From the NCBI RefSeq assembly GCF_026151205.1, contig NC_087077.1, positions 18,212,475-18,276,474 of the forward strand: a stretch of 64,000 nt of DNA. The letters run 5' to 3'. Origin of the DNA: Bolinopsis microptera. Its lineage: Eukaryota; Ctenophora; Tentaculata; Lobata; Bolinopsidae. The notes below the pieces were generated by a model that was not told the origin of the DNA, did not search any database, and saw only the letters and a list, made by a program, of their open reading frames with translations. A program made the position numbers and the translations under genes. Shown piece by piece: positions 1-64,000 of this stretch (its first letter is position 1; every line of letters starts with the position of its first letter).

Positions 1-480
1 AGCGATCCTTGCTATTCTCAAAACTTTGAGTGACTTGAACTTAGTGACATCTATAAACAGTTCTAAATAGTAGGGCCCCACAGTGAAGATGTCCAGCCAA
101 GTTGCTGGAGCTTTGGAAAAACTCAACTTATCGTAGGTTACCACAAATCTGAGCAGGACATCAAATGTGAAGTAGACAACTGTCACTGATTCCACAGCGA
201 AACAGACCTTGGCAGTGGTGGAATTTTTGTCCTCTAAAATGACCACTATGTTAGGATCAGTTTCGAAGAGCATGAGGATAATGGAGAGGCAGATACATCC
301 CAGGTCCATCCATCCGTAGAGCAGCCCGAAGAAGCTTGAACTGGGGTTCTGCAGGATGTTGTTGGTTTTCTGTCTGAGTCGTCCCATCTTTGTCTTGGCT
401 TCCACCGGAATCTTTTCCTCCTCTTCCTGTGCTTTCTCTTCTTCGAACACCGACATCATCCTGAAGAAGGTCACCGACTC
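1..480 (-). CDS. Kv exon: T1-S1 linker, S1, S2, S3, start of S4
   Basis: The exon begins after an AG acceptor (TTTCCAG/GAG) in phase 0 and stays open for 160 codons to the left edge. It reads ESVTFF (end of T1), then a run of Glu/Lys. S1 includes FGLLYGWMDLGCICLSIIL. S2 includes VVYFTFDVLLRF, with the aromatic and acidic residues expected of a voltage sensor. S3 includes WLDIFTVGPYYLELF, with the conserved Asp. S4 begins KSLKVLRIARIA. The next exon is outside the window. Confidence 0.9.
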
Positions 481-3400
481 CTGGAAATTCACAGGATTTA
501 GAGATTGTTCAAATAATACGTAGGCCCATCTGTAAGCCACTTTACATAGCAGATGGCTATTGTGTAGAAAGCTTTTCCAAACCCCTTCTAGTTCTACCCT
601 GTACGTAATATGCGAACGATCCTTTAGTTAATATTAAACAGGAAAACTGTTCCTGAAGAAACATGTGATAATGGTCACACACACAACCTTCTCCTATTAG
701 ATGTGTACACTAAAAGTGTACTCGAACCAGGAGAGTGTACATTATACAATGTACATTTGCTTAAAATGGCTTTGGTGGCCGGTGGGGTTAATTGATCAGG
801 ACATTCTATTGTTGCTAATTAACATGTCTTACTCCCATGTTGATAATGTGGGAATTTCAGTGATTAATATCATGATACCACGTGTATGTTTTAAAGTACC
901 TGGAACATCTCATTTGGGATAGTAGCTGGCTGATAGAGCTTGCCGTAGAGGTAAAAGTCAAATATACTCTCGAAGGCCTCAGGATTGCTGTCAAAGAAGT
1001 AGTCGCCGTGATGGGGGTCCCAGTGTGTGTCCAGGTCGGCTGATCCGAGCAGAGTTTGGGGGTACCTAGGATGGGGACGTCTGTGAATTTGCAATTTTCA
1101 GTAGATCCATCTAAAATATTGATGGTACCTTGGATATGTTTACTGCTAGATAAGAATATGTACCTGTAAAATTTTCCTAGGGATCATCTTAGAATTTGAT
1201 CAGTATTTTAATTGAGCAAGACAGCAGGTTGGGATATTCACCTCTCCAAGTAGTCTCTGTAAATCTGAAACTTCTTGCCGGACACGTTGATCAGTATCTT
1301 CTGTCCGGTGTGCGGTCCTCCAGCAGCTGTAGCGTCTCCAGGTGACCCAGATTGCATGTGCTTCGGCTGGTTGCTCGGACTCCCCGGGCAGTCTGCAAAA
1401 TATTCAGGGTTATATTCAGGACTTGAATTAAGTTTGTTCATGTTTAAAGAATTTATCAGTTCGACACATTAGATTTCATTCTCGTTCATATTCTGATCAT
1501 GGCATGGCTGTACGCTCATCTGTTGATGAACAAAGGAATGTATTATATATTATGTAGTATGTACTCTGTACCATGTAGTATGTACTATGTAGTATGTAGT
1601 ATGTACTGAGTGTTAAGGTGCAACTATTTAGTCAGCACACAGAAGTATTAAACTTACCATTATACACAACACGGGACATTATTGTGTAAGATTTACGCGG
1701 TTTGTCTGACGATATTAGAAAAATAATGGTAAATTATAGTAAATATTAATAATGGAATGAATAAGTAACTTTTCCTAGAAAGCTAATTCCAAAAGACTAC
1801 GATGGATTATTTTTTAAAAAATCTGCTTGACACGGTTCCGTTTATAAGCCGTAAAGGATTACATTTTATCAAGCTAAAATATAGACATTTTTCAAAACTT
1901 TTGGAATATCTTGTAAGTGGCAAGGCCGAACGTGACTTATTAACATTTTAGTGTTCAGTAGGAAGCAACACTGCTCTCGACAGACAACGGGAAGCAAAGT
2001 AAATGACTGGTGAAAACTAAATGAAATAATCGTGGTTTCGGCACTCGTTGGCATTTTACAAAGATTACTGCATATTACTGTATAGCAGCATAATACACTA
2101 CCGTGTATGTTTACTGTTTAGCCAAGTTGGGGTCCACCTTAATTAATTGTTTTAGGACTTAAGTTATATATAATTGGGCTCGCCTATGCACTACGTCAGT
2201 GAGACCCTTGTAATTTATAATCAGTCTGTCTGTCTGTGTATGTCTAGACACAGACAGAGACAGGGCGATGTGGTTGATTTGTATCCCTTGTCCTTATCTC
2301 TGCATTCAAGTGTAAGCTGTAGATCACCCTAGTAGTGGTAGATAGTAGTGGTAGATAGTCAGCCTACTGACTATCTTCTAAGAGTAAGTTTACAAGGCCC
2401 CACTTATCTCCATACAGTATAGGCATGACTGTTTGAGTGGCACCAAACCTCGGGTGGCTGCAATATTCTGCATGGATGTCCTGGCGTTACCCATAGCTAT
2501 AGGTAACTGTCAGAATCCGGCTTGACGTAGCGCCGTACCGTACCATGGCTGTGAACTTCAACCAAGGGTCCACTTCACAAGCCGAAGCCTCTGTTTTGAG
2601 CGGGAGGAATCGTACTCCATTCTCTGTCAGCCTGTCACATGCACGTGGTCCATCTATCACATGCTGGGCACTCATTAGAATGTGGTAATCGGAAGCCGGA
2701 TCCGGCTGTACTATTGCACTAACCATGCTAAGTGCTAACCCGTGTAGTGCAGTTTGATGAATGGCAATCACGCTAACTCGTGGATTCGACGGCCCTAAAC
2801 TTAATACCAACATATATATATATAATCAGTAATCTGCATATTACCGGGCGGTACTCGGCCTGTCATTCCACCATATCCAATATCTTTATTTGTATCGTGT
2901 TTATGACCTCTGGAGCATGAGATCCCCAGGTAATGATCTTAATAAAAGACCAATGAATGCCGAAAGGTCGATTATTATATTTAAGATTTAGTTTTCGCCA
3001 GTCATTTGCCTTGTTTCATTTGATCTGTCAAAAAACCGCGATGCTCTCTAATAAACACTACAAAAACTTTTGGGGAAAGGAAAAATATAAGGTAAATTAG
3101 GGTACGATAAAGCGGTATATCATTGCCAATGCAATACAATTACAAGAGCTAGTATTACAAAAATACTATTGACTATCTTTCTATACCAATTATAATATTA
3201 GTACAGTATCAATATACTAAGAACTAACTGAGGACCGAGGTTACTGACCTTCGCTTTTCGGCCTGATATGAGGCCACGGTGCGATTAAAAACCGCCTTCC
3301 TATCTCGACCCACGCAGCAATCATTTAACTTTAAGGACAGGATCAAAGATACTAATAGATCAGAGTATCAGACTTTCTTGTTTTTTATAGAAAACTTCTG

Positions 3401-4493
3401 CGTTTCAGTCTGTCTCGGTGTTTCAATGAACAGCAAATACCAAACTGCTACAACTACAAGGACCGGGAGAGTTCCACTGATTTTGGGAGGCTATCGAATA
3501 ATATTGATAATTGGAGAACTCTTTATCTAACTTCAGACTCAGTGATGGACTATTTCACCGTAAGTTAAACTTAAACGACTATTAAAAGCAAACTTCTAAT
3601 CATGATATTGATATGTTGCCCATTACATGTTGCAATTATCTGCAAGATACCGATACTGCATGGACTATAATTGGCTGACCACTCGCAGAGGCTAGGGCTG
3701 GTCAGGGTCTCGTACGCTGGAGGATCGGTCACGTGGTATGATACTTTGTAGACATTACCACGTTAAACTGCTTCCAACGTGTTAAGTTGTTGTATGTGGC
3801 GTTTAATTGACTTAGGTCAGGAACCTATACAGTATACACCTTTCGATAAAGTTCAAGGAATTACTTGAGTTGTTTCATCGATGAGTAATGAGTATAAGCT
3901 ATAAAATTTATGACGTGCTTAAATGTTACAAAGTCTCTATCATATTAAAAAAATTTTATGTGGCCTTTTTGTTATAAATATCAAAATTAATTGGGAGTCT
4001 AATTTCCGAAAAATAATTGAACAATTATTTAGATTTAATCTAAAGTTAAGGGAATATTTCGAACTTTGTATAAATAAAACTATAATTCGGGAGCATTGCA
4101 ATCCACTCCGAACACGTTAATTCGTAAACTAAGGGGTCGTTCACATATTACGTAATCATTTTTTGGAACATTTTTACCCCCCCCCCGTAATCAGTTTTAC
4201 ACATAGATATTGTGTCAAATTACACTAGCGTAATCAGTAATCATCCGCAAATCCCCCCTCAGCTGATTACATTTACGTAATATGTGAACGACCCCTAAAA
4301 GTAGAGATAGGATACAGTTACCATGACGACCAAAGTCATCCTGTTTCAGAAGTTCAAGGACCGATTCCCTCAGGATTCTGTCTCTTGCATGGATAGCTTT
4401 TCCCAGTTGTAGTTGCTTTGACTGCCTTGGCTCGATCCAAATATTGGCGTCCTGATGACTGTATATCTGACTATTTGTCCTGTGTCGAGGCAT
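1..4493 (-). CDS. Voltage-gated K+ channel (Kv) gene, 5' part, runs off the left edge
   Basis: Pore-forming subunit of a tetrameric plasma-membrane K+ channel. Exons, in transcription order, are 4493-4322 (putative first exon, ends phase 1), 1392-1242 (phase 1 in, phase 2 out), 1065-900 (phase 2 in, phase 0 out) and 480-1 (open to the window edge). Every junction has AG/GT and the phases match. Exons 2 and 3 encode the cytoplasmic T1 domain: KILINVSGKKFQIYRDYLER is followed by YPQTLLGS and the diagnostic DYFFDSNPEAFESIFDFY. Exon 4 encodes an acidic T1-S1 linker, S1 (about codons 52-75 of the exon), S2, S3 and the start of S4 with spaced arginines (VLRIARIA). The pore (S5-P-S6) lies outside the window. 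I see no HxxxxxC...CC zinc site of the Shaw/Shal/Shab T1, which favours a Shaker-like group, but S1-S3 are too diverged to assign a subfamily. Confidence 0.85.
900..1065 (-). CDS. Kv exon: core of T1 domain
   Basis: This 166-nt exon has acceptor CATCCTAG/G and donor CCAG/GTACTT. One nucleotide completes a split Arg codon, followed by 55 codons. It contains YPQTLLGS, the WDPHHGDYFFDSNPEAFESI block and GKLYQPATIPNEMFQ, the conserved second half of the Kv T1 (BTB-like) fold. The phases fit both neighbours exactly. Confidence 0.9.
1242..1392 (-). CDS. Kv common second exon: linker and start of T1
   Basis: The acceptor is the pyrimidine-poor but AT-rich TATTTTGCAG at 1393-1402, and the donor is GAGAG/GTGAAT. 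The 151-nt exon starts in phase 1 and encodes a Gly/Ser/Pro-rich linker (CPGSPSNQPKHMQSGSPG) followed by the first T1 strand (KILINVSGKKFQIY). An ATG at 1441 lies in frame upstream, just after an in-frame TAA, so the exon could instead be initiating. The clean acceptor and the match to the phase-1 exons upstream favour splicing. Confidence 0.8.
1443..4132. other. Kv intron between proximal first exon and common exon; no gene seen
   Basis: Mostly AT-rich non-coding sequence. It holds a short ATGTAGT/ATGTACT simple repeat at about 1545-1605, a GTCT/GACA simple stretch near 2224-2265, and a GC-richer patch at 2445-2790 with a 108-codon open frame on the minus strand that I do not recognise and do not call. 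Nothing else is supportable. Confidence 0.5.
4133..4295. mobile_element. PIF/Harbinger-like MITE, copy 1
   Basis: A 163-bp element bounded by inverted ends GGGGTCGTTCACATATTACG and flanked by TAA on both sides (4130-4132 and 4296-4298). A 3-bp TWA duplication with a G-rich end is typical of PIF/Harbinger non-autonomous elements. It has no coding capacity. Confidence 0.8.
4322..4493 (-). CDS. Proximal candidate first coding exon of the Kv gene
   Basis: The reading frame begins at ATG 4493 (MPRHRTNSQIYSHQD); an alternative in-frame ATG lies at 4571. It ends at donor GTCATG/GTAACT in phase 1. It encodes a hydrophilic tail with a basic/leucine-rich stretch (ARDRILRESVLELLKQDD), as expected for a cytoplasmic Kv N-terminus. 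Joined to the 1392 acceptor, it gives an uninterrupted frame. The sequence has no homologue I recognise, so the assignment rests on codon character, the donor, phase and position. A PIF-like MITE (4133-4295) lies in the intron immediately downstream. Confidence 0.55.
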
Positions 4494-4614
4494 CTGCTCG
4501 GGTATAGATATCACCGAAGAACGACGCAGTCTAAATAAATTGTGTACATGACACGTGGTGGCCATGGCCATCTCGTCAGAAGTGTGATTATCCTGCTCAG
4601 AAATAGTTTCAAGT

Positions 4615-4681
4615 TTGTTTCAAATAAAAAGTAAAGCAGTCTGCACTTGTGATTGAAAAGTAAAGCAGTCTGCACTTGTGA
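4615..4681. repeat. Tandem duplication of about 31 bp
   Basis: The word AAAAGTAAAGCAGTCTGCAC with its following bases is present twice in a row. A short local duplication in non-coding DNA. Confidence 0.7.
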
Positions 4682-4952
4682 TATGAATGTAAAGTTTTGA
4701 ATGCTGTTGGGAACAGACAATTTAAACTTTAAGCAGTACGCATTTCGCCTCCGAACTAATAACTATTTTGTATTTGAATTTTAAACTGTCACATGTCAAG
4801 CCAAAGGCTTGTAAAAAACAATATCAATATGTCAGTTTGATTATTATATTGTACAGACCAATTGTAAAAATTCAAAACTTTTGGCTATATGCAATATGGA
4901 CACCATACCATGGCAATACCATGGCAATGATTCAATTTCCCAATATGAATAA

Positions 4953-5123
4953 GGGGTCGTTCACATATTACGTAATCATTTTTGGAACATTTTTATCCCC
5001 CCTCCGTAATCAGGCAGTTTTGCACATACAACATAGCTATTGTGACAAAATTACACTAGCGTAATCAATAATCATTTGGAAACGGCCCCCTCAGCTGATT
5101 ACGTAATAATTGTGAACGACCCC
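4953..5123. mobile_element. PIF/Harbinger-like MITE, copy 2
   Basis: 171 bp with the same GGGGTCGTTCACATATTACG end as copy 1 and TAA on both flanks (4950-4952, 5124-5126). Similar along its length to the copy at 4133-4295 but diverged in the middle, so the two are independent insertions rather than one duplication. Confidence 0.8.
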
Positions 5124-5166
5124 TAAAATATTTGATTGATTCATGCTTAGGGTAGGGGGTGCGGCT

Positions 5167-6209
5167 CTTACTAATTCGCTCGCCCAAAAAATTTCACGTG
5201 ACTTTGGTTTTTATGGTTTTGCAGCCGTACAAAACGGTTTTACATAAACCCTTATCCCAACCCAAACCCTAACCATAACCCCGAAGCTAACCATAACCCT
5301 TACCACAACCCTATACTAACCCTAACACGAGCCTTGTAGGTTTACAACCTACCAGGACGCGCGCCGAGTTGGACTCGTCGGCGGTCCAATATATGAAACA
5401 GATATTTTACGAGTATTACCCGTTAACACGAGCCCTAAACAATCGAATTCGTATTTTACTAGCCTGTCACGTGACCAAACGGTTTTTTGCCCATAACTCT
5501 CCAGGGAAGCATTTTAACCCTACGTCATGGGGGTGATTCGGAATCAGCGTCCAAAATAAACCGATTCCAAATCACTTTCATGCCCAAAGGGCCTTTCACA
5601 AGAATTTTCTTAAAATTTGGGCGAGCGATTTTCATTTAGTAGGAGCGAGGGGGTGCACGATGAAAATAAACTTGTTTGGATTTTCAAAATTTGTGTAGCA
5701 TTGTTTTCTAAAAACTGCACTGTGAGAATTTTCACAGTACCAAATTTTTCATACATTTTTGGAATGATCAGTGAGTTTCGCCTAAGTGCCATATTTGATG
5801 GTGCGCGGCTTTTGGAGCAAAATTAGGTGTAAACGTCCGCTTCTACTAAATCGCTCGCCCAAATTTTAAGAAAATTCTTGTGAAAAGGCCCTTTTGGTAT
5901 GAAATTGATCTCAATCGGTGTATTTTTGAACGCTGATTCCGAATCACCCCCCATGACGTAGGGTAAAAAATGCTTCCCTGGAGAGTTATGGGCAAAAAAC
6001 CGTTTTGGTCACGTGACAGGCTAGTAAAACATGAATTCGATTGTTTAGGGCTCGGGTTAGGGTTAGGGTTGTGGTAAGGGCTATGGATAGCTTCGGGGTT
6101 ATGGTTAGGGTTAGGGTTGGGATTAGGGTTTATGTAAAACCGTTTTGTACGGCTGCAAAACCATAAAAACCGAAGTCACGTGAAATTTTTGGGCGAGCGA
6201 ATTAGTAAG
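5167..6209. mobile_element. Long inverted-repeat (foldback) element with telomere-like tracts
   Basis: Left arm from CTTACTAATTCGCTCGCCCA (5167) matches, inverted, the right arm ending at 6209. The arms are about 0.4-0.5 kb, with a spacer at about 5640-5840. Each arm carries degenerate CCCTAA/TTAGGG-type repeats (about 5248-5325 and 6053-6130) and a conserved stretch with CACGTGAC. The left arm is interrupted by a 93-bp element at 5334-5426. No ORF of note. I could not identify a target duplication, so the superfamily is open. Confidence 0.75.
5334..5426 (+). mobile_element. Miniature element family B, copy 1 (8-bp TSD)
   Basis: A 93-bp insert that starts TTGTAGGTTTACAACCTACC and ends CCCGTTAA. 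It is flanked by an exact 8-bp repeat CACGAGCC (5326-5333 and 5427-5434). The uninterrupted right arm of the host foldback shows the empty site. Inside is a strong hairpin-forming block (GCCGAGTTGGACTCGTCGGC). Confidence 0.85.
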
Positions 6210-6264
6210 TCGCGTAATTTGACGAAATTCGTTGATTTTTGTCGTATTATTTTATCATATCTTC

Positions 6265-6400
6265 GGTTCCTGGACTTGACCATTGTTAATGGTCTGGCCC
6301 GGCGCGCGCTACTTTGTAGCACTTGCCATCGGGCAAGTGCTACGAGAAGAAAGCGGCGTGCGCTACTTCGAAGAAATTTAGACGAGTACCATCCGTCAAT
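6265..6400 (+). repeat. Dispersed repeat family C, copy 1
   Basis: Contains a perfect 12-bp-stem hairpin (GTAGCACTTGCC...GGCAAGTGCTAC, about 6315-6342) followed by GCGCTACTTCGAAGAAATTT and GACGAGTACCATCCGT. The second half recurs at about 54080-54140. The 3' end resembles that of miniature family B (ACGAGTA-C-CATCCGTTA), which suggests a distant relationship. Confidence 0.5.
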
Positions 6401-6422
6401 TCCTGGACGAGAATCATGCTGA

Positions 6423-8628
6423 AAAATTTGACTGTAGTATAGGTGGGTATAGATATATCGTACTTCCGTGATTCAGACTTTGTCAAAGCAACGCACGCAC
6501 ATTGCATTTAGTAATAATTTATCCAACGCGAATCTTAAGCAATCGGTAGCAAATTTGATTAATCATAATCAGTGCGTTGTGTACATTGTTTTTCTAAATG
6601 TAAACGCTGAAAGTGAAAGGTGCATATGTAATAAGTTGATACTTGATATAGGTATATCGACTGTTTTGATTAAATAAATAATCAAACATATATTGAATGT
6701 GATATAATGTCAACTGTCAATGATGAATATGGAAGCAAGGTTTAGTGTGGTGAATCTAAAATGTATCGTATCGATAAAAAAACTCTCGCTACTGTTAATG
6801 TAAAATGTTATAGAACTGGAAGCAATGTAAAAGAAACAGTGAACTTGTACGAGAACAGGTTGGTCGTAATACTGAATACATGGTACCGGTGATAGCACGA
6901 CCAGGTGTTTACGTTCAATTCCATTTCAACACGTTGTCATTACGTTTCAGTTGACGACGCGATAGCTTGAGCTTTTAATTTTAAACGTATTATGTCATGA
7001 TATGAGAAGAATTTGTACGTGTAGTGTATGATATTGAATTTGATACAAGAGCAAAGTTTCATTTTTGCTTCCAATGTCCTAAATTGTTGAAATGTGAAAG
7101 TAATTAAGTCAATGTTTGTTCTTGATTTTATTTTTATGGCAACTGATTCTATTTTTTGTTCTTGTTATCGTGTTGCTTTGCATTTTTGACTGAGATTTTC
7201 CATTTTACGAACTGGTAATTATAAGTTCGGGTTATACTTATAGCCATTTTTTTCTAGAGTTGGGAAATTGAAAATTGAAAAACAGAATCAAACTGAATCA
7301 AATTTTTATACAGCAACCAAACATTGGAGAGCTGACCTGCAATCCCAGTGAACCGTGACAAAGGGTTAACTCTGGCTAAAAGTTGAGCTGTATTTGGGTT
7401 TAAAGTTTACTCATTATAATAAGAAATTATTTTTCTAACTTCCAGACACATACATTGAAACAGTATTTATCAGAATTTCAAATATAGTAGCCTAATACTA
7501 ATCGGCTGGATCCAAGTATGAAGTATAATGTAAAGTAGTGATGTTAGCGATGGGGGTTCGTTAATTCTGGTCAGGTAAGTCCGTTTGGCTACTTACTATA
7601 AGACTGAAATTATACTACTAGACTGAAATTTCTTAAAATGAAACCGAAAGTGATGGTCATGATGGGGTTTTGTTCCGTATTTAGTATTATAGTATCCCAT
7701 AAGTTAGATGGAATATATAAAATCAAAGCAGTACCGGTATTTTAGATTCAATTACTTTATGGAACTATATACTAGGACCGGGCACCAGCCCTCTCTTCGC
7801 CTATTCTCCCTATTGATTGTGTAACTGTAAGTGTAACAGTAAATATCGATGTTGCCTGATTGCTGATATCCTTTGATAATGATAAATGGGAATGAACTTT
7901 GCCAAAATTAGGATTTGGAAAAGTATAACTAAAATTATATTTCGATTAAATGGAAAAAATTGATATTAAGGGACTAAAGCTTCAGAAATCTTATCGGCGT
8001 CTTATTCTTTAATTACAGTAATTGTTCAGTCTCAGAGATGCACCATGGCCAAGCTGCAAAATTTGCTATTTTCATGCTTACTGGAACCCATGTTAGAGTG
8101 ACGGCACACACGGACAAGCCCTTGGCCTTATCCTGACTCCTATGACAGAACATAACCCTTTATAATGACCGTAGTTTATTACTATGAACTTAGTAGCTAT
8201 GCCAAGCATTTGTGTCACTGGTTGTCTTAGAGATAGTTTTAAAATTCATTTAAAAGAAGCCGTCCAGTAGTATTGCAGTTTGCACTGCAAGAAGGGTTCA
8301 CAAATATCTAGTTTAGTGTTTACCGATACGTTAAAATGACCGTGAACGTCTTATCCATGGCCAAACCGTACGCCTAACTGTTTGACCTAACCGTATGGCC
8401 TAAATAAATGATATGGACTAACCGTATGGCTCAGCCTTAACTATCAATGGTTATACAGTGGCACTGCTACTGTTCACCTATGTGGCAGGCATAGCTCTTA
8501 TCACACACAAAACTAAAAAAGCTGATCTCAAACAATAAGACTTTTTCTAAAATGAGAAATTGAAAACATTTTATGTTATAAATTATCATTATGTTATATA
8601 TTGGTACTACTACTATGCCATGATGGCA
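6423..8628. other. AT-rich intergenic or intronic stretch, no feature seen
   Basis: Both strands were read. No ORF with recognisable content, no terminal-repeat element and no tandem array was found. It lies within the putative long 5' intron of the Kv gene if the distal first exons are used. Confidence 0.5.
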
Positions 8629-9066
8629 AACAACCGTTCCTTATCCGTGCGTTAACCGTTCCTTGTCCGTGCGTTAACCGTTCCTTATCCGTGCGTTAAC
8701 CGTTCCTTATCTTGTATCACGTTGCGACCCCCGCGGTCGTTTCACTTTATCGTCCTGACGATACAGGGGGAGCCGCGCACTTCGTGCGCGGCGGGTCATA
8801 CAACGTATGACAATCCTTATCAATATCCGTGCGTTAAGTGTGACTTTACCGTGCGTTAAATGTTCCTTATCTGTGCGTTAAAATTTAACGCACGGATAAG
8901 GAACATTTAACGCACGGTAAGGAACGGTTAACGCACGGACAAGGAACGGTTAACGCACGGATAAGGAACATTTAACTTAAATGTTCCTTATCCGTGCGTT
9001 AACCGTTCCTTGTCCGTGCGTTAACCGTTCCTTATCCGTGCGTAAAGTGTGCTTTTACCGTGCGTT
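8629..9066. repeat. Array of a 22-bp unit that changes orientation
   Basis: The unit CCGTTCCTTATCCGTGCGTTAA and close variants are repeated head-to-tail at about 8629-8711. After a family-A insertion they continue to about 8882, run in the opposite orientation at about 8883-8970, then in the original orientation to about 9066. Variation is mainly TTATCC versus TTGTCC and GTTAACC versus GTTAAAT. No coding sense. Confidence 0.85.
8712..8813 (-). mobile_element. Miniature element family A, copy 1 (8-bp TSD)
   Basis: A 102-bp insert bounded by TTGT...ACAA ends (TTGTATCACGTTG on one side, TTGTCATACGTTG on the other). It is flanked by exact TCCTTATC (8704-8711 and 8814-8821), a sequence that belongs to the surrounding 22-bp array. 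Contains a hairpin CCGCGCACTTCGTGCGCGG. Shares its body with copies at 10107-10210 and 11542-11650. Confidence 0.85.
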
Positions 9067-9401
9067 ATGTGACCATCGACAGATTACCGAATTGCCCAAT
9101 AGTCAACAAATTTCCATAGAACTTGAAAAACGAGCAACGAATTTGCATAACGAAACAGAATCCCGGCGCATTTGTTATTACGGGAACCGAACACTACGGT
9201 GGAGTTTATGCTTCACTTCTATGTTCTATTATTCTATTATAATACCAGATTGTGACTTATGATCGACTTTATGACCCACTGTATTTCGATTCTTCCGGTC
9301 GTTAAATAAACAGAACAACGGTTACTATACTGATACAGTAGGTGGGTAGTCTGCTGCTGATAACCAATAACCGCGGATAAACTCTAATGACTCGTTTCAT
9401 A

Positions 9402-9519
9402 TTGTAGGTTAATAATAATAACTATCAAGACACGCGCCGAGTTGGAAATGGAATCGTCGACGGTCTTGATTTGGACGGTAAATATTTTGAATAAATATTT
9501 TACGAGTATCACCCGTTAA
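9402..9519 (+). mobile_element. Miniature element family B, copy 2 (8-bp TSD)
   Basis: 118 bp, starting TTGTAGGTTA and ending ACGAGTATCACCCGTTAA, between exact copies of GTTTCATA (9394-9401 and 9520-9527). The centre keeps GCCGAGTTGGA...TCGTCGACGGTC. It is longer than the other copies because of an AT-rich insertion near each end. Confidence 0.85.
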
Positions 9520-10106
9520 GTTTCATAAATATGTGGTTATGGACTTAAACTCTGAAGCCACCTTAAGTCGATCAGTATGTACGAGTAGGAATGCATATTT
9601 GATATTATTTGAGACCTGATTGTTTCTTTAACTTTCGATTTACCTACTATTCAGGAGTCCTGTCTACTGTTCACCACTTAAGCTCGGAAATTGAGAAACT
9701 TTCCGACTGCAACTGGCTAAGTGGTCTGACTGGCCTGACTATAGTCACGACAATCTAGGAATATAGGAAGCTTACTAAAACTGTTTATTTCTTCAGATTA
9801 ACAATCATTGGCTTTAGCAATGTAGTCCGGACATCATGCCCTGCCTTGAATCGTATGTACAATGTAACACTAACTACTGTAGTACTGTAGGTATACCAAC
9901 GAATAAGCCCTTCAACAATCAACAAGTTCCATTTCATTTGACCAGATATCAACTCTACAGTCTACACTTCATATCCCACTCTTAATGTTTTACCAGTGGC
10001 AGTACTAAACGTTCCATTCTTAATTCTTCTCCATTTTTTTTCACTACACCCTCATAAATAGAATTATCTACGATTTTTCCCTGCACTAATTAATTAGTAT
10101 TACTGG

Positions 10107-10210
10107 TTGTCATACGTTGTAGACCTGCCGCACACGAGTGCGCAACTGTATCGTGAAACACGATACTAGTGAAACGACAATGCACAATGGGGGGTCACGA
10201 CGTGATACAA
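10107..10210 (+). mobile_element. Miniature element family A, copy 2 (8-bp TSD)
   Basis: 104 bp, TTGTCATACGTTG to ACGTGATACAA, flanked by exact ATTACTGG (10099-10106 and 10211-10218). Contains two short hairpins (GCACACGAGTGCGC and GTATCGTGAAACACGATAC). Confidence 0.85.
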
Positions 10211-10595
10211 ATTACTGGTATATCGGCACATTGATCCATTTATTGGACATTTATCAACAAGACTGTTGAGTATCTGTATATGGTCTAGCTATAGCTTCAT
10301 GTATTTGAGAACATTATGAAAATCCTAATACTCTTACAAAAAAGAAAACTATACATTCTGCAATAGCCCCTTTCTATTTACAAATTCGAAGAGCAAAAGT
10401 GGCCCTCCCCTTGTCAATATTTACACTTACAGAATACCAAGTCATTTGTCAAGTACTGAAGTACCGGCTGAAACCCACCCTCGACGCCCCCCTGCTGCCC
10501 CGCATAGTAGTGGTTGTTATAGTTCATAGTTATTATACAACTCTTTAAATTGTTATATAAAATTAAGTATTTTGTATTCGAAACGAAAACCATAC

Positions 10596-10803
10596 CTGAG
10601 CGGCCGATGAGGGTGGACACGTGCAATGCCATTGGTACCGGGATACGTCCTGATCTACGTTTGTTCTTGGACATATCCACCGGCCTTCTCGGCCCTTCTT
10701 TGTTCGTGGATCGTGAGGCATTGGCCTTGTTCGGCTTCTCAATGTTCACGGGAGGTTTGTACTCAATAAACGAGTGAGACACCCGTCGGGCGATAGCATA
10801 CAT
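10596..10803 (-). CDS. Alternative first coding exon of the Kv gene (middle)
   Basis: ATG at 10803 opens 69 codons plus one base, ending at donor CGCTCAG/GTATGG in phase 1, the same phase as the two other candidate first exons. The region is clearly richer in GC than its surroundings. It encodes a basic N-terminal tail: MYAIARRVSHSFIEY at the start, a Lys/Arg-rich middle (NKRRSGRIP) and HVSTLIGRSG at the end. It resembles the exon at 13759-13987 at both ends (M-x-x-x-x-RR-x-S...FIE and HVS-S/T-L-x-x-RSG), so the two probably arose by exon duplication. The next compatible acceptor seen downstream on this strand is the Kv common exon at 1392. An unrelated gene is possible, but no other partner exon is visible. 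Confidence 0.5.
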
Positions 10804-10810
10804 CCCAATA

Positions 10811-11541
10811 GGGAGGAAGAGCTGGTTTTATAAAAAGCAGACAAATCCTACGAAAATAAAGAGCCTTAAAAAGGCTTTGAAGTTGAACCGGAACAGTTGC
10901 ACTCGAGTATGTGCAATAGGGAACACAATAGTTGAGAATGCGAGTCTTGATTGTTTCAGTTACTCTCGATAATCAATAACATTTGCACGTGATGCATTAC
11001 CCGGCCGGCGGCCACAATAGTAAATGAGTCGGAAGTTCGGAAATGCTTAAGGTCGTCGTTAGTTAAGCAGAAATGTCCGTATAGTATAGCAGAAAGCATT
11101 TAATACATCATTTGTGAGTTAGCCTATGTACACGTGCTCGGTTTATGCGACTTGATGCGGTAACGCTGTGACAAATGAACTCTGTCGGCAAGGTAACGCC
11201 CACTTACATAACTATCTTGACAATGATACAACTTCCTGGTCTGGGATCCACCGCGGTTTTGTATATATAATATATAAATATTTAGAACTAAGGCGGTCTT
11301 TAACTAATTATCTTTATTTTTGTAACTCTATAATTATAAGTAAGTAGAGCATAATTTCTATTATAGTAGCATTTACTCTTAGAACTAGTAGTAGTTGTAG
11401 CAGAATCTACAGTAATAATATTGGCATCATGAAAATCAAAAATGCCTCGATAAATTGCATTGTAAAAAACAAAAACTTGCGAAAGGGTCCTATAACTTCG
11501 AACGATGAAAATGTACTGATTCTGATGTCTGAGTCATCACC
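10811..11541. other. No gene seen
   Basis: Non-coding sequence upstream (on the minus strand) of the middle Kv first exon, so a promoter could lie here. I can point to no TATA box or initiator with confidence. Confidence 0.4.
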
Positions 11542-11650
11542 TTATATATTATATATGGCCCGCCGTGCACGAGTGCGCGACCATATCGTGGCTTTCGCCA
11601 CGGTATTGAATGTTCAATGAAATGACGATGATGATAACGACGTGAGACAA
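11542..11650 (+). mobile_element. Miniature element family A, copy 3 (degenerate)
   Basis: About 109 bp with the family-A core GCCCGCCGTGCACGAGTGCGCGAC, a hairpin ATCGTGGCTTTCGCCACGGT, and the end ACGTGAGACAA. The left end has decayed and no target duplication is visible. Confidence 0.6.
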
Positions 11651-12417
11651 TTTAGCTTAGCATATGGTAAGAACGCATCTCTTGGCATAAGGTCAAGGAG
11701 TTTAATGGGCGTAAAACACTGCTTTGTTCAAAGGTGTGACCGTTTCGTGTGCAAAACCATACAAATCTAAGTCACGTGATTATTAAAAGAACCATAAACT
11801 ACTGTTTACACTTACACTTGATAAAGTGTTATCTATAAAAACGTACGGTCCATGATCTAAGTAGGGTCTTAAAAATTGAAGAATCAGAATCAGATTTATC
11901 AGAAATTGAAAATGCAATATGTGCTGATCGAGACACTTAACTGACAAGCTCAAAGTCAATGTTCATCAACGTAATCTGGCCAATAGTGTATTTGATTGTT
12001 CCTCTAGGTAACCTGGATTACATTGCAGACCATTGAAGATGAATTACAATTTTGGACAACAGTTTGAAAACAATATCAGATTGGCCTATTCTAGGTTTGA
12101 AAAGTACTAGTTGTCATACCATGATACCATGCTCGATTAAAAATTACCATTGTAGGTTTATAGGGTTTATAACCTTGAACCTGTTAAATGTTATACTTAT
12201 ATAACATTTCAAACAAATACTGTGCGGGTTATTAAGATTTCCAGCCTGATAGTGTTTTGCTCTCCTCCCACTACATTATTTGGCACCCCTCCAAAGAATA
12301 TGCCGCACTCGTAACCCACTCTGTTCTATCAGTATCACTGAAAAAGACACTTCAATTCTGGAAATCACTTGACTACAGTTAATTTCAACTACAACCTATA
12401 GTACCTATAGTATACGA

Positions 12418-13235
12418 GTGGCTACTAGCCGGCTACTAGCCGACTAGTAGCCACTTTTGTAATAACAGCTCCTCAACTTCACATTACCAAACCGGCTACT
12501 AACCGGCACTTAAAAAGTGGTCACTAGCCGGCTACTAACCGGCTAGTAGCCGGCTAGTGACCAGAAAGTGGCTACTAACCGGCTACTAGGCGGTCACTAG
12601 CCGGCTATTAGCTGAGCTCTAAAGCAGACCTACTTTCTCGAGGTTCCAAACCGGCTACTAGCCGGCACTTGAGAAGTGGTCACTAGCCAGCTATTAGCTT
12701 GGCTCTAATAGACCTTAGTAGCCGGTTAGTAGTCGGCTAGTGACCGCTTTTCAAATGCCGGCTAGTAGCCGGTTTGGGACCTCGAGAAAGTAAGTCTATT
12801 AGAGCCAAGCTAATAGCCGGCTAGTGACCGGTTAGTAGCCACTTGGTGACTACTAGCCGGTTAGTAGCCGGCTAGTGACAACTTTTCAAGTGCCGGCTAG
12901 TAGCCGGTTTGGAACCTCGAGAAAGTAGGTCTGCTTTAGAGCTCAGCTAATAGCCGGCTAGTGACCGCCTAGTAGCCGGTTAGTAGCCACTTTCTGGTCA
13001 CTAGCCGGCTACTAGCCGGTTAGTAGCCGGCTAGTGACCACTTTTTAAGTGCCGGTTAGTAGCCGGTTTGGTAATGTGAAGTTGAGGAGCTGTTATTACA
13101 AAAGTGGCTACTAGCCGGCTACTAGCCGGCTAGTGACCACAAAGTGGCTACTAACTGGCTACTAGGCGGTCACTAGCCGGCTATTAGCTGAGCTCTAAAG
13201 CATACCTACTTTCTCGAGGTTCGAAACCGGCTTCA
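12418..13235. mobile_element. Foldback element built from GGCTACTAGCC words
   Basis: An inverted repeat with arms of about 300-390 bp around a centre at about 12715-12790. The arm sequence ACAGCTCCTCAACTTCACAT (about 12467) returns inverted near 13075-13100, and CTACTTTCTCGAGGTT (about 12630) returns inverted near 12910. Each arm is full of short partially palindromic words (GGCTACTAGCCGG, GGTCACTAGCCGG, GGCTATTAGC). Past the right arm, 13140-13235 repeats about 12567-12658 in direct orientation. No ORF. Confidence 0.75.
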
Positions 13236-13758
13236 GATAAAACTGAATACAGTAAAGCAACACCGCAGTCAAATAATATAAAGATAACAAATGCTGTATT
13301 TAAGACATCCTTTGATCCCATCTGACCGATTCATGAAGCTGTGTGATAAATGTAATTAGGTGCAACTGACAGTGACAATGATTAAAAGTTTTAATCGTAC
13401 TTATTGTGAGCAGTGAGCACGAACGCCAGCTCGCACGTTATCGAGTCGCAATAAATAAGAATTTTTTTATAGACTGCACAGTAGTTAAATGATAATAGTT
13501 ATATCGAAGTGCTGAAGGGTAATACGATCTTGGCCCAATGCTGATCTTTAGCACATATCATTGACATAAATATTATTTATACTCGTGACGCTAATCTTTC
13601 TACTTCGATCGCGATCCCATTTTCTTGATTATGGAGCTTATTAATACTACCGTAGTTGTCGCAATTACTTGTACAAATATATAATTAAAAAAGAAAATAT
13701 ATGCTTTATTTTTACTAATAATTGCACCATTGACTTAATTGTAACCTTATGAACTCAC
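13236..13758. other. No feature seen
   Basis: AT-rich spacer immediately downstream of the distal Kv first exon on the minus strand; part of its presumed intron. Nothing supportable on either strand. Confidence 0.4.
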
Positions 13759-13987
13759 CTGAACGTTTATAAAGACTTGAAACATGTTGAGCGATTGGTC
13801 TCTTAGTCTGGTTTCCCAACTTTCGTTCTCCACTCTTATTTTCATCTGATGTTATCCCTCTCATCTTTTTAGAAGATGTCGATTCATCATCCGGCCCATT
13901 TAATGTAATCTCTCTAGACTCATCAGGGTTATTGTATTCGTAACCCTTGCCCTCAATAAAGGAAAATCGCCGAACAAGTAAGTGCAT
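13759..13987 (-). CDS. Alternative first coding exon of the Kv gene (distal)
   Basis: ATG at 13987 (MHLLVRRFSFIEGKGYEY) opens 76 codons plus one base, up to donor CGTTCAG/GTGAGT, phase 1. The frame stays open a little upstream to another ATG at 14011, but alignment with the exon at 10596-10803 supports 13987. The tail is acidic and serine-rich in the middle and ends PIAQHVSSLYKRSG. Its relation to the middle exon and the shared phase suggest it is used as an alternative N-terminus of the same Kv gene, from a promoter upstream of about 14 kb. Confidence 0.5.
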
Positions 13988-15081
13988 GGTAAGATAAGCA
14001 AAGTAGTTCAACTAGAAAGGTTAGCGGAAGAGCTGATGATATTGAAATAGCTCAGTTGTCGGTACAACGCCAAACACGATGAACTTTTCTCATCATTAAA
14101 GACTACACGTGAAAGTGCGTTAACAGTAATTACAAGTGGGCAGTAATCACTGCACTTAGGTGCCCTGCCGGGCTATAATGGACCCTTACCAAGTAAAACG
14201 TCTAGCAGTAAGATTTACTAGTAGTACAGCGTGGGGGGTAAGACTGAACCGAGGAATGTTTGGTCTTTAGTGGCAAGTTCTTAAATTGGTTCTTTGCATG
14301 TGGACAGAGATAAGCTTCTAACGGGATATTAATATTATCGTTAGATGTTAATGTTATACTTATAGCGTTGTGGTGGATATATTTGTAATCAACGCAATAC
14401 TAATAGTTCTTCTTTGAAAAGAGAAATAAATAAAAATAAACTGATGCGTATTGACAAAACAATAAGTTTTTAAGCATTTTTTCCGTCAACTTTGATAAAG
14501 AGTTTAGGCAAATCGATTGTTCCCTGAAACTACTCGCTGATCTTAGAAACGAATGGTGCGGCTTTATGGTCATGATCTGTTTTAAGACAATGATCTGGAT
14601 AAATTTCATGCAGAAATCCAATACAATTACTGGGAGGACGTATCCAAATGGCCTTATGTAAATCGACCATGCCTTATTTCCGTTTAAAAATCAGATTCAT
14701 ATAAACAGGTTTAATTAGGTTTTGGTACTGTTCATGGCTTAAGAATTGCTTAATATTCTTCTGCTCAATTTCTTAGCATTGAAAATTGGTGCACGATCGT
14801 TTACGATTGGTCCAACAAGTATTCTCTGTACAATATTCGTACATAATATAAGTATAACGGTTGCCAATACGACACACCCAGAATATGAATTGTGGACAAA
14901 AGACCACTTAAAGTTAAACACTTACGGTTATTATCATCCTCTCCATTAACCAGGGAAATTGCCGCAACGAGGGCCATCAAATGGTCACTGTAGGTCACGT
15001 AGTCGTTTCCTCTTTCTAATTAAATAATTGTAATGAGGTCACACATTTTATAGCATGTATAATGTATAATTGTGTATTATA
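13988..15081. other. Putative upstream region of the distal Kv first exon; nothing firm
   Basis: Several short open frames without recognisable content. One minus-strand stretch near 14940-15000 reads like a short hydrophobic leader followed by a GT donor, but it has no partner and is not called. Confidence 0.35.
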
Positions 15082-15473
15082 TTTGACAAAAACCCATAAT
15101 TATTGGGTAAAGTGGACCGCTGCTAGTGTCTCTCTTTCCCAAACAAAAGGAAATGATATTAATATGATTGACCGTCTGCAAATGCAAAATAATGCGTTCG
15201 GGTCGATACCTAGTCTTTCGGGATAAGGGTGGTAGTTAGTGAATTAGCTGAAGTTTATTGAATCTTTATTGCCGAGTACAGCTGCCTTCGGGTAGTTCTT
15301 CTTAATTTATTACAATTGTAAATAAATGGGAAAAGCGAGCGACCGATTTCATTCTCGGTATCATTTTGCATTAGCAGACGCGACGGTCAATCAAATTAGT
15401 ATCATTTCCTTTTGTTCGGGAAAGAGAGAAACTAGCAGCGGTCCACTTTACCCAATTATGGGTTTTGGTCAAA
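15082..15473. mobile_element. MITE with TA target duplication (Tc1/mariner-like)
   Basis: 392 bp. The left arm beginning TTTGACAAAAACCCATAATT matches the right arm inverted for about 140-150 bp, covering GGGTAAAGTGGACCGCTGCT and AAAGGAAATGATA. TA occurs at both flanks (15080-15081, 15474-15475). Non-coding. Confidence 0.75.
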
Positions 15474-15482
15474 TATCATCTC

Positions 15483-16121
15483 TTTTTTATGAATTTCAGG
15501 GCCAGGGTACTTTATAAAGTCGAAATATAAACTGATAATTCTTCATTAATAAGGAGGTATAGTTTCAACGATTTCAAAATGTTTCCTTTGAAAACATTTC
15601 CTTGTGTTTAGGTGAGCATATCGGTCGATCACTGACTGAAAATGCCACATTATACTCATTCAAGTTGGCATTAAATTCATATATATAATGCCATTGAACT
15701 GTCGTGACAAAGCAGAATTTGTTCAAAATCACGAATGAGCAAAATTCTCATCTTTCGCACGTGCAAACTTTGAGCGAACGTTGCGTGCGCATCCAATATT
15801 CAATCACCTTAAATTTTTGCATTTTCGTAATTTATGTATAGTTTATTAAGCATGCAAAGTTTCAGAATATTTCAAGAAGAACTTTTATCACAACGGCACT
15901 CCAAAGTTGACAGAAAATGGTGAAAACAGCAATTTTCAGTGATTTTAGCAATTTTATATCAATTTAGGCGTGTCCCCACGTGTGCAACGTTTCGATTTTT
16001 AACTTTAATACTAGCCTAATGCACAATTTATACCTATAGGAAGCGGAACTGAGCTCCACAACCCAAGGCATGGCCCAACACCAAAGATTTTTGAAAAGTT
16101 GTTACTTTGTCAAAAATCAAT
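15483..16121. other. No feature seen
   Basis: AT-rich spacer up to the presumed 3' end of the RTE-like LINE. Nothing supportable. Confidence 0.4.
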
Positions 16122-16154
16122 GACGTCATCATACATACATGAAGAGGTCTCCTC

Positions 16155-18134
16155 CTAGTCGTTGGAGTGGCCTGCATCACACACATCTCTTCTACGGCGT
16201 AACATGTTCCTCCATTCCACTCGCTTTAGAGCCAACTGTTTTACTGCATCTCTGCTGATGTTATCGACACCTGTAAATTCAGCCGCATCCTCGAGTACAC
16301 AGGCCATCCAGCCTTTGCGGGGTCGTCCTCTCAGTCTCTTTCCATAGTTTGGTTTCCAATCCAGTAAGAAATTGGGGAACCGCGTCTCTGGCATTCTGAC
16401 AACATGTCCGTATCACCTTAGTCTATCCGCACCGATGAAAGTTTCGATAGACTTAATTCCAGCACGCCTGAGAACTTCTTCATTGGAGACATGGAAGAAC
16501 CATTTTATCTTCAAGATTCTTCTCAGGGAGGTCAGATGGAAGACCTCAAACCGTTTCATCTGCTTCTTTGTTGTGTTCCACACTTCAGCTCCATATAACA
16601 GAATAGTAATAACAGCAGCCTTGTAGATACGGATCTTGGTGGGCGTTCTTATAGTTCGACTGTTCCATATCTTCCAAAGCTGATGAAACGCACCATTAGC
16701 ACGCTGGATCCTGATGTCAAGATCTCGGTCAATGGTACCATCCCCACTGATGTTGGCACCAAGATAAACAAAGTTGCTGACCTGTTCAACAGGTTCTCCC
16801 TCCACTGTTAGCTTTATACTGTCTCTTTCGGTGTAAGGTCGCTGGGACGCACACTTGCTGATCGCCATGCATTGTGTCTTTTTAGCGTTGATCTTCAACC
16901 CAGCATAAGAGGTGTAATAAGCTATAAGATCAGTGGACTCTTGCAGCCCTTCTTCAGTATTGTCCATCACTGCCAGATCATCAGCGTAGTCACTATCCAT
17001 GATAACTTTTTCATCTGCACCCTTTAGTTCCTTTTGCAGTACAGCACCATGACTGATTGCCTTGTGAACCTCGGCCAAAAAGATTCCAAAGTTCAGACAG
17101 AAATTAAATACAGGAGGGCCCTGGATATCACCCTGTCCAGTGCCCGAATTAACAGAGAACCAATCAGACATTTCACCATTCACCCTGACAGCACTCATGG
17201 TTCCGTTGAAGAATGCCTGAAAGATTCTAACATATTTCTCAGGAAGTCCATAGTGTCTCATGCTTGACCAGATAAACTCTCTTCTGATGGAATCAAACGC
17301 TGCCTTAAAATCAATGAAATTAACATAAAGTGGAATGTTAAACTCAATGCAGTTGTGAATAATGGTGCGGATGGAATAAATCTGATCAATACATGAGCGG
17401 TTCCGTCTGAACCCACACTGATTTTCCCTAAGAAGACACTCCATTCCAACATCCAGCCTCTTAAGAAGAACCATTTGAAGAACCTTAGAAGACGTTGCCC
17501 TAAGAGTTATACCCCTATTATTGCAGCAGTATGAGGTGTCTCCCTTCTTTCCGATAACCACTATAACACCTTTAAGCCAATCCTCAGGGATCACCTCTTC
17601 CTCCCATACCTTTTTAAACAGTAGCTCTAGTTGGCCAACAAGAGCACTTCCACCATACTTAAGTTGTTCATTAGTTATCTCATCAACCCCTGCACTTTTG
17701 CAGTTCTTCAGTTTCTTTAGAGCATAACTAATCTCATCTCTAGAAGGAGGTCCATCAGAACAAGAAAGGTAGTCAAAACTCGGTTGTGAGGGCACACCAT
17801 CGAGGTCATCAAGATTGGCATCCGATAGTGGAGGATTTAAGAGCTCAGTAAAGTGCTCCTTCCACCTTTCCTTCTGACTGTCCGGGTCTGTAATAAAATG
17901 ACCATCCTTATCCCTAACTGACATACCCACTTTCTTCTTCTTTTTCCCAGAAATCGTCTTTATCTTATCCCAAACTTCCCTTTGCTGGCCTTTCTTAGAA
18001 GCCTCCTCTAGATCAGTCGCTATTTTAGTAGCCCAGTTGTTGTCGTCAATTTTACAACTTTTCTTAACTAATTTATTAAGTTTAGAGTAGGCTGATCTAT
18101 TGACGTTTGAAGTGGGATCCCTCCGTTTGAACAT
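16155..18134 (-). pseudogene. RTE-like reverse transcriptase, one nonsense codon
   Basis: Copies element RNA into DNA by target-primed reverse transcription. The frame from 18134 to 16155 is uninterrupted except for TGA at 16413-16415, in the context ADRLR-stop-YGHVVRMPETRF. Related elements have Trp there, so a single TGG-to-TGA change explains it. Visible RT motifs are KSAGVDEI (motif near palm), CNNRGITL, FIDFKAAFDSI (first catalytic Asp), GTGQGDIQGPPVF, the catalytic SDYADDLAVM, GLKINAKKTQCM and LYGAEVW. The C-terminal part ends in GKRLRGRPRKGW and a Cys/Arg-rich tail. The first residues (MFKRRDP) are not a real start; the frame continued from the endonuclease before the MITE arrived. Confidence 0.9.
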
Positions 18135-18142
18135 TCCCCGTT

Positions 18143-18449
18143 CAGTGGCGTAACGAAGGGCCCCGCTGACCCCGCTGTGCAGGGGGGCGCCGTCTTAGGG
18201 GGGGCGCCAAATCGTCGTTTGAATGTGGGACAATTTCGAAAACTTAACTAAAGTACTAGCAAAACTGCGCGTTTTGCTCTAGATACACACTTTATTAGAG
18301 ATTTTACCGGCGTATCCTCTAAAATCACCTAATTTGTTCAATTTTAGGGAGGGGCACCAAAAGGGGAGGGGGCGCCAACAGGGGGGCGCCTTTTCGGCGG
18401 GGGGGGGGGGGGGGGGGGGGGGGCGCCAACAGGCAACGTTACGCCACTG
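18143..18449. mobile_element. hAT-type MITE inserted in the LINE
   Basis: 307 bp with perfect 13-bp inverted ends (CAGTGGCGTAACG) and an exact 8-bp target duplication TCCCCGTT (18135-18142 and 18450-18457). The inside is rich in GGGGGGCGCC blocks and holds an uninterrupted run of about 25 G (18399-18423). Removing it and one TSD copy puts the flanking LINE frames back in register, so it inserted into an intact ORF. Confidence 0.93.
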
Positions 18450-18457
18450 TCCCCGTT

Positions 18458-19619
18458 GCTCTATCAAGTTCTTAGAGGTTTGCGAAAGGTGTTGTTCTTT
18501 AACCTTCCGGGGACGCTTTCCAAGCACTTCCATCGAGACATCAGTGACTGTCTGCTTGAAATTATCCCACATGTCCTCAAGGTTGACCTCATTAGCCAGA
18601 CAATCAAAACGGTTCTGAAGAGCCACGTTGTACTCTTGAATCTTAGACGAGTTTCGCAAATGTTCGATAGCAGGCACATCGTGCCTTTTAGCAGTGATCT
18701 TAGCTACCGACTGCAGTTTGATTTGCAGCCGTCCACGAACAAGATAGTGATCTGAACCAATGTCCGCCCCACGACATACATTAACATCGAGTAGCGAGTG
18801 TTGGAATCGTCCACTAATACAAATATGATCTATTTGATTCACAGTTAACCCGTTGGGAGACCGCCATGTACCCTTGTAGATGTCTCTATGCTGGAACAGA
18901 GTTCCACCGATAACAAGTTGATTGGCTGCACAGAAATCCATGAGCCTGGTCCCATTGTCGCTTGATGAACTATGGAGAGATTCTCCACCAATAACTCCCT
19001 CGAATCCATATCTGTTTGAAGTAACTTTTCCATTGAAGTCACCCAGTAGCAGTTTCAGATCATGTCGGGGCAGTTCACCAAACGTGTCTGATAAAACGTT
19101 GTAAAAACGATCTTTCTCTCCGTCATCAGCACCGTCAGTCGGAGCGTAGGCTACAACAACAGATATGTTGAGGTGTTTGCCGTGTAACCTAGCTGTTAAG
19201 ACCCGCTCTGATGTAGGTACATAAGAGATCAGGGAGTTCCTGACCTTTTTGGAAAGACATAGGCCAACCCCTTGCCTTTTGATACCATCTCCCCTACCAG
19301 AATGAATAAGTAGACTACCATTGTCCAAAAGTGTACTTCCAGATCCTGGCATATGAGTTTCAGTAATACCCAAAATATCAAGACTGTAGTGATCAATGTT
19401 CTGACTGAGTTGATAAAGCTGTGAAGATGAGCTGACTAAAGATAAAACATTCCAGGTTCCAAAGTACATTGAGTGTTTGCTGTAGTTGATAGGATTGGAC
19501 TTGCTGAAATCAGTGTCAACATGAGCGATCTGTTGACTAATTACTCTGTTGTTATGACGAGCAACCACTCTTCTCATCAGGCCACTGGGGTCCCTGAGGC
19601 TTTGCCCAGTTGCCGTCAT
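18458..19619 (-). pseudogene. RTE-like LINE endonuclease domain
   Basis: Endonuclease/exonuclease/phosphatase-fold domain that nicks the target DNA for LINE insertion. Starting at ATG 19619, the motifs are FGTWNVLSL (first strand), GITETHMPG (catalytic Glu), VVVAYAPTDG, LLLGDFNGKV (Asp-Asn pair), VNQIDHICISG and ADIGSDHYLVRG (catalytic Asp-His). All the usual catalytic residues are present. The open frame as read today runs into the MITE and ends at 18279 after a proline run, so the last 58 or so residues are MITE-encoded. Similar to host proteins mis-annotated as craniofacial development protein 2-like, which are themselves LINE-derived. Confidence 0.9.
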
Positions 19620-19948
19620 CCTGGTCTCACCCGACCTCGCAGAGGTAGAAGCACACCGTCCTTGATTTGTGTGTAATGTTTCAGTAGCAAACTTTTAGAG
19701 AGGAGAAGTTGCCAGCATCTCGCACCCGGTTTTTATCGACCTTTGCCTGTCTAGATCCATAGTGTTTTGTTGCACGTCATCTGTTTATACTGGAGTCACC
19801 CAGGACAGATTACAATGCTTAATAGTAGCACCTCGAAAAGGATGTGATTCTTCATCACGCACTATGGTCATTGGAATAGGAGAGGTTATTGGCTTCACCG
19901 CCTTCACGATCACTATTCCCTGAGATTATAAATAATCTCTTGCCACCA

Positions 19949-19980
19949 AACACCCCTTGATGACGTCATCAAGGGGTGTT
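19949..19980. repeat. 32-bp perfect palindrome at the LINE 5' boundary
   Basis: AACACCCCTTGATGAC is followed directly by its exact reverse complement. The centre TGACGTCA is also a CRE/ATF-like octamer. It falls exactly where the LINE 5' end should meet host DNA. Confidence 0.85.
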
Positions 19981-20147
19981 ATTGTTAAGGACTTCAAATA
20001 ATTTTTGTATATAATGTAAACTAAAGTGTAAACAATTATATTTAAGACCTGTGGTCGGAAATGTCTGTATCTTTTATACTTTAGAATCTACGGACACCTA
20101 AATACAGGCTATAATTGACTGGCAAAGCGTCTATCCCTGAATATATA

Positions 20148-20957
20148 CAGGGTGGGCCATAAAACACTACCCATCCATATCTCTTAAAATTGTTACAGCT
20201 CGCTGAGATCTTGATAATTATTTTCTTTCAGAATGGAAAAGCGCCATAACTTACGTTCTGATTAATATTTTTGTTTCAAATTTTTAGAGAATGTCAATCA
20301 TAATTAGACACAACTTCGTGCCAAGTTTTGTGTGAGTCTGAGCTTCTCTGACAAAGTTAGCTCCTGAGCGTGCTAGCTTTAATTTCTCACCCATAACTGT
20401 TTACATTGGTTAATTTAGGAACCACCAAAAAAAATCCTGGGTAAAAATTAAAAAAACACTGATTTATTTATGTTTTACCAATTCTATTCACCATGATGCA
20501 TCGCACATTCCATGTAGTGAGAAGAACGATATAAACAAGCAGGAAAGATCATCTGTGATAGTCCTTATCAGTTAAAATATAGAGAGAATGGAATGTCCGA
20601 TGGATCATGGTGAATAGAATTGGTAAAACGTGAATAAATCGGTGGTTTTTTAATTTTTTTACCCAGGATTTTTTTTGGTGGTTCCTATTAACCAATGTAA
20701 ACAGTTCTGGGTGAGAAATTCAAGCTAGCTCACTCAGGGGCTAAATTGGTCAAATAAGCGCAGTGAAGCTCGCACTCACACAAAACTTGCCACAAAGGTT
20801 TAGCTACTTGTTATTAACATTCTGTGAAATTTAGAAGCAAAATATTTATCAGAACATAAGTTATGCCACTTTTTGTTTTTAAAATAATTATCAAGATCTC
20901 AGCGAGCTGTAACAATTTTAAGAGATAAGGATGGGTAGTGTTTTATGGCCCACCTTG
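20148..20957. mobile_element. Large palindromic MITE, CAGGGTGGGCC ends, TA TSD
   Basis: 810 bp, two arms of nearly 400 bp in inverted orientation. Ends CAGGGTGGGCCATAAAACAC and CAAGGTGGGCCATAAAACAC; TA on both flanks (20146-20147, 20958-20959), so Tc1/mariner-like. The arms include GGTTCCTAAATTAACCAATG-type and ACCCAGGATTTTTTTTGGTG-type words. No ORF. The same terminal word occurs at 58424-59190. Confidence 0.85.
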
Positions 20958-20959
20958 TA

Positions 20960-22733
20960 CATACATATGTAATATGTATATATATGTATATATATATACA
21001 TATGTATCACGACAATCTATCGTAAAACAGGGGTTCCAGAAAACCCACTTCTCGATACTCTTGAAACTTTTTTTGCACTCGATTTGGTCAACGTCTAGAC
21101 GCCCTGCAAAATTTCAGATCTCTAACTCAATTTTGACATGGTTTTTAAGGCACCTGAATATGGCGATTTTTGGTTTTTTATCGAATTTCGTATAACAGAG
21201 TGCGCGTATTTTGTGCAAATTTCTTTAAAACCTCCACATAACTATTTCTTATTCCTGTCATCTTTGACATCGAATTAGAATGTTTTGAACTAAAAATAAA
21301 TCTCCTGAACGACTTCCAATGAGCATTAATACCTGAAAAAACAGTAAATGGGGTATAATAGTATAGAATGTATAAGAGGCACGGTCATGCTTGCCAGCAC
21401 TGTGATTAAAAACAAATAATAAACCGTTTTTATTAAAATTAGAAAGGAAGCATATTAAAGCTTTATTATTTCACTCATTTTAAAAACAATTGTACTCGTA
21501 GAATCAACTGAATCAAACAAAGATTCTTTTGATACGCTAATAAATATTCTTCAAGAAAATGAAAGACGCCACTAATATTCGCAATAAACATGCTACTAAA
21601 AATATTGTACGGTTGTCGGAATGATTACATTGAATTGCAGGAATGGTTTAGACATAAGCAAAACGGTTGAAGCCATACAAGTTTCACGAGAGTCTTAGTG
21701 AAGCGGTAAAAACTAAAAAGAAATACAAAAATAATCTGGCAATGTTTTGGACTTTTCATGAAACTGTCTATAAATCTTCCGAGGGTATTTGTTCCACGTA
21801 AAACTGATGATAACTTCCCCTAGTAGGCCAGAGCTGTTATTATGGCTGGTGAAAGCAAAATGTAATCCCCGAAATCAAAACAAAATGTAAACAGAATTTA
21901 AGGGAGAATGACTGTGGCTGTGTATAGGTAAAACTAAATGTAAACAGAATATAAGGGAGAATGAACTAGTCTGTAGTGGTGTACATATACTGTAGCTGTG
22001 TATACATATTCCCAGACATTATCATTAGGATTGTTTATACAGTATACGTGCCACCTTAGTCTTCTACTCTACATAAGAGAGCATAAAGGGAGAGGGCTTC
22101 AAAATAATTACGGCAGTACAATTTTTACACAAAGCTACAAAGGATAATGGATGTGTAAAAGGGGTTACGGAGGGGGATGGGTTATAAATGGCCAAAACGT
22201 GAGTACTGAGTACATAATATGTGAAAGGGTCCTTAAGTAAAGAGGATTATTCTATAACACAATAGCATTTCAGAAAGTAGGGCTTACTGAATAAATATCC
22301 GCAGCTAGAATGTCATCTGTATTCTGTATCTACAGCTTGAATGGACCATTTTGTGATCGACACGACATCTGTGGCTAGTCTAATTTGTTACTTGAGAAAT
22401 TTCACATGGTTTTACAACTGTTATTTTGTTACTCTTTTGTATTACTGGTATTTGACTATGTTTCTATCGACGAAGCGCCTGATCTTGTTTATACAGCGAC
22501 TTACAGAGCCTCTGATTTTAGTATGAAATGCAGAAATGAGTCTTGTTCGTCTGGACGGTTAGATTCACACTCACTGAGCGCCAGTACTAAACTCGATATT
22601 ATTTCTTCAACTCTTAACTTGGTCACTAAAAGTTCAGCAATATCAGCTCGCAAATATCAAGTCTCTGAGTGCTGAATGGTCCAATTTCGTGTCCGGGTCT
22701 CATGTGCCGGAACACCAGTTACTTGGATTATAG
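20960..22733. other. Intergenic and probable 3' UTR region of the RING-H2 gene
   Basis: Short AT simple repeat at about 20960-21005. The sequence is otherwise unremarkable. The part just below 22734 should be the 3' UTR of the minus-strand E3 ligase gene, but I cannot pick a polyadenylation site with confidence. Confidence 0.4.
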
Positions 22734-22966
22734 TTACACATGTCTGACAAGGGGGGTGTGTTCGTCAGGAGAATCCGTGATGTTTGGAGCTAGATTCTGG
22801 GGTTCTGATGTACTATCGTAGGAGTTTGACTCGGAAAGGGGTGGAGGGGGAACGGGGGAGGGAGGGGTTTCTGGAACTTTCTCGTCAGGAAACACCGCTT
22901 GCTTGCAGCACGGACACACCCGCCGAGATTTTGTCAGCCAGGGGTCTATACAATGACTGTGAAAAC
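22734..22966 (-). CDS. RING-H2 gene last exon: second half of RING and tail
   Basis: Begins after TACTTCAG in phase 1 and completes the RING with FHSHCIDPWLTKSRRVCPCC. A proline-rich cytosolic tail follows (PETPPSPVPPPPL). It stops at TAA 22736-22734 after DEHTPLVRHV. Confidence 0.95.
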
Positions 22967-25900
22967 CTGAAGTAAATAATAATGATGTGTTCGCTGTCTT
23001 AAGAAAACCATTTTCAGACAATAATCAGATCTCAGGACGTTTTAATTAAGTTCAACGAGAGAGATCTGTAGAATAATTTGATTTGTTCAACGAGAGCATG
23101 GGTTTATGTGAAATTTAATTACCATGATTGCATGGTAATATTCTCAGCTTGTCTCCTTCTTCAAAGTCATCCAAACAAATAGCACACATATCATAATCGT
23201 CTGTTTCGCTGAAAATTATGATCTTCAGCTTCTTGAGCTTGGATGTGGGAAGTCGTGCACGTCTGCGTCTCTGATAACGACGCACTTTCTTGATGACCTG
23301 AATTTAATTCGGGTTACACACAATCATTCTACTGTATCCGCGCCTTTCGTTTTTGTACATAGTTAATAATCATAGCGATTAAGTGAGTATTGTATATGCG
23401 GATTTGAAGCTCCCGACCGTAATCTCTCTTTGTGATCATCCCTGGCAACAAGCCAGATTTTGGAGGACCAAAAAGATCACAAAAAGCAATGGGTATCATA
23501 GAGCGTAACAATGACAGTGTGTCATATCAACTTTTGAGTAATTTATAGACATGTTATTCAGTAAAATGTGTTATAATATCTCACCAGGAATATGAACATG
23601 AGTAGGAAGCAGATTGAGATGACGATGAGGAATGGTACAATGTACATGTGCCAGGGTAGAGTGTAGTAGGGTGTTAACGTCACCAAAGCCCTGCAAGATA
23701 TATGGTTGTTAGGCTTCGATCCAAAAACATTAAAGGACCAGTTAACTGAAAAATTTGTAGTCTCCAATTTGGCTAAGATTTAAATCAGCTGTGACAAACT
23801 GGTAAAGAATCGTATCGCCGAAAGAACCAACTCTCTAGCGTACGTGTAACGCGTGTTATTGCAATAATAAGCTGTGGCCGCGTGACGTCATAAAGTCCCT
23901 CAGTGCGCGCTTGCATAGCGTAATACAATGCACAAATGTTTATCATCGTCAATAAAACACGTGTAACTCACTCAAATTTTAGAGTTATGACTATTTCCCT
24001 AGTTCTACAAAATCCTTATAGTTTTGGCTATCACCCTAACTATATGAATAGCTGATTGGATGTACAGTGCTCACGTCAGGATTTTAAACAGTGACATAAG
24101 TTCTTGAACAGTGGCGGGTGAATGTACGGTTAGAAAGTTTCTGCTATTACAAGTTATGTCTAATGTCATATGTGATAATTTTGGATTGTTTTCATTGCTT
24201 CATTACAAACGAAGGGAGACTGTACCGATTATTTTTCCCCAGTACATGAAACTAATACACAAAATAATGTGCTATATATTAAATATAGCTGATCAGAGTG
24301 TAACTCTGTAATATAATATTACAGTTGTTCGGAAGAATGCGAGCAGTCGAATGGTTCGCTGTAAAAGACATAGTCCAGACAAGAAGTCTGGCTATTTTAC
24401 GGCCGTTCCCATGGGACCATTAGTAGAAGTAGCTCCTATCAGAACGGTGCCGTGGGAACCGAAAAATACCCGGTCTACTAAATACTGATTGGAGTGTACA
24501 GTGTGCGGAGTGTTTTGAATTTGACTTACCTAGTTATCGTCCTACTTGTATGATCATAAAATTAAATACCAATTAGTGCAAACGTGTTCAGTCAATCGAC
24601 CCACTGAACAACTATAGAATTTCCAAGACCCTATTATTCTTTGGCCATATATATTACGGCACGATCGATTCTTAGATGGCTAAACGACAAACGTTAATCT
24701 ATACAATTCTTAAACTATGAGATAGCACTTTAATCTAAAAATACACTTTTATATTACTCCTGATTTTTACATTTCAATTTTCACGTAAAACATTGTAGCC
24801 ATAGGTTGATCATGGACACTGACAGCTTAATTTTAGATAATAATGATTTATGAGTTTCTCTAAAGTTAACTCTAAACTTGTGTAGTCCAGTCATTTATGG
24901 ACATTTATGGAATTGAACCTGCAAATTTTCGTATACTCACGAAATTTTGCAAAGACCTTCCCAAAAGTATGAATAAAGGATTTTCGGTTGGAGACATATT
25001 GACCACGCCGATATTGACCCAATAACGTAACCGACCCTTTGCTTCTGAAGGTCGTGGAGACTTCAAAATAGGCTTAAACGAAGCCGCATATGCAAGTTTA
25101 TATAGGAGTTATTGAGCAACACATGGCCTAAAATCCTTACTTTTCGAGAAATTCGCCAAAAACCATTTTGGGCGTGGTGCTGTGCCCATTTTCGATAGGA
25201 TCGTGATAGAGTCTTTAGACAGGGTGCAAAAGAACCGCAATTAGCATATTAATATATGACTTACGAAGAAACAGATGCCTTAAAGTGCTTACTTTTTCAG
25301 TTATTGGCGAAAAACTGATTTCCGGTTCCAGAAATCATGCAAAAATATGGGTGTCTCGTAAATTGGGCTATGAAGGCCAAACAGATTTTTGAATGAGTGC
25401 AAATTGTGCAGAATGGCCATGTTTATATACAACTTATGAAGCAACATGTACCCTAAAACACTTACTTTTCGAGTTATTTGGGGGAGAAACATTGTATTAT
25501 GTCCATTTTTACCTGTAAAATACAGTCTCACGAGCTGCTCTGTGCGCGCAAGGGACTTTATGACGTCATCGCCAAAATAATACAAACGCTAATTACACGC
25601 GTTAGAGAGCAGTTAGAGATTTAGGAATTTCGACTCGTTGCTCAGTTTGCTATTTGTCACAATCTGTCAAAATATGAGGATAACTTTTTTTTCAGTTAAC
25701 TGGTCCTTTAAATCATCTTTGTCACGAAAATTACCCGAAAATAACCCGAAAATAAATATTCAGTATTGATAGTGCGCGCGAATAATAAACTGCGCGCGTT
25801 CAGCGCAATGAATTCAAGAAAAAACAGGTCCGCGTGTTCCATAAGTCATATTTCCAGTGTCACGTGATTACACATATAACACTTAATCACCGTCACGTGT

Positions 25901-28900
25901 ATATGGCGTGATACCTCGTTACAGTTGAAACACTAACATCACACTTAACAAAGAACATCATCATTCAAATTTAACGAAAGTGGTGGATAAGTTATGAGCA
26001 ATGTTGCTACTTGAGGGTTTGCGGTCACTTACTACCGTTATTTTGGGAATCTATTTAGATATTTGCTAGGAGATATGATGTACCAGTTTTAACCAGTGCA
26101 GCCGAGGGACTTACGAAAAAAAAGAGAGACAATATAAAAATGTGTTTTGTTTTCCAGATGTGATCTCATGGAAAATATTTATATTCATATCCGATATCAT
26201 TACATAATATTGCAACGAGAATAAAATGTAAAACAACTCACGATGGATTGACACTAAAAAGGTAGTTGTTTTTAAGCGTTTCTCCGGTCGACTGAAATAA
26301 ACAAATATCAAAATCACCGATATTTCATTTCAGCATTATCTGCTAATTACTAAAATGTTGTCAAAAATGTCGGTATCTGAGAAAGAAGTTGTCAGCGTCA
26401 TAGTGTATATAATATATACACTAGTGTATATAATATACATTATACACTAGTGTATAATGTATATATACACTAGTGTATATATACAACATGAGACAAAGGA
26501 ACTAATTTCAAGTTGTTCGGGACCTAAATTGTATTACATTACATGACACTGTTTAGTATTGCTTGGTTTCCTCTCTATAATGATCGGAATTTGTAACTCA
26601 TACTATTTTGTGTGGTAATGCAGTGCTCTAAAAGTCTAAATGTGCTGAACAAATTTCGGTCATTTTAATGTCATTGTTACTTGCAATGAACTAATCACAA
26701 CATAGCTCCACACTTATTTTACGTTCTAATTCAGCATTATGGTGATTATAAAGAAGCGCAACAGGGATTTAAGACTATTGTGTAAATGATATTGAATGTA
26801 ATTTTTCGATGTAATTTTTCAATTTCTATTACAAGGCTAACGAGTTCCTGCTCCGTTACACTAAATACACATGAAACCAAGGCAAGACCAAGGTTATGAC
26901 ACTGAACATAGAGGATCGATCTAGCGACCTCCGAAGTCGATCGGGAGAACCCATTGAAATGTGGATGATTTCGTTTACTTAGGATCCTGGATTAAGAGCA
27001 CAGATCCGTCTTAGTTCCGACATAGTAGTAGTAAGACAAAAACAGAAATCGGATGACAAATCAGCAACGCATGACATCCGAGCAACAAAGCAAAGTTACA
27101 GAAACTATGAAGATACATACATATTTAATTAAAATCTCAACAATTCAATTAAAATCTCAACAATTAAATTAAAATCTCAACAACATACCAGTCCAACGAA
27201 AACGGCCTTGACTTGTGGATCTGCATCACCTGTAAGAGAACACTAGTTTACAAGGGATTTACACTCGAGTACACAGACTCTGAACTCTTATCCAATTTAT
27301 TATCAGTTCCTTGGAATAATTGATTTCTTATCAGTCTATGCTTGCTGAAGGGTAAAACCTTAATTGCTTAATTGATCAATGTAAGTAATTTAGTCCTGGG
27401 TAATTCATTCGCTTTTTTATTGGTTTCATGGTTTCCATTTCAGGCGGATTAGCTTGTAATATTGGTTTATGTCCCTATGTTGTCCCACAGCATTGACGTA
27501 TATCGTATTTTATTAAGGGCGAGGAAGTGGTTAGCAAATACGAATAAATAATTTAAAAATTACAACATTTTAAATACGGTCACTCCCGCGATTTAACGTT
27601 ATGTATATATTATAATTTATATATATAATATTTTAAATAGCAAGAGTATTTCATATACCTTAAAAAGATGTTTGTAATTAAAACTTGATTTTAAACCACT
27701 TCCTCGATTAAATGACTGCTGTTTGACAGACAGCAACTTGTCAAGTTGTATTACGGATTACCTCATGCCCACAACTATTATTATAATGCAATGTGAAACA
27801 CACTACCCAGCCAAGACAGGGCTCTTTCAAATTGTTGCAGTGCAAATTTTGTAAACTCAATAATTCAGGGTCTGAATTTCGATCGTAAAATACTGCATTT
27901 ATAATTATAAATGTACTTTATCTCTAGCATATGACGGTTAAATTTGACGACTAAATTAGCAGGCAATTAAGGTAATTGTAATTAAGGTAGTTGATAAGAG
28001 TAATTAAAAAAAGCTGATATTTTGACAACGTACCATTCATGGGAATAAGTCTGTCATCCTGATCATTGTACACAATTACCAACTCATACCCTGCCTTTTC
28101 AGCATTTATCAGCTGAAATGTGTTATTGTTAGTTATTATATAATTAATTTGTTATTATGTAATTAATTAACTTGGGTTAACAATTTTTACTTGTGTACAG
28201 TAATACATTATTAGTTATACTATACAGTGTACAATGTATATTGTATACTGATGGTATTACCATCATGGTAACACTAGCCACGTCTTAGAGCGTGATATGA
28301 TCATATCATGAGGATTGAGGATGTAGTTATTGTATCATTCGTTCATGACATGATACGAGATACATAATCTGTAAGTAGCTTAGGTCTAATTGGAAGCATT
28401 CACAGAGCGTTAGTGTTCAGTTATGTTACAACTTATATCTTACAAGGTTAGAATATATTACAGGGTTAGACCGTCATTCATATCAGTATTTACGTATAAT
28501 AAAATATGTCACATAATGTAAGAAATATTCACATTATTATATACACATCTTAATGTAAGAAATTTAGGGATGAAATATTACATGGCTTTTTTAAAGACCC
28601 TTTCCCGCTGTTTGATACTGTTTAATAACATCAGTGCAGAGATAAATTAACTCACAAACTGTTGTACATTATCACATAACATCAAATTTAAGCAAATCTT
28701 CTGAAAGATTTTGCCATAATATTCTGTCTAACATTTGCTGCCACACTTAGCCTCAAGTTCTGTCGAACATTTGCTCCCACACTTAGCCTCAAGTTCTGTC
28801 TAACACTTGCTCCCACACTTAGCCTCAAGTTCTGTCTAACACTTGCTCCCACACTTAGCCTCAAGTTCTGTCTAACACTTGCTCCCACACTTAGCCTCAA

Positions 28901-31900
28901 GTTCTGTCTAACACTTGCTCCCACACTTAGCCTCAAGTTCTGTCTAACACTTGCTCCCACACTTAGCCTCACAACCACACGAAACTTAACAACGCCTACT
29001 CACTACCAGCCAGGTGTTTGGTCTACAATACAGATAGTGTTATTTACATGTGGTTATTGTTACACACTTTATACATTAGAATATTATAACACCACAGCGT
29101 TAAATTGTTAATTCAATAGCTCTACTACAATATGTAGTTCTCACCTATTTACCTTCTAAAGAGGCATTATTAAGTGGACACACATCGTGATTAAGTTGTG
29201 TGCTGTTATTGAGTCTCATTTGATTTCTCAAATATCTGATTATTTCTGATCAGACTCAGTTATGACAGTGTAATAATGAATGTAAGTTAAAAAAATATCC
29301 ATCACAACCGATCGCGATGATACAGTCGATTAAAATTTTGCTGGCACTAATATAAACACAACGTAATTACCACAAAGCCGATTTCAATTTCAAGTTGTTC
29401 GGGACCTCAGTTGTATAACATTACATGACACTGTTTAGTATTGCTTGGTTTCCTCTCTATAATGATCGAAATTTGTAACTCATACTATTTTGTGTGGTAA
29501 TGCAATGCTCTAAATGTGCTGAACAAATTTCGGTCATTTTAATGTCATTGTTACTTGCAATGAACTATTCACAACATAGCTCGACACTTATTTTACGTTC
29601 TAATTCAGCATTATGGTGATCATACAGAAGCGCAACAGAGATTTAAAACTATTGTGTAAATGATATTGAGTGTAATGGAATTTTTCAAATTCCATTACAA
29701 GGCTAACGAGTTCCTGCTCCGTTACACTAAATACACATGAACCAAGGCAAGACCAAGGTTATGACACTGAACATAGAGGATCGATCTAACACTAGATCAC
29801 AACCGATGATACAGCCGATTAAAATGTTGCTCGCACTAAACACAACGTAATTACCACAAAACCGATCAAAATGCCATTCCAAAAATCATTGCACGTGCTC
29901 ATTTAAACACCGTTGCTTTGCAACCTTTTGATTTATTACCTAACTTCATATTTCTCGTCTGATTTGAACGTGGGCGGTCGTACAAAGAGAATCTTTCGAA
30001 TTATAGTATAGTAACAACTTATGTAGGTTAACACTTTACATCGGTCAAGTTGTTATAATACTAACAAAAATAACATCATCATAACACAACGTGTCAGGAG
30101 AAAACAGTACACACTTCCTTGTAAGGGATATGTTCACCTATGTTACTGTTACCAGGGCAACTGTAAAAAGTCGCAAGATAAACACTGACACATACTGCAC
30201 ATACCAAAGCACGTGCCACGTACCGTAAAGTATGCAGTCACAAAGTCACATACCTGTTTAACTTCCACACACACTTCCTACATGTTTCACCTTATATATT
30301 TTATTAAGCAAGGTATTTCTCTCCTTCATAATACAGATGAAAAGTTTTAACCTTTGCATCTATTGCTCTTGTATCTAATAGTCACAATATCTTTTTAAAT
30401 TTTGCTTCATAACCCCTTTAAATGTAATTTATGTACAGCTTTATTAGAAAAACGGTACCAAGTTTTTCAGGTAAGTTTTTACAGTTAGCGAAGAAAATAT
30501 TAAGAGGAGCAAACAGTAACATTATTTTAAAACATAATGACTTTTTGATTCAATTAAAAAAGAGGCTGAATCTAGATGTCTCACGAAGGGATAGCATGAG
30601 GATACTCTGCCTGCCTCTGGGGTATGGCAACCCTGAAGGAGGTTGCCGGATTATCGGAATTTAGTTTGATGGAGACACGGCATACCAAACACAGGCTAAT
30701 GTACGAGACTGAGACACCCTAAGAGCGCTAGAAACGTATAATAAGCTGGTCGCCGGGTCGCCCCAAGGCAGGTAGTTTGTCTGGTAATGTAGTTACCTTT
30801 TCCAGCTCTCATCTCCTTCTGAGTCTCTGACCAGGCTGACTATAAGGTGATACTATTCTCCGGAAAGTACTATTCTCAGGGCCATATCCTCGTACATATA
30901 GGCCCTGTGCACAGCTGTGATTTTAAAACTTGCAGCCGGTTCAGGATTTTAAGTAAATCATAAAACCACAAACGTTCAATTTTGTTGTGTGCAGCCATTT
31001 TTAACGTTCTATTCACGAATCACGATTCAGTACTTTAAATATTCAATTAACTAGTATAGTAATGATTTTGAGTAAACACTATAGATTTTGTGACCCCAGC
31101 TAGAAGAAGAGCAGCAGTTTCTTGGGTGACTGATTTCTTATCAGTTACTGAAACTTTCAAAAGTGAAACACCCTCTAGCTCTTGTCGAATGATAATATGG
31201 GCACGTAGCCCGCACTATTCCCACATTAATATCACATCTTAATAAGAGAGCTCGGTACTATAGAGGAAGAGGAAAGAGGAGAGCAGCTGTTCCTGCTGTT
31301 GTTACACACACAGTGCTCCCCTCATGATATACCGGTCACACACACACACACACACACACACTCTCTCTCTCTCACTCTCTGGGTCTCAACTCTCACATGA
31401 CAATGTAAGTTTACACTGTTATATTGGGAGGTCTTGTGATGGAGGTACAATAACAGCTGATTCACAGTTCAACTCGTGGAACACGTGCGCTTAACACTAC
31501 ATTAAGACTGAGTGACGGTCAAGAGTCAAGACACGTACGTTAAGATTGATTAATATATAACGAGACCTTTTTACTTTTTACTTTTTGCTTGAAGTTTACG
31601 TCTCTCTTCTATTCCTACAATTATTATTCCCTATATTTACACTTTACACTAGAAATCCCTTGTGTTAGTCCTCATCAACTAACACGCCTTGCTACTGCAA
31701 GAAGAGACGACGGGTGGGGTGCCTAGTCTGAGCACGGCTTTCACAGCCCCACCCGCTTTGGGGTGGCTAGCCAGCAAGCTGCAGGGATCACTCACTCCAT
31801 CCCCCCTGTTGTTTCTGGACCCACTAGCAACCTCAGAGTGACCTCCACGTTGGTAGGGGATGGTAACTGCCCCTCATTGTCCGGCAGGCTAAACGTCGTC

Positions 31901-34900
31901 TGGCTGGATCAGATCAAATACCAGCACATACCTAGCCTCTCTCCACTCCACCTCACTCACACAGGAGCCCGGCAAGCTCCTTTCCGCTACGGACAGTAGA
32001 ATATCAAAACGACCCAGCCATGGACAAATGGTACCTAAAACCCACAAATATGCCAAAACAGTACAATAGCTCGTCACATAAACAGAGAGAACGGCAAAAG
32101 GGGTCTACTGAAAACACGGAACGCGCGGACAAAGACATACATAGTAAAGAAAGCCAAAAATTTATCACCAAACTGGTGCGCGCGCGACCAAACAAATCAC
32201 GGCAAAACAACAAACATCAAGCACAGTAAATATCGAGAAACACCTAGCGGAGCTGTTAGCCAGATAACAGTGGAAGTGGTAGTTTCTCGCATTATCAAAC
32301 CCAATTTTCCGGGAGGCTGTTTCGACAGTTGACTTTCTATGGACTCAGAAAGTCCCCCGATGACGGAACATATGGCAGATACTCTTAGGGGTATCGCCGT
32401 TCCACCGGGTCATAACAGCAATGTTATGTCCATTTGGTTCGTGCCGGCTCAGCGAGTCCCCATCCCAGCCGAGCTTTCGGTACACCTCCGCAACCAAAGG
32501 AGCTCCAAGAGACGTTAGCCACAAGGCGGACGTAGCCTCCCCGCAAACCCGGGGAGGTAGAGTGAGCGCCCATCGACAAAAAAAAAAAAAAAAAAAAACT
32601 TTACACTAGATTACAGGTCATGTAACCAGAGAAGCTCCAATATAATTACCTTACAAGACATTTTTGTGGCGGACCAATTTGCGACGACCGAAATTTTGGC
32701 GGTCCGAAAATATGGCGAAATTGAACAAAAACCGTCACATTTCGGACGTCACAGAAAATAAGGGTATTTTTCATCATTTTGTTTTCTGACACAAAGCTAA
32801 AGGAAATTCAAACTTTTCTAAAAATCGGTAAAATCATGTTGAAACAAAATGAAACTTATAAATCGATTTCTTCATCTTCCTCTAAGGGGTCCGGCTCGAC
32901 TCTTTCAGTTTCACTTATTGAGTTTGGTATTAAATTGTTTATCTTGACTTAGTCTCTTATAAGACGTTTATGTTAGCACATAAATGTAATTTATTTTAAA
33001 TTTAAAACGTATTACTTGACATTAAATTCATCATGGAATATTGTGTTTATTTGTCCCACCATCATATCACTAACTTTTCAAGAACAAAATGAATCGATGA
33101 AGCCACAATTATTGGAATAAGCTAAAAATAATGCGACGGATTCTATTACGACGACCGAAATTTTGGCGGTCCGAAAATATGGCGAAATTTCGGGAAAACC
33201 GTCGCATTTCGTACGTTATAAAAATGTCTTGTAAGGTATACGTAATTGATTATTTGCGGACGTAGACTCTCTGTCCAAACGGAGAGGTAAAGGGAGCCCA
33301 GTTAACATTTTAAAACCACTTTTATACTGGAATCCCGATTAATCTTGAATATCTCTCAAGATTCCCGTATTATTGAATAAAATATTTAATCGATTTATAC
33401 ATAGTTGCCCAATGCCCAGTGCCCGCCCACATCATTTAGCCTGGGGCGTGGGTTCGTAACTATGGACAAATGAAGAAAATATTAAATATAATTATCCAGG
33501 AATCTTGAGAGATTCTCAAGATTCCTTACTTTGTTGGATTTGACATTCTGCAGTTAAAAGTGGCGAATAGGTGAGTTGCCCCTCACTTTTAAAGTACAAA
33601 AAACAACAAAACAGTTTGTTAGGTTATTCTGCAGTGTATCTAGGACAGACATTGTTTTCCAGAGGTTACATAAGGATATTATAGGTCCTCTTGTCATGTT
33701 TGTAGGTGCTATACAACATTTGATACTCCCGAATTATTTATATTCATTAACAATTAACGGTGTTGAAAGTATGTAGTTAGATTATAACTTGTAAATGCTA
33801 TATAATGGACACTAAAGTACAGTGCGAGACTCATGACAATGCTGCTAAATTTAACAAGAATCCAGTCAAACTACTACTAAGTTGTCGACAAGTATATAAT
33901 ATAAATATACTAGTTACTACATCCACAGCTGGAATTATAAAGCTCGTACATGCTAGTGTTAGGGAGTATGAGAATTGCTGGCGGGCGCAGACTACCGAGA
34001 GTGAACTTTAGAAATATAAATGTAAGTTTATGTAAAACTTACATTTAATATGATATAACTTAACATATAATAGAGCGAAAGAAATGGAGAACCGTTTTCA
34101 TGTTTTATCTTATGTAATATTCATAAATATAAAATGTATACAAATATACAACTTATATAATATAATATAAAATGAAATATAATAGAGCGAAAGAAATGGA
34201 GTATCTCATCTAGTATATAATATAACACTCACAAAAAGATACTAGAGAGATGGCTACCACAAATAACACTAAACATGGCCATTTTGGACAATTCCTTGCA
34301 CGGATTCAGCATCGTGTCTAATAAAAAGGGCAGGTCACATTGTTTCAAGGGTAAGTTCACAGTGACCATGTACACACCCCCTTCACGTGATTGTGTAATC
34401 TGAGCTGCTACGCATGAGGCTGGTGATAGTGTTACACTTTCCTTATTTCCTTGTAAGGTTTCTAATTAATGATCTCACCTACCAAGTAACCAGGATGTAT
34501 CCGGGATGTTTTTAATGAATAATGAATATGTCAAACCGGTCTCGCATGATTGAATAATATTCCGGCGGATCACCCACACTGCACTAGTAACTGTAAGTAG
34601 TGATCACGCACAGGAAATGGGTCCCGTACAGCAGGGACAAACTTCCTCAGATTTCCTGTGATTTCCGCAGGTATATTCGTGATTCCTAGAAACTATGCTA
34701 TCAGATATCCGCATAGTTCAGGGAAGGTCCATGTACGTAAATCATAATTTTATTAGTTTGGAGAGAAAACGAGACACACCACGTACAGTTACACTGGATT
34801 TTTCTCAGCCGAATGGAGGGTTCAAAATCTGAAGTAATTTAATCGCACCTTAACCTTTTGCTGCACATGTTGGGCGAGTCTGACCATTACATTTACGAGA

Positions 34901-37900
34901 AACACTTCCCTAATAAACTTAGTGATACCAGGTTATCGTTAGGCTCATTTTTACATTTCTTAGGACAAAGTCAAGCAGTTCATTTACACTACTTGCAGCA
35001 TTATTAATAAACAATTATAAGGCCCAGTCTAGTCATCTTGTTTTGAGATTGCAAAAATTAAGTTCTGAACCAAAACTGTTTACATCCAGTCACAGTCATG
35101 CGAGCCTTCTCTACCAGCACGTAGTTAAACATCACACATACAATAAACCTATATATTAGAGCAACGCCTCGCCGACATATATTTCCAGAAATAAAAGAAG
35201 GTTAATTACAATTTGTTCGAGGGGACAGGGACCCACTCACATAACCTTACACAATACACTCACATTACACATGCACCCTCAGTAAACTATCCAGTATCCA
35301 CTAACTCAATAAATTTAATAGAATTGTTGTAACGTTATATAAGATATCATCCATAGTAATATGACGTTAGCGGAAGCATTATAAGAAACAGAGATCAGGG
35401 ACACACATTCCTATCTAATTCCTGTTTAATTCCACATTGATATCTGAGTGTCATGACAATCACTCTAAGACCTAAAACGAGCTTTGAAAGAGAGCTTTCA
35501 CACAAACAAGAATTGCGCCCGTTGTTTCGTTTTGGCGGACGCTAGATTTCTATTTCACATTTACTATAAATTTAAGTATAAGCTCCAATCAGCTCACTGA
35601 TCATCATCATGATAATAATATTGATAAATTATGCATCAAATACGGGAAACACTTGAAATTCAGTTCAATTGCCGTAGAACTTAACTTGTATCTGTAATTC
35701 AAGAAATTATCAGCAAAGGTAAACTATACTCGTGTACACATCAATACACTACGCGTGCCACGTACAAATTGGGTGTATTACCTAACAGTAATATTATACA
35801 TTACATGCATCATATACATTAAAACACAGTCGCGCCGCGCATTCATAGATCACAGGCTATCTATACATCACATCTCCACAAGCAATCCTTGCGCGCGCAA
35901 CTTTTTCGTTGCATGGTCACGGACATAAGGAAGGAAGGAAGGAAGGACACACGACATATTTAAACCCACCTATCTCGTTCTCCAAAATCCACGTTTTTCT
36001 GCAAAATCCTCCATTCGTAACCTTTCACTATTGCCTTTTTTCAAAAGGGTGAAAAGGAAAAAATAGGGAAACAGGAAAACAAGTTCTAGACTCAAATTTA
36101 TAGTTTAATTTTTGGGGCTGTTAAATTCGCCAAAAAATACAGGCACACACACAGAACGTTTTTAGACCTTGAATACAGAGCATTTGAAATGAAACTTGGG
36201 CGTAATTGACAATGCAAAAATCATCACCGTTTTCATTGTTGAGTTTTTGGAATTACTCGTTAAAAAATAAAATTCATGACAATTGTCATAAAAACCGAAC
36301 ATTTGTTGGGGGGCAACATTTGTTGGGGGGGGGGGGGGCAAATTGTGTTTATTTGCGTCTTGCAACGAGGACCACATACTTCAAAACGCCATGTTTTCCA
36401 TTAGCAGACTGCAATATACATGTCTTTAGGAGAGGGACGACAGTGTAAGCGAGTTATAGTAGGTTTTAGAAGAAAACTATTCACTACGTGAGTATATTGT
36501 AAAGAAGCTGACTGTTACCTGACAGTGACATATTATTAGGTCAAATTAACTTATATGTCAGCCAGTTTAAATTTATAGTTTTTGAAATGTACGTTTAATA
36601 GCTGGCTGCTAGTCATTGTCTCTCTTTCCTGATATTCAACGTATTCCACATATTCCACTTTCTCATTTGAGTGCAAATTCGTGATCGTTTATTGATTTTG
36701 TATTTTGAACGATTCACTGTCATATTGAAACATCAGAAAACTCTAATGATACATATTATGCTGGTTGAAACACTATTTTAGCAGTCAAACTGAAAGAAAG
36801 TTGTGACAGTTTATCTGGCGTTATTACGACGAGTAGTAAGGAACTCTTACATTAGATTGTGAAGAATGAGTATCTAACAAGTTGTGTACAGTAAATTGTT
36901 CAATTATCAGAAACCAAACACAGGTCTGTATCATTATTACACACACGAGACAGTTGATGAGTAGCGCCCGTGTTTAATGAGTAAGTAAAGTGTGTAATGT
37001 GCGGGTATATTGTGATGATGATGTTCATTGTCCTTACACTCATTACTCAACAGTCTCTTTGTCATATTATACGGGTATAAACTATACGGTATAATCTGTG
37101 GGATTGTTTGGCTGCGTGCCAATAAATATTTAGCGTGCCAATAATCAGTATTTATCAGGCTCAGTGAGGTAAGTACTTATTATTGGCTGTCTTACACCAG
37201 TAGATGGTGTGATCCAATACAAAGGGACACTTGGACACACCTTGTGGAATGTTGTTAGTATCCTTCAATTTGTTGCCAAGAAGTATGTCTCAAGAAGTGT
37301 AGCTCTAAATATTCAGTGTTACGTAGAAGTCTATGTGCAATCCCAGTTTTACAAATATTATTATCTACTTAATTAACGGAAATCAATAGAATAGGCATTT
37401 GAAGTGAAAATATTCCACCCATACGTTTAGACTTAATGCACATTTCACAATAATCTTATATTCTTAATTACCACAATGAAGGCTAGATCCAGGTTTAACT
37501 CTAGCTATTTTGGATGCTTGAGATTAAAATTTTAATTTATTCTAATATTACAATATTGTATATTATATTTTATGCTTGATGAAATATCCCCTACCCAGCA
37601 AAAGCTCAACTTCAGATAAGTTTGACTGCGTCGTTGCTGAGCATCATCAAAAGATTGCACGTGCGTGAGCAGGCACAGATTGTCAATTCACGTTTTCATG
37701 CATTATGAATTATGAATTATGAGACGTCATGAGTTATTCTCACGCTATGACTCACACTGATCATAAATTTGGCTGCGGTTGATTTTTTTGATGCGATAAA
37801 AATGTCAATTAGGGTATACTTAAAAATTTGTCGTCAACTTCAAATAAAAATCCATACTATTTACACAACACAACAACAAGCATGGAATAAATTAGATGAA

Positions 37901-40900
37901 GGAGAGAAATAAGAACATACTTGATTTTACGTTTCCTCGAATATAGAATTTCAACTAGCAGATTTCTAGTTATATATATTTCGGTACGTGCCAAAGCTTG
38001 GTACTGGAATTAAAACACGACAATTTGTCATGCATTCTAGGGGCCTGCAGATTTAAGCCGCTTCAGGGCCTAGAACTTGGTAGTGAGGGACACATTTCTG
38101 GGAATAAAGCATTAAGCTAGTTTCAATAATTAGAGACTGAGACGAAAATATCAAATCCATAATTCAATAAACCATTAGGTCACTCATATAACTGTAGCGC
38201 AGTAAGGCCCCTAGGCCCTAAGTATTACAATTTGACATCTCTATCGCCAATTCTAAATATTTTATATCTACTGAAAAACCCTACTCCGATATAATGTAGT
38301 TAAATTTGTCAGGACACTTATTTTGGTCAGTATTTGGTCTGGATCTTACAGTAAGGCACATAATGTGTCAGAATAATACCGTTGTGTTACTATTGCGCCG
38401 TTTCTCTGGTTGTAATAATAACCGTCCTAAAACGAACACAGTTTAACCCAAAACCAATAAGCCTACACCGAGCTGAGAGATAATCAAAGGTTATTTAACC
38501 AATTATAGCCGGCACCATTTTATGCTAATAACCCTGATTAGAAGGAACCATTCCCCCGTCTGGTGTTAATGACCCTGATTAGCGAGGTGAACATATTATA
38601 CAGTCAGGAGATAATAAGTTATTACACGATGTGCACTGCGTGCTAATCAGTAATTATCAGTCATCACACACACACAGACGCACAAAACACAGCCTAGCTA
38701 CTCATACGTGGGTTTGCGGAGGAGATAAGGACAAATTAGACGTGGTGTCAGAATGTGGCGTGATTTGTAAATTATCACGAGACAAGTATATAAGTATCGT
38801 CACAAGACAAGGTAATATAACGTATTCGTACGTGGGAGCCCGTATAGGGAACCCGTATAGGGAACCCGTATAAATCCCATATTGCTACTGAAATGGGGAG
38901 CAGTTTCTTTACTAAGGATTATTCTGATCTTATTTTACTTCTTTTATCTATTCTACTAGGTTTAACAAAGTTTTATATCATAATATCATGTAATTGTAAG
39001 AATATAATCCAATATATAAGGAGCCCATATAAATACATATTAATATTCGTACATATTTCAATTTGTATCAAGTTCATACCAGTGAATCCTACATGTGCAA
39101 GCCGGAAAATAGACGGAGTAGCGTCATGCTGAGGTCCCAAGCGTAGCAGAGGAAGCCTCACACGGTCATCTCAATATTAAACTATATTCTCTCATATTTG
39201 TAGCAACTTTAGATGTGATATTTACCCTAGGAACATGCTAGCAGGTAACTGTTATATTCGGGAACGAAGGGAAAACAAACAAATTAGGCTTGTAATATTC
39301 GTATAATTACCTCATAATGAGGTAATGACACTGTCCACTATATCTTTTAATACTGATAATATCTTGTAATACTGATAGACTGTAAAGTAGAATTAATGAA
39401 CAGATTTATATCATCAATCATGTCACCATCATAATCAGGATATTGTAGATTAACCAACAATTTATTAATTATTAATTAATATACAATATCCTGTTAATTA
39501 AAAACTTCACAATCTAAATCTATTGCGACTAACGATGCGTATACATTTATATTTAGGTGTCATGTAGCGAATGTAATACAATCAGTCTGTACATTGTATC
39601 TATAAAATTAAGTTCATGTAATGTAATTAATGGGTGTTATATCTCGCTTTGATCTGACTTTAATGTACAAATTCGTTGGGTATATTTTAATGTCGAAGCG
39701 TGTAATGTCAGAATTTATTTCTTCATTTATATGAGTCAATACTGTGTTAAGAGCATTTACAACTCAAGATTGTTCTGAAATTGAGATGAATATTTCATTT
39801 TCGATACTGCAATCTGCATTCTACATTTTAACATGATTTATCATTTAACTTTGATAAAATTGGCCGGTGGTAAATTTCTGATGTATTATCATAGTAGGTT
39901 TACATTGTAATAACAGGCGCTTTAAATGCAGATACATCTGATATTGTCTTAGCATAACGATGGAAAATCATTCCAAGAGATAACAGTTAACACACATTTG
40001 AAGTGTAATGTATAGGGGTGTACTGTATATACACATATTTATAATGTATTTAGATTAGGTGTAATCAGTATGTATGGGGGTGTAATGTATAAATACAGGA
40101 TATGATATGATGGGCTAGGATCCACAATACCAGTAGATAAGAATATTGATTGTAGATATAATACAGTATGACAGTTGGGGAGGCGGAGTGAATATCAGAT
40201 ATGGTTATACCATAATGTACACAGCAGTACAGACTCTACTCTACAGTGTACAATCTGGCTAGCTTTATTGAGCTGAGAATTAATAACTTGTAGCTGACTC
40301 CCACATATTGAGATCTCAAGATGTCAAATATCTTATATAATAATATAATATATCTCATATTACTGAGTCAGGTTACCAAGAGGAATGTCTTAGTAGTCAT
40401 GGTTACCAAGAGGAATGTCTTTGTAGTCATGGTTACCAAGAGGAATGTCTTTGTAGTCATGGTCTAGTACACCCAGCAGTAAGCTCAACGTGTACTAATT
40501 GTACATAACTGATGCAGTTAATAATATGCACTCAGCAATATGAGATTAGTCCTCTTTTGGCCTATCAATATATACTTTAATGCACAAAACGTACTATCTG
40601 TAGAGATAAGAAAATCGTGCTACGACTGATAAAAACCACTTCAGTGATAATATTACCAGATTTTAAATTTTAAAATTGTTTTAATGACGTGCTATGTCTG
40701 GTTAAGTTCAGGGTTTATGGGCCTCAAGAGGGGTGTAGGAAGGACGTCTTTCCCACGTACAAGTAGGCAAGTGGGTGTACGTCATACGTGGGGGTATAAA
40801 GACCTATAAAAGACCTCCCAGATTGGCCCGGATTTAAAAATCATGCCGCCTAATTGATTTAAGCTCGTAAATAGAAACTATATAATATATATATATTATA

Positions 40901-43900
40901 TAGAGGCCATTTCTCGTAATGTCTAACTTTTTCCAAGAAATGGATGCAGGTCAAACAATTCTGAAAAATCATGTTTAGTATCATGTCAGTGAATAGATCC
41001 GAATATTTGTGGCGAGGGGCGTCGAGGTGGAATGAATTTTCTTGAACAAGTGGCAGTGATTCTGTGTTTTAATAATAATTGGTCCATATTGGAAGCTGAT
41101 TCGTTAATCACTTTCACCTTTTCACGTGTTAAAAAATATGGTTAACTCCACCAGTCCGCAACCAGTATCTAGATACCAAATCTATCTACCTTATCATTTA
41201 AAATGACTGAAACTGTGAAACTTTGTTCCACCTAGCAAGTAGTACCAGGTAAAGGTTTGATTCACTTAGATAAGTAAAGAAAGGTTAACAACACACATAC
41301 GGAAGTAACAGCCCGGCTTCATTTGACTTCACATGCTACTGCCTACTACCCTGTTCCACACCCTTGAACAAGGCTGGCACACCCTTGAACAAGGCTGGCA
41401 CTCATCTCACTCATAACACTTTACATCACCCCCCATTATAATACAATTATTCCCTCTGCTGCTGAGTGCTATGGGCGATAAGCGGAGGGCGAGCCCGGCA
41501 CGATAACTAAGCCAAGGTATTATTTGTTATCATTTTTCCCTGTTCTGGATGAAACAATGAGTAAATGTAATGTGATACGCGTGCTGATACAATATAGTGT
41601 GTAATATATAGTGCGCAAGTTGTTATTTGTTTTGAAACTCCGCGTGACTCTGAGGTGACCGCAGTCTGTCCTCATAATACTCTGGCAACACTCACGGGAC
41701 ATTGTCGGTTACCAGTGTCCACGACGTTTCGGGGAAATAGCTTCCGGAAAATATTATACACCTTAATACCAACAGCAACCCCACTCAGGGCTGACATACC
41801 CCAAAGGCAGGCAAAGCATCCTCATGCTATTCTCTCCTGGGTCATCTAGGCTGAGCCTCTCTTTAAAAACCCTCCAATTCGAAACTATTGCAGATAAGGT
41901 GCCTGAAATCATAAGCGTATCATTTCATATCATCAACTCTAGGAGATAGTACGTGATATTCTTGTGATAAGGCTACAAAGATAAGTACTTCACATCAACT
42001 TTACGATAAACCTTAGTGAATTGTGGCACGTGATATTTCGTGTTTTAGGTTATTTTAGGAAAATGATTAAATTTAATCAGGAAGTTAGGTATATAATGTC
42101 TGGCCAAATCAGTTATCAAAAATTCTTCCAACTTGGCTAATTTTAAGACATTTTAAAACATTCAGTGGCTGCCAACCCAAAAAAACATTTCCTGGTTTTT
42201 AAAAGCAGTAGAACATTTTGTAAGGAAGCATATTATGATTATGATTAAAAATGTCTGGTCATTCCGTTTTTGCGACAAGTAAAAATGCTCTTTTTAAGGA
42301 ATAGGAAATAGTCGACGTTTCAATGTTACAACATCGTATTCATGATTTAAGAAGCAGTATTATGAAATATAAGTTGCGATTTGTTCATTAAAATATATAG
42401 ATCTTCATTGCATAATCGGTTAAACTATGAGCACATGTGTCATGTGTTCACATAACAATGAGGGGATTTTCTGGGAAACCGTATTTCAATTTGAGTGATT
42501 GCTTACTGCGAATGTATTTTTTCCGACTGTATGAATAAAACTGCGTCATCTCAGAGAGTTCTTAGAAAATCTTATTCAGGAAGTCAAGAAGACAATGTTT
42601 GGCCAAATCTGTTATCAAAATTCATCCAACCAGGCTACTTTGCTGACATCTTAAGACATTCAGCTCAAAATGTTTCAAGGTTGTACTGATTATTTCATAA
42701 TAATTATTCGCAACGTTTCCTAGATAAAAAAGATTTAAGTTTATCTACTTTTTACAGTAGAACGACTCAACTGAGTTGAGATGCGCAGTACTGACAAGTG
42801 GCTGCCAGCACTAGTGGCTGCCAGCACTAGTGGCTGCCAGCACTAGTGGCTGCCAGCACTAGTGCCTGCCCTATGTATGAAGATGAGACTGTCTCGCACT
42901 TTCTTGGACAGTGCCCAGCTATTACACAACTAAGAGGGCAATATTTGCAGGATTATTACCCCTCCGTCAACGAAAACTTTGACAACCTCCATCATATCCA
43001 CATAGATAACTGCAGCAACCTCCTTCAGGGTTGCCAATTGACATACCCCAAAGGCAGGCAGAGTATCCTCATGCTATCCCTTCGTGGGCCATCTAGGTCC
43101 AGCTTCTCTTTAAAGAACCGGTTGACACTTGACATGCTGTCACACTATTCTCTTAATACTTGTGAAATGATCGATATGAGTATTTGGAGCTACGCAATTA
43201 AAATTACGTTGATTTTTAGCTTGTTGAATGTTGATGTTAAAATTTAAATGTAACCTCTTAATACTTAAAATCGGTTGCAAGTTGCGATTTGTTCATCTAA
43301 ATATATAAATCTTCCCGGCATGATCAAATATACCAATATATGAGCAACCGATGGGTTCCGTTCAGGCCCTTCACACTTTGTTTCTGTCTGGTTCTAATAT
43401 AATACCGTTACAATAATTACTCTAACATATCCACATAACCACATTTTCTGGGAAACCTTATTTCTGCGAATACTTGAGACATGACACTTGTCAGGCTAAA
43501 AGAGGACTAATCTCATATTATTCCTTGGAGCAAGCTTCGACAGAACTCATTCCAACAATATTGCTTGAAACTGAATTAATACTGCTACTGAAACTTAGTA
43601 GGTACTGAGGGAGACACATGTGCTGTTCTTCCACTTCCTAATTAGTTTTATTGTCTTCCTAGCTTTATCAAATTTTACCACTCAATCGCTTAAACCGTTA
43701 TGACGATCCTTTTGAGCAGTTAATATTGAAGTTATCAGTTTCCCTATAAGCCAAATTTATATTTATTTAGCTACATCCTTATAATAAAGGAGTAAACTTT
43801 TTGAAAAAATTTAATGATTTGGAATGAGCTCTAAATATAAAAATTAAGAAACACCTGAAGCATGGCCGCCCCAGCTGCAACGTTCTGTAGCATGCTTCAG

Positions 43901-45920
43901 GTTTCAGTGGTTAGCCACAACAACCAGGTGCACCACAAAACATTGGCCTATTTTCATTAAATTAATTCATGGACTAAGTGTGCCAGACTACAGATCTATA
44001 TATATGACGTTACAAGGGACAATTTTGAAAGATTCACGTACTCTAGTTTGATGATTTCTGGCTGACGAACGTACGTGTCTGGCTGTCGAACTAGAGTGCG
44101 TGTACCATTTTGATTATGCCTTGGGGTTCAATATCACATTTTTCTCCGAAATTACAGCGCCGGAGTTCCGCAAAAATAAATTACCTTTAAAGGTACTTTA
44201 CCTGCACAAGAACTGATAGTAATTATTATTAATCTATTTATAGATTTATTAGGTGAAGCACGTTTATAAACTATAGATAAATTCTTATTAAGCGATTCCT
44301 ATTCGCTCCTACAGAGAGATAACCACTTCTTGCTGGAGTAATAAGCTAATGTGTAATTACCCACTACACACAGCAGAGTTGCTACTTAATGAGTCATTGT
44401 GCCTACATGGCCATGGTACCTACATGGTACCTACATTGTGCCTACATTGCATACATAATACACATGTCCTCAATGGCATTAGTAGTGTACTGTTTCCTAC
44501 AGCAAAATATCAAACAATTGCATTATAAGATAAGATCAGAGAGCGGTCTTCTATGACAGTATTATATATTCATTACACAGCTACTCACAAACATACTCAC
44601 TGGACTAGTTGTAGCACAACGCGTGAATACTGGCAGCCAGTACAAGAAATTTGCAAACATTATTGTGATAAGATTATTATATGCAGATTGTGGGTGATAA
44701 TGCATACATTATGCAGGATAACTTTTATGTGTAATGTGTATTATCTCGTACATAAAATTTATGTTTTAAATGAAAACATTGATGACGGTGTAATATATAA
44801 TATTGACATGATTATGTAATGATAATTATATGTAATAAATAAATTAACGTTAACAACATCTTATAGACAACCTAATTATTATGTAATTACAATGCCAATT
44901 AGCAAGTCTAACCTTGTCAGCAAATTCACAGATGCCTCGTCTGATGAGAAGTACCCAGGGGTACCCAGAGATGGTTCTCTTGTGAGCAGGTGTCACTGGG
45001 TCACATGCGTACTCGTTAGGCTCAGTTCCGTTCCATTTGGAGGCTAGGACCAGCAAACCCTGTGGTATTGTGTTGTTACTGTGTGATTAGTAAATTACAT
45101 GGTTGATATCATTGTTATTACATTGCAATATAAATTGCGTCATTAAAAGCACATTGAAAAGTGTATCATGTGTTTGCCACCAATTTGTGAAATCTGCCAA
45201 AGTGCCAATATCATACACTATTGTTGATATTAGCACATGTAGGTAAAATACCTCTGCTCCTTTTAAAATACCTCTTCTCCTTTTCTCGATAATGCCTGTC
45301 CGATAGCAGATCTGTAGCTCAGAAACGTCTGAACAATCCCAGTCTGATCCTGAACTCGACTCTGAGAGAAACAAATGTTTGAATTTTCAGGGACTAATAG
45401 CTAATACAGGGACAAACACTGATTTACCATGTGGAACCAATTATCAAGCCATTTGTCCTCTACCAGTGTTGAAAGGCTGGTAAATGGAAGTTCTACTGTA
45501 ATAATTGGTATGCAATAATATGTTGGATATACCGAGAAATAAAAGTTTTAATCACAACCAATAAAAGTTTTAATCGTTCAATAATTCTAACTATTATTTA
45601 TAATTGTTCAAGTAATTAGGCTCAAACTAACCCCAATTACTGCTCCATCGACAGATACAATGCCCACTAGTAGTATAACAGCTGACAAGATCTGAAAATG
45701 TATATGTTAAAAATGGTATGATTGAATTGATAATAAATTCGAACATTTATTACTCGCTTCGACATTTAAATATACCCAACGAAGTCATTCAAGCAACACT
45801 TAGTATGGAAATGTCAGGATAAATATAAAAATTAAAGTAAACATCAATATAATATACGATTAGAGTACTACTAAATGTCATGATAAATTTATTAAGGTTT
45901 CTTAATTATAGTCTTACCAT
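22734..45920 (-). CDS. PA-TM-RING-H2 E3 ubiquitin ligase (RNF13/RNF167/goliath-like), complete
   Basis: Membrane-bound E3 ligase of the endosomal/secretory system: the luminal PA domain samples cargo or partners and the cytosolic RING-H2 recruits E2-ubiquitin. Ten coding exons, all AG/GT and phase-consistent: 45920-45918 (the ATG only), 45691-45632, 45361-45272, 45059-44913, 28112-28034, 27229-27189, 26291-26242, 23690-23585, 23297-23123, 22966-22734. The product is about 327 residues. Residues 1-17 are a signal peptide (SAVILLVGIVSV). Residues about 30-157 form the PA domain, with WVLLIRRGICEFADK and LINAEKAGYELVIVYND. The membrane segment is about 171-192. Residues 230-271 form the RING-H2 (CAIC, CNH, FHSHC, CPCC), with every C3H2C3 ligand present. 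The C-terminus DEHTPL matches the conserved tail of RNF13/RNF167. The orthology group within this family is uncertain. The 16.8-kb fourth intron holds many transposons. Confidence 0.92.
23123..23297 (-). CDS. RING-H2 gene exon: basic stop-transfer and first half of RING
   Basis: 175 nt, phase 0 in and phase 1 out. After the membrane segment it gives a strongly basic stretch (VRRYQRRRRARLP), a Lys/Leu region, then [20 protein letters not shown] and PCNH. The donor is CATG/GTAATT. Confidence 0.95.
23585..23690 (-). CDS. RING-H2 gene exon: transmembrane segment
   Basis: 106 nt, acceptor TCTTGCAG/G, donor CCTG/GTGAGA. Encodes LPWHMYIVPFLIVISICFLL and onward into MFIFL, a single hydrophobic span in the position of the RNF13 membrane segment. 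Confidence 0.9.
23734..25707. mobile_element. TTAA-flanked (piggyBac-like) non-autonomous element
   Basis: 1,974 bp inside an intron of the RING-H2 gene. Ends AGGACCAGTTAACTGAAAAA at both sides, inverted, with further matches such as GACGTCATAAAGTCCC deeper in the arms. TTAA on both flanks (23730-23733 and 25708-25711). The right half contains three diverged tandem units of about 160-175 bp (see the separate entry). No ORF over 100 codons. Confidence 0.75.
25090..25490. repeat. Three diverged tandem units of about 160-175 bp
   Basis: The word family ACTTATGAAGCAACATG...CCTAAAA...CTTACTTTTCGAGTTATT appears near 25098, 25250 and 25426 with the same internal order. Located within the TTAA element. 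Confidence 0.55.
26242..26291 (-). CDS. RING-H2 gene 50-nt micro-exon
   Basis: Acceptor TTTATTTCAG, donor CCATC/GTGAGT. Encodes STGETLKNNYLFSVNP plus a split codon. It is needed to bridge the phase-0 end of exon 27229-27189 and the phase-2 start of the membrane exon. STGETL aligns with the ESSANSLK segment of RNF13. Too short to appear as an ORF. Confidence 0.85.
26400..26487. repeat. Palindromic TAGTGTATATA simple repeat
   Basis: Alternating TATATA and CACTAGTG words that fold on themselves. A simple-sequence repeat in an intron. Confidence 0.8.
26504..26931 (+). repeat. About 400-bp direct repeat, copy 1
   Basis: From CAAGTTGTTCGGGACCT to GAACATAGAGGATCGATCT this segment is nearly identical to 29388-29787. 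Both lie in introns of the RING-H2 gene. No ORF and no terminal repeats recognised, so it may be a transposon relic or a local duplication. Confidence 0.8.
27122..27183. repeat. Short tandem repeat, TTAAAATCTCAACAA x3
   Basis: Three copies of about 20 bp immediately next to the 41-nt micro-exon donor. Confidence 0.75.
27189..27229 (-). CDS. RING-H2 gene 41-nt micro-exon
   Basis: Acceptor CTCTTACAG, donor GACTG/GTATGT. Encodes DADPQVKAVFVGL, matching the IPSVFIG strand of the RNF13 PA domain. Confidence 0.85.
28034..28112 (-). CDS. RING-H2 gene exon: PA domain, middle
   Basis: 79 nt, acceptor CATTTCAG, donor AATG/GTACGT. Encodes LINAEKAGYELVIVYNDQDD and continues to RLIPMN, equivalent to the VLNAQRAGYKAAIVHN region of RNF13. 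Confidence 0.9.
28725..28972 (+). repeat. 36-bp minisatellite, about 7 units
   Basis: Unit beginning CCTCAAGTTCTGTCTAACAC and continuing to CACACTTAG, about seven copies. Because 36 is a multiple of three, the minus strand reads as an RLSVGASVRQNL repeat, but this is a consequence of the repeat and not a gene. Intronic. Confidence 0.9.
29388..29787 (+). repeat. About 400-bp direct repeat, copy 2
   Basis: Partner of 26504-26931, with small indels (for example a missing AAAGTCTA and a changed AATTTTTC stretch). Confidence 0.8.
29800..31327. other. Intronic sequence, no feature seen
   Basis: Part of the 16.8-kb intron of the RING-H2 gene. No exon-like stretch, terminal repeat or array could be supported. 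Confidence 0.45.
31336..31378. repeat. CA/CT microsatellite
   Basis: A (CA)n run followed directly by a (CT)n run. Confidence 0.9.
31654..32597 (+). mobile_element. Poly(A)-tailed retroposed unit with 13-bp TSD
   Basis: About 944 bp, noticeably GC-richer than the surroundings, ending in a run of about 20 A. Flanked by exact ACTTTACACTAGA (31641-31653 and 32598-32610), so it was inserted by LINE-type retrotransposition. Two short open frames (31763-31999 and 32020-32229) are not recognisable. Likely a non-autonomous or internally deleted LINE, or a retrocopy of an unknown transcript. Confidence 0.8.
32649..33236. mobile_element. TA-flanked element, CCTTAC ends, copy 1
   Basis: 588 bp. Ends CCTTACAAGACATTTTT, inverted at both sides; TA at 32647-32648 and 33237-33238. 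Near each end lies the same block CGACCGAAATTTTGGCGGTC in direct orientation. The middle, read on the minus strand, ends an acidic frame (DPLEEDEEIDL-stop), possibly the remnant of a transposase C-terminus. Related to 52437-53234. Confidence 0.8.
33240..36310. other. Intronic sequence with minor repeats, no gene seen
   Basis: Holds an inverted pair around AATCTTGAGAGAT (33350 and 33500), and two copies of AATAGAGCGAAAGAAATGGA (34070 and 34181). A GGAA microsatellite lies at about 35930-35948. No exon found. Confidence 0.45.
36325..36338. repeat. G homopolymer (about 14)
   Basis: An uninterrupted run of G within TGTTG...GCAAA. Non-coding. Confidence 0.8.
36460..40360. other. Intronic AT-rich stretch, no gene seen
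   Basis: Only minor repeats: CCCGTATAGGGAA x3 near 38838-38872. No exon with matching phase to the RING-H2 gene and no transposon ends were recognised. Confidence 0.45.
40370..40461. repeat. 30-bp tandem repeat x3
   Basis: GGTTACCAAGAGGAATGTCT plus TTGTAGTCAT repeated three times with one or two changes. Confidence 0.85.
41348..41402. repeat. Tandem repeat, CACCCTTGAACAAGGCTGGC x2
   Basis: Two adjacent copies of a 22-bp unit. Confidence 0.8.
41720..42480 (+). mobile_element. LINE 3'-end fragment, copy 1
   Basis: The stretch ACATACCCCAAAGGCAGGCA near 41797, the GGCCAAATCAGTTATCAAAA block near 42100 and GTTGCGATTTGTTCATTAAA near 42372 each have a counterpart about 0.5-1.2 kb further on. Degenerate; no long frame remains. 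Confidence 0.5.
42804..42862 (+). repeat. AGTGGCTGCCAGCACT x4
   Basis: Four adjacent 16-bp copies leading straight into the LINE-like open frame. Confidence 0.9.
42846..43247 (+). pseudogene. C-terminal fragment of a LINE polyprotein
   Basis: The frame reads CPMYEDETVSHFLGQCP, the remains of the CPxC...E(T)V.H.L..C.. knuckle found after the RT or RNase H part of I/R1/Jockey-type LINEs. The second cysteine is replaced by Tyr. It then reads through NLLQGCQLTYPKGRQSILML and fades into a non-conserved tail. The 16-bp repeats upstream have replaced the rest of the ORF. Confidence 0.55.
43250..44912. other. Intronic spacer with one hairpin, no gene seen
   Basis: GTTGCGATTTGTTCATCTAA near 43280 repeats 42372. 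A hairpin with a 12-bp stem (ACCTGAAGCATG) lies at about 43853-43911. No exon found before 44913. Confidence 0.45.
44913..45059 (-). CDS. RING-H2 gene exon: PA domain, first half
   Basis: 147 nt in phase 0. Encodes GLLVLASKWNGTEPNEYACD (one NGT glycosylation sequon in the luminal part) and then GYPWVLLIRRGICEFADK. Cys and Arg positions match the PA domain of this family. Donor AAG/GTTAGA. Confidence 0.93.
45272..45361 (-). CDS. RING-H2 gene exon: N-terminal luminal segment
   Basis: 90 nt (30 codons) after a good pyrimidine tract (TTTGTTTCTCTCAG), ending at donor AGAG/GTATTT. Reads SRVQDQTGIVQTFLSYRSAI and then LSRKGEE, equivalent to the segment before GLxGxL in the family. A near-copy of the donor occurs 20 bp downstream, but using it would add a stop at once. 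Confidence 0.8.
45632..45691 (-). CDS. RING-H2 gene exon: signal peptide
   Basis: 60 nt, phase 0 at both ends. Encodes ILSAVILLVGIVSVDGAVIG, a typical hydrophobic signal core. It has no Met of its own; the start codon comes from the preceding exon. Confidence 0.8.
45918..45920 (-). CDS. RING-H2 gene first coding exon: ATG only
   Basis: CTCTTCTATG/GTAAGA: a strong donor directly follows an ATG, so the initiator is the last codon of an otherwise 5' UTR exon. Joined to the next exon it gives M-ILSAVILL. The 5' end of the UTR exon cannot be located. Confidence 0.7.
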
Positions 45921-47150
45921 AGAAGAGTGGTCTTGGATTTCTGCTACTCCATAAAGGTAGATTACTAAAACCAGATAAGGATGTTAATTTATTATGATGG
46001 GTGAGCACTGAGAAGTGGCACAATTTTATAGCAATTTAGCTATTATCCTAAGTAAATTTAGTGACAGTAATGGTCTCTGATGATAAAATGCAGATTTAAA
46101 AAAATTGTCCAAAGGGCTCAGGCCAGTTTCGAGCTTGTTGACCTGATTACATGGTGAGATGTAAAGTTGATCAATTAAGAAATATCAATTATCATTAACT
46201 AATAACGACACTTATGCAACTAATACTTGACAATGTAATGCTAAAATTGTTAAAATCCTTTGAAGTTAATAAAATCAAAGAATAGACTTCTGACCCAACC
46301 CAGAGTAAAATTAAAGATGTGATAATATAAAAAACAACAACAGCTATAAAATGTCAGCAGAAAGTAATAACTTAGATGTTGCCCGTGCTTAATGAATGAC
46401 TTGTTTTAATATTTCATTATGAGTGTTCTGAGTATTATAGTAATAAAAAAGAGTTTATTATGATCATCATCGCTGGAATGTGTCAATGAAACTAATAAAT
46501 CAATGAAACTAATAAATCAATGTTTTAGCTCATTTTACAAAGTCAAATATTTAAAACAATTAAAATTGTATAGTGCTGAATTTGTAAATGACTAGTTGAT
46601 CTTTGCTATTGGAAGTTTGTCAAGGACTGGCAGCTAGCGGGGCAAGGAATGCACGGGCTTAGGGGCTTTTGTGCACACCAGAACACTAGCTCGGTATATT
46701 TTTGGAAACTAGAGCGACTGAAAACTAAAATTGTTTTTGATGGAGGCTGAGGCATGTTTTTGAGAGGGACGGTATAATAGCTTGTGGTAACAACTGGCCT
46801 TTACTTTAATAGGATGAAGTTTTAGTTTTAGGACAGGAAGAAGGCATTAAGAAGATTAGCTCTTTGTTTACAAGGCAGAATATAAGCAATGTTGGTTATA
46901 ATATGTATCAATATCTAGATCTTTGTTTATCAATTTTCACTAAATGGGTTTAAAATTTTAATAGGGAGGGAAATTCATCAACTTTATTAAGTACCTATCA
47001 AAAATAAATCTTATATCAATGTAATATATTAAAAATCATAATCCTAAGTCTAATAATAAATCTGTTAAAAACACTTTCTCACTACACTGTGCTCACACAC
47101 GTTAGTAAGACAAAGGAAAATGCACACCCAGCTAATTTTCAATTTCAAGA
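45921..47150. other. Upstream region of the RING-H2 gene
   Basis: Must contain the 5' UTR and promoter of the minus-strand gene. No TATA box, CpG-rich patch or other element can be singled out. The 3' UTR of the CR1-type LINE begins near 47150-47300. Confidence 0.4.
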
Positions 47151-47301
47151 TAATCATTTTGGATGTGTGGACCCTAGGGTAGACTTAATGTCAAAATTTA
47201 GATTAGAGCATTCAAAATCTTGTTTGTCCAATCAAGATCAGCATGGTTATGCTGGTTGACGAGCAGTGATTGCTTCATCCTAGACTTCAGGCAGGCCACA
47301 C

Positions 47302-49144
47302 TTAGACAGTAGTCAGATCACGTATACCAAGCTTAGGCACAATTACGTTCCAAATACGAGCCGTTCTGCTATTGAAGTTGTCAGGGGGGTCTGCTTGGCT
47401 CAGTATAAGGGTGGGTTTCCTACTTGAGCAGGTGAAATTTTCATGGAGGGAAATCGGAGCACGGAATTTCATGATTTTATAGAGCTCAAGGAAACAATGG
47501 TAAGTGTACAGGTTTTGGACGGCAAGTATTCCGTGTTCCTTGAACAAAGGTTTCGTGTGCTCTTTCAAGAAAAATTTTTTGTTCAGATTTTGGTTGCCAA
47601 ACGGTCGAGCACGAGCACAGGTCTTAAATTTATCTAGGTATGCCTCCCTGTCGCCAAACAGTACCCTGAGACAATATTTTTGTGCTTTGAATACAGAACT
47701 TATACGAGTTTTGGCTGCCCCACCCCAAACCGTGATACAATAGGAGAGGTGTGATTCAAATAGAGTGTAATACAACTGGCGGTGTAAGAAATCTGGGAGG
47801 GAGCAGCGTAGGCGGCAGAGAGTTGATGTTGCATGGCTGAGAGAACGCCTAAGTGATTTTAAATGTTCTTCCCAGGTTAGCTTTTCATCGATGACGACTC
47901 CCAGAAACTTAGCAGATGCAACTTGTTTTATTGGAAAGTTATCAATGGTTAGAGTATATTCAGAATTATTGTCAGTCTGGGAGGACGATGCTGGTTTGAA
48001 GTGAATGAAACAGCATTTAGACATGTTGACATGGAGTTTGTTTGCTCGCATGTAAGAATATAAACTAGCTAAAAGAGAATTACCACGCATATATGCCTCC
48101 TTTTTAGATTTCCCAGTCACAAATATATTGGTGTCATCAGCGAAGGTGACAAATGATCCCAAACTGGAGCTGTTGGCGATATCATTAATATATAGGAGAA
48201 ATAAGAGAGGTCCAAGAATCGAACCCTGAGGGACTCCAAACTGTATTTTCAGAGCGTCAGATTTCTCACCAACAACTTCAGTATATTGTGATCTATTTGT
48301 TAAGTAACTTTTTGTAAGATCATTTGCCACCCCACGTATCCCATAGCCCTGTAATTTGACAAGTAATGTACCATGATCTATTGTATCAAAAGCTTTGCTA
48401 AGGTCTATGAATATGCCTAAGACATGATGCTTAAGTTTTAGAGATTCAGTTATAAGGTTTACTGAGTGATTAACTGCATGTGAAGTAGAGTGTGACTGCC
48501 TGAAGCCAAATTGTGTTTTAGATATTATACCCTGTGAGCTAGCAAACGAATATATTCTTGAGTAAATGATCTTTTCAAAGATTTTACCAAATATAGAGAG
48601 AGTAGAGATTGGGCGGTAGTTTTCTATCTCTTCAGGGTTTCCATTCTTAAATACAGGAGTTATTCTACCAGTCTTTAGAACGTCGGGGAACGTGCCATTA
48701 GACATTAAGATGTTGATGTATCGACTAAGGATCGGTGTAATTACGTGAGATGATCTTTTGATTACACTAACAGGAATATCACTTGCTTTTCCATTTTCAA
48801 ATCCTTTTATTATTTCCGTTATCTCATAAGGTGTACAGTCTTCTAACATAATCGATTTTTCATTAGTCTTTCCAAGGAAATCATAGAATGTTTTTATAGG
48901 GAGAATTGGTAAACCAGAGGCCTCACTGCTACTAAGTGTTTCATTGAGCTTAGGGGCAATAGAAACAAAGTAGGAGTTGAATCCATTGGCTATGACTCTA
49001 CGATTCATGATTCGTTCGTTGTTTATGATAAAGGGAGGCTTAGTTTGCTTCTTTTTCTTGCCCCTGAGCTCATTGATTATCTGCCACGTTTTTTTGCTGT
49101 TTTCTATATTTTTATGGATTTCATTGCAGTAGTACGATCGTTTG
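47302..49144 (-). pseudogene. LINE reverse transcriptase (CR1/Jockey-type)
   Basis: The RT domain is intact as a frame. Motifs: ENYRPISTLSIFGKIFEKII, TQFGFRQSHST, GIFIDLSKAFDTIDH (first catalytic Asp), GVPQGSILGPLLFLLYINDI, the catalytic TFADDTNIF, and KFLGVVIDEKLTWEEHL. The C-terminal thumb region includes SHLSYCITVWGGA. The first 12 or so residues of the apparent 626-residue ORF (before KRSYYCNEI) are encoded by the hAT element, not the LINE. Cannot move by itself because it has no endonuclease. Confidence 0.9.
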
Positions 49145-50411
49145 CCCAGTGGCAAATAGTCAGGCGTCCAGGAATTTAACACCTAGTCAAAATTTGTTGA
49201 TAACCGGTAAAAAAAGATTCTTGTGGAAAAAATATTCGCATTAATTTAAAATTAAATCAAAATTGGTCGCTCTCAGGGATAACGCGATGTTACATCATTT
49301 TATCGACTCGAAGTTCGAATCGAGCGCATTCCTAGATTCCATGACTATTTCTTACCTATAAGATTGCTTGACTATTTTTTGCGCATTCAGACACCAAAAA
49401 ACGCGCAGAAAACGCGAGCTATCCATTCCTCCTTCCTCAACATCCCGGAATATGAAAAAATAGTCATGTAAAATAGTCATTTGAAATAGTCATGAAAAAT
49501 TTCAGCTCTGATACGCTAAAATATCAAGTTAATCTTAAACAATCGACAATCTAATATGAATCCTCCCAATCCTCCCAGCCATATTAACTGGTGAACGGTG
49601 TAAATATAGAGCGGTATTTTAAAATGTAGCATTCAAAATTTTATGGATTCAAGTTGGCTCCTTTAGTCTAGATTCATTTAGAAAATTCTCGAAGTTCGAG
49701 TAATACAGTATTCTCAGGGTTTGGCGCTTAAGGAAGCTTCACATCCGAGACCGATTTCCACGAATCAATTTAATATTGTAGCTACAAGTCAACAACAGTG
49801 CAAGTGGGAAGGAAGTGAATCTAGCCATTGCTACTATATCAGGGGAACTCGTGTGTTCTAGGCTTAAGCAAGTTTCACATCCTAGATCATCTAAAGTACA
49901 GTGCAGACAACCCCCTCCATTATACATCCCTATCCCTAAGTCCGAAGTTTATCATTGTTTATTGTCCAATATTGTATCTAACCTGGCAGAAGCAAGCTTC
50001 AGATCCAAAGTCAGGCCATAAATATCGACACAAGGTCGAAGCCACTTTCGAAGTAGCGAATCATTCATCAAGCTGATGAGAGTCAGATCTTATAACTCGA
50101 TCTTCCGAGTTAGTATGAGGTATAATGTGGATATGTCAGTGGGCTAGGCTGTATACTTCTTTTAAAAAATATTTCCTTGCGTTTCAAATAAATTAAAGAA
50201 TTCTCAGAAATTTTTTATTTAATTTCAAAATTTGCAATTGCATATTCATCCGGTAATTATTCTAATAGATACGCTAAGCATTTCAAACTAATCTTGACCT
50301 GGGAGAAGAGCTGACCAGTGACAAGTCGGCCGCAAAGCGGCCGAAAAATATATAGCCTTTTTTTCTTCCCAAAATGGATTCCTAGTCATATTTAAAATTT
50401 ATTCCACTGGG
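49145..50411. mobile_element. hAT-type element, 1.27 kb, non-autonomous
   Basis: Ends CCCAGTGG...CCACTGGG with patchy further similarity, and an exact 8-bp target duplication ATCGTTTG (49137-49144 and 50412-50419). No ORF resembling a hAT transposase. Inserted into the LINE reading frame. Confidence 0.88.
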
Positions 50412-50419
50412 ATCGTTTG

Positions 50420-50730
50420 GCGACCTTGATAATACTTTTAAGCATTCTTCGGTAGTCACTGAAGACTTTATAGAGCAGTACATTACCCTCAGGGTTTCTA
50501 TTTGTTACAGTGCTTGACCAGTCTCTACAGAGTTCATGTTTTCTTTCAACTGAGACAATGATTCCATCGGTAATCCACGGGTTGAGTTTGGGAGTCCTTT
50601 TGGTAACTTTTGGTACATCAAGCTTACAGTGTTTATCAAGTGTTTCATTGAAGCAGTCCAAGAACTCATTGAAGTTTACCGAGGGAGTTAAGTCATTCAC
50701 CTTCACCTGTCTGTTGAGGTGATAAATCAA
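50420..50730 (-). pseudogene. LINE linker region upstream of RT, separated by the hAT element
   Basis: Reads FNEFLDCFNETLDKHCKLD, then RTPKLNPWITDGIIVSVERK and YRRMLKSIIKVAKR. This is the typical KPWIT...YR..L...IR.AK stretch found between endonuclease and RT of CR1/Jockey-group LINEs. It continues across the hAT element into the RT frame. Confidence 0.85.
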
Positions 50731-50859
50731 ATCAACTCCAAATATAATGATACATAAGATCATCACAAAAATTCATAATAATATCTTGATAATTTTAATT
50801 GTAAATTTTAATAAATAACTTTAATAAAATTATTTAAAAAAGGACATAGTTCAAGTTGA

Positions 50860-50930
50860 TAATCTTCTTCTTTGCTGAATAGGGATGAAACCAAATATAA
50901 CCATTATACTTATTCTTATTCTCCAAATAA
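50860..50930. repeat. Dispersed short repeat near LINE fragments
   Basis: TTTGCTGAATAGGGATGAAA and following bases recur near 52310 (same strand) and, inverted, near 53760-53810. All three are beside LINE fragments and probably belong to the same element family. Confidence 0.5.
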
Positions 50931-51297
50931 TTATCTCCTTCATTTCAACTTATCACCTCATCAGACGCTAAGACACCTCACAGCAAGTATACCAAAGTGG
51001 CTCTTGCTTGTGAATGGTGCGTCAACTACCCGCCGAAGCGGTGGGTTGGGAGTCCCCCCTGGGATCATTTCGTCCGTAAAATTATATACAACATAAAATA
51101 GTACAGTAAAATATCAAAATTTACATAAACAAATCTAGGAGACCTCAAAGCTCGTCTTCTGGGGGATGACACTTTCCAGTGATGATGATAACAATGAATT
51201 CCTTTTTTAATACAGTTTCTATCTTTTTTAATGCTTTTTTAATACAGTTTCTATCTTTTTAAAATATTCTAGATTTATCTTATAATTATTTACACTG

Positions 51298-51506
51298 CAG
51301 ACGGCCCCAACGTTAATGTGGCTTTTGCTATGACGAGTTGGTTCAGCCGAATTAATTATTATGTAATCAAGTTTATTTTTCTCTTTTAGTTAGTTGTCAT
51401 CCGGCTAAACATAAAGCAACTTATATTGCAGTACCATTTATCATTTAGTATATCAAAATATGTCATTTTAATTTTGCATGGCTGAAATGTAACGCTTGAT
51501 TTTTTT
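51298..51506 (+). repeat. About 205-bp dispersed repeat, copy 1
   Basis: From GACGGCCCCAACGTTAATGT to GAAATGTAACGCTTGATT it matches 61260-61463 in inverted orientation, about 10 kb away. No terminal repeats or TSD found. Confidence 0.85.
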
Positions 51507-51509
51507 TGG

Positions 51510-52070
51510 CAGTGTGCCAATACCCTCGAATAACTGAGTCAACCAGCATTGCCAATTGATTTAAAGTCATCAGCAAATAATTTAGCTTTATTTTGAACCA
51601 AGTCAGGAAGATCGGCAATAAATAACACGAAAAAGGAGGGGACCTCGAACAGATCCTTGTAATTGTGGTACTCCTCATAACACTTTTCGGATACCATAAA
51701 GGTTTCCTTCTACTTGCACATTAATAGCATAATAATTCTGTCAGATAAAAAATTTTTGATCACATACAAAACAATAAACATTTCCTGTAATACCAAAGTT
51801 CTCAAGTTTGAACAATATTCTCTAATGAGGAACGATGTTAAATGCCTCTGAGAAGTCTAAATGGAACAAACCAACTGGTACACTGGAAATATCGTCAAAA
51901 GTCTCAATTAAATTCGACAAATAGGATTTACTTTTCACAAATGACAAGTTCAAGCTGGTGCTCAGATATATTATTCTCCAATTGTCAAGTTGTTCATAAT
52001 ATGTTGTCTAACAAGTTGTTCAAAAACTTTAAACAGAATGAATCTCAGAGATACAGATCAGGAAACAAAT
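51510..52070 (-). pseudogene. Decayed LINE reverse transcriptase fragment
   Basis: On the minus strand FVLFIADLPDLVQNKAKLFADDF preserves the LFxNDLPD...LFADD catalytic region of a CR1/Jockey-type RT. The upstream GVPQ-GS-GPLLF motif is broken by a small insertion and a frameshift. Many stops further upstream. Confidence 0.7.
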
Positions 52071-52095
52071 AATAAGTCTAGCAGAATTGAAGGTA

Positions 52096-52120
52096 AGTAA
52101 GTAAGTAAGTAAGTAAGTAA
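52096..52120. repeat. GTAA microsatellite
   Basis: Six copies of GTAA. Confidence 0.9.
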
Positions 52121-52436
52121 AAATTATGACATAACATCATCACTAATGTCTACAAAATATCATTGCACTACATTGAAAAATATATAGTAACTATTTCTCC
52201 ATCAAATTTAAAAGTAATAATTTATCAAATATCAATCATGAATAACAACAACATTAAAAAATTTAATTTATTCATACTTCCCAGTGGAGTAAAGATTTAT
52301 AAAACGTTTCTTTGCTACATAAGGATGAAACCACAGATAATCATTGTGTTTTTCCTTATTAATGATATAACTGGTACCTTCAATTCTTGTTAAAACTTCT
52401 TTCGAAACATTCCAAAAATGCAAGTCATTTGCAATA

Positions 52437-53234
52437 CCTTACTCGGGATTATTATGACCGGGATAAAGTGGTGGGTTTAGGGTAATTTCGCCATATTTTT
52501 CCCGAACCACATTTTCACCGGTCGTTAATAAACCCGCCTACTCAGCTTTTAGGGTTCCCAAGGGGTATGGGTGCTCATATTTTATTCGTTGTCTTATATT
52601 CACTAAAGAAGACTATTGGGACACTTGTAGGTTTTTCGACTTCATTTGGCTAAAATTGCAAAAAATTCACCTTTTTGCCCAATTCTTGTCATATATCCTT
52701 ATTGTCAAATTTGATTTAAATAGGCCAATTTTTAATTTCTTAGGTATTGACTATCTCTACAAAATGAAATAGGACTCAAAGTAAAAGTAACAGTTAAATT
52801 AAAACTTGAATTAAATAAAACTGATGAAAGGGATGATCCAGATGAAGATAACGAAGATGATTACAACTTATTGGAAGACTAAACAGCTCTCCCTTTATCT
52901 TTATATCGATCTGGTTGTTACGCTTCAAATGTTAAAAATTATTTTCCATCTAGTTTGATTAACCACGAGTCATTATTTCTGTCTACTTTCAACAATTATT
53001 GATAATTCGACTTGTTTCACAAGTTTTAGCAATGCGAAAATTTCTAAACTTGCTTATCTCTAATAAGGAAATTTACATCTGAGACAAAATTTTTGAATCT
53101 AATATTGAAAGGTTGGACACCGGTAAAATGGCGACCGGGAAAATGTGGTGGGTTTTGAGCAATTTCGCCATATTTTTCCCGAACCATATTTTAACCGGTC
53201 GTCAATAAACCCGTCGTAATAATCCCGAGTAAGG
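52437..53234. mobile_element. TA-flanked element, CCTTAC ends, copy 2
   Basis: 798 bp. Ends CCTTACTCGGGATTATTA, inverted; TA on both flanks (52435-52436, 53235-53236). Shares the CCTTAC terminus and sub-terminal AATATGGCGAAAT/ACCGGT-type words with 32649-33236. The plus strand ends an acidic frame (DERDDPDEDNEDDYNLLED-stop at about 52830-52880), like the acidic tail in the other copy. Confidence 0.8.
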
Positions 53235-53236
53235 TA

Positions 53237-53815
53237 CATTTAGAAATCATATTCTTTTTTAAACTTTCCAATGTAATTTTAAAACTCAAAACTGTCAAGC
53301 AGTTCTTCACTTCCGAAGGGAGTTTGTTCCAATAAGGAACAACCCACTCTGGAAGAAAAGAACACTGAAGATTCTTGACCTTTGTCACACTCTTACTACA
53401 TCTATACTATTGGATGAAACCAGATTAAGACCTGATCTGCTTGGTCTGAACAACAAACAAGTCTGAACCATAATTAGGCAAGCCATTTATAATAACCGTA
53501 AAAGCTTCAATAAGGTCCTTAACGGGTGATACTCGTAAAATATCTGTTCCATATATTGGACCGTCGACGAGTCCAACTCGGCGCGCGTCCTGGTAGGTTA
53601 TAAACCTACAAAAGAGTACCCACCTCATCAATCAAACGGGTAAACCGCCTTTGGACGCTCTCCAGCTCCAAAACAGTCCCCAAACTTTTATGAGCCGCAA
53701 CTGGATTCCACAATTGGACACAATACTCTAAATGATTATTTGGAGAATAATTATTTGGAGAATAAGGGTAAACATAATTTTATGTTTGGTTTCATTCCTA
53801 TTTAGCAGACAAACA
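53237..53815 (-). pseudogene. LINE C-terminal fragment with a miniature insertion
   Basis: Minus strand reads ILEYCVQLWNPVAAHKSLGT and QRRFTRLID, then after the insertion DLIEAFTVIINGLPNYGSDL and WNKLPSEVKNCLTVLSFKI. These are the conserved C-terminal blocks of CR1/Jockey-type LINEs (YCxxVWNP, QRRFTK, DLIExFKI, WNxLPxEV...SFK). It is broken by the family-B element at 53519-53611 and ends at the CCTTAC element. Confidence 0.75.
53519..53611 (-). mobile_element. Miniature element family B, copy 3
   Basis: 93 bp, the same length as copy 1 and nearly identical to it. Inserted in a LINE fragment between the QRRFT and DLIEAF blocks. The flanks GTACTCTT and GGACCTT resemble each other with one gap and one mismatch, so the target duplication may have decayed. 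Confidence 0.75.
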
Positions 53816-54059
53816 ATTTATTAACTTGAACCAAGTCGTTTTGGTATAATTTATTAAAGTTATTTATTTGACAATGTCAATTCTTCGCAGCTCCGCAAGG
53901 CCCAGTAGCGTATTTCGCCAATCTTGCGAGAAGCATAATTGAATGCGCGGCGCGGCCCAGTAACGCATTGCGCTACAATAAAGTTATTTATTAAAATTTA
54001 CAATTTTATTCCTTATGATACTCAAACCTTGTTCATTGCCAATGAACTAACCTGGAACA

Positions 54060-54145
54060 CGCTAATTCGAAACTCTTTGCGAGAAAAAGTGGCGCGCGCT
54101 ACTTCGAAGAAATTTAGACGAGTATCTATATCATCCGTTAGGGTG
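54060..54145 (+). repeat. Dispersed repeat family C, copy 2
   Basis: GCGCGCTACTTCGAAGAAAT and TTAGACGAGTA...CATCCGTTA are shared with 6345-6395. The upstream hairpin of copy 1 is absent. Confidence 0.5.
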
Positions 54146-54523
54146 AGGTCCCCCTTTAATATATATTTTTGATCCGATCCTATCAAAATTTTAACCGATC
54201 ATTTTAATTTAAAAAATGTTTAGGGTGTCAATAGGCTTAACTATTTAAAAAAGAGCTTCGAAAAAAAGGTGTTTTGCATATTTAATCATAACACGATGGG
54301 ACCACTAGAACATAGAAGCGCAATTGCGTAGCCAGTTTCAGCGCGCGAATTCCCGATTTTACGGGAAAAAAGTTTGTACCGTCCTTTTAGTAACCACTTT
54401 AAATTGTATTTGGTCTTACGAATTGTCTTCAAAAATGTTGACATTGCGTAGACAATAGTTTATAGAACAAGTCAGTATAAATTTTACCGGTAGATTTTGA
54501 TAATTAACGGATTTTGATATCGC

Positions 54524-54712
54524 TCAATTTTGCGATTTTCAACAGACTATAGCGAGAAAAGTGCTCGTTGGAAAGCATTGGAAATTGTACAGATTTGTCA
54601 GAAATCTTTTGAACCAATAGTAGAGAAAATTTGAGGAGTGGACCACGAGCAGATTAGGAGATATAGACGGATAAACACCGTAGTCTTGTGTCCATAATAG
54701 AAAAGGCACGCA
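54524..54712 (+). repeat. About 190-bp direct repeat, copy 1
   Basis: CTCAATTTTGCGATTTTCAA through ACACCGTAGTCTTGTGT is repeated at 55130-55322 with few changes. Confidence 0.85.
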
Positions 54713-54890
54713 ACTGGAGTCACTCGCGTGCCAATTCTAACAGTTAAAGCATTGAAAATATCATTTGAATTTGAAAGAATCAGTGTATTCTAACACAATA
54801 TAATAACACATAGTATCAAAATGATCAGTTACCACAATGGCTTGATCATGAGAGCAGAGGACTGATTCTCAATAAAATGCAAGCAAGAAG

Positions 54891-54982
54891 GAACCGAATG
54901 TGGGTTCGAGTCTGGCCAGGGGTTGAAATCTTCGATTTCGAAAATTTCAACCCCTGGTCAGACTCGAACCCACATTCGGTTC
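54891..54982. repeat. 92-nt hairpin with a tRNA-like B-box sequence
   Basis: GAACCGAATGTGGGTTCGAG and the bases up to TTGAAAT are followed, after a short loop, by their reverse complement. GGTTCGAGTC matches a tRNA T-arm/B-box, but no A-box or cloverleaf precedes it. Confidence 0.8.
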
Positions 54983-55129
54983 AATGTTTTGCTTTATCCA
55001 TATAATTTATCAGTACAAGATTAATATAATATCTTATTGAGATAAACAAATAAATTCAGTAGTTAGATTAAAACACTAACACAAATACAATACTCCCATC
55101 ATTCACATTACTACAGACACGTCATTGGC

Positions 55130-55322
55130 CTCAATTTTGCGATTTTCAACAGACTATTGCGAGAAAAGTGCTCGGTGGACAGCATTGGAAATTGTACAGA
55201 TTTGTCAGAAATCTTTTGAACCAATAGTATACAAAATTTGAGGAGTGTCCCACGAGCAGATTAGGAGATATAGACGGATAAACACCGTAGTCTTGTGTTC
55301 ATAATAGAAACGCACGCAACTG
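55130..55322 (+). repeat. About 190-bp direct repeat, copy 2
   Basis: Partner of 54524-54712; the hairpin at 54891 lies between the two. Confidence 0.85.
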
Positions 55323-55329
55323 GAGTCAT

Positions 55330-56530
55330 TTCAGATACGCAAACCAAGATTTGATCCATTGTAGCGTTTCCTCTTCTGTTGCTGGCCAGTGCAATAAAAA
55401 AGACTGCGGTTGGGTCATTATTATGCATGAAATGAATTGCTTACAGTACATGCATGATATAAAAAGTTAACTCTTAACTGACATTGCTTGCTTTTCTTAC
55501 AATTCATGAACATTACATTCGCGCCTTCCATCAAGTAGAGCCAGTATAATTTTGAAATTTAACCAAGCAAACTGGACTTCGCCAATGTTGTTGAAATACT
55601 ATTCAAAGCTGATCAAGAAAGTTACTGGAATAGTTCCGTCTCTCCTACAGTATTTTAGACCTATTCTGCAAAATGTTAGCGCATAGAATTAAAACAAGTT
55701 CTTCTATGTTGATTGTTGCGTGCAGCGAGATGAAAGATTTCTTCGACAGTCGAAGAGGGCTGAGGGGTAGTGAACCAGCTCATCGGTTCATGTTTTTCTT
55801 TTGTGGCAGAATTAACTCCCTGTCGAAGATTGATAATATTAAACGACTTTAAAACATAACCTCAGTAAGTAGTGTGTCAAAATTGTGTGATATGTAATAA
55901 TATAATAAGCATATAACTTGAACTCAATCACAATAATATTTGTTCGTTAGCATGGACAAATAATTGGCAATAGTGATTTCAATCAACTTACATCTGTTCT
56001 CAGACAAGGAATGTTACACTTTTAAAGTAAAGATATCATTTATCCCCTTGACCTTCCTCTTCAAATCTAAAACCAACTGTTTATGTACTGCACGCTCCTC
56101 CGCTACACTGACCGATCCAGTAAAATAAACGGAGTTTCTCAATGAGACAGTCGGCGTTTTTTAGCTTTAATCAGTATCTGATGAAAGGTGCTAGAGCTTC
56201 CAAATGATACTTTGACTGCTCTATGTTTTTCAGCAGCTTTATTCCTAATTTCTACTCACACTCACAGTACTTAATTTTAGTCCAAGAAAGGAAAAGATGC
56301 TCTACTCACTACGGTACAGGACAATGTTTCTGTAATGGCAATCAATCTACGTTGGAAAGAGTTATTTGCTTAAACTCAACCAAGACTCTCAAACAGCATT
56401 TGAAGAACATTCCACAATTCAAGCAGACTTACACTCGTGCTCGGTGCTCCATCTTTGGTAGACACTACCGTCGAACAAAAATTGCCCTCCGACAAGATTT
56501 TATTACAAAGTCTACCTGTCACCAAGATGT
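55330..56530. other. No feature seen
   Basis: AT-rich spacer. One 121-codon plus-strand frame (56223-56588) ends in a tandem repeat and is not recognised; I do not call it. Confidence 0.4.
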
Positions 56531-56534
56531 AAAT

Positions 56535-56615
56535 CAGATCGAACGAGAAATTAGATCGAACGAGAAATTAGATCGAACGAGAAATTAGATCGAACGAGAA
56601 ATTAGATCGAACGGC
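56535..56615. repeat. 17-bp tandem repeat, about 4.5 units
   Basis: GATCGAACGAGAAATTA repeated head-to-tail. It is framed by TGTAAATCAGATCGAAC on the left and its inverted partner GATCTGATTTACA on the right. Confidence 0.9.
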
Positions 56616-57066
56616 GTCTCAATTCGATCTGATTTACAGTGACAACTGGTGACAGTTACACCCAATCTTACTCCAAAGTCCAAACCATTCAAAACCAGAA
56701 GAAGAATGAAGATCTTCAAATTCAACAGCAGAGTTTGTGGTAATGTCTAGAGAAGACCACATCAGGACAACTATGACTCACCGGTAAAGCTAGGCCAAGA
56801 CTTGTGAAATAGAAGAGAAAAAACATCCAGAGGATTAATACAAGCTTCTTTTAGCTTATTTAATCTTTTTGTCATCTAGGAGTAGACATAGTTTGAAATC
56901 AGCATCACAGTCGCAAAACAGAAAACAATATTCGTGGTTGATATCTTTTCACTGTCGCTAAACGTGTAGACAATTTTGATAGATGTCCATGCCATACTCT
57001 TGCAGTAAGTATTTTAGTGGTATTTCTATTAACTAACTAAAATAATTTCCACAAAACGGACGTTAG

Positions 57067-57340
57067 CCGAGTCGGAAAGGGGCTGGCTTTCGTATCCAAG
57101 GACATGAGCCGTTCATACAATGGGAGTGGTACGAGGGCGAGGGATACAATCACAAGTACGAGATCAGCTGTCAATATACAACCGCACTTCTGGTAAATAT
57201 ACTGAAACGTGAACGTTAAGAGTATCGTTTTCAATGCAACATGCCTACTTTCTTCAAATTCATCAAAGGACAAACTAGACTCTAGAGAGCTGGTTGACAC
57301 GGACGGGTACATTTACTCCAGAAAGGAGCCTAAAGGCTAA
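57067..57340 (+). CDS. Unrecognised two-exon coding candidate
   Basis: Exon 57067-57192 follows GTTAG and ends at CTTCTG/GTAAAT. Exon 57269-57340 follows CATCAAAG and ends in TAA. The intron would be 76 nt and both phases are 0. The first exon reads HEPFIQWEWYEGEGYNHKYE and continues EISCQYTTALL, faintly like a WWE domain (W-x-W...Y). The second reads DKLDSRELVDTDGYIYSRKE. No upstream exon or start was found. An overlapping frame (to 57662) stays open for about 110 codons with RPKPTVQEYFRAIREQ at the end, so a frameshifted or differently spliced gene is also possible. I do not recognise the product. Confidence 0.3.
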
Positions 57341-57663
57341 AGATACAGCCCTCTACTCTGCTTTGCGATGCCGGAAGAACAACCCTCCTACCGAGTGTTC
57401 CTGTCATGCCTACCTCACCCTGTCAGATAACTCCTTAATCTTTATCCCTTGGCTCCACACCCCACAACACCCTGCCGACAACGCTGCTCCACAAAACATG
57501 GAATCCCTCGCTCGGGTGCAGGTGGTACAACGCAGTAGAGCCACGGCGTCCGGATCTGCACAGCACATGGAAGCGAAGACCTCAGAAGAAGACAGATCGG
57601 AACGCACGAGTCGACCCAAGCCGACCGTGCAAGAATACTTCCGTGCTATTCGGGAGCAGTAGG

Positions 57664-58423
57664 TAATCGCTGATAACCATATCGATCGACTGGGTGTTGG
57701 AAAAATATCCTTAAGAAAAGGACGAAAAAGGGAAACTTCAAATAACCAGTTGTTCCATATCTGTTTCAAATACTCTGATTACTCTAGCAAGGTTGTCAGG
57801 TTGACTAGGGTTCTTAGTTGTCCGTCAGGCCTAAAAGCAGCACGTATACTTATAGGGTGTTGTGCCTTTGTTACATGGGGCGTTCTTTTGGTGGATATTA
57901 ATTTATTAACACTAGTTTACATAATTAAAGTCTAATAAATTTAAATTAAGTCTTGTATCGTCTTACAACGTCTTACAAGGTCTCATAACGTCTTACAAGG
58001 TCTCACAAGGTCTCATAACGTCTTAGAGCATATTTACTATTTGATTATTCTAGAAAGTTCCAGAATATTCTATAGACTCAACATAAAATATAAAATGTAT
58101 TACAGTACTTACCAAATGGTGTGTGTCGGAGGGAGTTGTATAAGGGCTATCAAACTAAAATTGTTAAGGTGTTGTACAGATTTGGGGGAGATTTGTATTT
58201 CTGAATCGTCCAGTCACCACTTCTTCAGTCAGCGCAATCTCTTTCTCTCTATTTCTATACTGCGGTGAGAGTATCATTAGCACAACAATATAGCCATTAC
58301 AGCTAGTGACAAGTGTATCCTGAACGCAACGAAGCATAAGCGCATTTGAAAAAGTTCATTAAATGAGAATGTGAAAGCTTCTTTATTAACCTACTGTATT
58401 TCATAGTTAAGATGCAATAAGTA
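57664..58423. other. Spacer with a short tandem repeat
   Basis: ACGTCTTACAAGGTCTCATA-type units are repeated at about 57955-58030. Nothing else supportable. Confidence 0.45.
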
Positions 58424-59190
58424 CAGGGTGGGCCAAAAGTCAGTGTGCAAACGTTGGGTCTTATACCTCCACCGTGTTTTATATTTGAGAGCTGTTGCTT
58501 TGCAGATGGCATACTGTACTTACTGGTTCGAGGATTCCGTCGTCAAAATTTGAAAATTCGAATATTTTAGACCACGCCCATTCAATATTAAAACACCTAT
58601 ATTGTTTTCTCTGAACATGCTGAACGCCTAATGTTTTCAGAGACGGTAGATTATCAAATGTTGCATATGATCTGAAAACATGAGGCAAAACGGATTAGAA
58701 ATGACGAAGTTATCAAGCATTTTGTGTATCTCGTTAACAAAATTGACTGGGTGATTATGTGACACCGTGACACGACACCTTAATTGGGCACCCTTAACAA
58801 TTCCCATAATGTTTAACGGGGTAGTTAACGGGGTCACCTTATCAGGTGATTACGTAAACCAATCACCTGATCACACGTAATGAATAAACTCGTTATGCTT
58901 CATATCTCGGTCATTTGAGAAGCTACAGTTCTAATTCTTTCAGGACAAACGTAATTCGAATGGCCAAACACAATTCAATAACATTTAGCTTGGTCCGACT
59001 ATCCAAACTATCAAATAAATGTGAAAATGAACCTCCATTTGAAAAAAATGAACGCGAATATTTTTCGAGTTGACAAATTCCTCGAACCAGTGGTGGTACC
59101 AAGTCATACCAGAAGGAAGTATTTCAATTGGGCACTCAGTGACTGAGCTATTAAGGCCAACGTTTGCACACTGACTTTTGGCCCACCCTG
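58424..59190. mobile_element. MITE, CAGGGTGGGCC ends, TA TSD
   Basis: 767 bp. Inverted ends of about 34 bp starting CAGGGTGGGCCAAAAGTCAG; TA at 58422-58423 and 59191-59192. Shares only the first 12 or so bases with 20148-20957, so the two are different members of a Tc1/mariner-like group. No transposase frame. Confidence 0.88.
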
Positions 59191-59194
59191 TATT

Positions 59195-60000
59195 ATAAGT
59201 GTGGCTTGTCTCAGAATAAATCTATCAAAAGATAACTATTACTGATTAGAACAAAAACAACACAGTGCTTGGTCGTTGTTTTGAAGTTTGAAAGCAGTGC
59301 ATGTGGCCTTCTATCAAGAACACGGAATTATATAAATATAAGAAAGACTATAGATAATATTAAAGATCAATAGGCCTAGTTCTTTGAAATACAATACCTC
59401 GTACAGCTGGAGACCAACAATAAGGAAAACAAAATTTAAGGGAAACAAAATTGAAATTTTGTTGCCATTACAATGAATAATAATATTATAATAAAACCAA
59501 GTAAACAGGGAGAGATATAGATAAAGAGGGGGAGAAAATATTATACAGAATGATAATTTGTATTGTGAACCAACCTGAGTTGATGAGGAATCCATCCCTC
59601 CGTCGCTTTTGAAATTATTGAATTCATCATTACACTCATCTGAATAAAGGTCATGTTAATTATCAACTACAAATTAGCCAGTATTAATTTAGCCAGATGC
59701 TTAGCAATGCACATAAATATGTGGACGGTGCATTCTTGGAATTTGTACAGCCTTACAATGAAAATAATATCAGATCAGTTGCAACTTGCAGTAGTACTTA
59801 GATCGAATCCAAATAAAATCATTGCATAAAGTGGACACTTTTTATGCACCATTATTTGTGGAAAAAAATATTTGGACTATTTATATGTGCACTTTATTTT
59901 TATTGATAGCCAGGCATAATGACAAGCTTGTATCTAAAAAGCTAAAAACATGATCAATGATCTGGCATACAGCGTGTGGTCAAGCTCAACTAACAGTGCT
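59195..60000. other. No feature seen
   Basis: AT-rich spacer, no recognisable frame or repeat boundaries. Confidence 0.45.
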
Positions 60001-60004
60001 TTAA

Positions 60005-60724
60005 GGGGGCAGGGGGGGGGGTCTTCATGAAAATTCTCTCAAAGTTAACTTTATAGTTGTTTCTGATAGAGTGGAGTAATATCTATCAGCTGTTTTTGGT
60101 CCCATGGAAAAATATTGTTCCTAGCCGAAATTATTGTCAAAGGTCAGCGGTTGTGTGTAATTGTATTGCGCGAGCGATTTTCAATCGCTCGCCCTGAAAA
60201 TCGAGTCTAAAAATCTATCTTCTCCTGAATTCTTTAAGCAATCACCTTGAAAATTTTGGGATATGTTCTAAGGACCATTCAAAAGATTCTGTTCTATCAG
60301 AATTTTAAGATAGGCCTTAGAAAATTCGATTTTGACTTGGACTTCGTTTTTTGAAGATTTTTTCGGTCCAAGACTTTCAAAATCGAATGAAAAACTTTCT
60401 AAGGCCTATCTTAAAATTCTGATATAGAACAGAATCTTCTAAATGGTCCTAAGAACATATCCTGAAAATTTCAAGGTGATCGCTCAAAAATGTAGGAGAA
60501 GATATAGATTTTTAGACTCAATTTTCAGGACGTGCGATTGAAAATCGCTCGTGCAATACAATTACACATAAGCGCTGACCTTTGACCAGCAATAATAATA
60601 TTGTTCAGCTAAGAACAATATTTTTACATGGAACCAAAAGCAGCAGATAGATATCACTCCCCTCTATCAGAAACAACTATAAAATCAATTTAGAGAGAAA
60701 TTTCATAAAGACACTCCTGCCCCC
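60005..60724. mobile_element. TTAA-flanked palindromic MITE (piggyBac-like)
   Basis: 720 bp, almost a single palindrome with arms of about 350 bp meeting near 60355. Ends GGGGGCAG...CTGCCCCC with TTAA on both sides (60001-60004, 60725-60728). Arms contain GAGCGATTTTCAATCGCTCG-type sub-palindromes. Non-coding. Confidence 0.85.
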
Positions 60725-60728
60725 TTAA

Positions 60729-61259
60729 GTTTTCATCATTGGGTGCATTGCGTTATGTAACCTTACAGGTGTCCAGCTTAAGATTGGGAATTGAGATAAT
60801 TAATCATCTAAGAAAAAAAAGTGATCTAACTTACCACATGCAGAATTCATGACCAAATCAACTTTTGATATTATACAATTATTCAATCTTTCATGGACAG
60901 TATGTAGTATCTGTACAGCCCTACAACCAAGACTTGTATTGATTGTAGAATGTAGATACTGCCCATCATGAATAATAGTAGTACCTTAATTCCCAAAAAT
61001 TTGGGCGACAAAAAATTTGAGCGGGCCTCTCGCCCAAATTTTTTGCAGACCAAATTAATTGCATAAATCTTTTCCGTCTGCTAAATTTTTTGCTAACCAA
61101 ACTTTTGGCATTTGGCATGTGGCCCTGAAATCTATAGAAAGATGGCTTTTTCTTCATATCCAAGTGAAATAATATTTGAAATTTTAGTTTTTTAATCTGT
61201 CATTCATGGCTTGACCAAGTTTTTTTTTTTTATTTGAAAATTCAATTAATCATTATATA
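60729..61259. other. No gene; possible relic
   Basis: A stretch of CGCCCAAATTTTTTG words in both orientations lies at about 60995-61090. It is reminiscent of the arms of 5167-6209 but too short to assign. Confidence 0.35.
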
Positions 61260-61463
61260 TATAAATCAAGCGTTACATTTCAGCCATGCAAAATTACAAT
61301 GACATATGTTGATATACTAAATGATAAATGGTACTGCAATATAAGTTGCTTAATGTTTGGCCGGATGACAACTAACGAGAAAAATAAACTTGATTATATA
61401 ATAATTAATTCGGCTGAACCAACACATAGCAAGAGCCACATTAACGTTGGGGCCGTCTACCAA
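61260..61463 (-). repeat. About 205-bp dispersed repeat, copy 2
   Basis: Inverted partner of 51298-51506, lying just beyond the 3' end of the last LINE. Confidence 0.85.
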
Positions 61464-61642
61464 ATTTGAATGACAAACATTAACAAGAAATCAAACATAT
61501 CATAAATAATTATAAGGATTTTGTTCATTACAATTCCGTCACAACTGATAAAGAATAAAGAAAAGGACAAGCAGATAGGAAATTGGACGGACAGAATTGT
61601 AACCAACAAAAACAAATTTCTGAGACTCATAAGACTGATGAG

Positions 61643-63883
61643 CTAATCTGGCCAGACTGTATCGGCAGCCCAGAGGTACTTGATCAGTTTGGCCTTAAAA
61701 GTAGAAATCCGCTCTGACTGCCGGATACATACTGGTAGACTATTCCATTTCAGCATAGATCTATGAAAAAAGCTATTTCGGAAGGCATCCGAGCAGGGCA
61801 CAGTGGTACTCATGTAAGTTGAAGTATCCGACATATCAATTATTTGAGCATTGTGCCTAGTGTATCGGGTGCCCTCTGGACGGCATAGGACTATATATGT
61901 AGGGAGCGAAACTGGAATTATGCTATTCACTATTTTATAGAAGGTCATAAGATCGTTATAAATAAACTTCTGTTTAACAGGGAGAATATTTAGTTTCTTT
62001 TGCTCTGTAGCAAGTTTATCGTCATTATAACTGGAGTAAGGTTCACCATTGATCCATTTAATAGCCCTCTTTTGGATAGCAACAAACTGTTGAAGATGAG
62101 TTGCACATTGAGGGGACCATATGACAGAACAATGTTCAAATATAGACCTAATTAACGCTAAATAGAACGATCTTTTCTGCCTTTTATCAGTAGTGAAATG
62201 ACATGTTCTCTTAAGTAGTCCAAGTCTAGAGGTAGCTTTGGAAACAAGCGCTTTACATTGTGCACCCCAATTAAACCTGGAGTTAATTGCGACTCCTAAA
62301 TCTGACTGAGAGGGCACAAAGTCAATATCACTTCCAGAAAGTTTATAAAAGAAGGTATTGAATGGCAAGTTATCCAGCACGTTTCTTTGCAGGGACACAG
62401 AGAGGGCTTTGCACTTTTGTGGGTGGAACTTCATTCGATTTCTCACTGACCAATCATATAATCTATTGATGTCATTTTGGATTATGTGATGGTCAGGGTA
62501 ACCAAGAATCTCCCTCCAAATTTTAGTGTCATCTGCATAAAGGGCGATATTGGTGCCTTCAGAGACACAGGAGAACATGTCATTTATAAATATTACAAAC
62601 AATAAAGGGCCAAGTATAGAACCTTGAGGGACACCAGACCGAACTGGTAGAGAAGAAGACGTTTGGCCTCCTATCACTACTTGTTGTTGTCGCCCCTCAA
62701 GATAGGATTTAATAAATTTAAGCATTAGTCCATCGACATTAAAAATATTCTTTAATTTACTTAAAATGAGGTCATGCGAAACGCTATCAAAAGCTTTCGC
62801 AAAATCAAAATATATTATATCAGTCCTGGACCTGTTATTCAATGCAAGTGCAAGATTGTCCGTGAAAGGTATCATTTGGGTTGTGCATGAACGTTCATTA
62901 ACAAAACCGTGTTGGCGGTCATCCAACAGATCAGAACATGCAGCGTATAATGCAGTCTTTATGCACCTTTCAAAGACTTTCATTACAAGAGATGTTAACG
63001 AGATAGGCCTGTAGTTCTCAACCGAAGACTTATCGCCCTTTTTGTGCACTGGTACTACAAGTGCCAGCTTCCAATCAGGGGGTATGCATCCGCTCGAGAA
63101 AGACAGGTTAAATAAAACACTAAGTGGGTATGCAAGGCTTTGGGCACAGTTTTTGAGGACTCTCCCATGGATCCCATCTGGGCCAGGGGCCTTGTTAGGA
63201 TTTAACTTTTTAAGAATCAACAGAACATCTTCTCTACTAAACACAAGACTTGAAAAACAATCATCACGAAAATCTATGTCAATGCCATAATCGCTCTCTT
63301 GAGAAAACTGCTCATAAAAATATTCGTTAAAAAGGGCAGCTTGATCAGATGGATTGTTTCGAAAGCGATTATGATATTTGACGGTTTCCGGGATCCTGGT
63401 TGACTTTGATTTAGATTTAACGTAGGTCCAGAACTTCTTGGAGATAAGAGCATCATCGGAGTCATCCTCAACACTGAGTCTCATTCTTTCGTCCATCAAA
63501 TTTTTAAATTTTGTGCGAAATGCACGAAACTTTTGTTTATGAGACTCAGAGTTGCTCCCCTTATGCCTTATTCTCCATTTCTCCTTATTTCGTAGGAGAC
63601 GATCACATTCGGAGTCATACCATGGGGGCTGGAACTGAGACTTAATGGTCTTTTTAGGGATCCATCGGTCACAGGCTGCACCGAGAACTCCTCTGAATCG
63701 ACTCCAGGCAAGATAAGGATCATTACACTCAAATATACTATCCCAATCGATGCTAAATAACTCAGAATTCAGGCCCCTAAAATTACCTTTACTATAATTA
63801 AAGATCTTTCTTTTAGGCTGCTTAATATACTTGGTCTTAATATCAATGTCAAATGTGATACAAAAGTGGTCGGACATACACAT
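61643..63883 (-). CDS. LINE reverse transcriptase, intact 746-codon frame
   Basis: Starts in the last endonuclease block (SDHFCITFDI). The linker has PPWYDSECDRLLRNKEKWR and FWTYVKSKSKS. RT motifs follow: LNPNKAPGPDGI, PVHKKGDKSSVENYRPISLT, QHGFVNERSCTTQM, IYFDFAKAFDSVSH (catalytic Asp), GVPQGSILGPLLFVIFINDM, ALYADDTKIW (catalytic YADD), LGVAINSRFNW. The thumb/C-terminal part has FEHCSVIWSP, QKRAIKWI, FFHRSMLKWNSLP and TFKAKLIKYL. No frameshift or stop is seen, so the copy is young, but without an endonuclease it should be immobile unless helped in trans. Confidence 0.9.
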   Translation of the reverse strand: MCMSDHFCITFDIDIKTKYIKQPKRKIFNYSKGNFRGLNSELFSIDWDSIFECNDPYLAWSRFRGVLGAACDRWIPKKTIKSQFQPPWYDSECDRLLRNKEKWRIRHKGSNSESHKQKFRAFRTKFKNLMDERMRLSVEDDSDDALISKKFWTYVKSKSKSTRIPETVKYHNRFRNNPSDQAALFNEYFYEQFSQESDYGIDIDFRDDCFSSLVFSREDVLLILKKLNPNKAPGPDGIHGRVLKNCAQSLAYPLSVLFNLSFSSGCIPPDWKLALVVPVHKKGDKSSVENYRPISLTSLVMKVFERCIKTALYAACSDLLDDRQHGFVNERSCTTQMIPFTDNLALALNNRSRTDIIYFDFAKAFDSVSHDLILSKLKNIFNVDGLMLKFIKSYLEGRQQQVVIGGQTSSSLPVRSGVPQGSILGPLLFVIFINDMFSCVSEGTNIALYADDTKIWREILGYPDHHIIQNDINRLYDWSVRNRMKFHPQKCKALSVSLQRNVLDNLPFNTFFYKLSGSDIDFVPSQSDLGVAINSRFNWGAQCKALVSKATSRLGLLKRTCHFTTDKRQKRSFYLALIRSIFEHCSVIWSPQCATHLQQFVAIQKRAIKWINGEPYSSYNDDKLATEQKKLNILPVKQKFIYNDLMTFYKIVNSIIPVSLPTYIVLCRPEGTRYTRHNAQIIDMSDTSTYMSTTVPCSDAFRNSFFHRSMLKWNSLPVCIRQSERISTFKAKLIKYLWAADTVWPD

Positions 63884-63949
63884 TTCGTTTTGATCTAAAA
63901 CTTTAACATTCTTAATAAGGTTTTGAATGTTAGTAAAAAGGCTTATATT
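61643..63949 (-). mobile_element. CR1/Jockey-type LINE, 5'-truncated
   Basis: The minus-strand open frame extends upstream of the first Met (63883) to an in-frame TAA near 63950. It begins in the last part of the endonuclease (NIQNLIKNVKVLDQNE then MSDHF) and continues through a complete RT to the stop at 61643. Most of the endonuclease is missing, so this is a typical 5'-truncated insertion. Confidence 0.88.
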
Positions 63950-64000
63950 TTAAATGAATAGAAATAACTGGAATAGCTAACATCTACTAATAAAACAAAT

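Follow-up and report, generated by a model that had tools for sequence, protein, structure and literature searches.

The Kv gene and its common exons

The left end of the window, the whole 64,000-nucleotide stretch of Bolinopsis microptera DNA analysed here, carries on its minus strand a gene for a voltage-gated K+ (Kv) channel of the Shaker superfamily, with a T1 domain, six transmembrane segments and a TVGYGD filter. Its core exons in the window are as follows.

1242..1392, minus strand: Kv common exon, with approximately 31 residues of linker followed by the start of T1 (DCPGSPSNQ...KILINVSGKKFQIYRDYLE), with the phase-1 acceptor TTTTGCAG/AC
900..1065, minus strand: Kv exon carrying more of T1 (YPQTLLGSADLD...NEMFQ), drawn by eye from its splice sites and the continuing protein, the acceptor placed later
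1..480, minus strand: Kv exon from the end of T1 to S4, running on into locus L001, left of the window

Locus L001 supplies S4–S6 and the pore TVGYGD of the same gene. In the joined protein, a T1/BTB_2 tetramerisation domain precedes S1 (PF02214, E 6.2e-15, 55.8 bits against a cut-off of 21.4) and the six-helix ion transport domain is matched by PF00520 (Ion_trans, E 3e-34). The K+ filter and the charged S4 can be read directly in the sequence as MSTVGYGDIAP and KVLRIARIARVLKLIKK, and a search of solved structures aligns residues 33–402 of the common part with Kv4.2. The next recognised gene downstream lies tail to tail with the Kv gene on the plus strand, and the Kv gene is the only minus-strand gene recognised downstream of the first exons described below.

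Three candidate first coding exons

Upstream of the common exon we observe three minus-strand exons that open with an ATG, which we term N1, N2 and N3.

13759..13987, minus strand: N1, alternative first coding exon, 76 aa + 1 nt (MHLLVRRFSFIEGKG...QHVSSLYKRS/G), donor CAG/GTGAGT, phase 1
10596..10803, minus strand: N2, alternative first coding exon, 69 aa + 1 nt (MYAIARRVSHSFIEYK...LHVSTLIGRS/G), donor CAG/GTATGG, phase 1
4322..4571, minus strand: N3, alternative first coding exon, 83 aa + 1 nt (MAMATTCHVHNLFRLRRSSVISIPEQMPRH...DDFGRH/G), donor ATG/GTAACT, phase 1

An earlier note on this DNA had described three such exons and a phase-1 acceptor at 1392. The acceptor, re-read and recomputed, has the same phase, and the coordinates, ATGs, donors and phases of the exons are likewise confirmed, but the start of the third had been misplaced at 4493. 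The frame there stays open as far back as the ATG at 4571, and the similarity of this long form to a paralogue runs from residue 9, ahead of the Met at 4493 (residue 27), so that 4571–4322 is the better N3 exon. The donors of all three ATG exons fit one shared acceptor, each in phase 1. On recomputation the last base of each is a G, and the AC that opens the common exon (1392–1242) after TTTTGCAG completes the junction codon G/AC (Asp) at all three. The predicted channels have 481 (N1), 474 (N2) and 488 (N3) residues, differ solely in the 69–83 residues before the common linker and have a predicted T1 start at residue 107, 100 and 114, respectively. A distance of 12.4 kb separates N1 from the common exon.

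The 14.6 kb hold 5 frames of 50 aa or more that run from an ATG to a phase-1 GT, where 200 Markov sequences average 3.9, so that the pattern by itself is unremarkable. With a donor score of at least 4, a threshold picked after the scores of the exons were known, three of these frames remain; the Markov mean is then 0.374, and three were reached in 4 of 1000 sequences. The codon-usage model, trained on the longest stop-to-stop frames at 13 Kv-type loci, is too weak to discriminate: N2 has the top score of the five ATG-to-GT frames (12.1 bits), N1 scores weakly (3.6 bits, with another frame there at 5.7) and N3 is negative (−1.5, with another frame there at 4.7). A wider scan for codon scores above 0 returned nine rows (three for N2, one for N1, three in LINE frames, and one each for the short frames at 63723 and at 3324); N3, scoring below zero, is not among them. 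Homology gives all three exons firmer support than these chance counts do.

The short frame at 3324 is a further candidate.

3249..3324, minus strand: fourth start candidate, unproven, 25 aa + 1 nt (MIAAWVEIGRRFLIAPWPHIRPKSE/G), donor AAG/GTCAGT, phase 1

From 10.5 kb down to the common exon, no other ATG frame of at least 12 aa has a donor scoring 5 or more; the Markov mean is 0.003 (1 in 300 sequences) under thresholds set post hoc, with the candidate already seen. A genome search with it returned only itself. Another possible start exon, MALRRNSLIIPKMYEKFG near 5790–5740, was rejected; it has a poor donor, GTACTG, and is flanked on both sides by arms of nested inverted repeats.

N3 and the paralogues

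A homologue of N3 precedes the closest paralogue of the Kv gene, on C8 (tblastn E 7e-10 within the 23 kb locus and 3.3e-5 genome-wide). Because the donor and acceptor phases of this relative match those of the Kv gene (phase 1 in both cases), N3 is, judged by paralogy, a genuine Kv first exon. The three paralogues examined are 52–59% identical to the Kv gene across the matched stretch and share its phase-1 acceptor and junction Asp. We scanned upstream of each for frames of 30 to 260 aa with a donor of at least 3.5; scores of shuffled exons, as a yardstick, average about 22–25 (sd 4–5). Before the C8 paralogue, where 59.75 kb were scanned, the N3-type frame reaches 105 when compared with N3. 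The runner-up, a long frame 44 kb away with 35 against N1, we deem chance. No first exon was identified in the 39.45 kb upstream of either of the two more distant paralogues, C6:16.20 Mb and C6:4.64 Mb, where the best scores are 27 and 37, the latter from a long Ser/Pro-rich frame against N3. N1/N2-like frames were not seen in the 59.75, 39.45 and 39.45 kb scanned.

Homology of N1 and N2

N1 and N2 are homologous as coding sequence (0 of 5000 global shuffles, z 6.4; 3 of 5000 local). Against this, plain tblastn within the 72 kb locus matches them at an E of only 0.23–0.29. By comparison, the global score of N1 with N3 is reached in 2082 of 5000 shuffles, and that of N2 with N3 in 36 of 5000 (local, 1339 of 5000). 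The differences between N1 and N2 show a third-position excess (p 1.7e-4), as against 0.28 for N1–N3 and 0.12 for N2–N3 by the same procedure, and 17 of the 26 identical residues use different synonymous codons, which points to selection on the protein.

The earlier note had seen the two distal exons as alike at both ends, and so they are: the first 9 aa are matched in 73 of 100000 shuffles and the last 13 aa in 0 of 100000, the blocks having been chosen with the alignment already seen. Its further suggestion, that a promoter had been duplicated along with the exon, finds no support in the roughly 1.7 kb around each, which give a best blastn E of 1.3. Conservation between N1 and N2 is limited to the encoded protein. 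In coarse first-look genome searches at E ≤ 10, N1 and N2 each returned only themselves, and we found no homologue of either beside another Kv gene. A pattern for their exon ends (30 places, at most one mismatch) has six matches genome-wide and seven in the control: N1, N2, C13:12819248, C2:7858893, C3:14213850 (an exact match) and C13:12818374. As copies of N1/N2, C13:12819248 and C2:7858893 were rejected; they are short frames lacking a start exon, taken as chance.

A probable set of alternative N termini for one channel

We consider it probable that this Kv gene has at least three mutually exclusive first coding exons feeding one T1 exon, each of which could supply its own cytoplasmic tail. 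Each would begin translation at its own ATG and be joined by a phase-1 splice to the T1 exon at 1392; N3 would be the ancestral exon, common to the C8 paralogue, and N1 and N2 the products of an old tandem exon duplication. The earlier note's view of one Kv channel with three swappable N termini ahead of T1 is still the best reading, with N3 placed by paralogy and N1 and N2 by junction fit, although for the latter two we infer the use. We assign them to the Kv gene because they are homologous to each other, suit its junction and lead to no other gene that could be recognised downstream, a link that depends on position, strand, phase and mutual homology.

That N3 alone is a Kv first exon, with N1 and N2 beginning another, unrecognised minus-strand gene, perhaps small, nested or lying ahead, seems to us unlikely. 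Such a gene would suit the lack of a clear sequence relation to N3 and of N1/N2-like frames upstream of the three paralogues, and a ctenophore genome is described as rich in nested genes (PMC8527503). Yet both exons match the Kv junction phase, the next recognised downstream gene is on the plus strand, and a list of open frames of at least 60 aa, read by eye, shows no other recognisable minus-strand gene from 10.6 to 1.4 kb; a tandem pair of homologous start exons, neither with a gene body to itself, also suggests a shared downstream body. Very unlikely is the idea that the N1 and N2 frames have decayed or are due to chance, a disused remnant of the duplication. The near-neutral codon score of N1, the commonness of bare ATG-to-donor frames (5 against 3.9) and the tblastn E of 0.23–0.29 would fit it, but both frames are open and retain start and donor, and the synonymous differences at 17 of 26 identical residues favour selection on the protein.

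How the start is chosen bears on a third reading. The N terminus would be selected by the start of transcription or, with trans-splicing, by choice of start. There is no phase-1 acceptor between the start of the open frame and the ATG in N1, N2 or N3, so the complete exons exclude one another, with no serial join in frame. AGs in phase 1 do lie within N1 (4), N2 (3) and N3 (2), and serial joins through them, dropping the start of an exon, may occur. The exons could instead be alternative second exons, chosen by spliced-leader trans-splicing or preceded by a shared upstream non-coding exon. At the protein level this agrees with three N termini, and the two overlap in likelihood; taken by itself we find it possible but somewhat doubtful. 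Each open frame does have at least one AG before its ATG (1, 1 and 3 sites in N1, N2 and N3, all phase 0), and a Hormiphora-type leader end is in mild genomic excess (103 matches against 70 for the reversed-pattern control). Against it, the acceptor model gives no ATG-adjacent AG a score above 0, a model built on only 11 sites, whose upstream scores are uninformative, and the leader end has no exact match in the window and four one-mismatch matches against a chance mean of 8.9.

N-terminal peptides and known systems

Each of the three N termini appears to have a non-polar opening followed by a basic stretch with an RRxS site. RRx[ST] falls within the first 25 residues of N1, N2 and N3, at shuffle rates of 0.031, 0.048 and 0.036, computed after the motif had been noticed. 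The net charge of the first 20 residues is +1 (N1), +2 (N2) and +3 (N3); the N3-type exon of the paralogue has a charge of −1 and no RRxS, which counts against a conserved inactivation role. For the three N termini Pfam gave no match above the cut-off, and one below it (E 0.056, for N2). A non-polar tip followed by positive charge is the ball-and-chain rule, as stated in PMC3634772 and PMC12460158. The tethers here are about equal in length to that of full-length Shaker. The N termini would probably tune fast inactivation. A broader proposal, to which we give little credence, is that this ctenophore Kv gene independently evolved three swappable Shaker-like N-terminal gating peptides (perhaps four, with 3324–3249), in a lineage whose Kv diversification is considered separate from that of other animals. 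Each of the three would combine a non-polar tip with a kinase-type RRxS site, and start-exon choice and phosphorylation would jointly set inactivation.

Alternative N termini are a known route by which a single Kv gene yields currents with different inactivation, and the alternative splicing of Shaker and arthropod Kv1 genes affects their N termini. In Drosophila Shaker (Kv1), too, one Kv gene places alternative N termini before a common T1 and core, and the three-exon arrangement would be Shaker-style N-terminal variation, an already known type. Alternative splicing as such, in Shaker and in arthropod Kv1 genes, is cited in PMC9989356 and PMC3634772. In the open-licence literature we found no report of such variation in ctenophore channels. 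If true, the ctenophore arrangement would be evidence, through convergence, that evolution readily swaps the Kv N terminus before T1, and in this gene the choice of start is directly testable. Of the Shaker chains compared, the longer ones (9zs7, 8teo, 9nec, 9nes) have T1 starting at 97–99, as against 100–114 here; shorter Shaker constructs, with T1 at 56–58, count against the likeness.

The Kv clade here differs from that of Shaker. Kv4 (KCND) gives the best solved-structure match over T1 to S6 and Kv4.2 is the closest solved relative (E 6.2e-49), a likeness that need not mean orthology. The Kv4.2 T1 starts near residue 41, as against 100–114 here, and the Kv4 alignments never entered the N-terminal exons (the queries being the common part, and the fourth candidate with the common part, aligned from T1). 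DPP6, an auxiliary subunit of Kv4, acquires N-terminal variants through alternative mRNA initiation, according to PMC3366920. It resembles the present case in that a Kv channel complex gains N-terminal variants. With DPP6 these belong to the auxiliary subunit, whereas in the present gene the pore-forming subunit would carry them.

Anatomy of the Kv gene and its proposed first exons

The voltage-gated K+ (Kv) channel gene lies on the minus strand. Its exons, as read in the sequence, are listed with the three candidate alternative first coding exons, N1, N2 and N3.

Candidate first exons and Kv exons
13987-13759, minus, N1 (distal pair)
10803-10596, minus, N2 (distal pair)
4571-4322, minus, N3 (proximal)
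1392-1242, minus, common (T1) exon
1065-900, minus, Kv exon
480 leftwards into the adjoining locus L001, minus, Kv exon

From the common exon onward, 405 residues are encoded that include T1, S1-S6 and TVGYGD. The protein matches the Pfam families Ion_trans (3e-34) and BTB_2 (6.2e-15), and Kv4.2 is its best solved relative among the best 60 of 218 matched sequences (E 6.2e-49). G+C content is ~38% across the window and L001.

Each of the three first exons has G as its last base, followed by a GT donor in phase 1; the common exon starts with AC, so that the junction codon is Asp with any of them. Recomputed phases all agree with the earlier note, which had described three exons with phase-1 donors and a phase-1 acceptor at 1392. 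As complete units the exons would be alternative and not serial, because the AGs in the open frame ahead of the ATG (one in N1, one in N2 and three in N3) are all in phase 0, with none in phase 1 before the ATG of any of the three. A phase-1 donor cannot enter the next exon in frame if the N terminus of that exon is kept. Joins that drop an exon's start may be possible via phase-1 AGs within the exons, which number four in N1, three in N2 and two in N3.

The proximal exon and the paralogues

Judged by homology, N3 is a real Kv first exon. The closest paralogue of the gene (C8:6.711 Mb), 59% identical across common-part residues 104-324, carries a frame homologous to N3, with E 7e-10 in a 23 kb locus and E 3.3e-5 across the whole 264.65 Mb genome. 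That frame ends AATTTAG|GTAAGC in phase 1, and an intron of ~760 bp separates it from the T1 exon, whose acceptor (CAG|AT) is also in phase 1. Since the similarity begins at residue 9, ahead of the Met at 4493 from which the third exon had been started, the start is better placed at 4571. A phase-1 acceptor with Asp is found at this junction in all four genes examined, namely this gene and the paralogues at C8, C6:16.20 Mb and C6:4.64 Mb; a search for the first exons of the latter two found none.

The distal pair

The resemblance proposed for the two distal exons holds in an end-to-end alignment, which scores 47 against a shuffle mean of -18.4 and is matched by 0 of 5000 shuffles (local alignment, 3/5000); plain tblastn in the 72 kb locus gives only E 0.23-0.29. 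Different synonymous codons are used at 17 of the 26 identical residues, and differences by codon position number 30, 27 and 47, a third-position excess with p 1.7e-4. The same procedure gives 0.28 for N1-N3 and 0.12 for N2-N3, and the excess therefore does not come from the protein alignment alone. We read N1 and N2 as probable old coding sequence under selective retention. Neither appears clearly to resemble N3 (N1-N3, 2082/5000 shuffles; N2-N3, 36/5000 global and 1339/5000 local). Beyond self, neither has another genome match at E <= 10 in a search whose coarse first pass may let diverged copies escape.

That N1 and N2 join 1392 is an inference based on position, strand and phase. Both would be transcribed towards the Kv exons, and among the intervening open frames of 60 aa or more none was recognised by eye as another minus-strand gene. 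The gene that follows runs convergently on the plus strand and encodes a protein with RRM and FoP_duplication domains (RRM_1 5.8e-15, exons joined by eye) that we take to be ALYREF-like.

Frames of at least 50 aa running from an ATG to any phase-1 GT number five on the coding strand and four on the other (14.6 kb), against a mean of 3.9 in 200 Markov sequences, which makes the bare pattern unremarkable. If a donor score of at least 4 is required, three frames remain against a Markov mean of 0.374, and three are reached in 4 of 1000 sequences; the cut-off was chosen after the exons' scores were known, and the result is therefore supportive, not decisive.

Possible function and choice of start

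Alternative N termini of Kv genes are textbook knowledge for Shaker. Among the titles and abstract openings listed for ctenophore channel papers in an open-licence library, we found no report of alternative Kv first exons in ctenophores.

The exons start MHLLVRR (N1), MYAIARR (N2) and MAMATTCHVHNLFRLRR (N3), with net charges over the first 20 residues of +1, +2 and +3. An RRxS motif, presumably a protein kinase A type site, falls within the first 25 residues of each; it occurs in 3-5% of shuffles for each exon and was noticed before the test. Our preferred guess, a tentative one that we would sooner expect to fail than to hold, is that the alternative N termini would tune inactivation. The exon of the C8 paralogue, without RRxS and with a start that is not basic, speaks against a conserved gating role. 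T1 is predicted to start at residue 107 (N1), 100 (N2) or 114 (N3), whereas it lies at 97-99 in longer Shaker chains, at 56-58 in shorter Shaker constructs and near residue 41 in Kv4.2. In Shaker, a non-polar N-terminal end blocks the open pore (PMC12460158), and ball peptides are reported to be hydrophobic and positively charged, with phosphorylation disrupting them (PMC3634772). Starts may be chosen by acceptors rather than promoters, because ctenophore mRNAs frequently bear trans-spliced leaders (PMC8527503).

Other elements near the exons

A possible fourth start exon, MIAAWVEIGRRFLIAPWPHIRPKSE (3324-3249, minus), lies between N3 and the common exon, with a non-polar start followed by RR and a phase-1 donor, AAG|GTCAGT; its only genome match is itself. 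Between N1 and N2, a foldback of ACTAGCCGGCTA-type units (12418-13140; arms of 279 nt, 97% complementary, spacing 165 nt) could pair in the pre-mRNA. Between N2 and N3 is an inverted repeat (5184-6193; arms of 130 nt, 95% complementary, spacing 750 nt) with further inverted repeats nested within it and TTAGGG-like runs (6048-6140) overlapping one arm. N3 is flanked by two MITE-like copies (~4130-4296 and ~4950-5124, limits by eye) whose ends resemble AGGGGTCGTTCACATATTACGTAATCA; one of them starts ~25 bp past the end of the exon. A palindrome at 8918-9034 (arms of 58 nt, 100% complementary, spacing 1 nt) sits in an array of CCGTGCGTTAACCGTTCCTTAT-type units (~8614-9077). Long frames of non-LTR retrotransposon type were also noted.

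Long open frames read by eye as non-LTR retrotransposon parts (reverse transcriptase and endonuclease)
16413-19694, minus
47302-49182, minus
61643-63949, minus

In L001, a long minisatellite at ~3380-5620 with a GGTAAAGTACCCCCAAAATACTGGGACCAGAATACCGAGCTGATCCTACGTGTCCCA-like unit of ~57 bases (by eye) appears to be intronic, within the convergent gene for the RRM protein.
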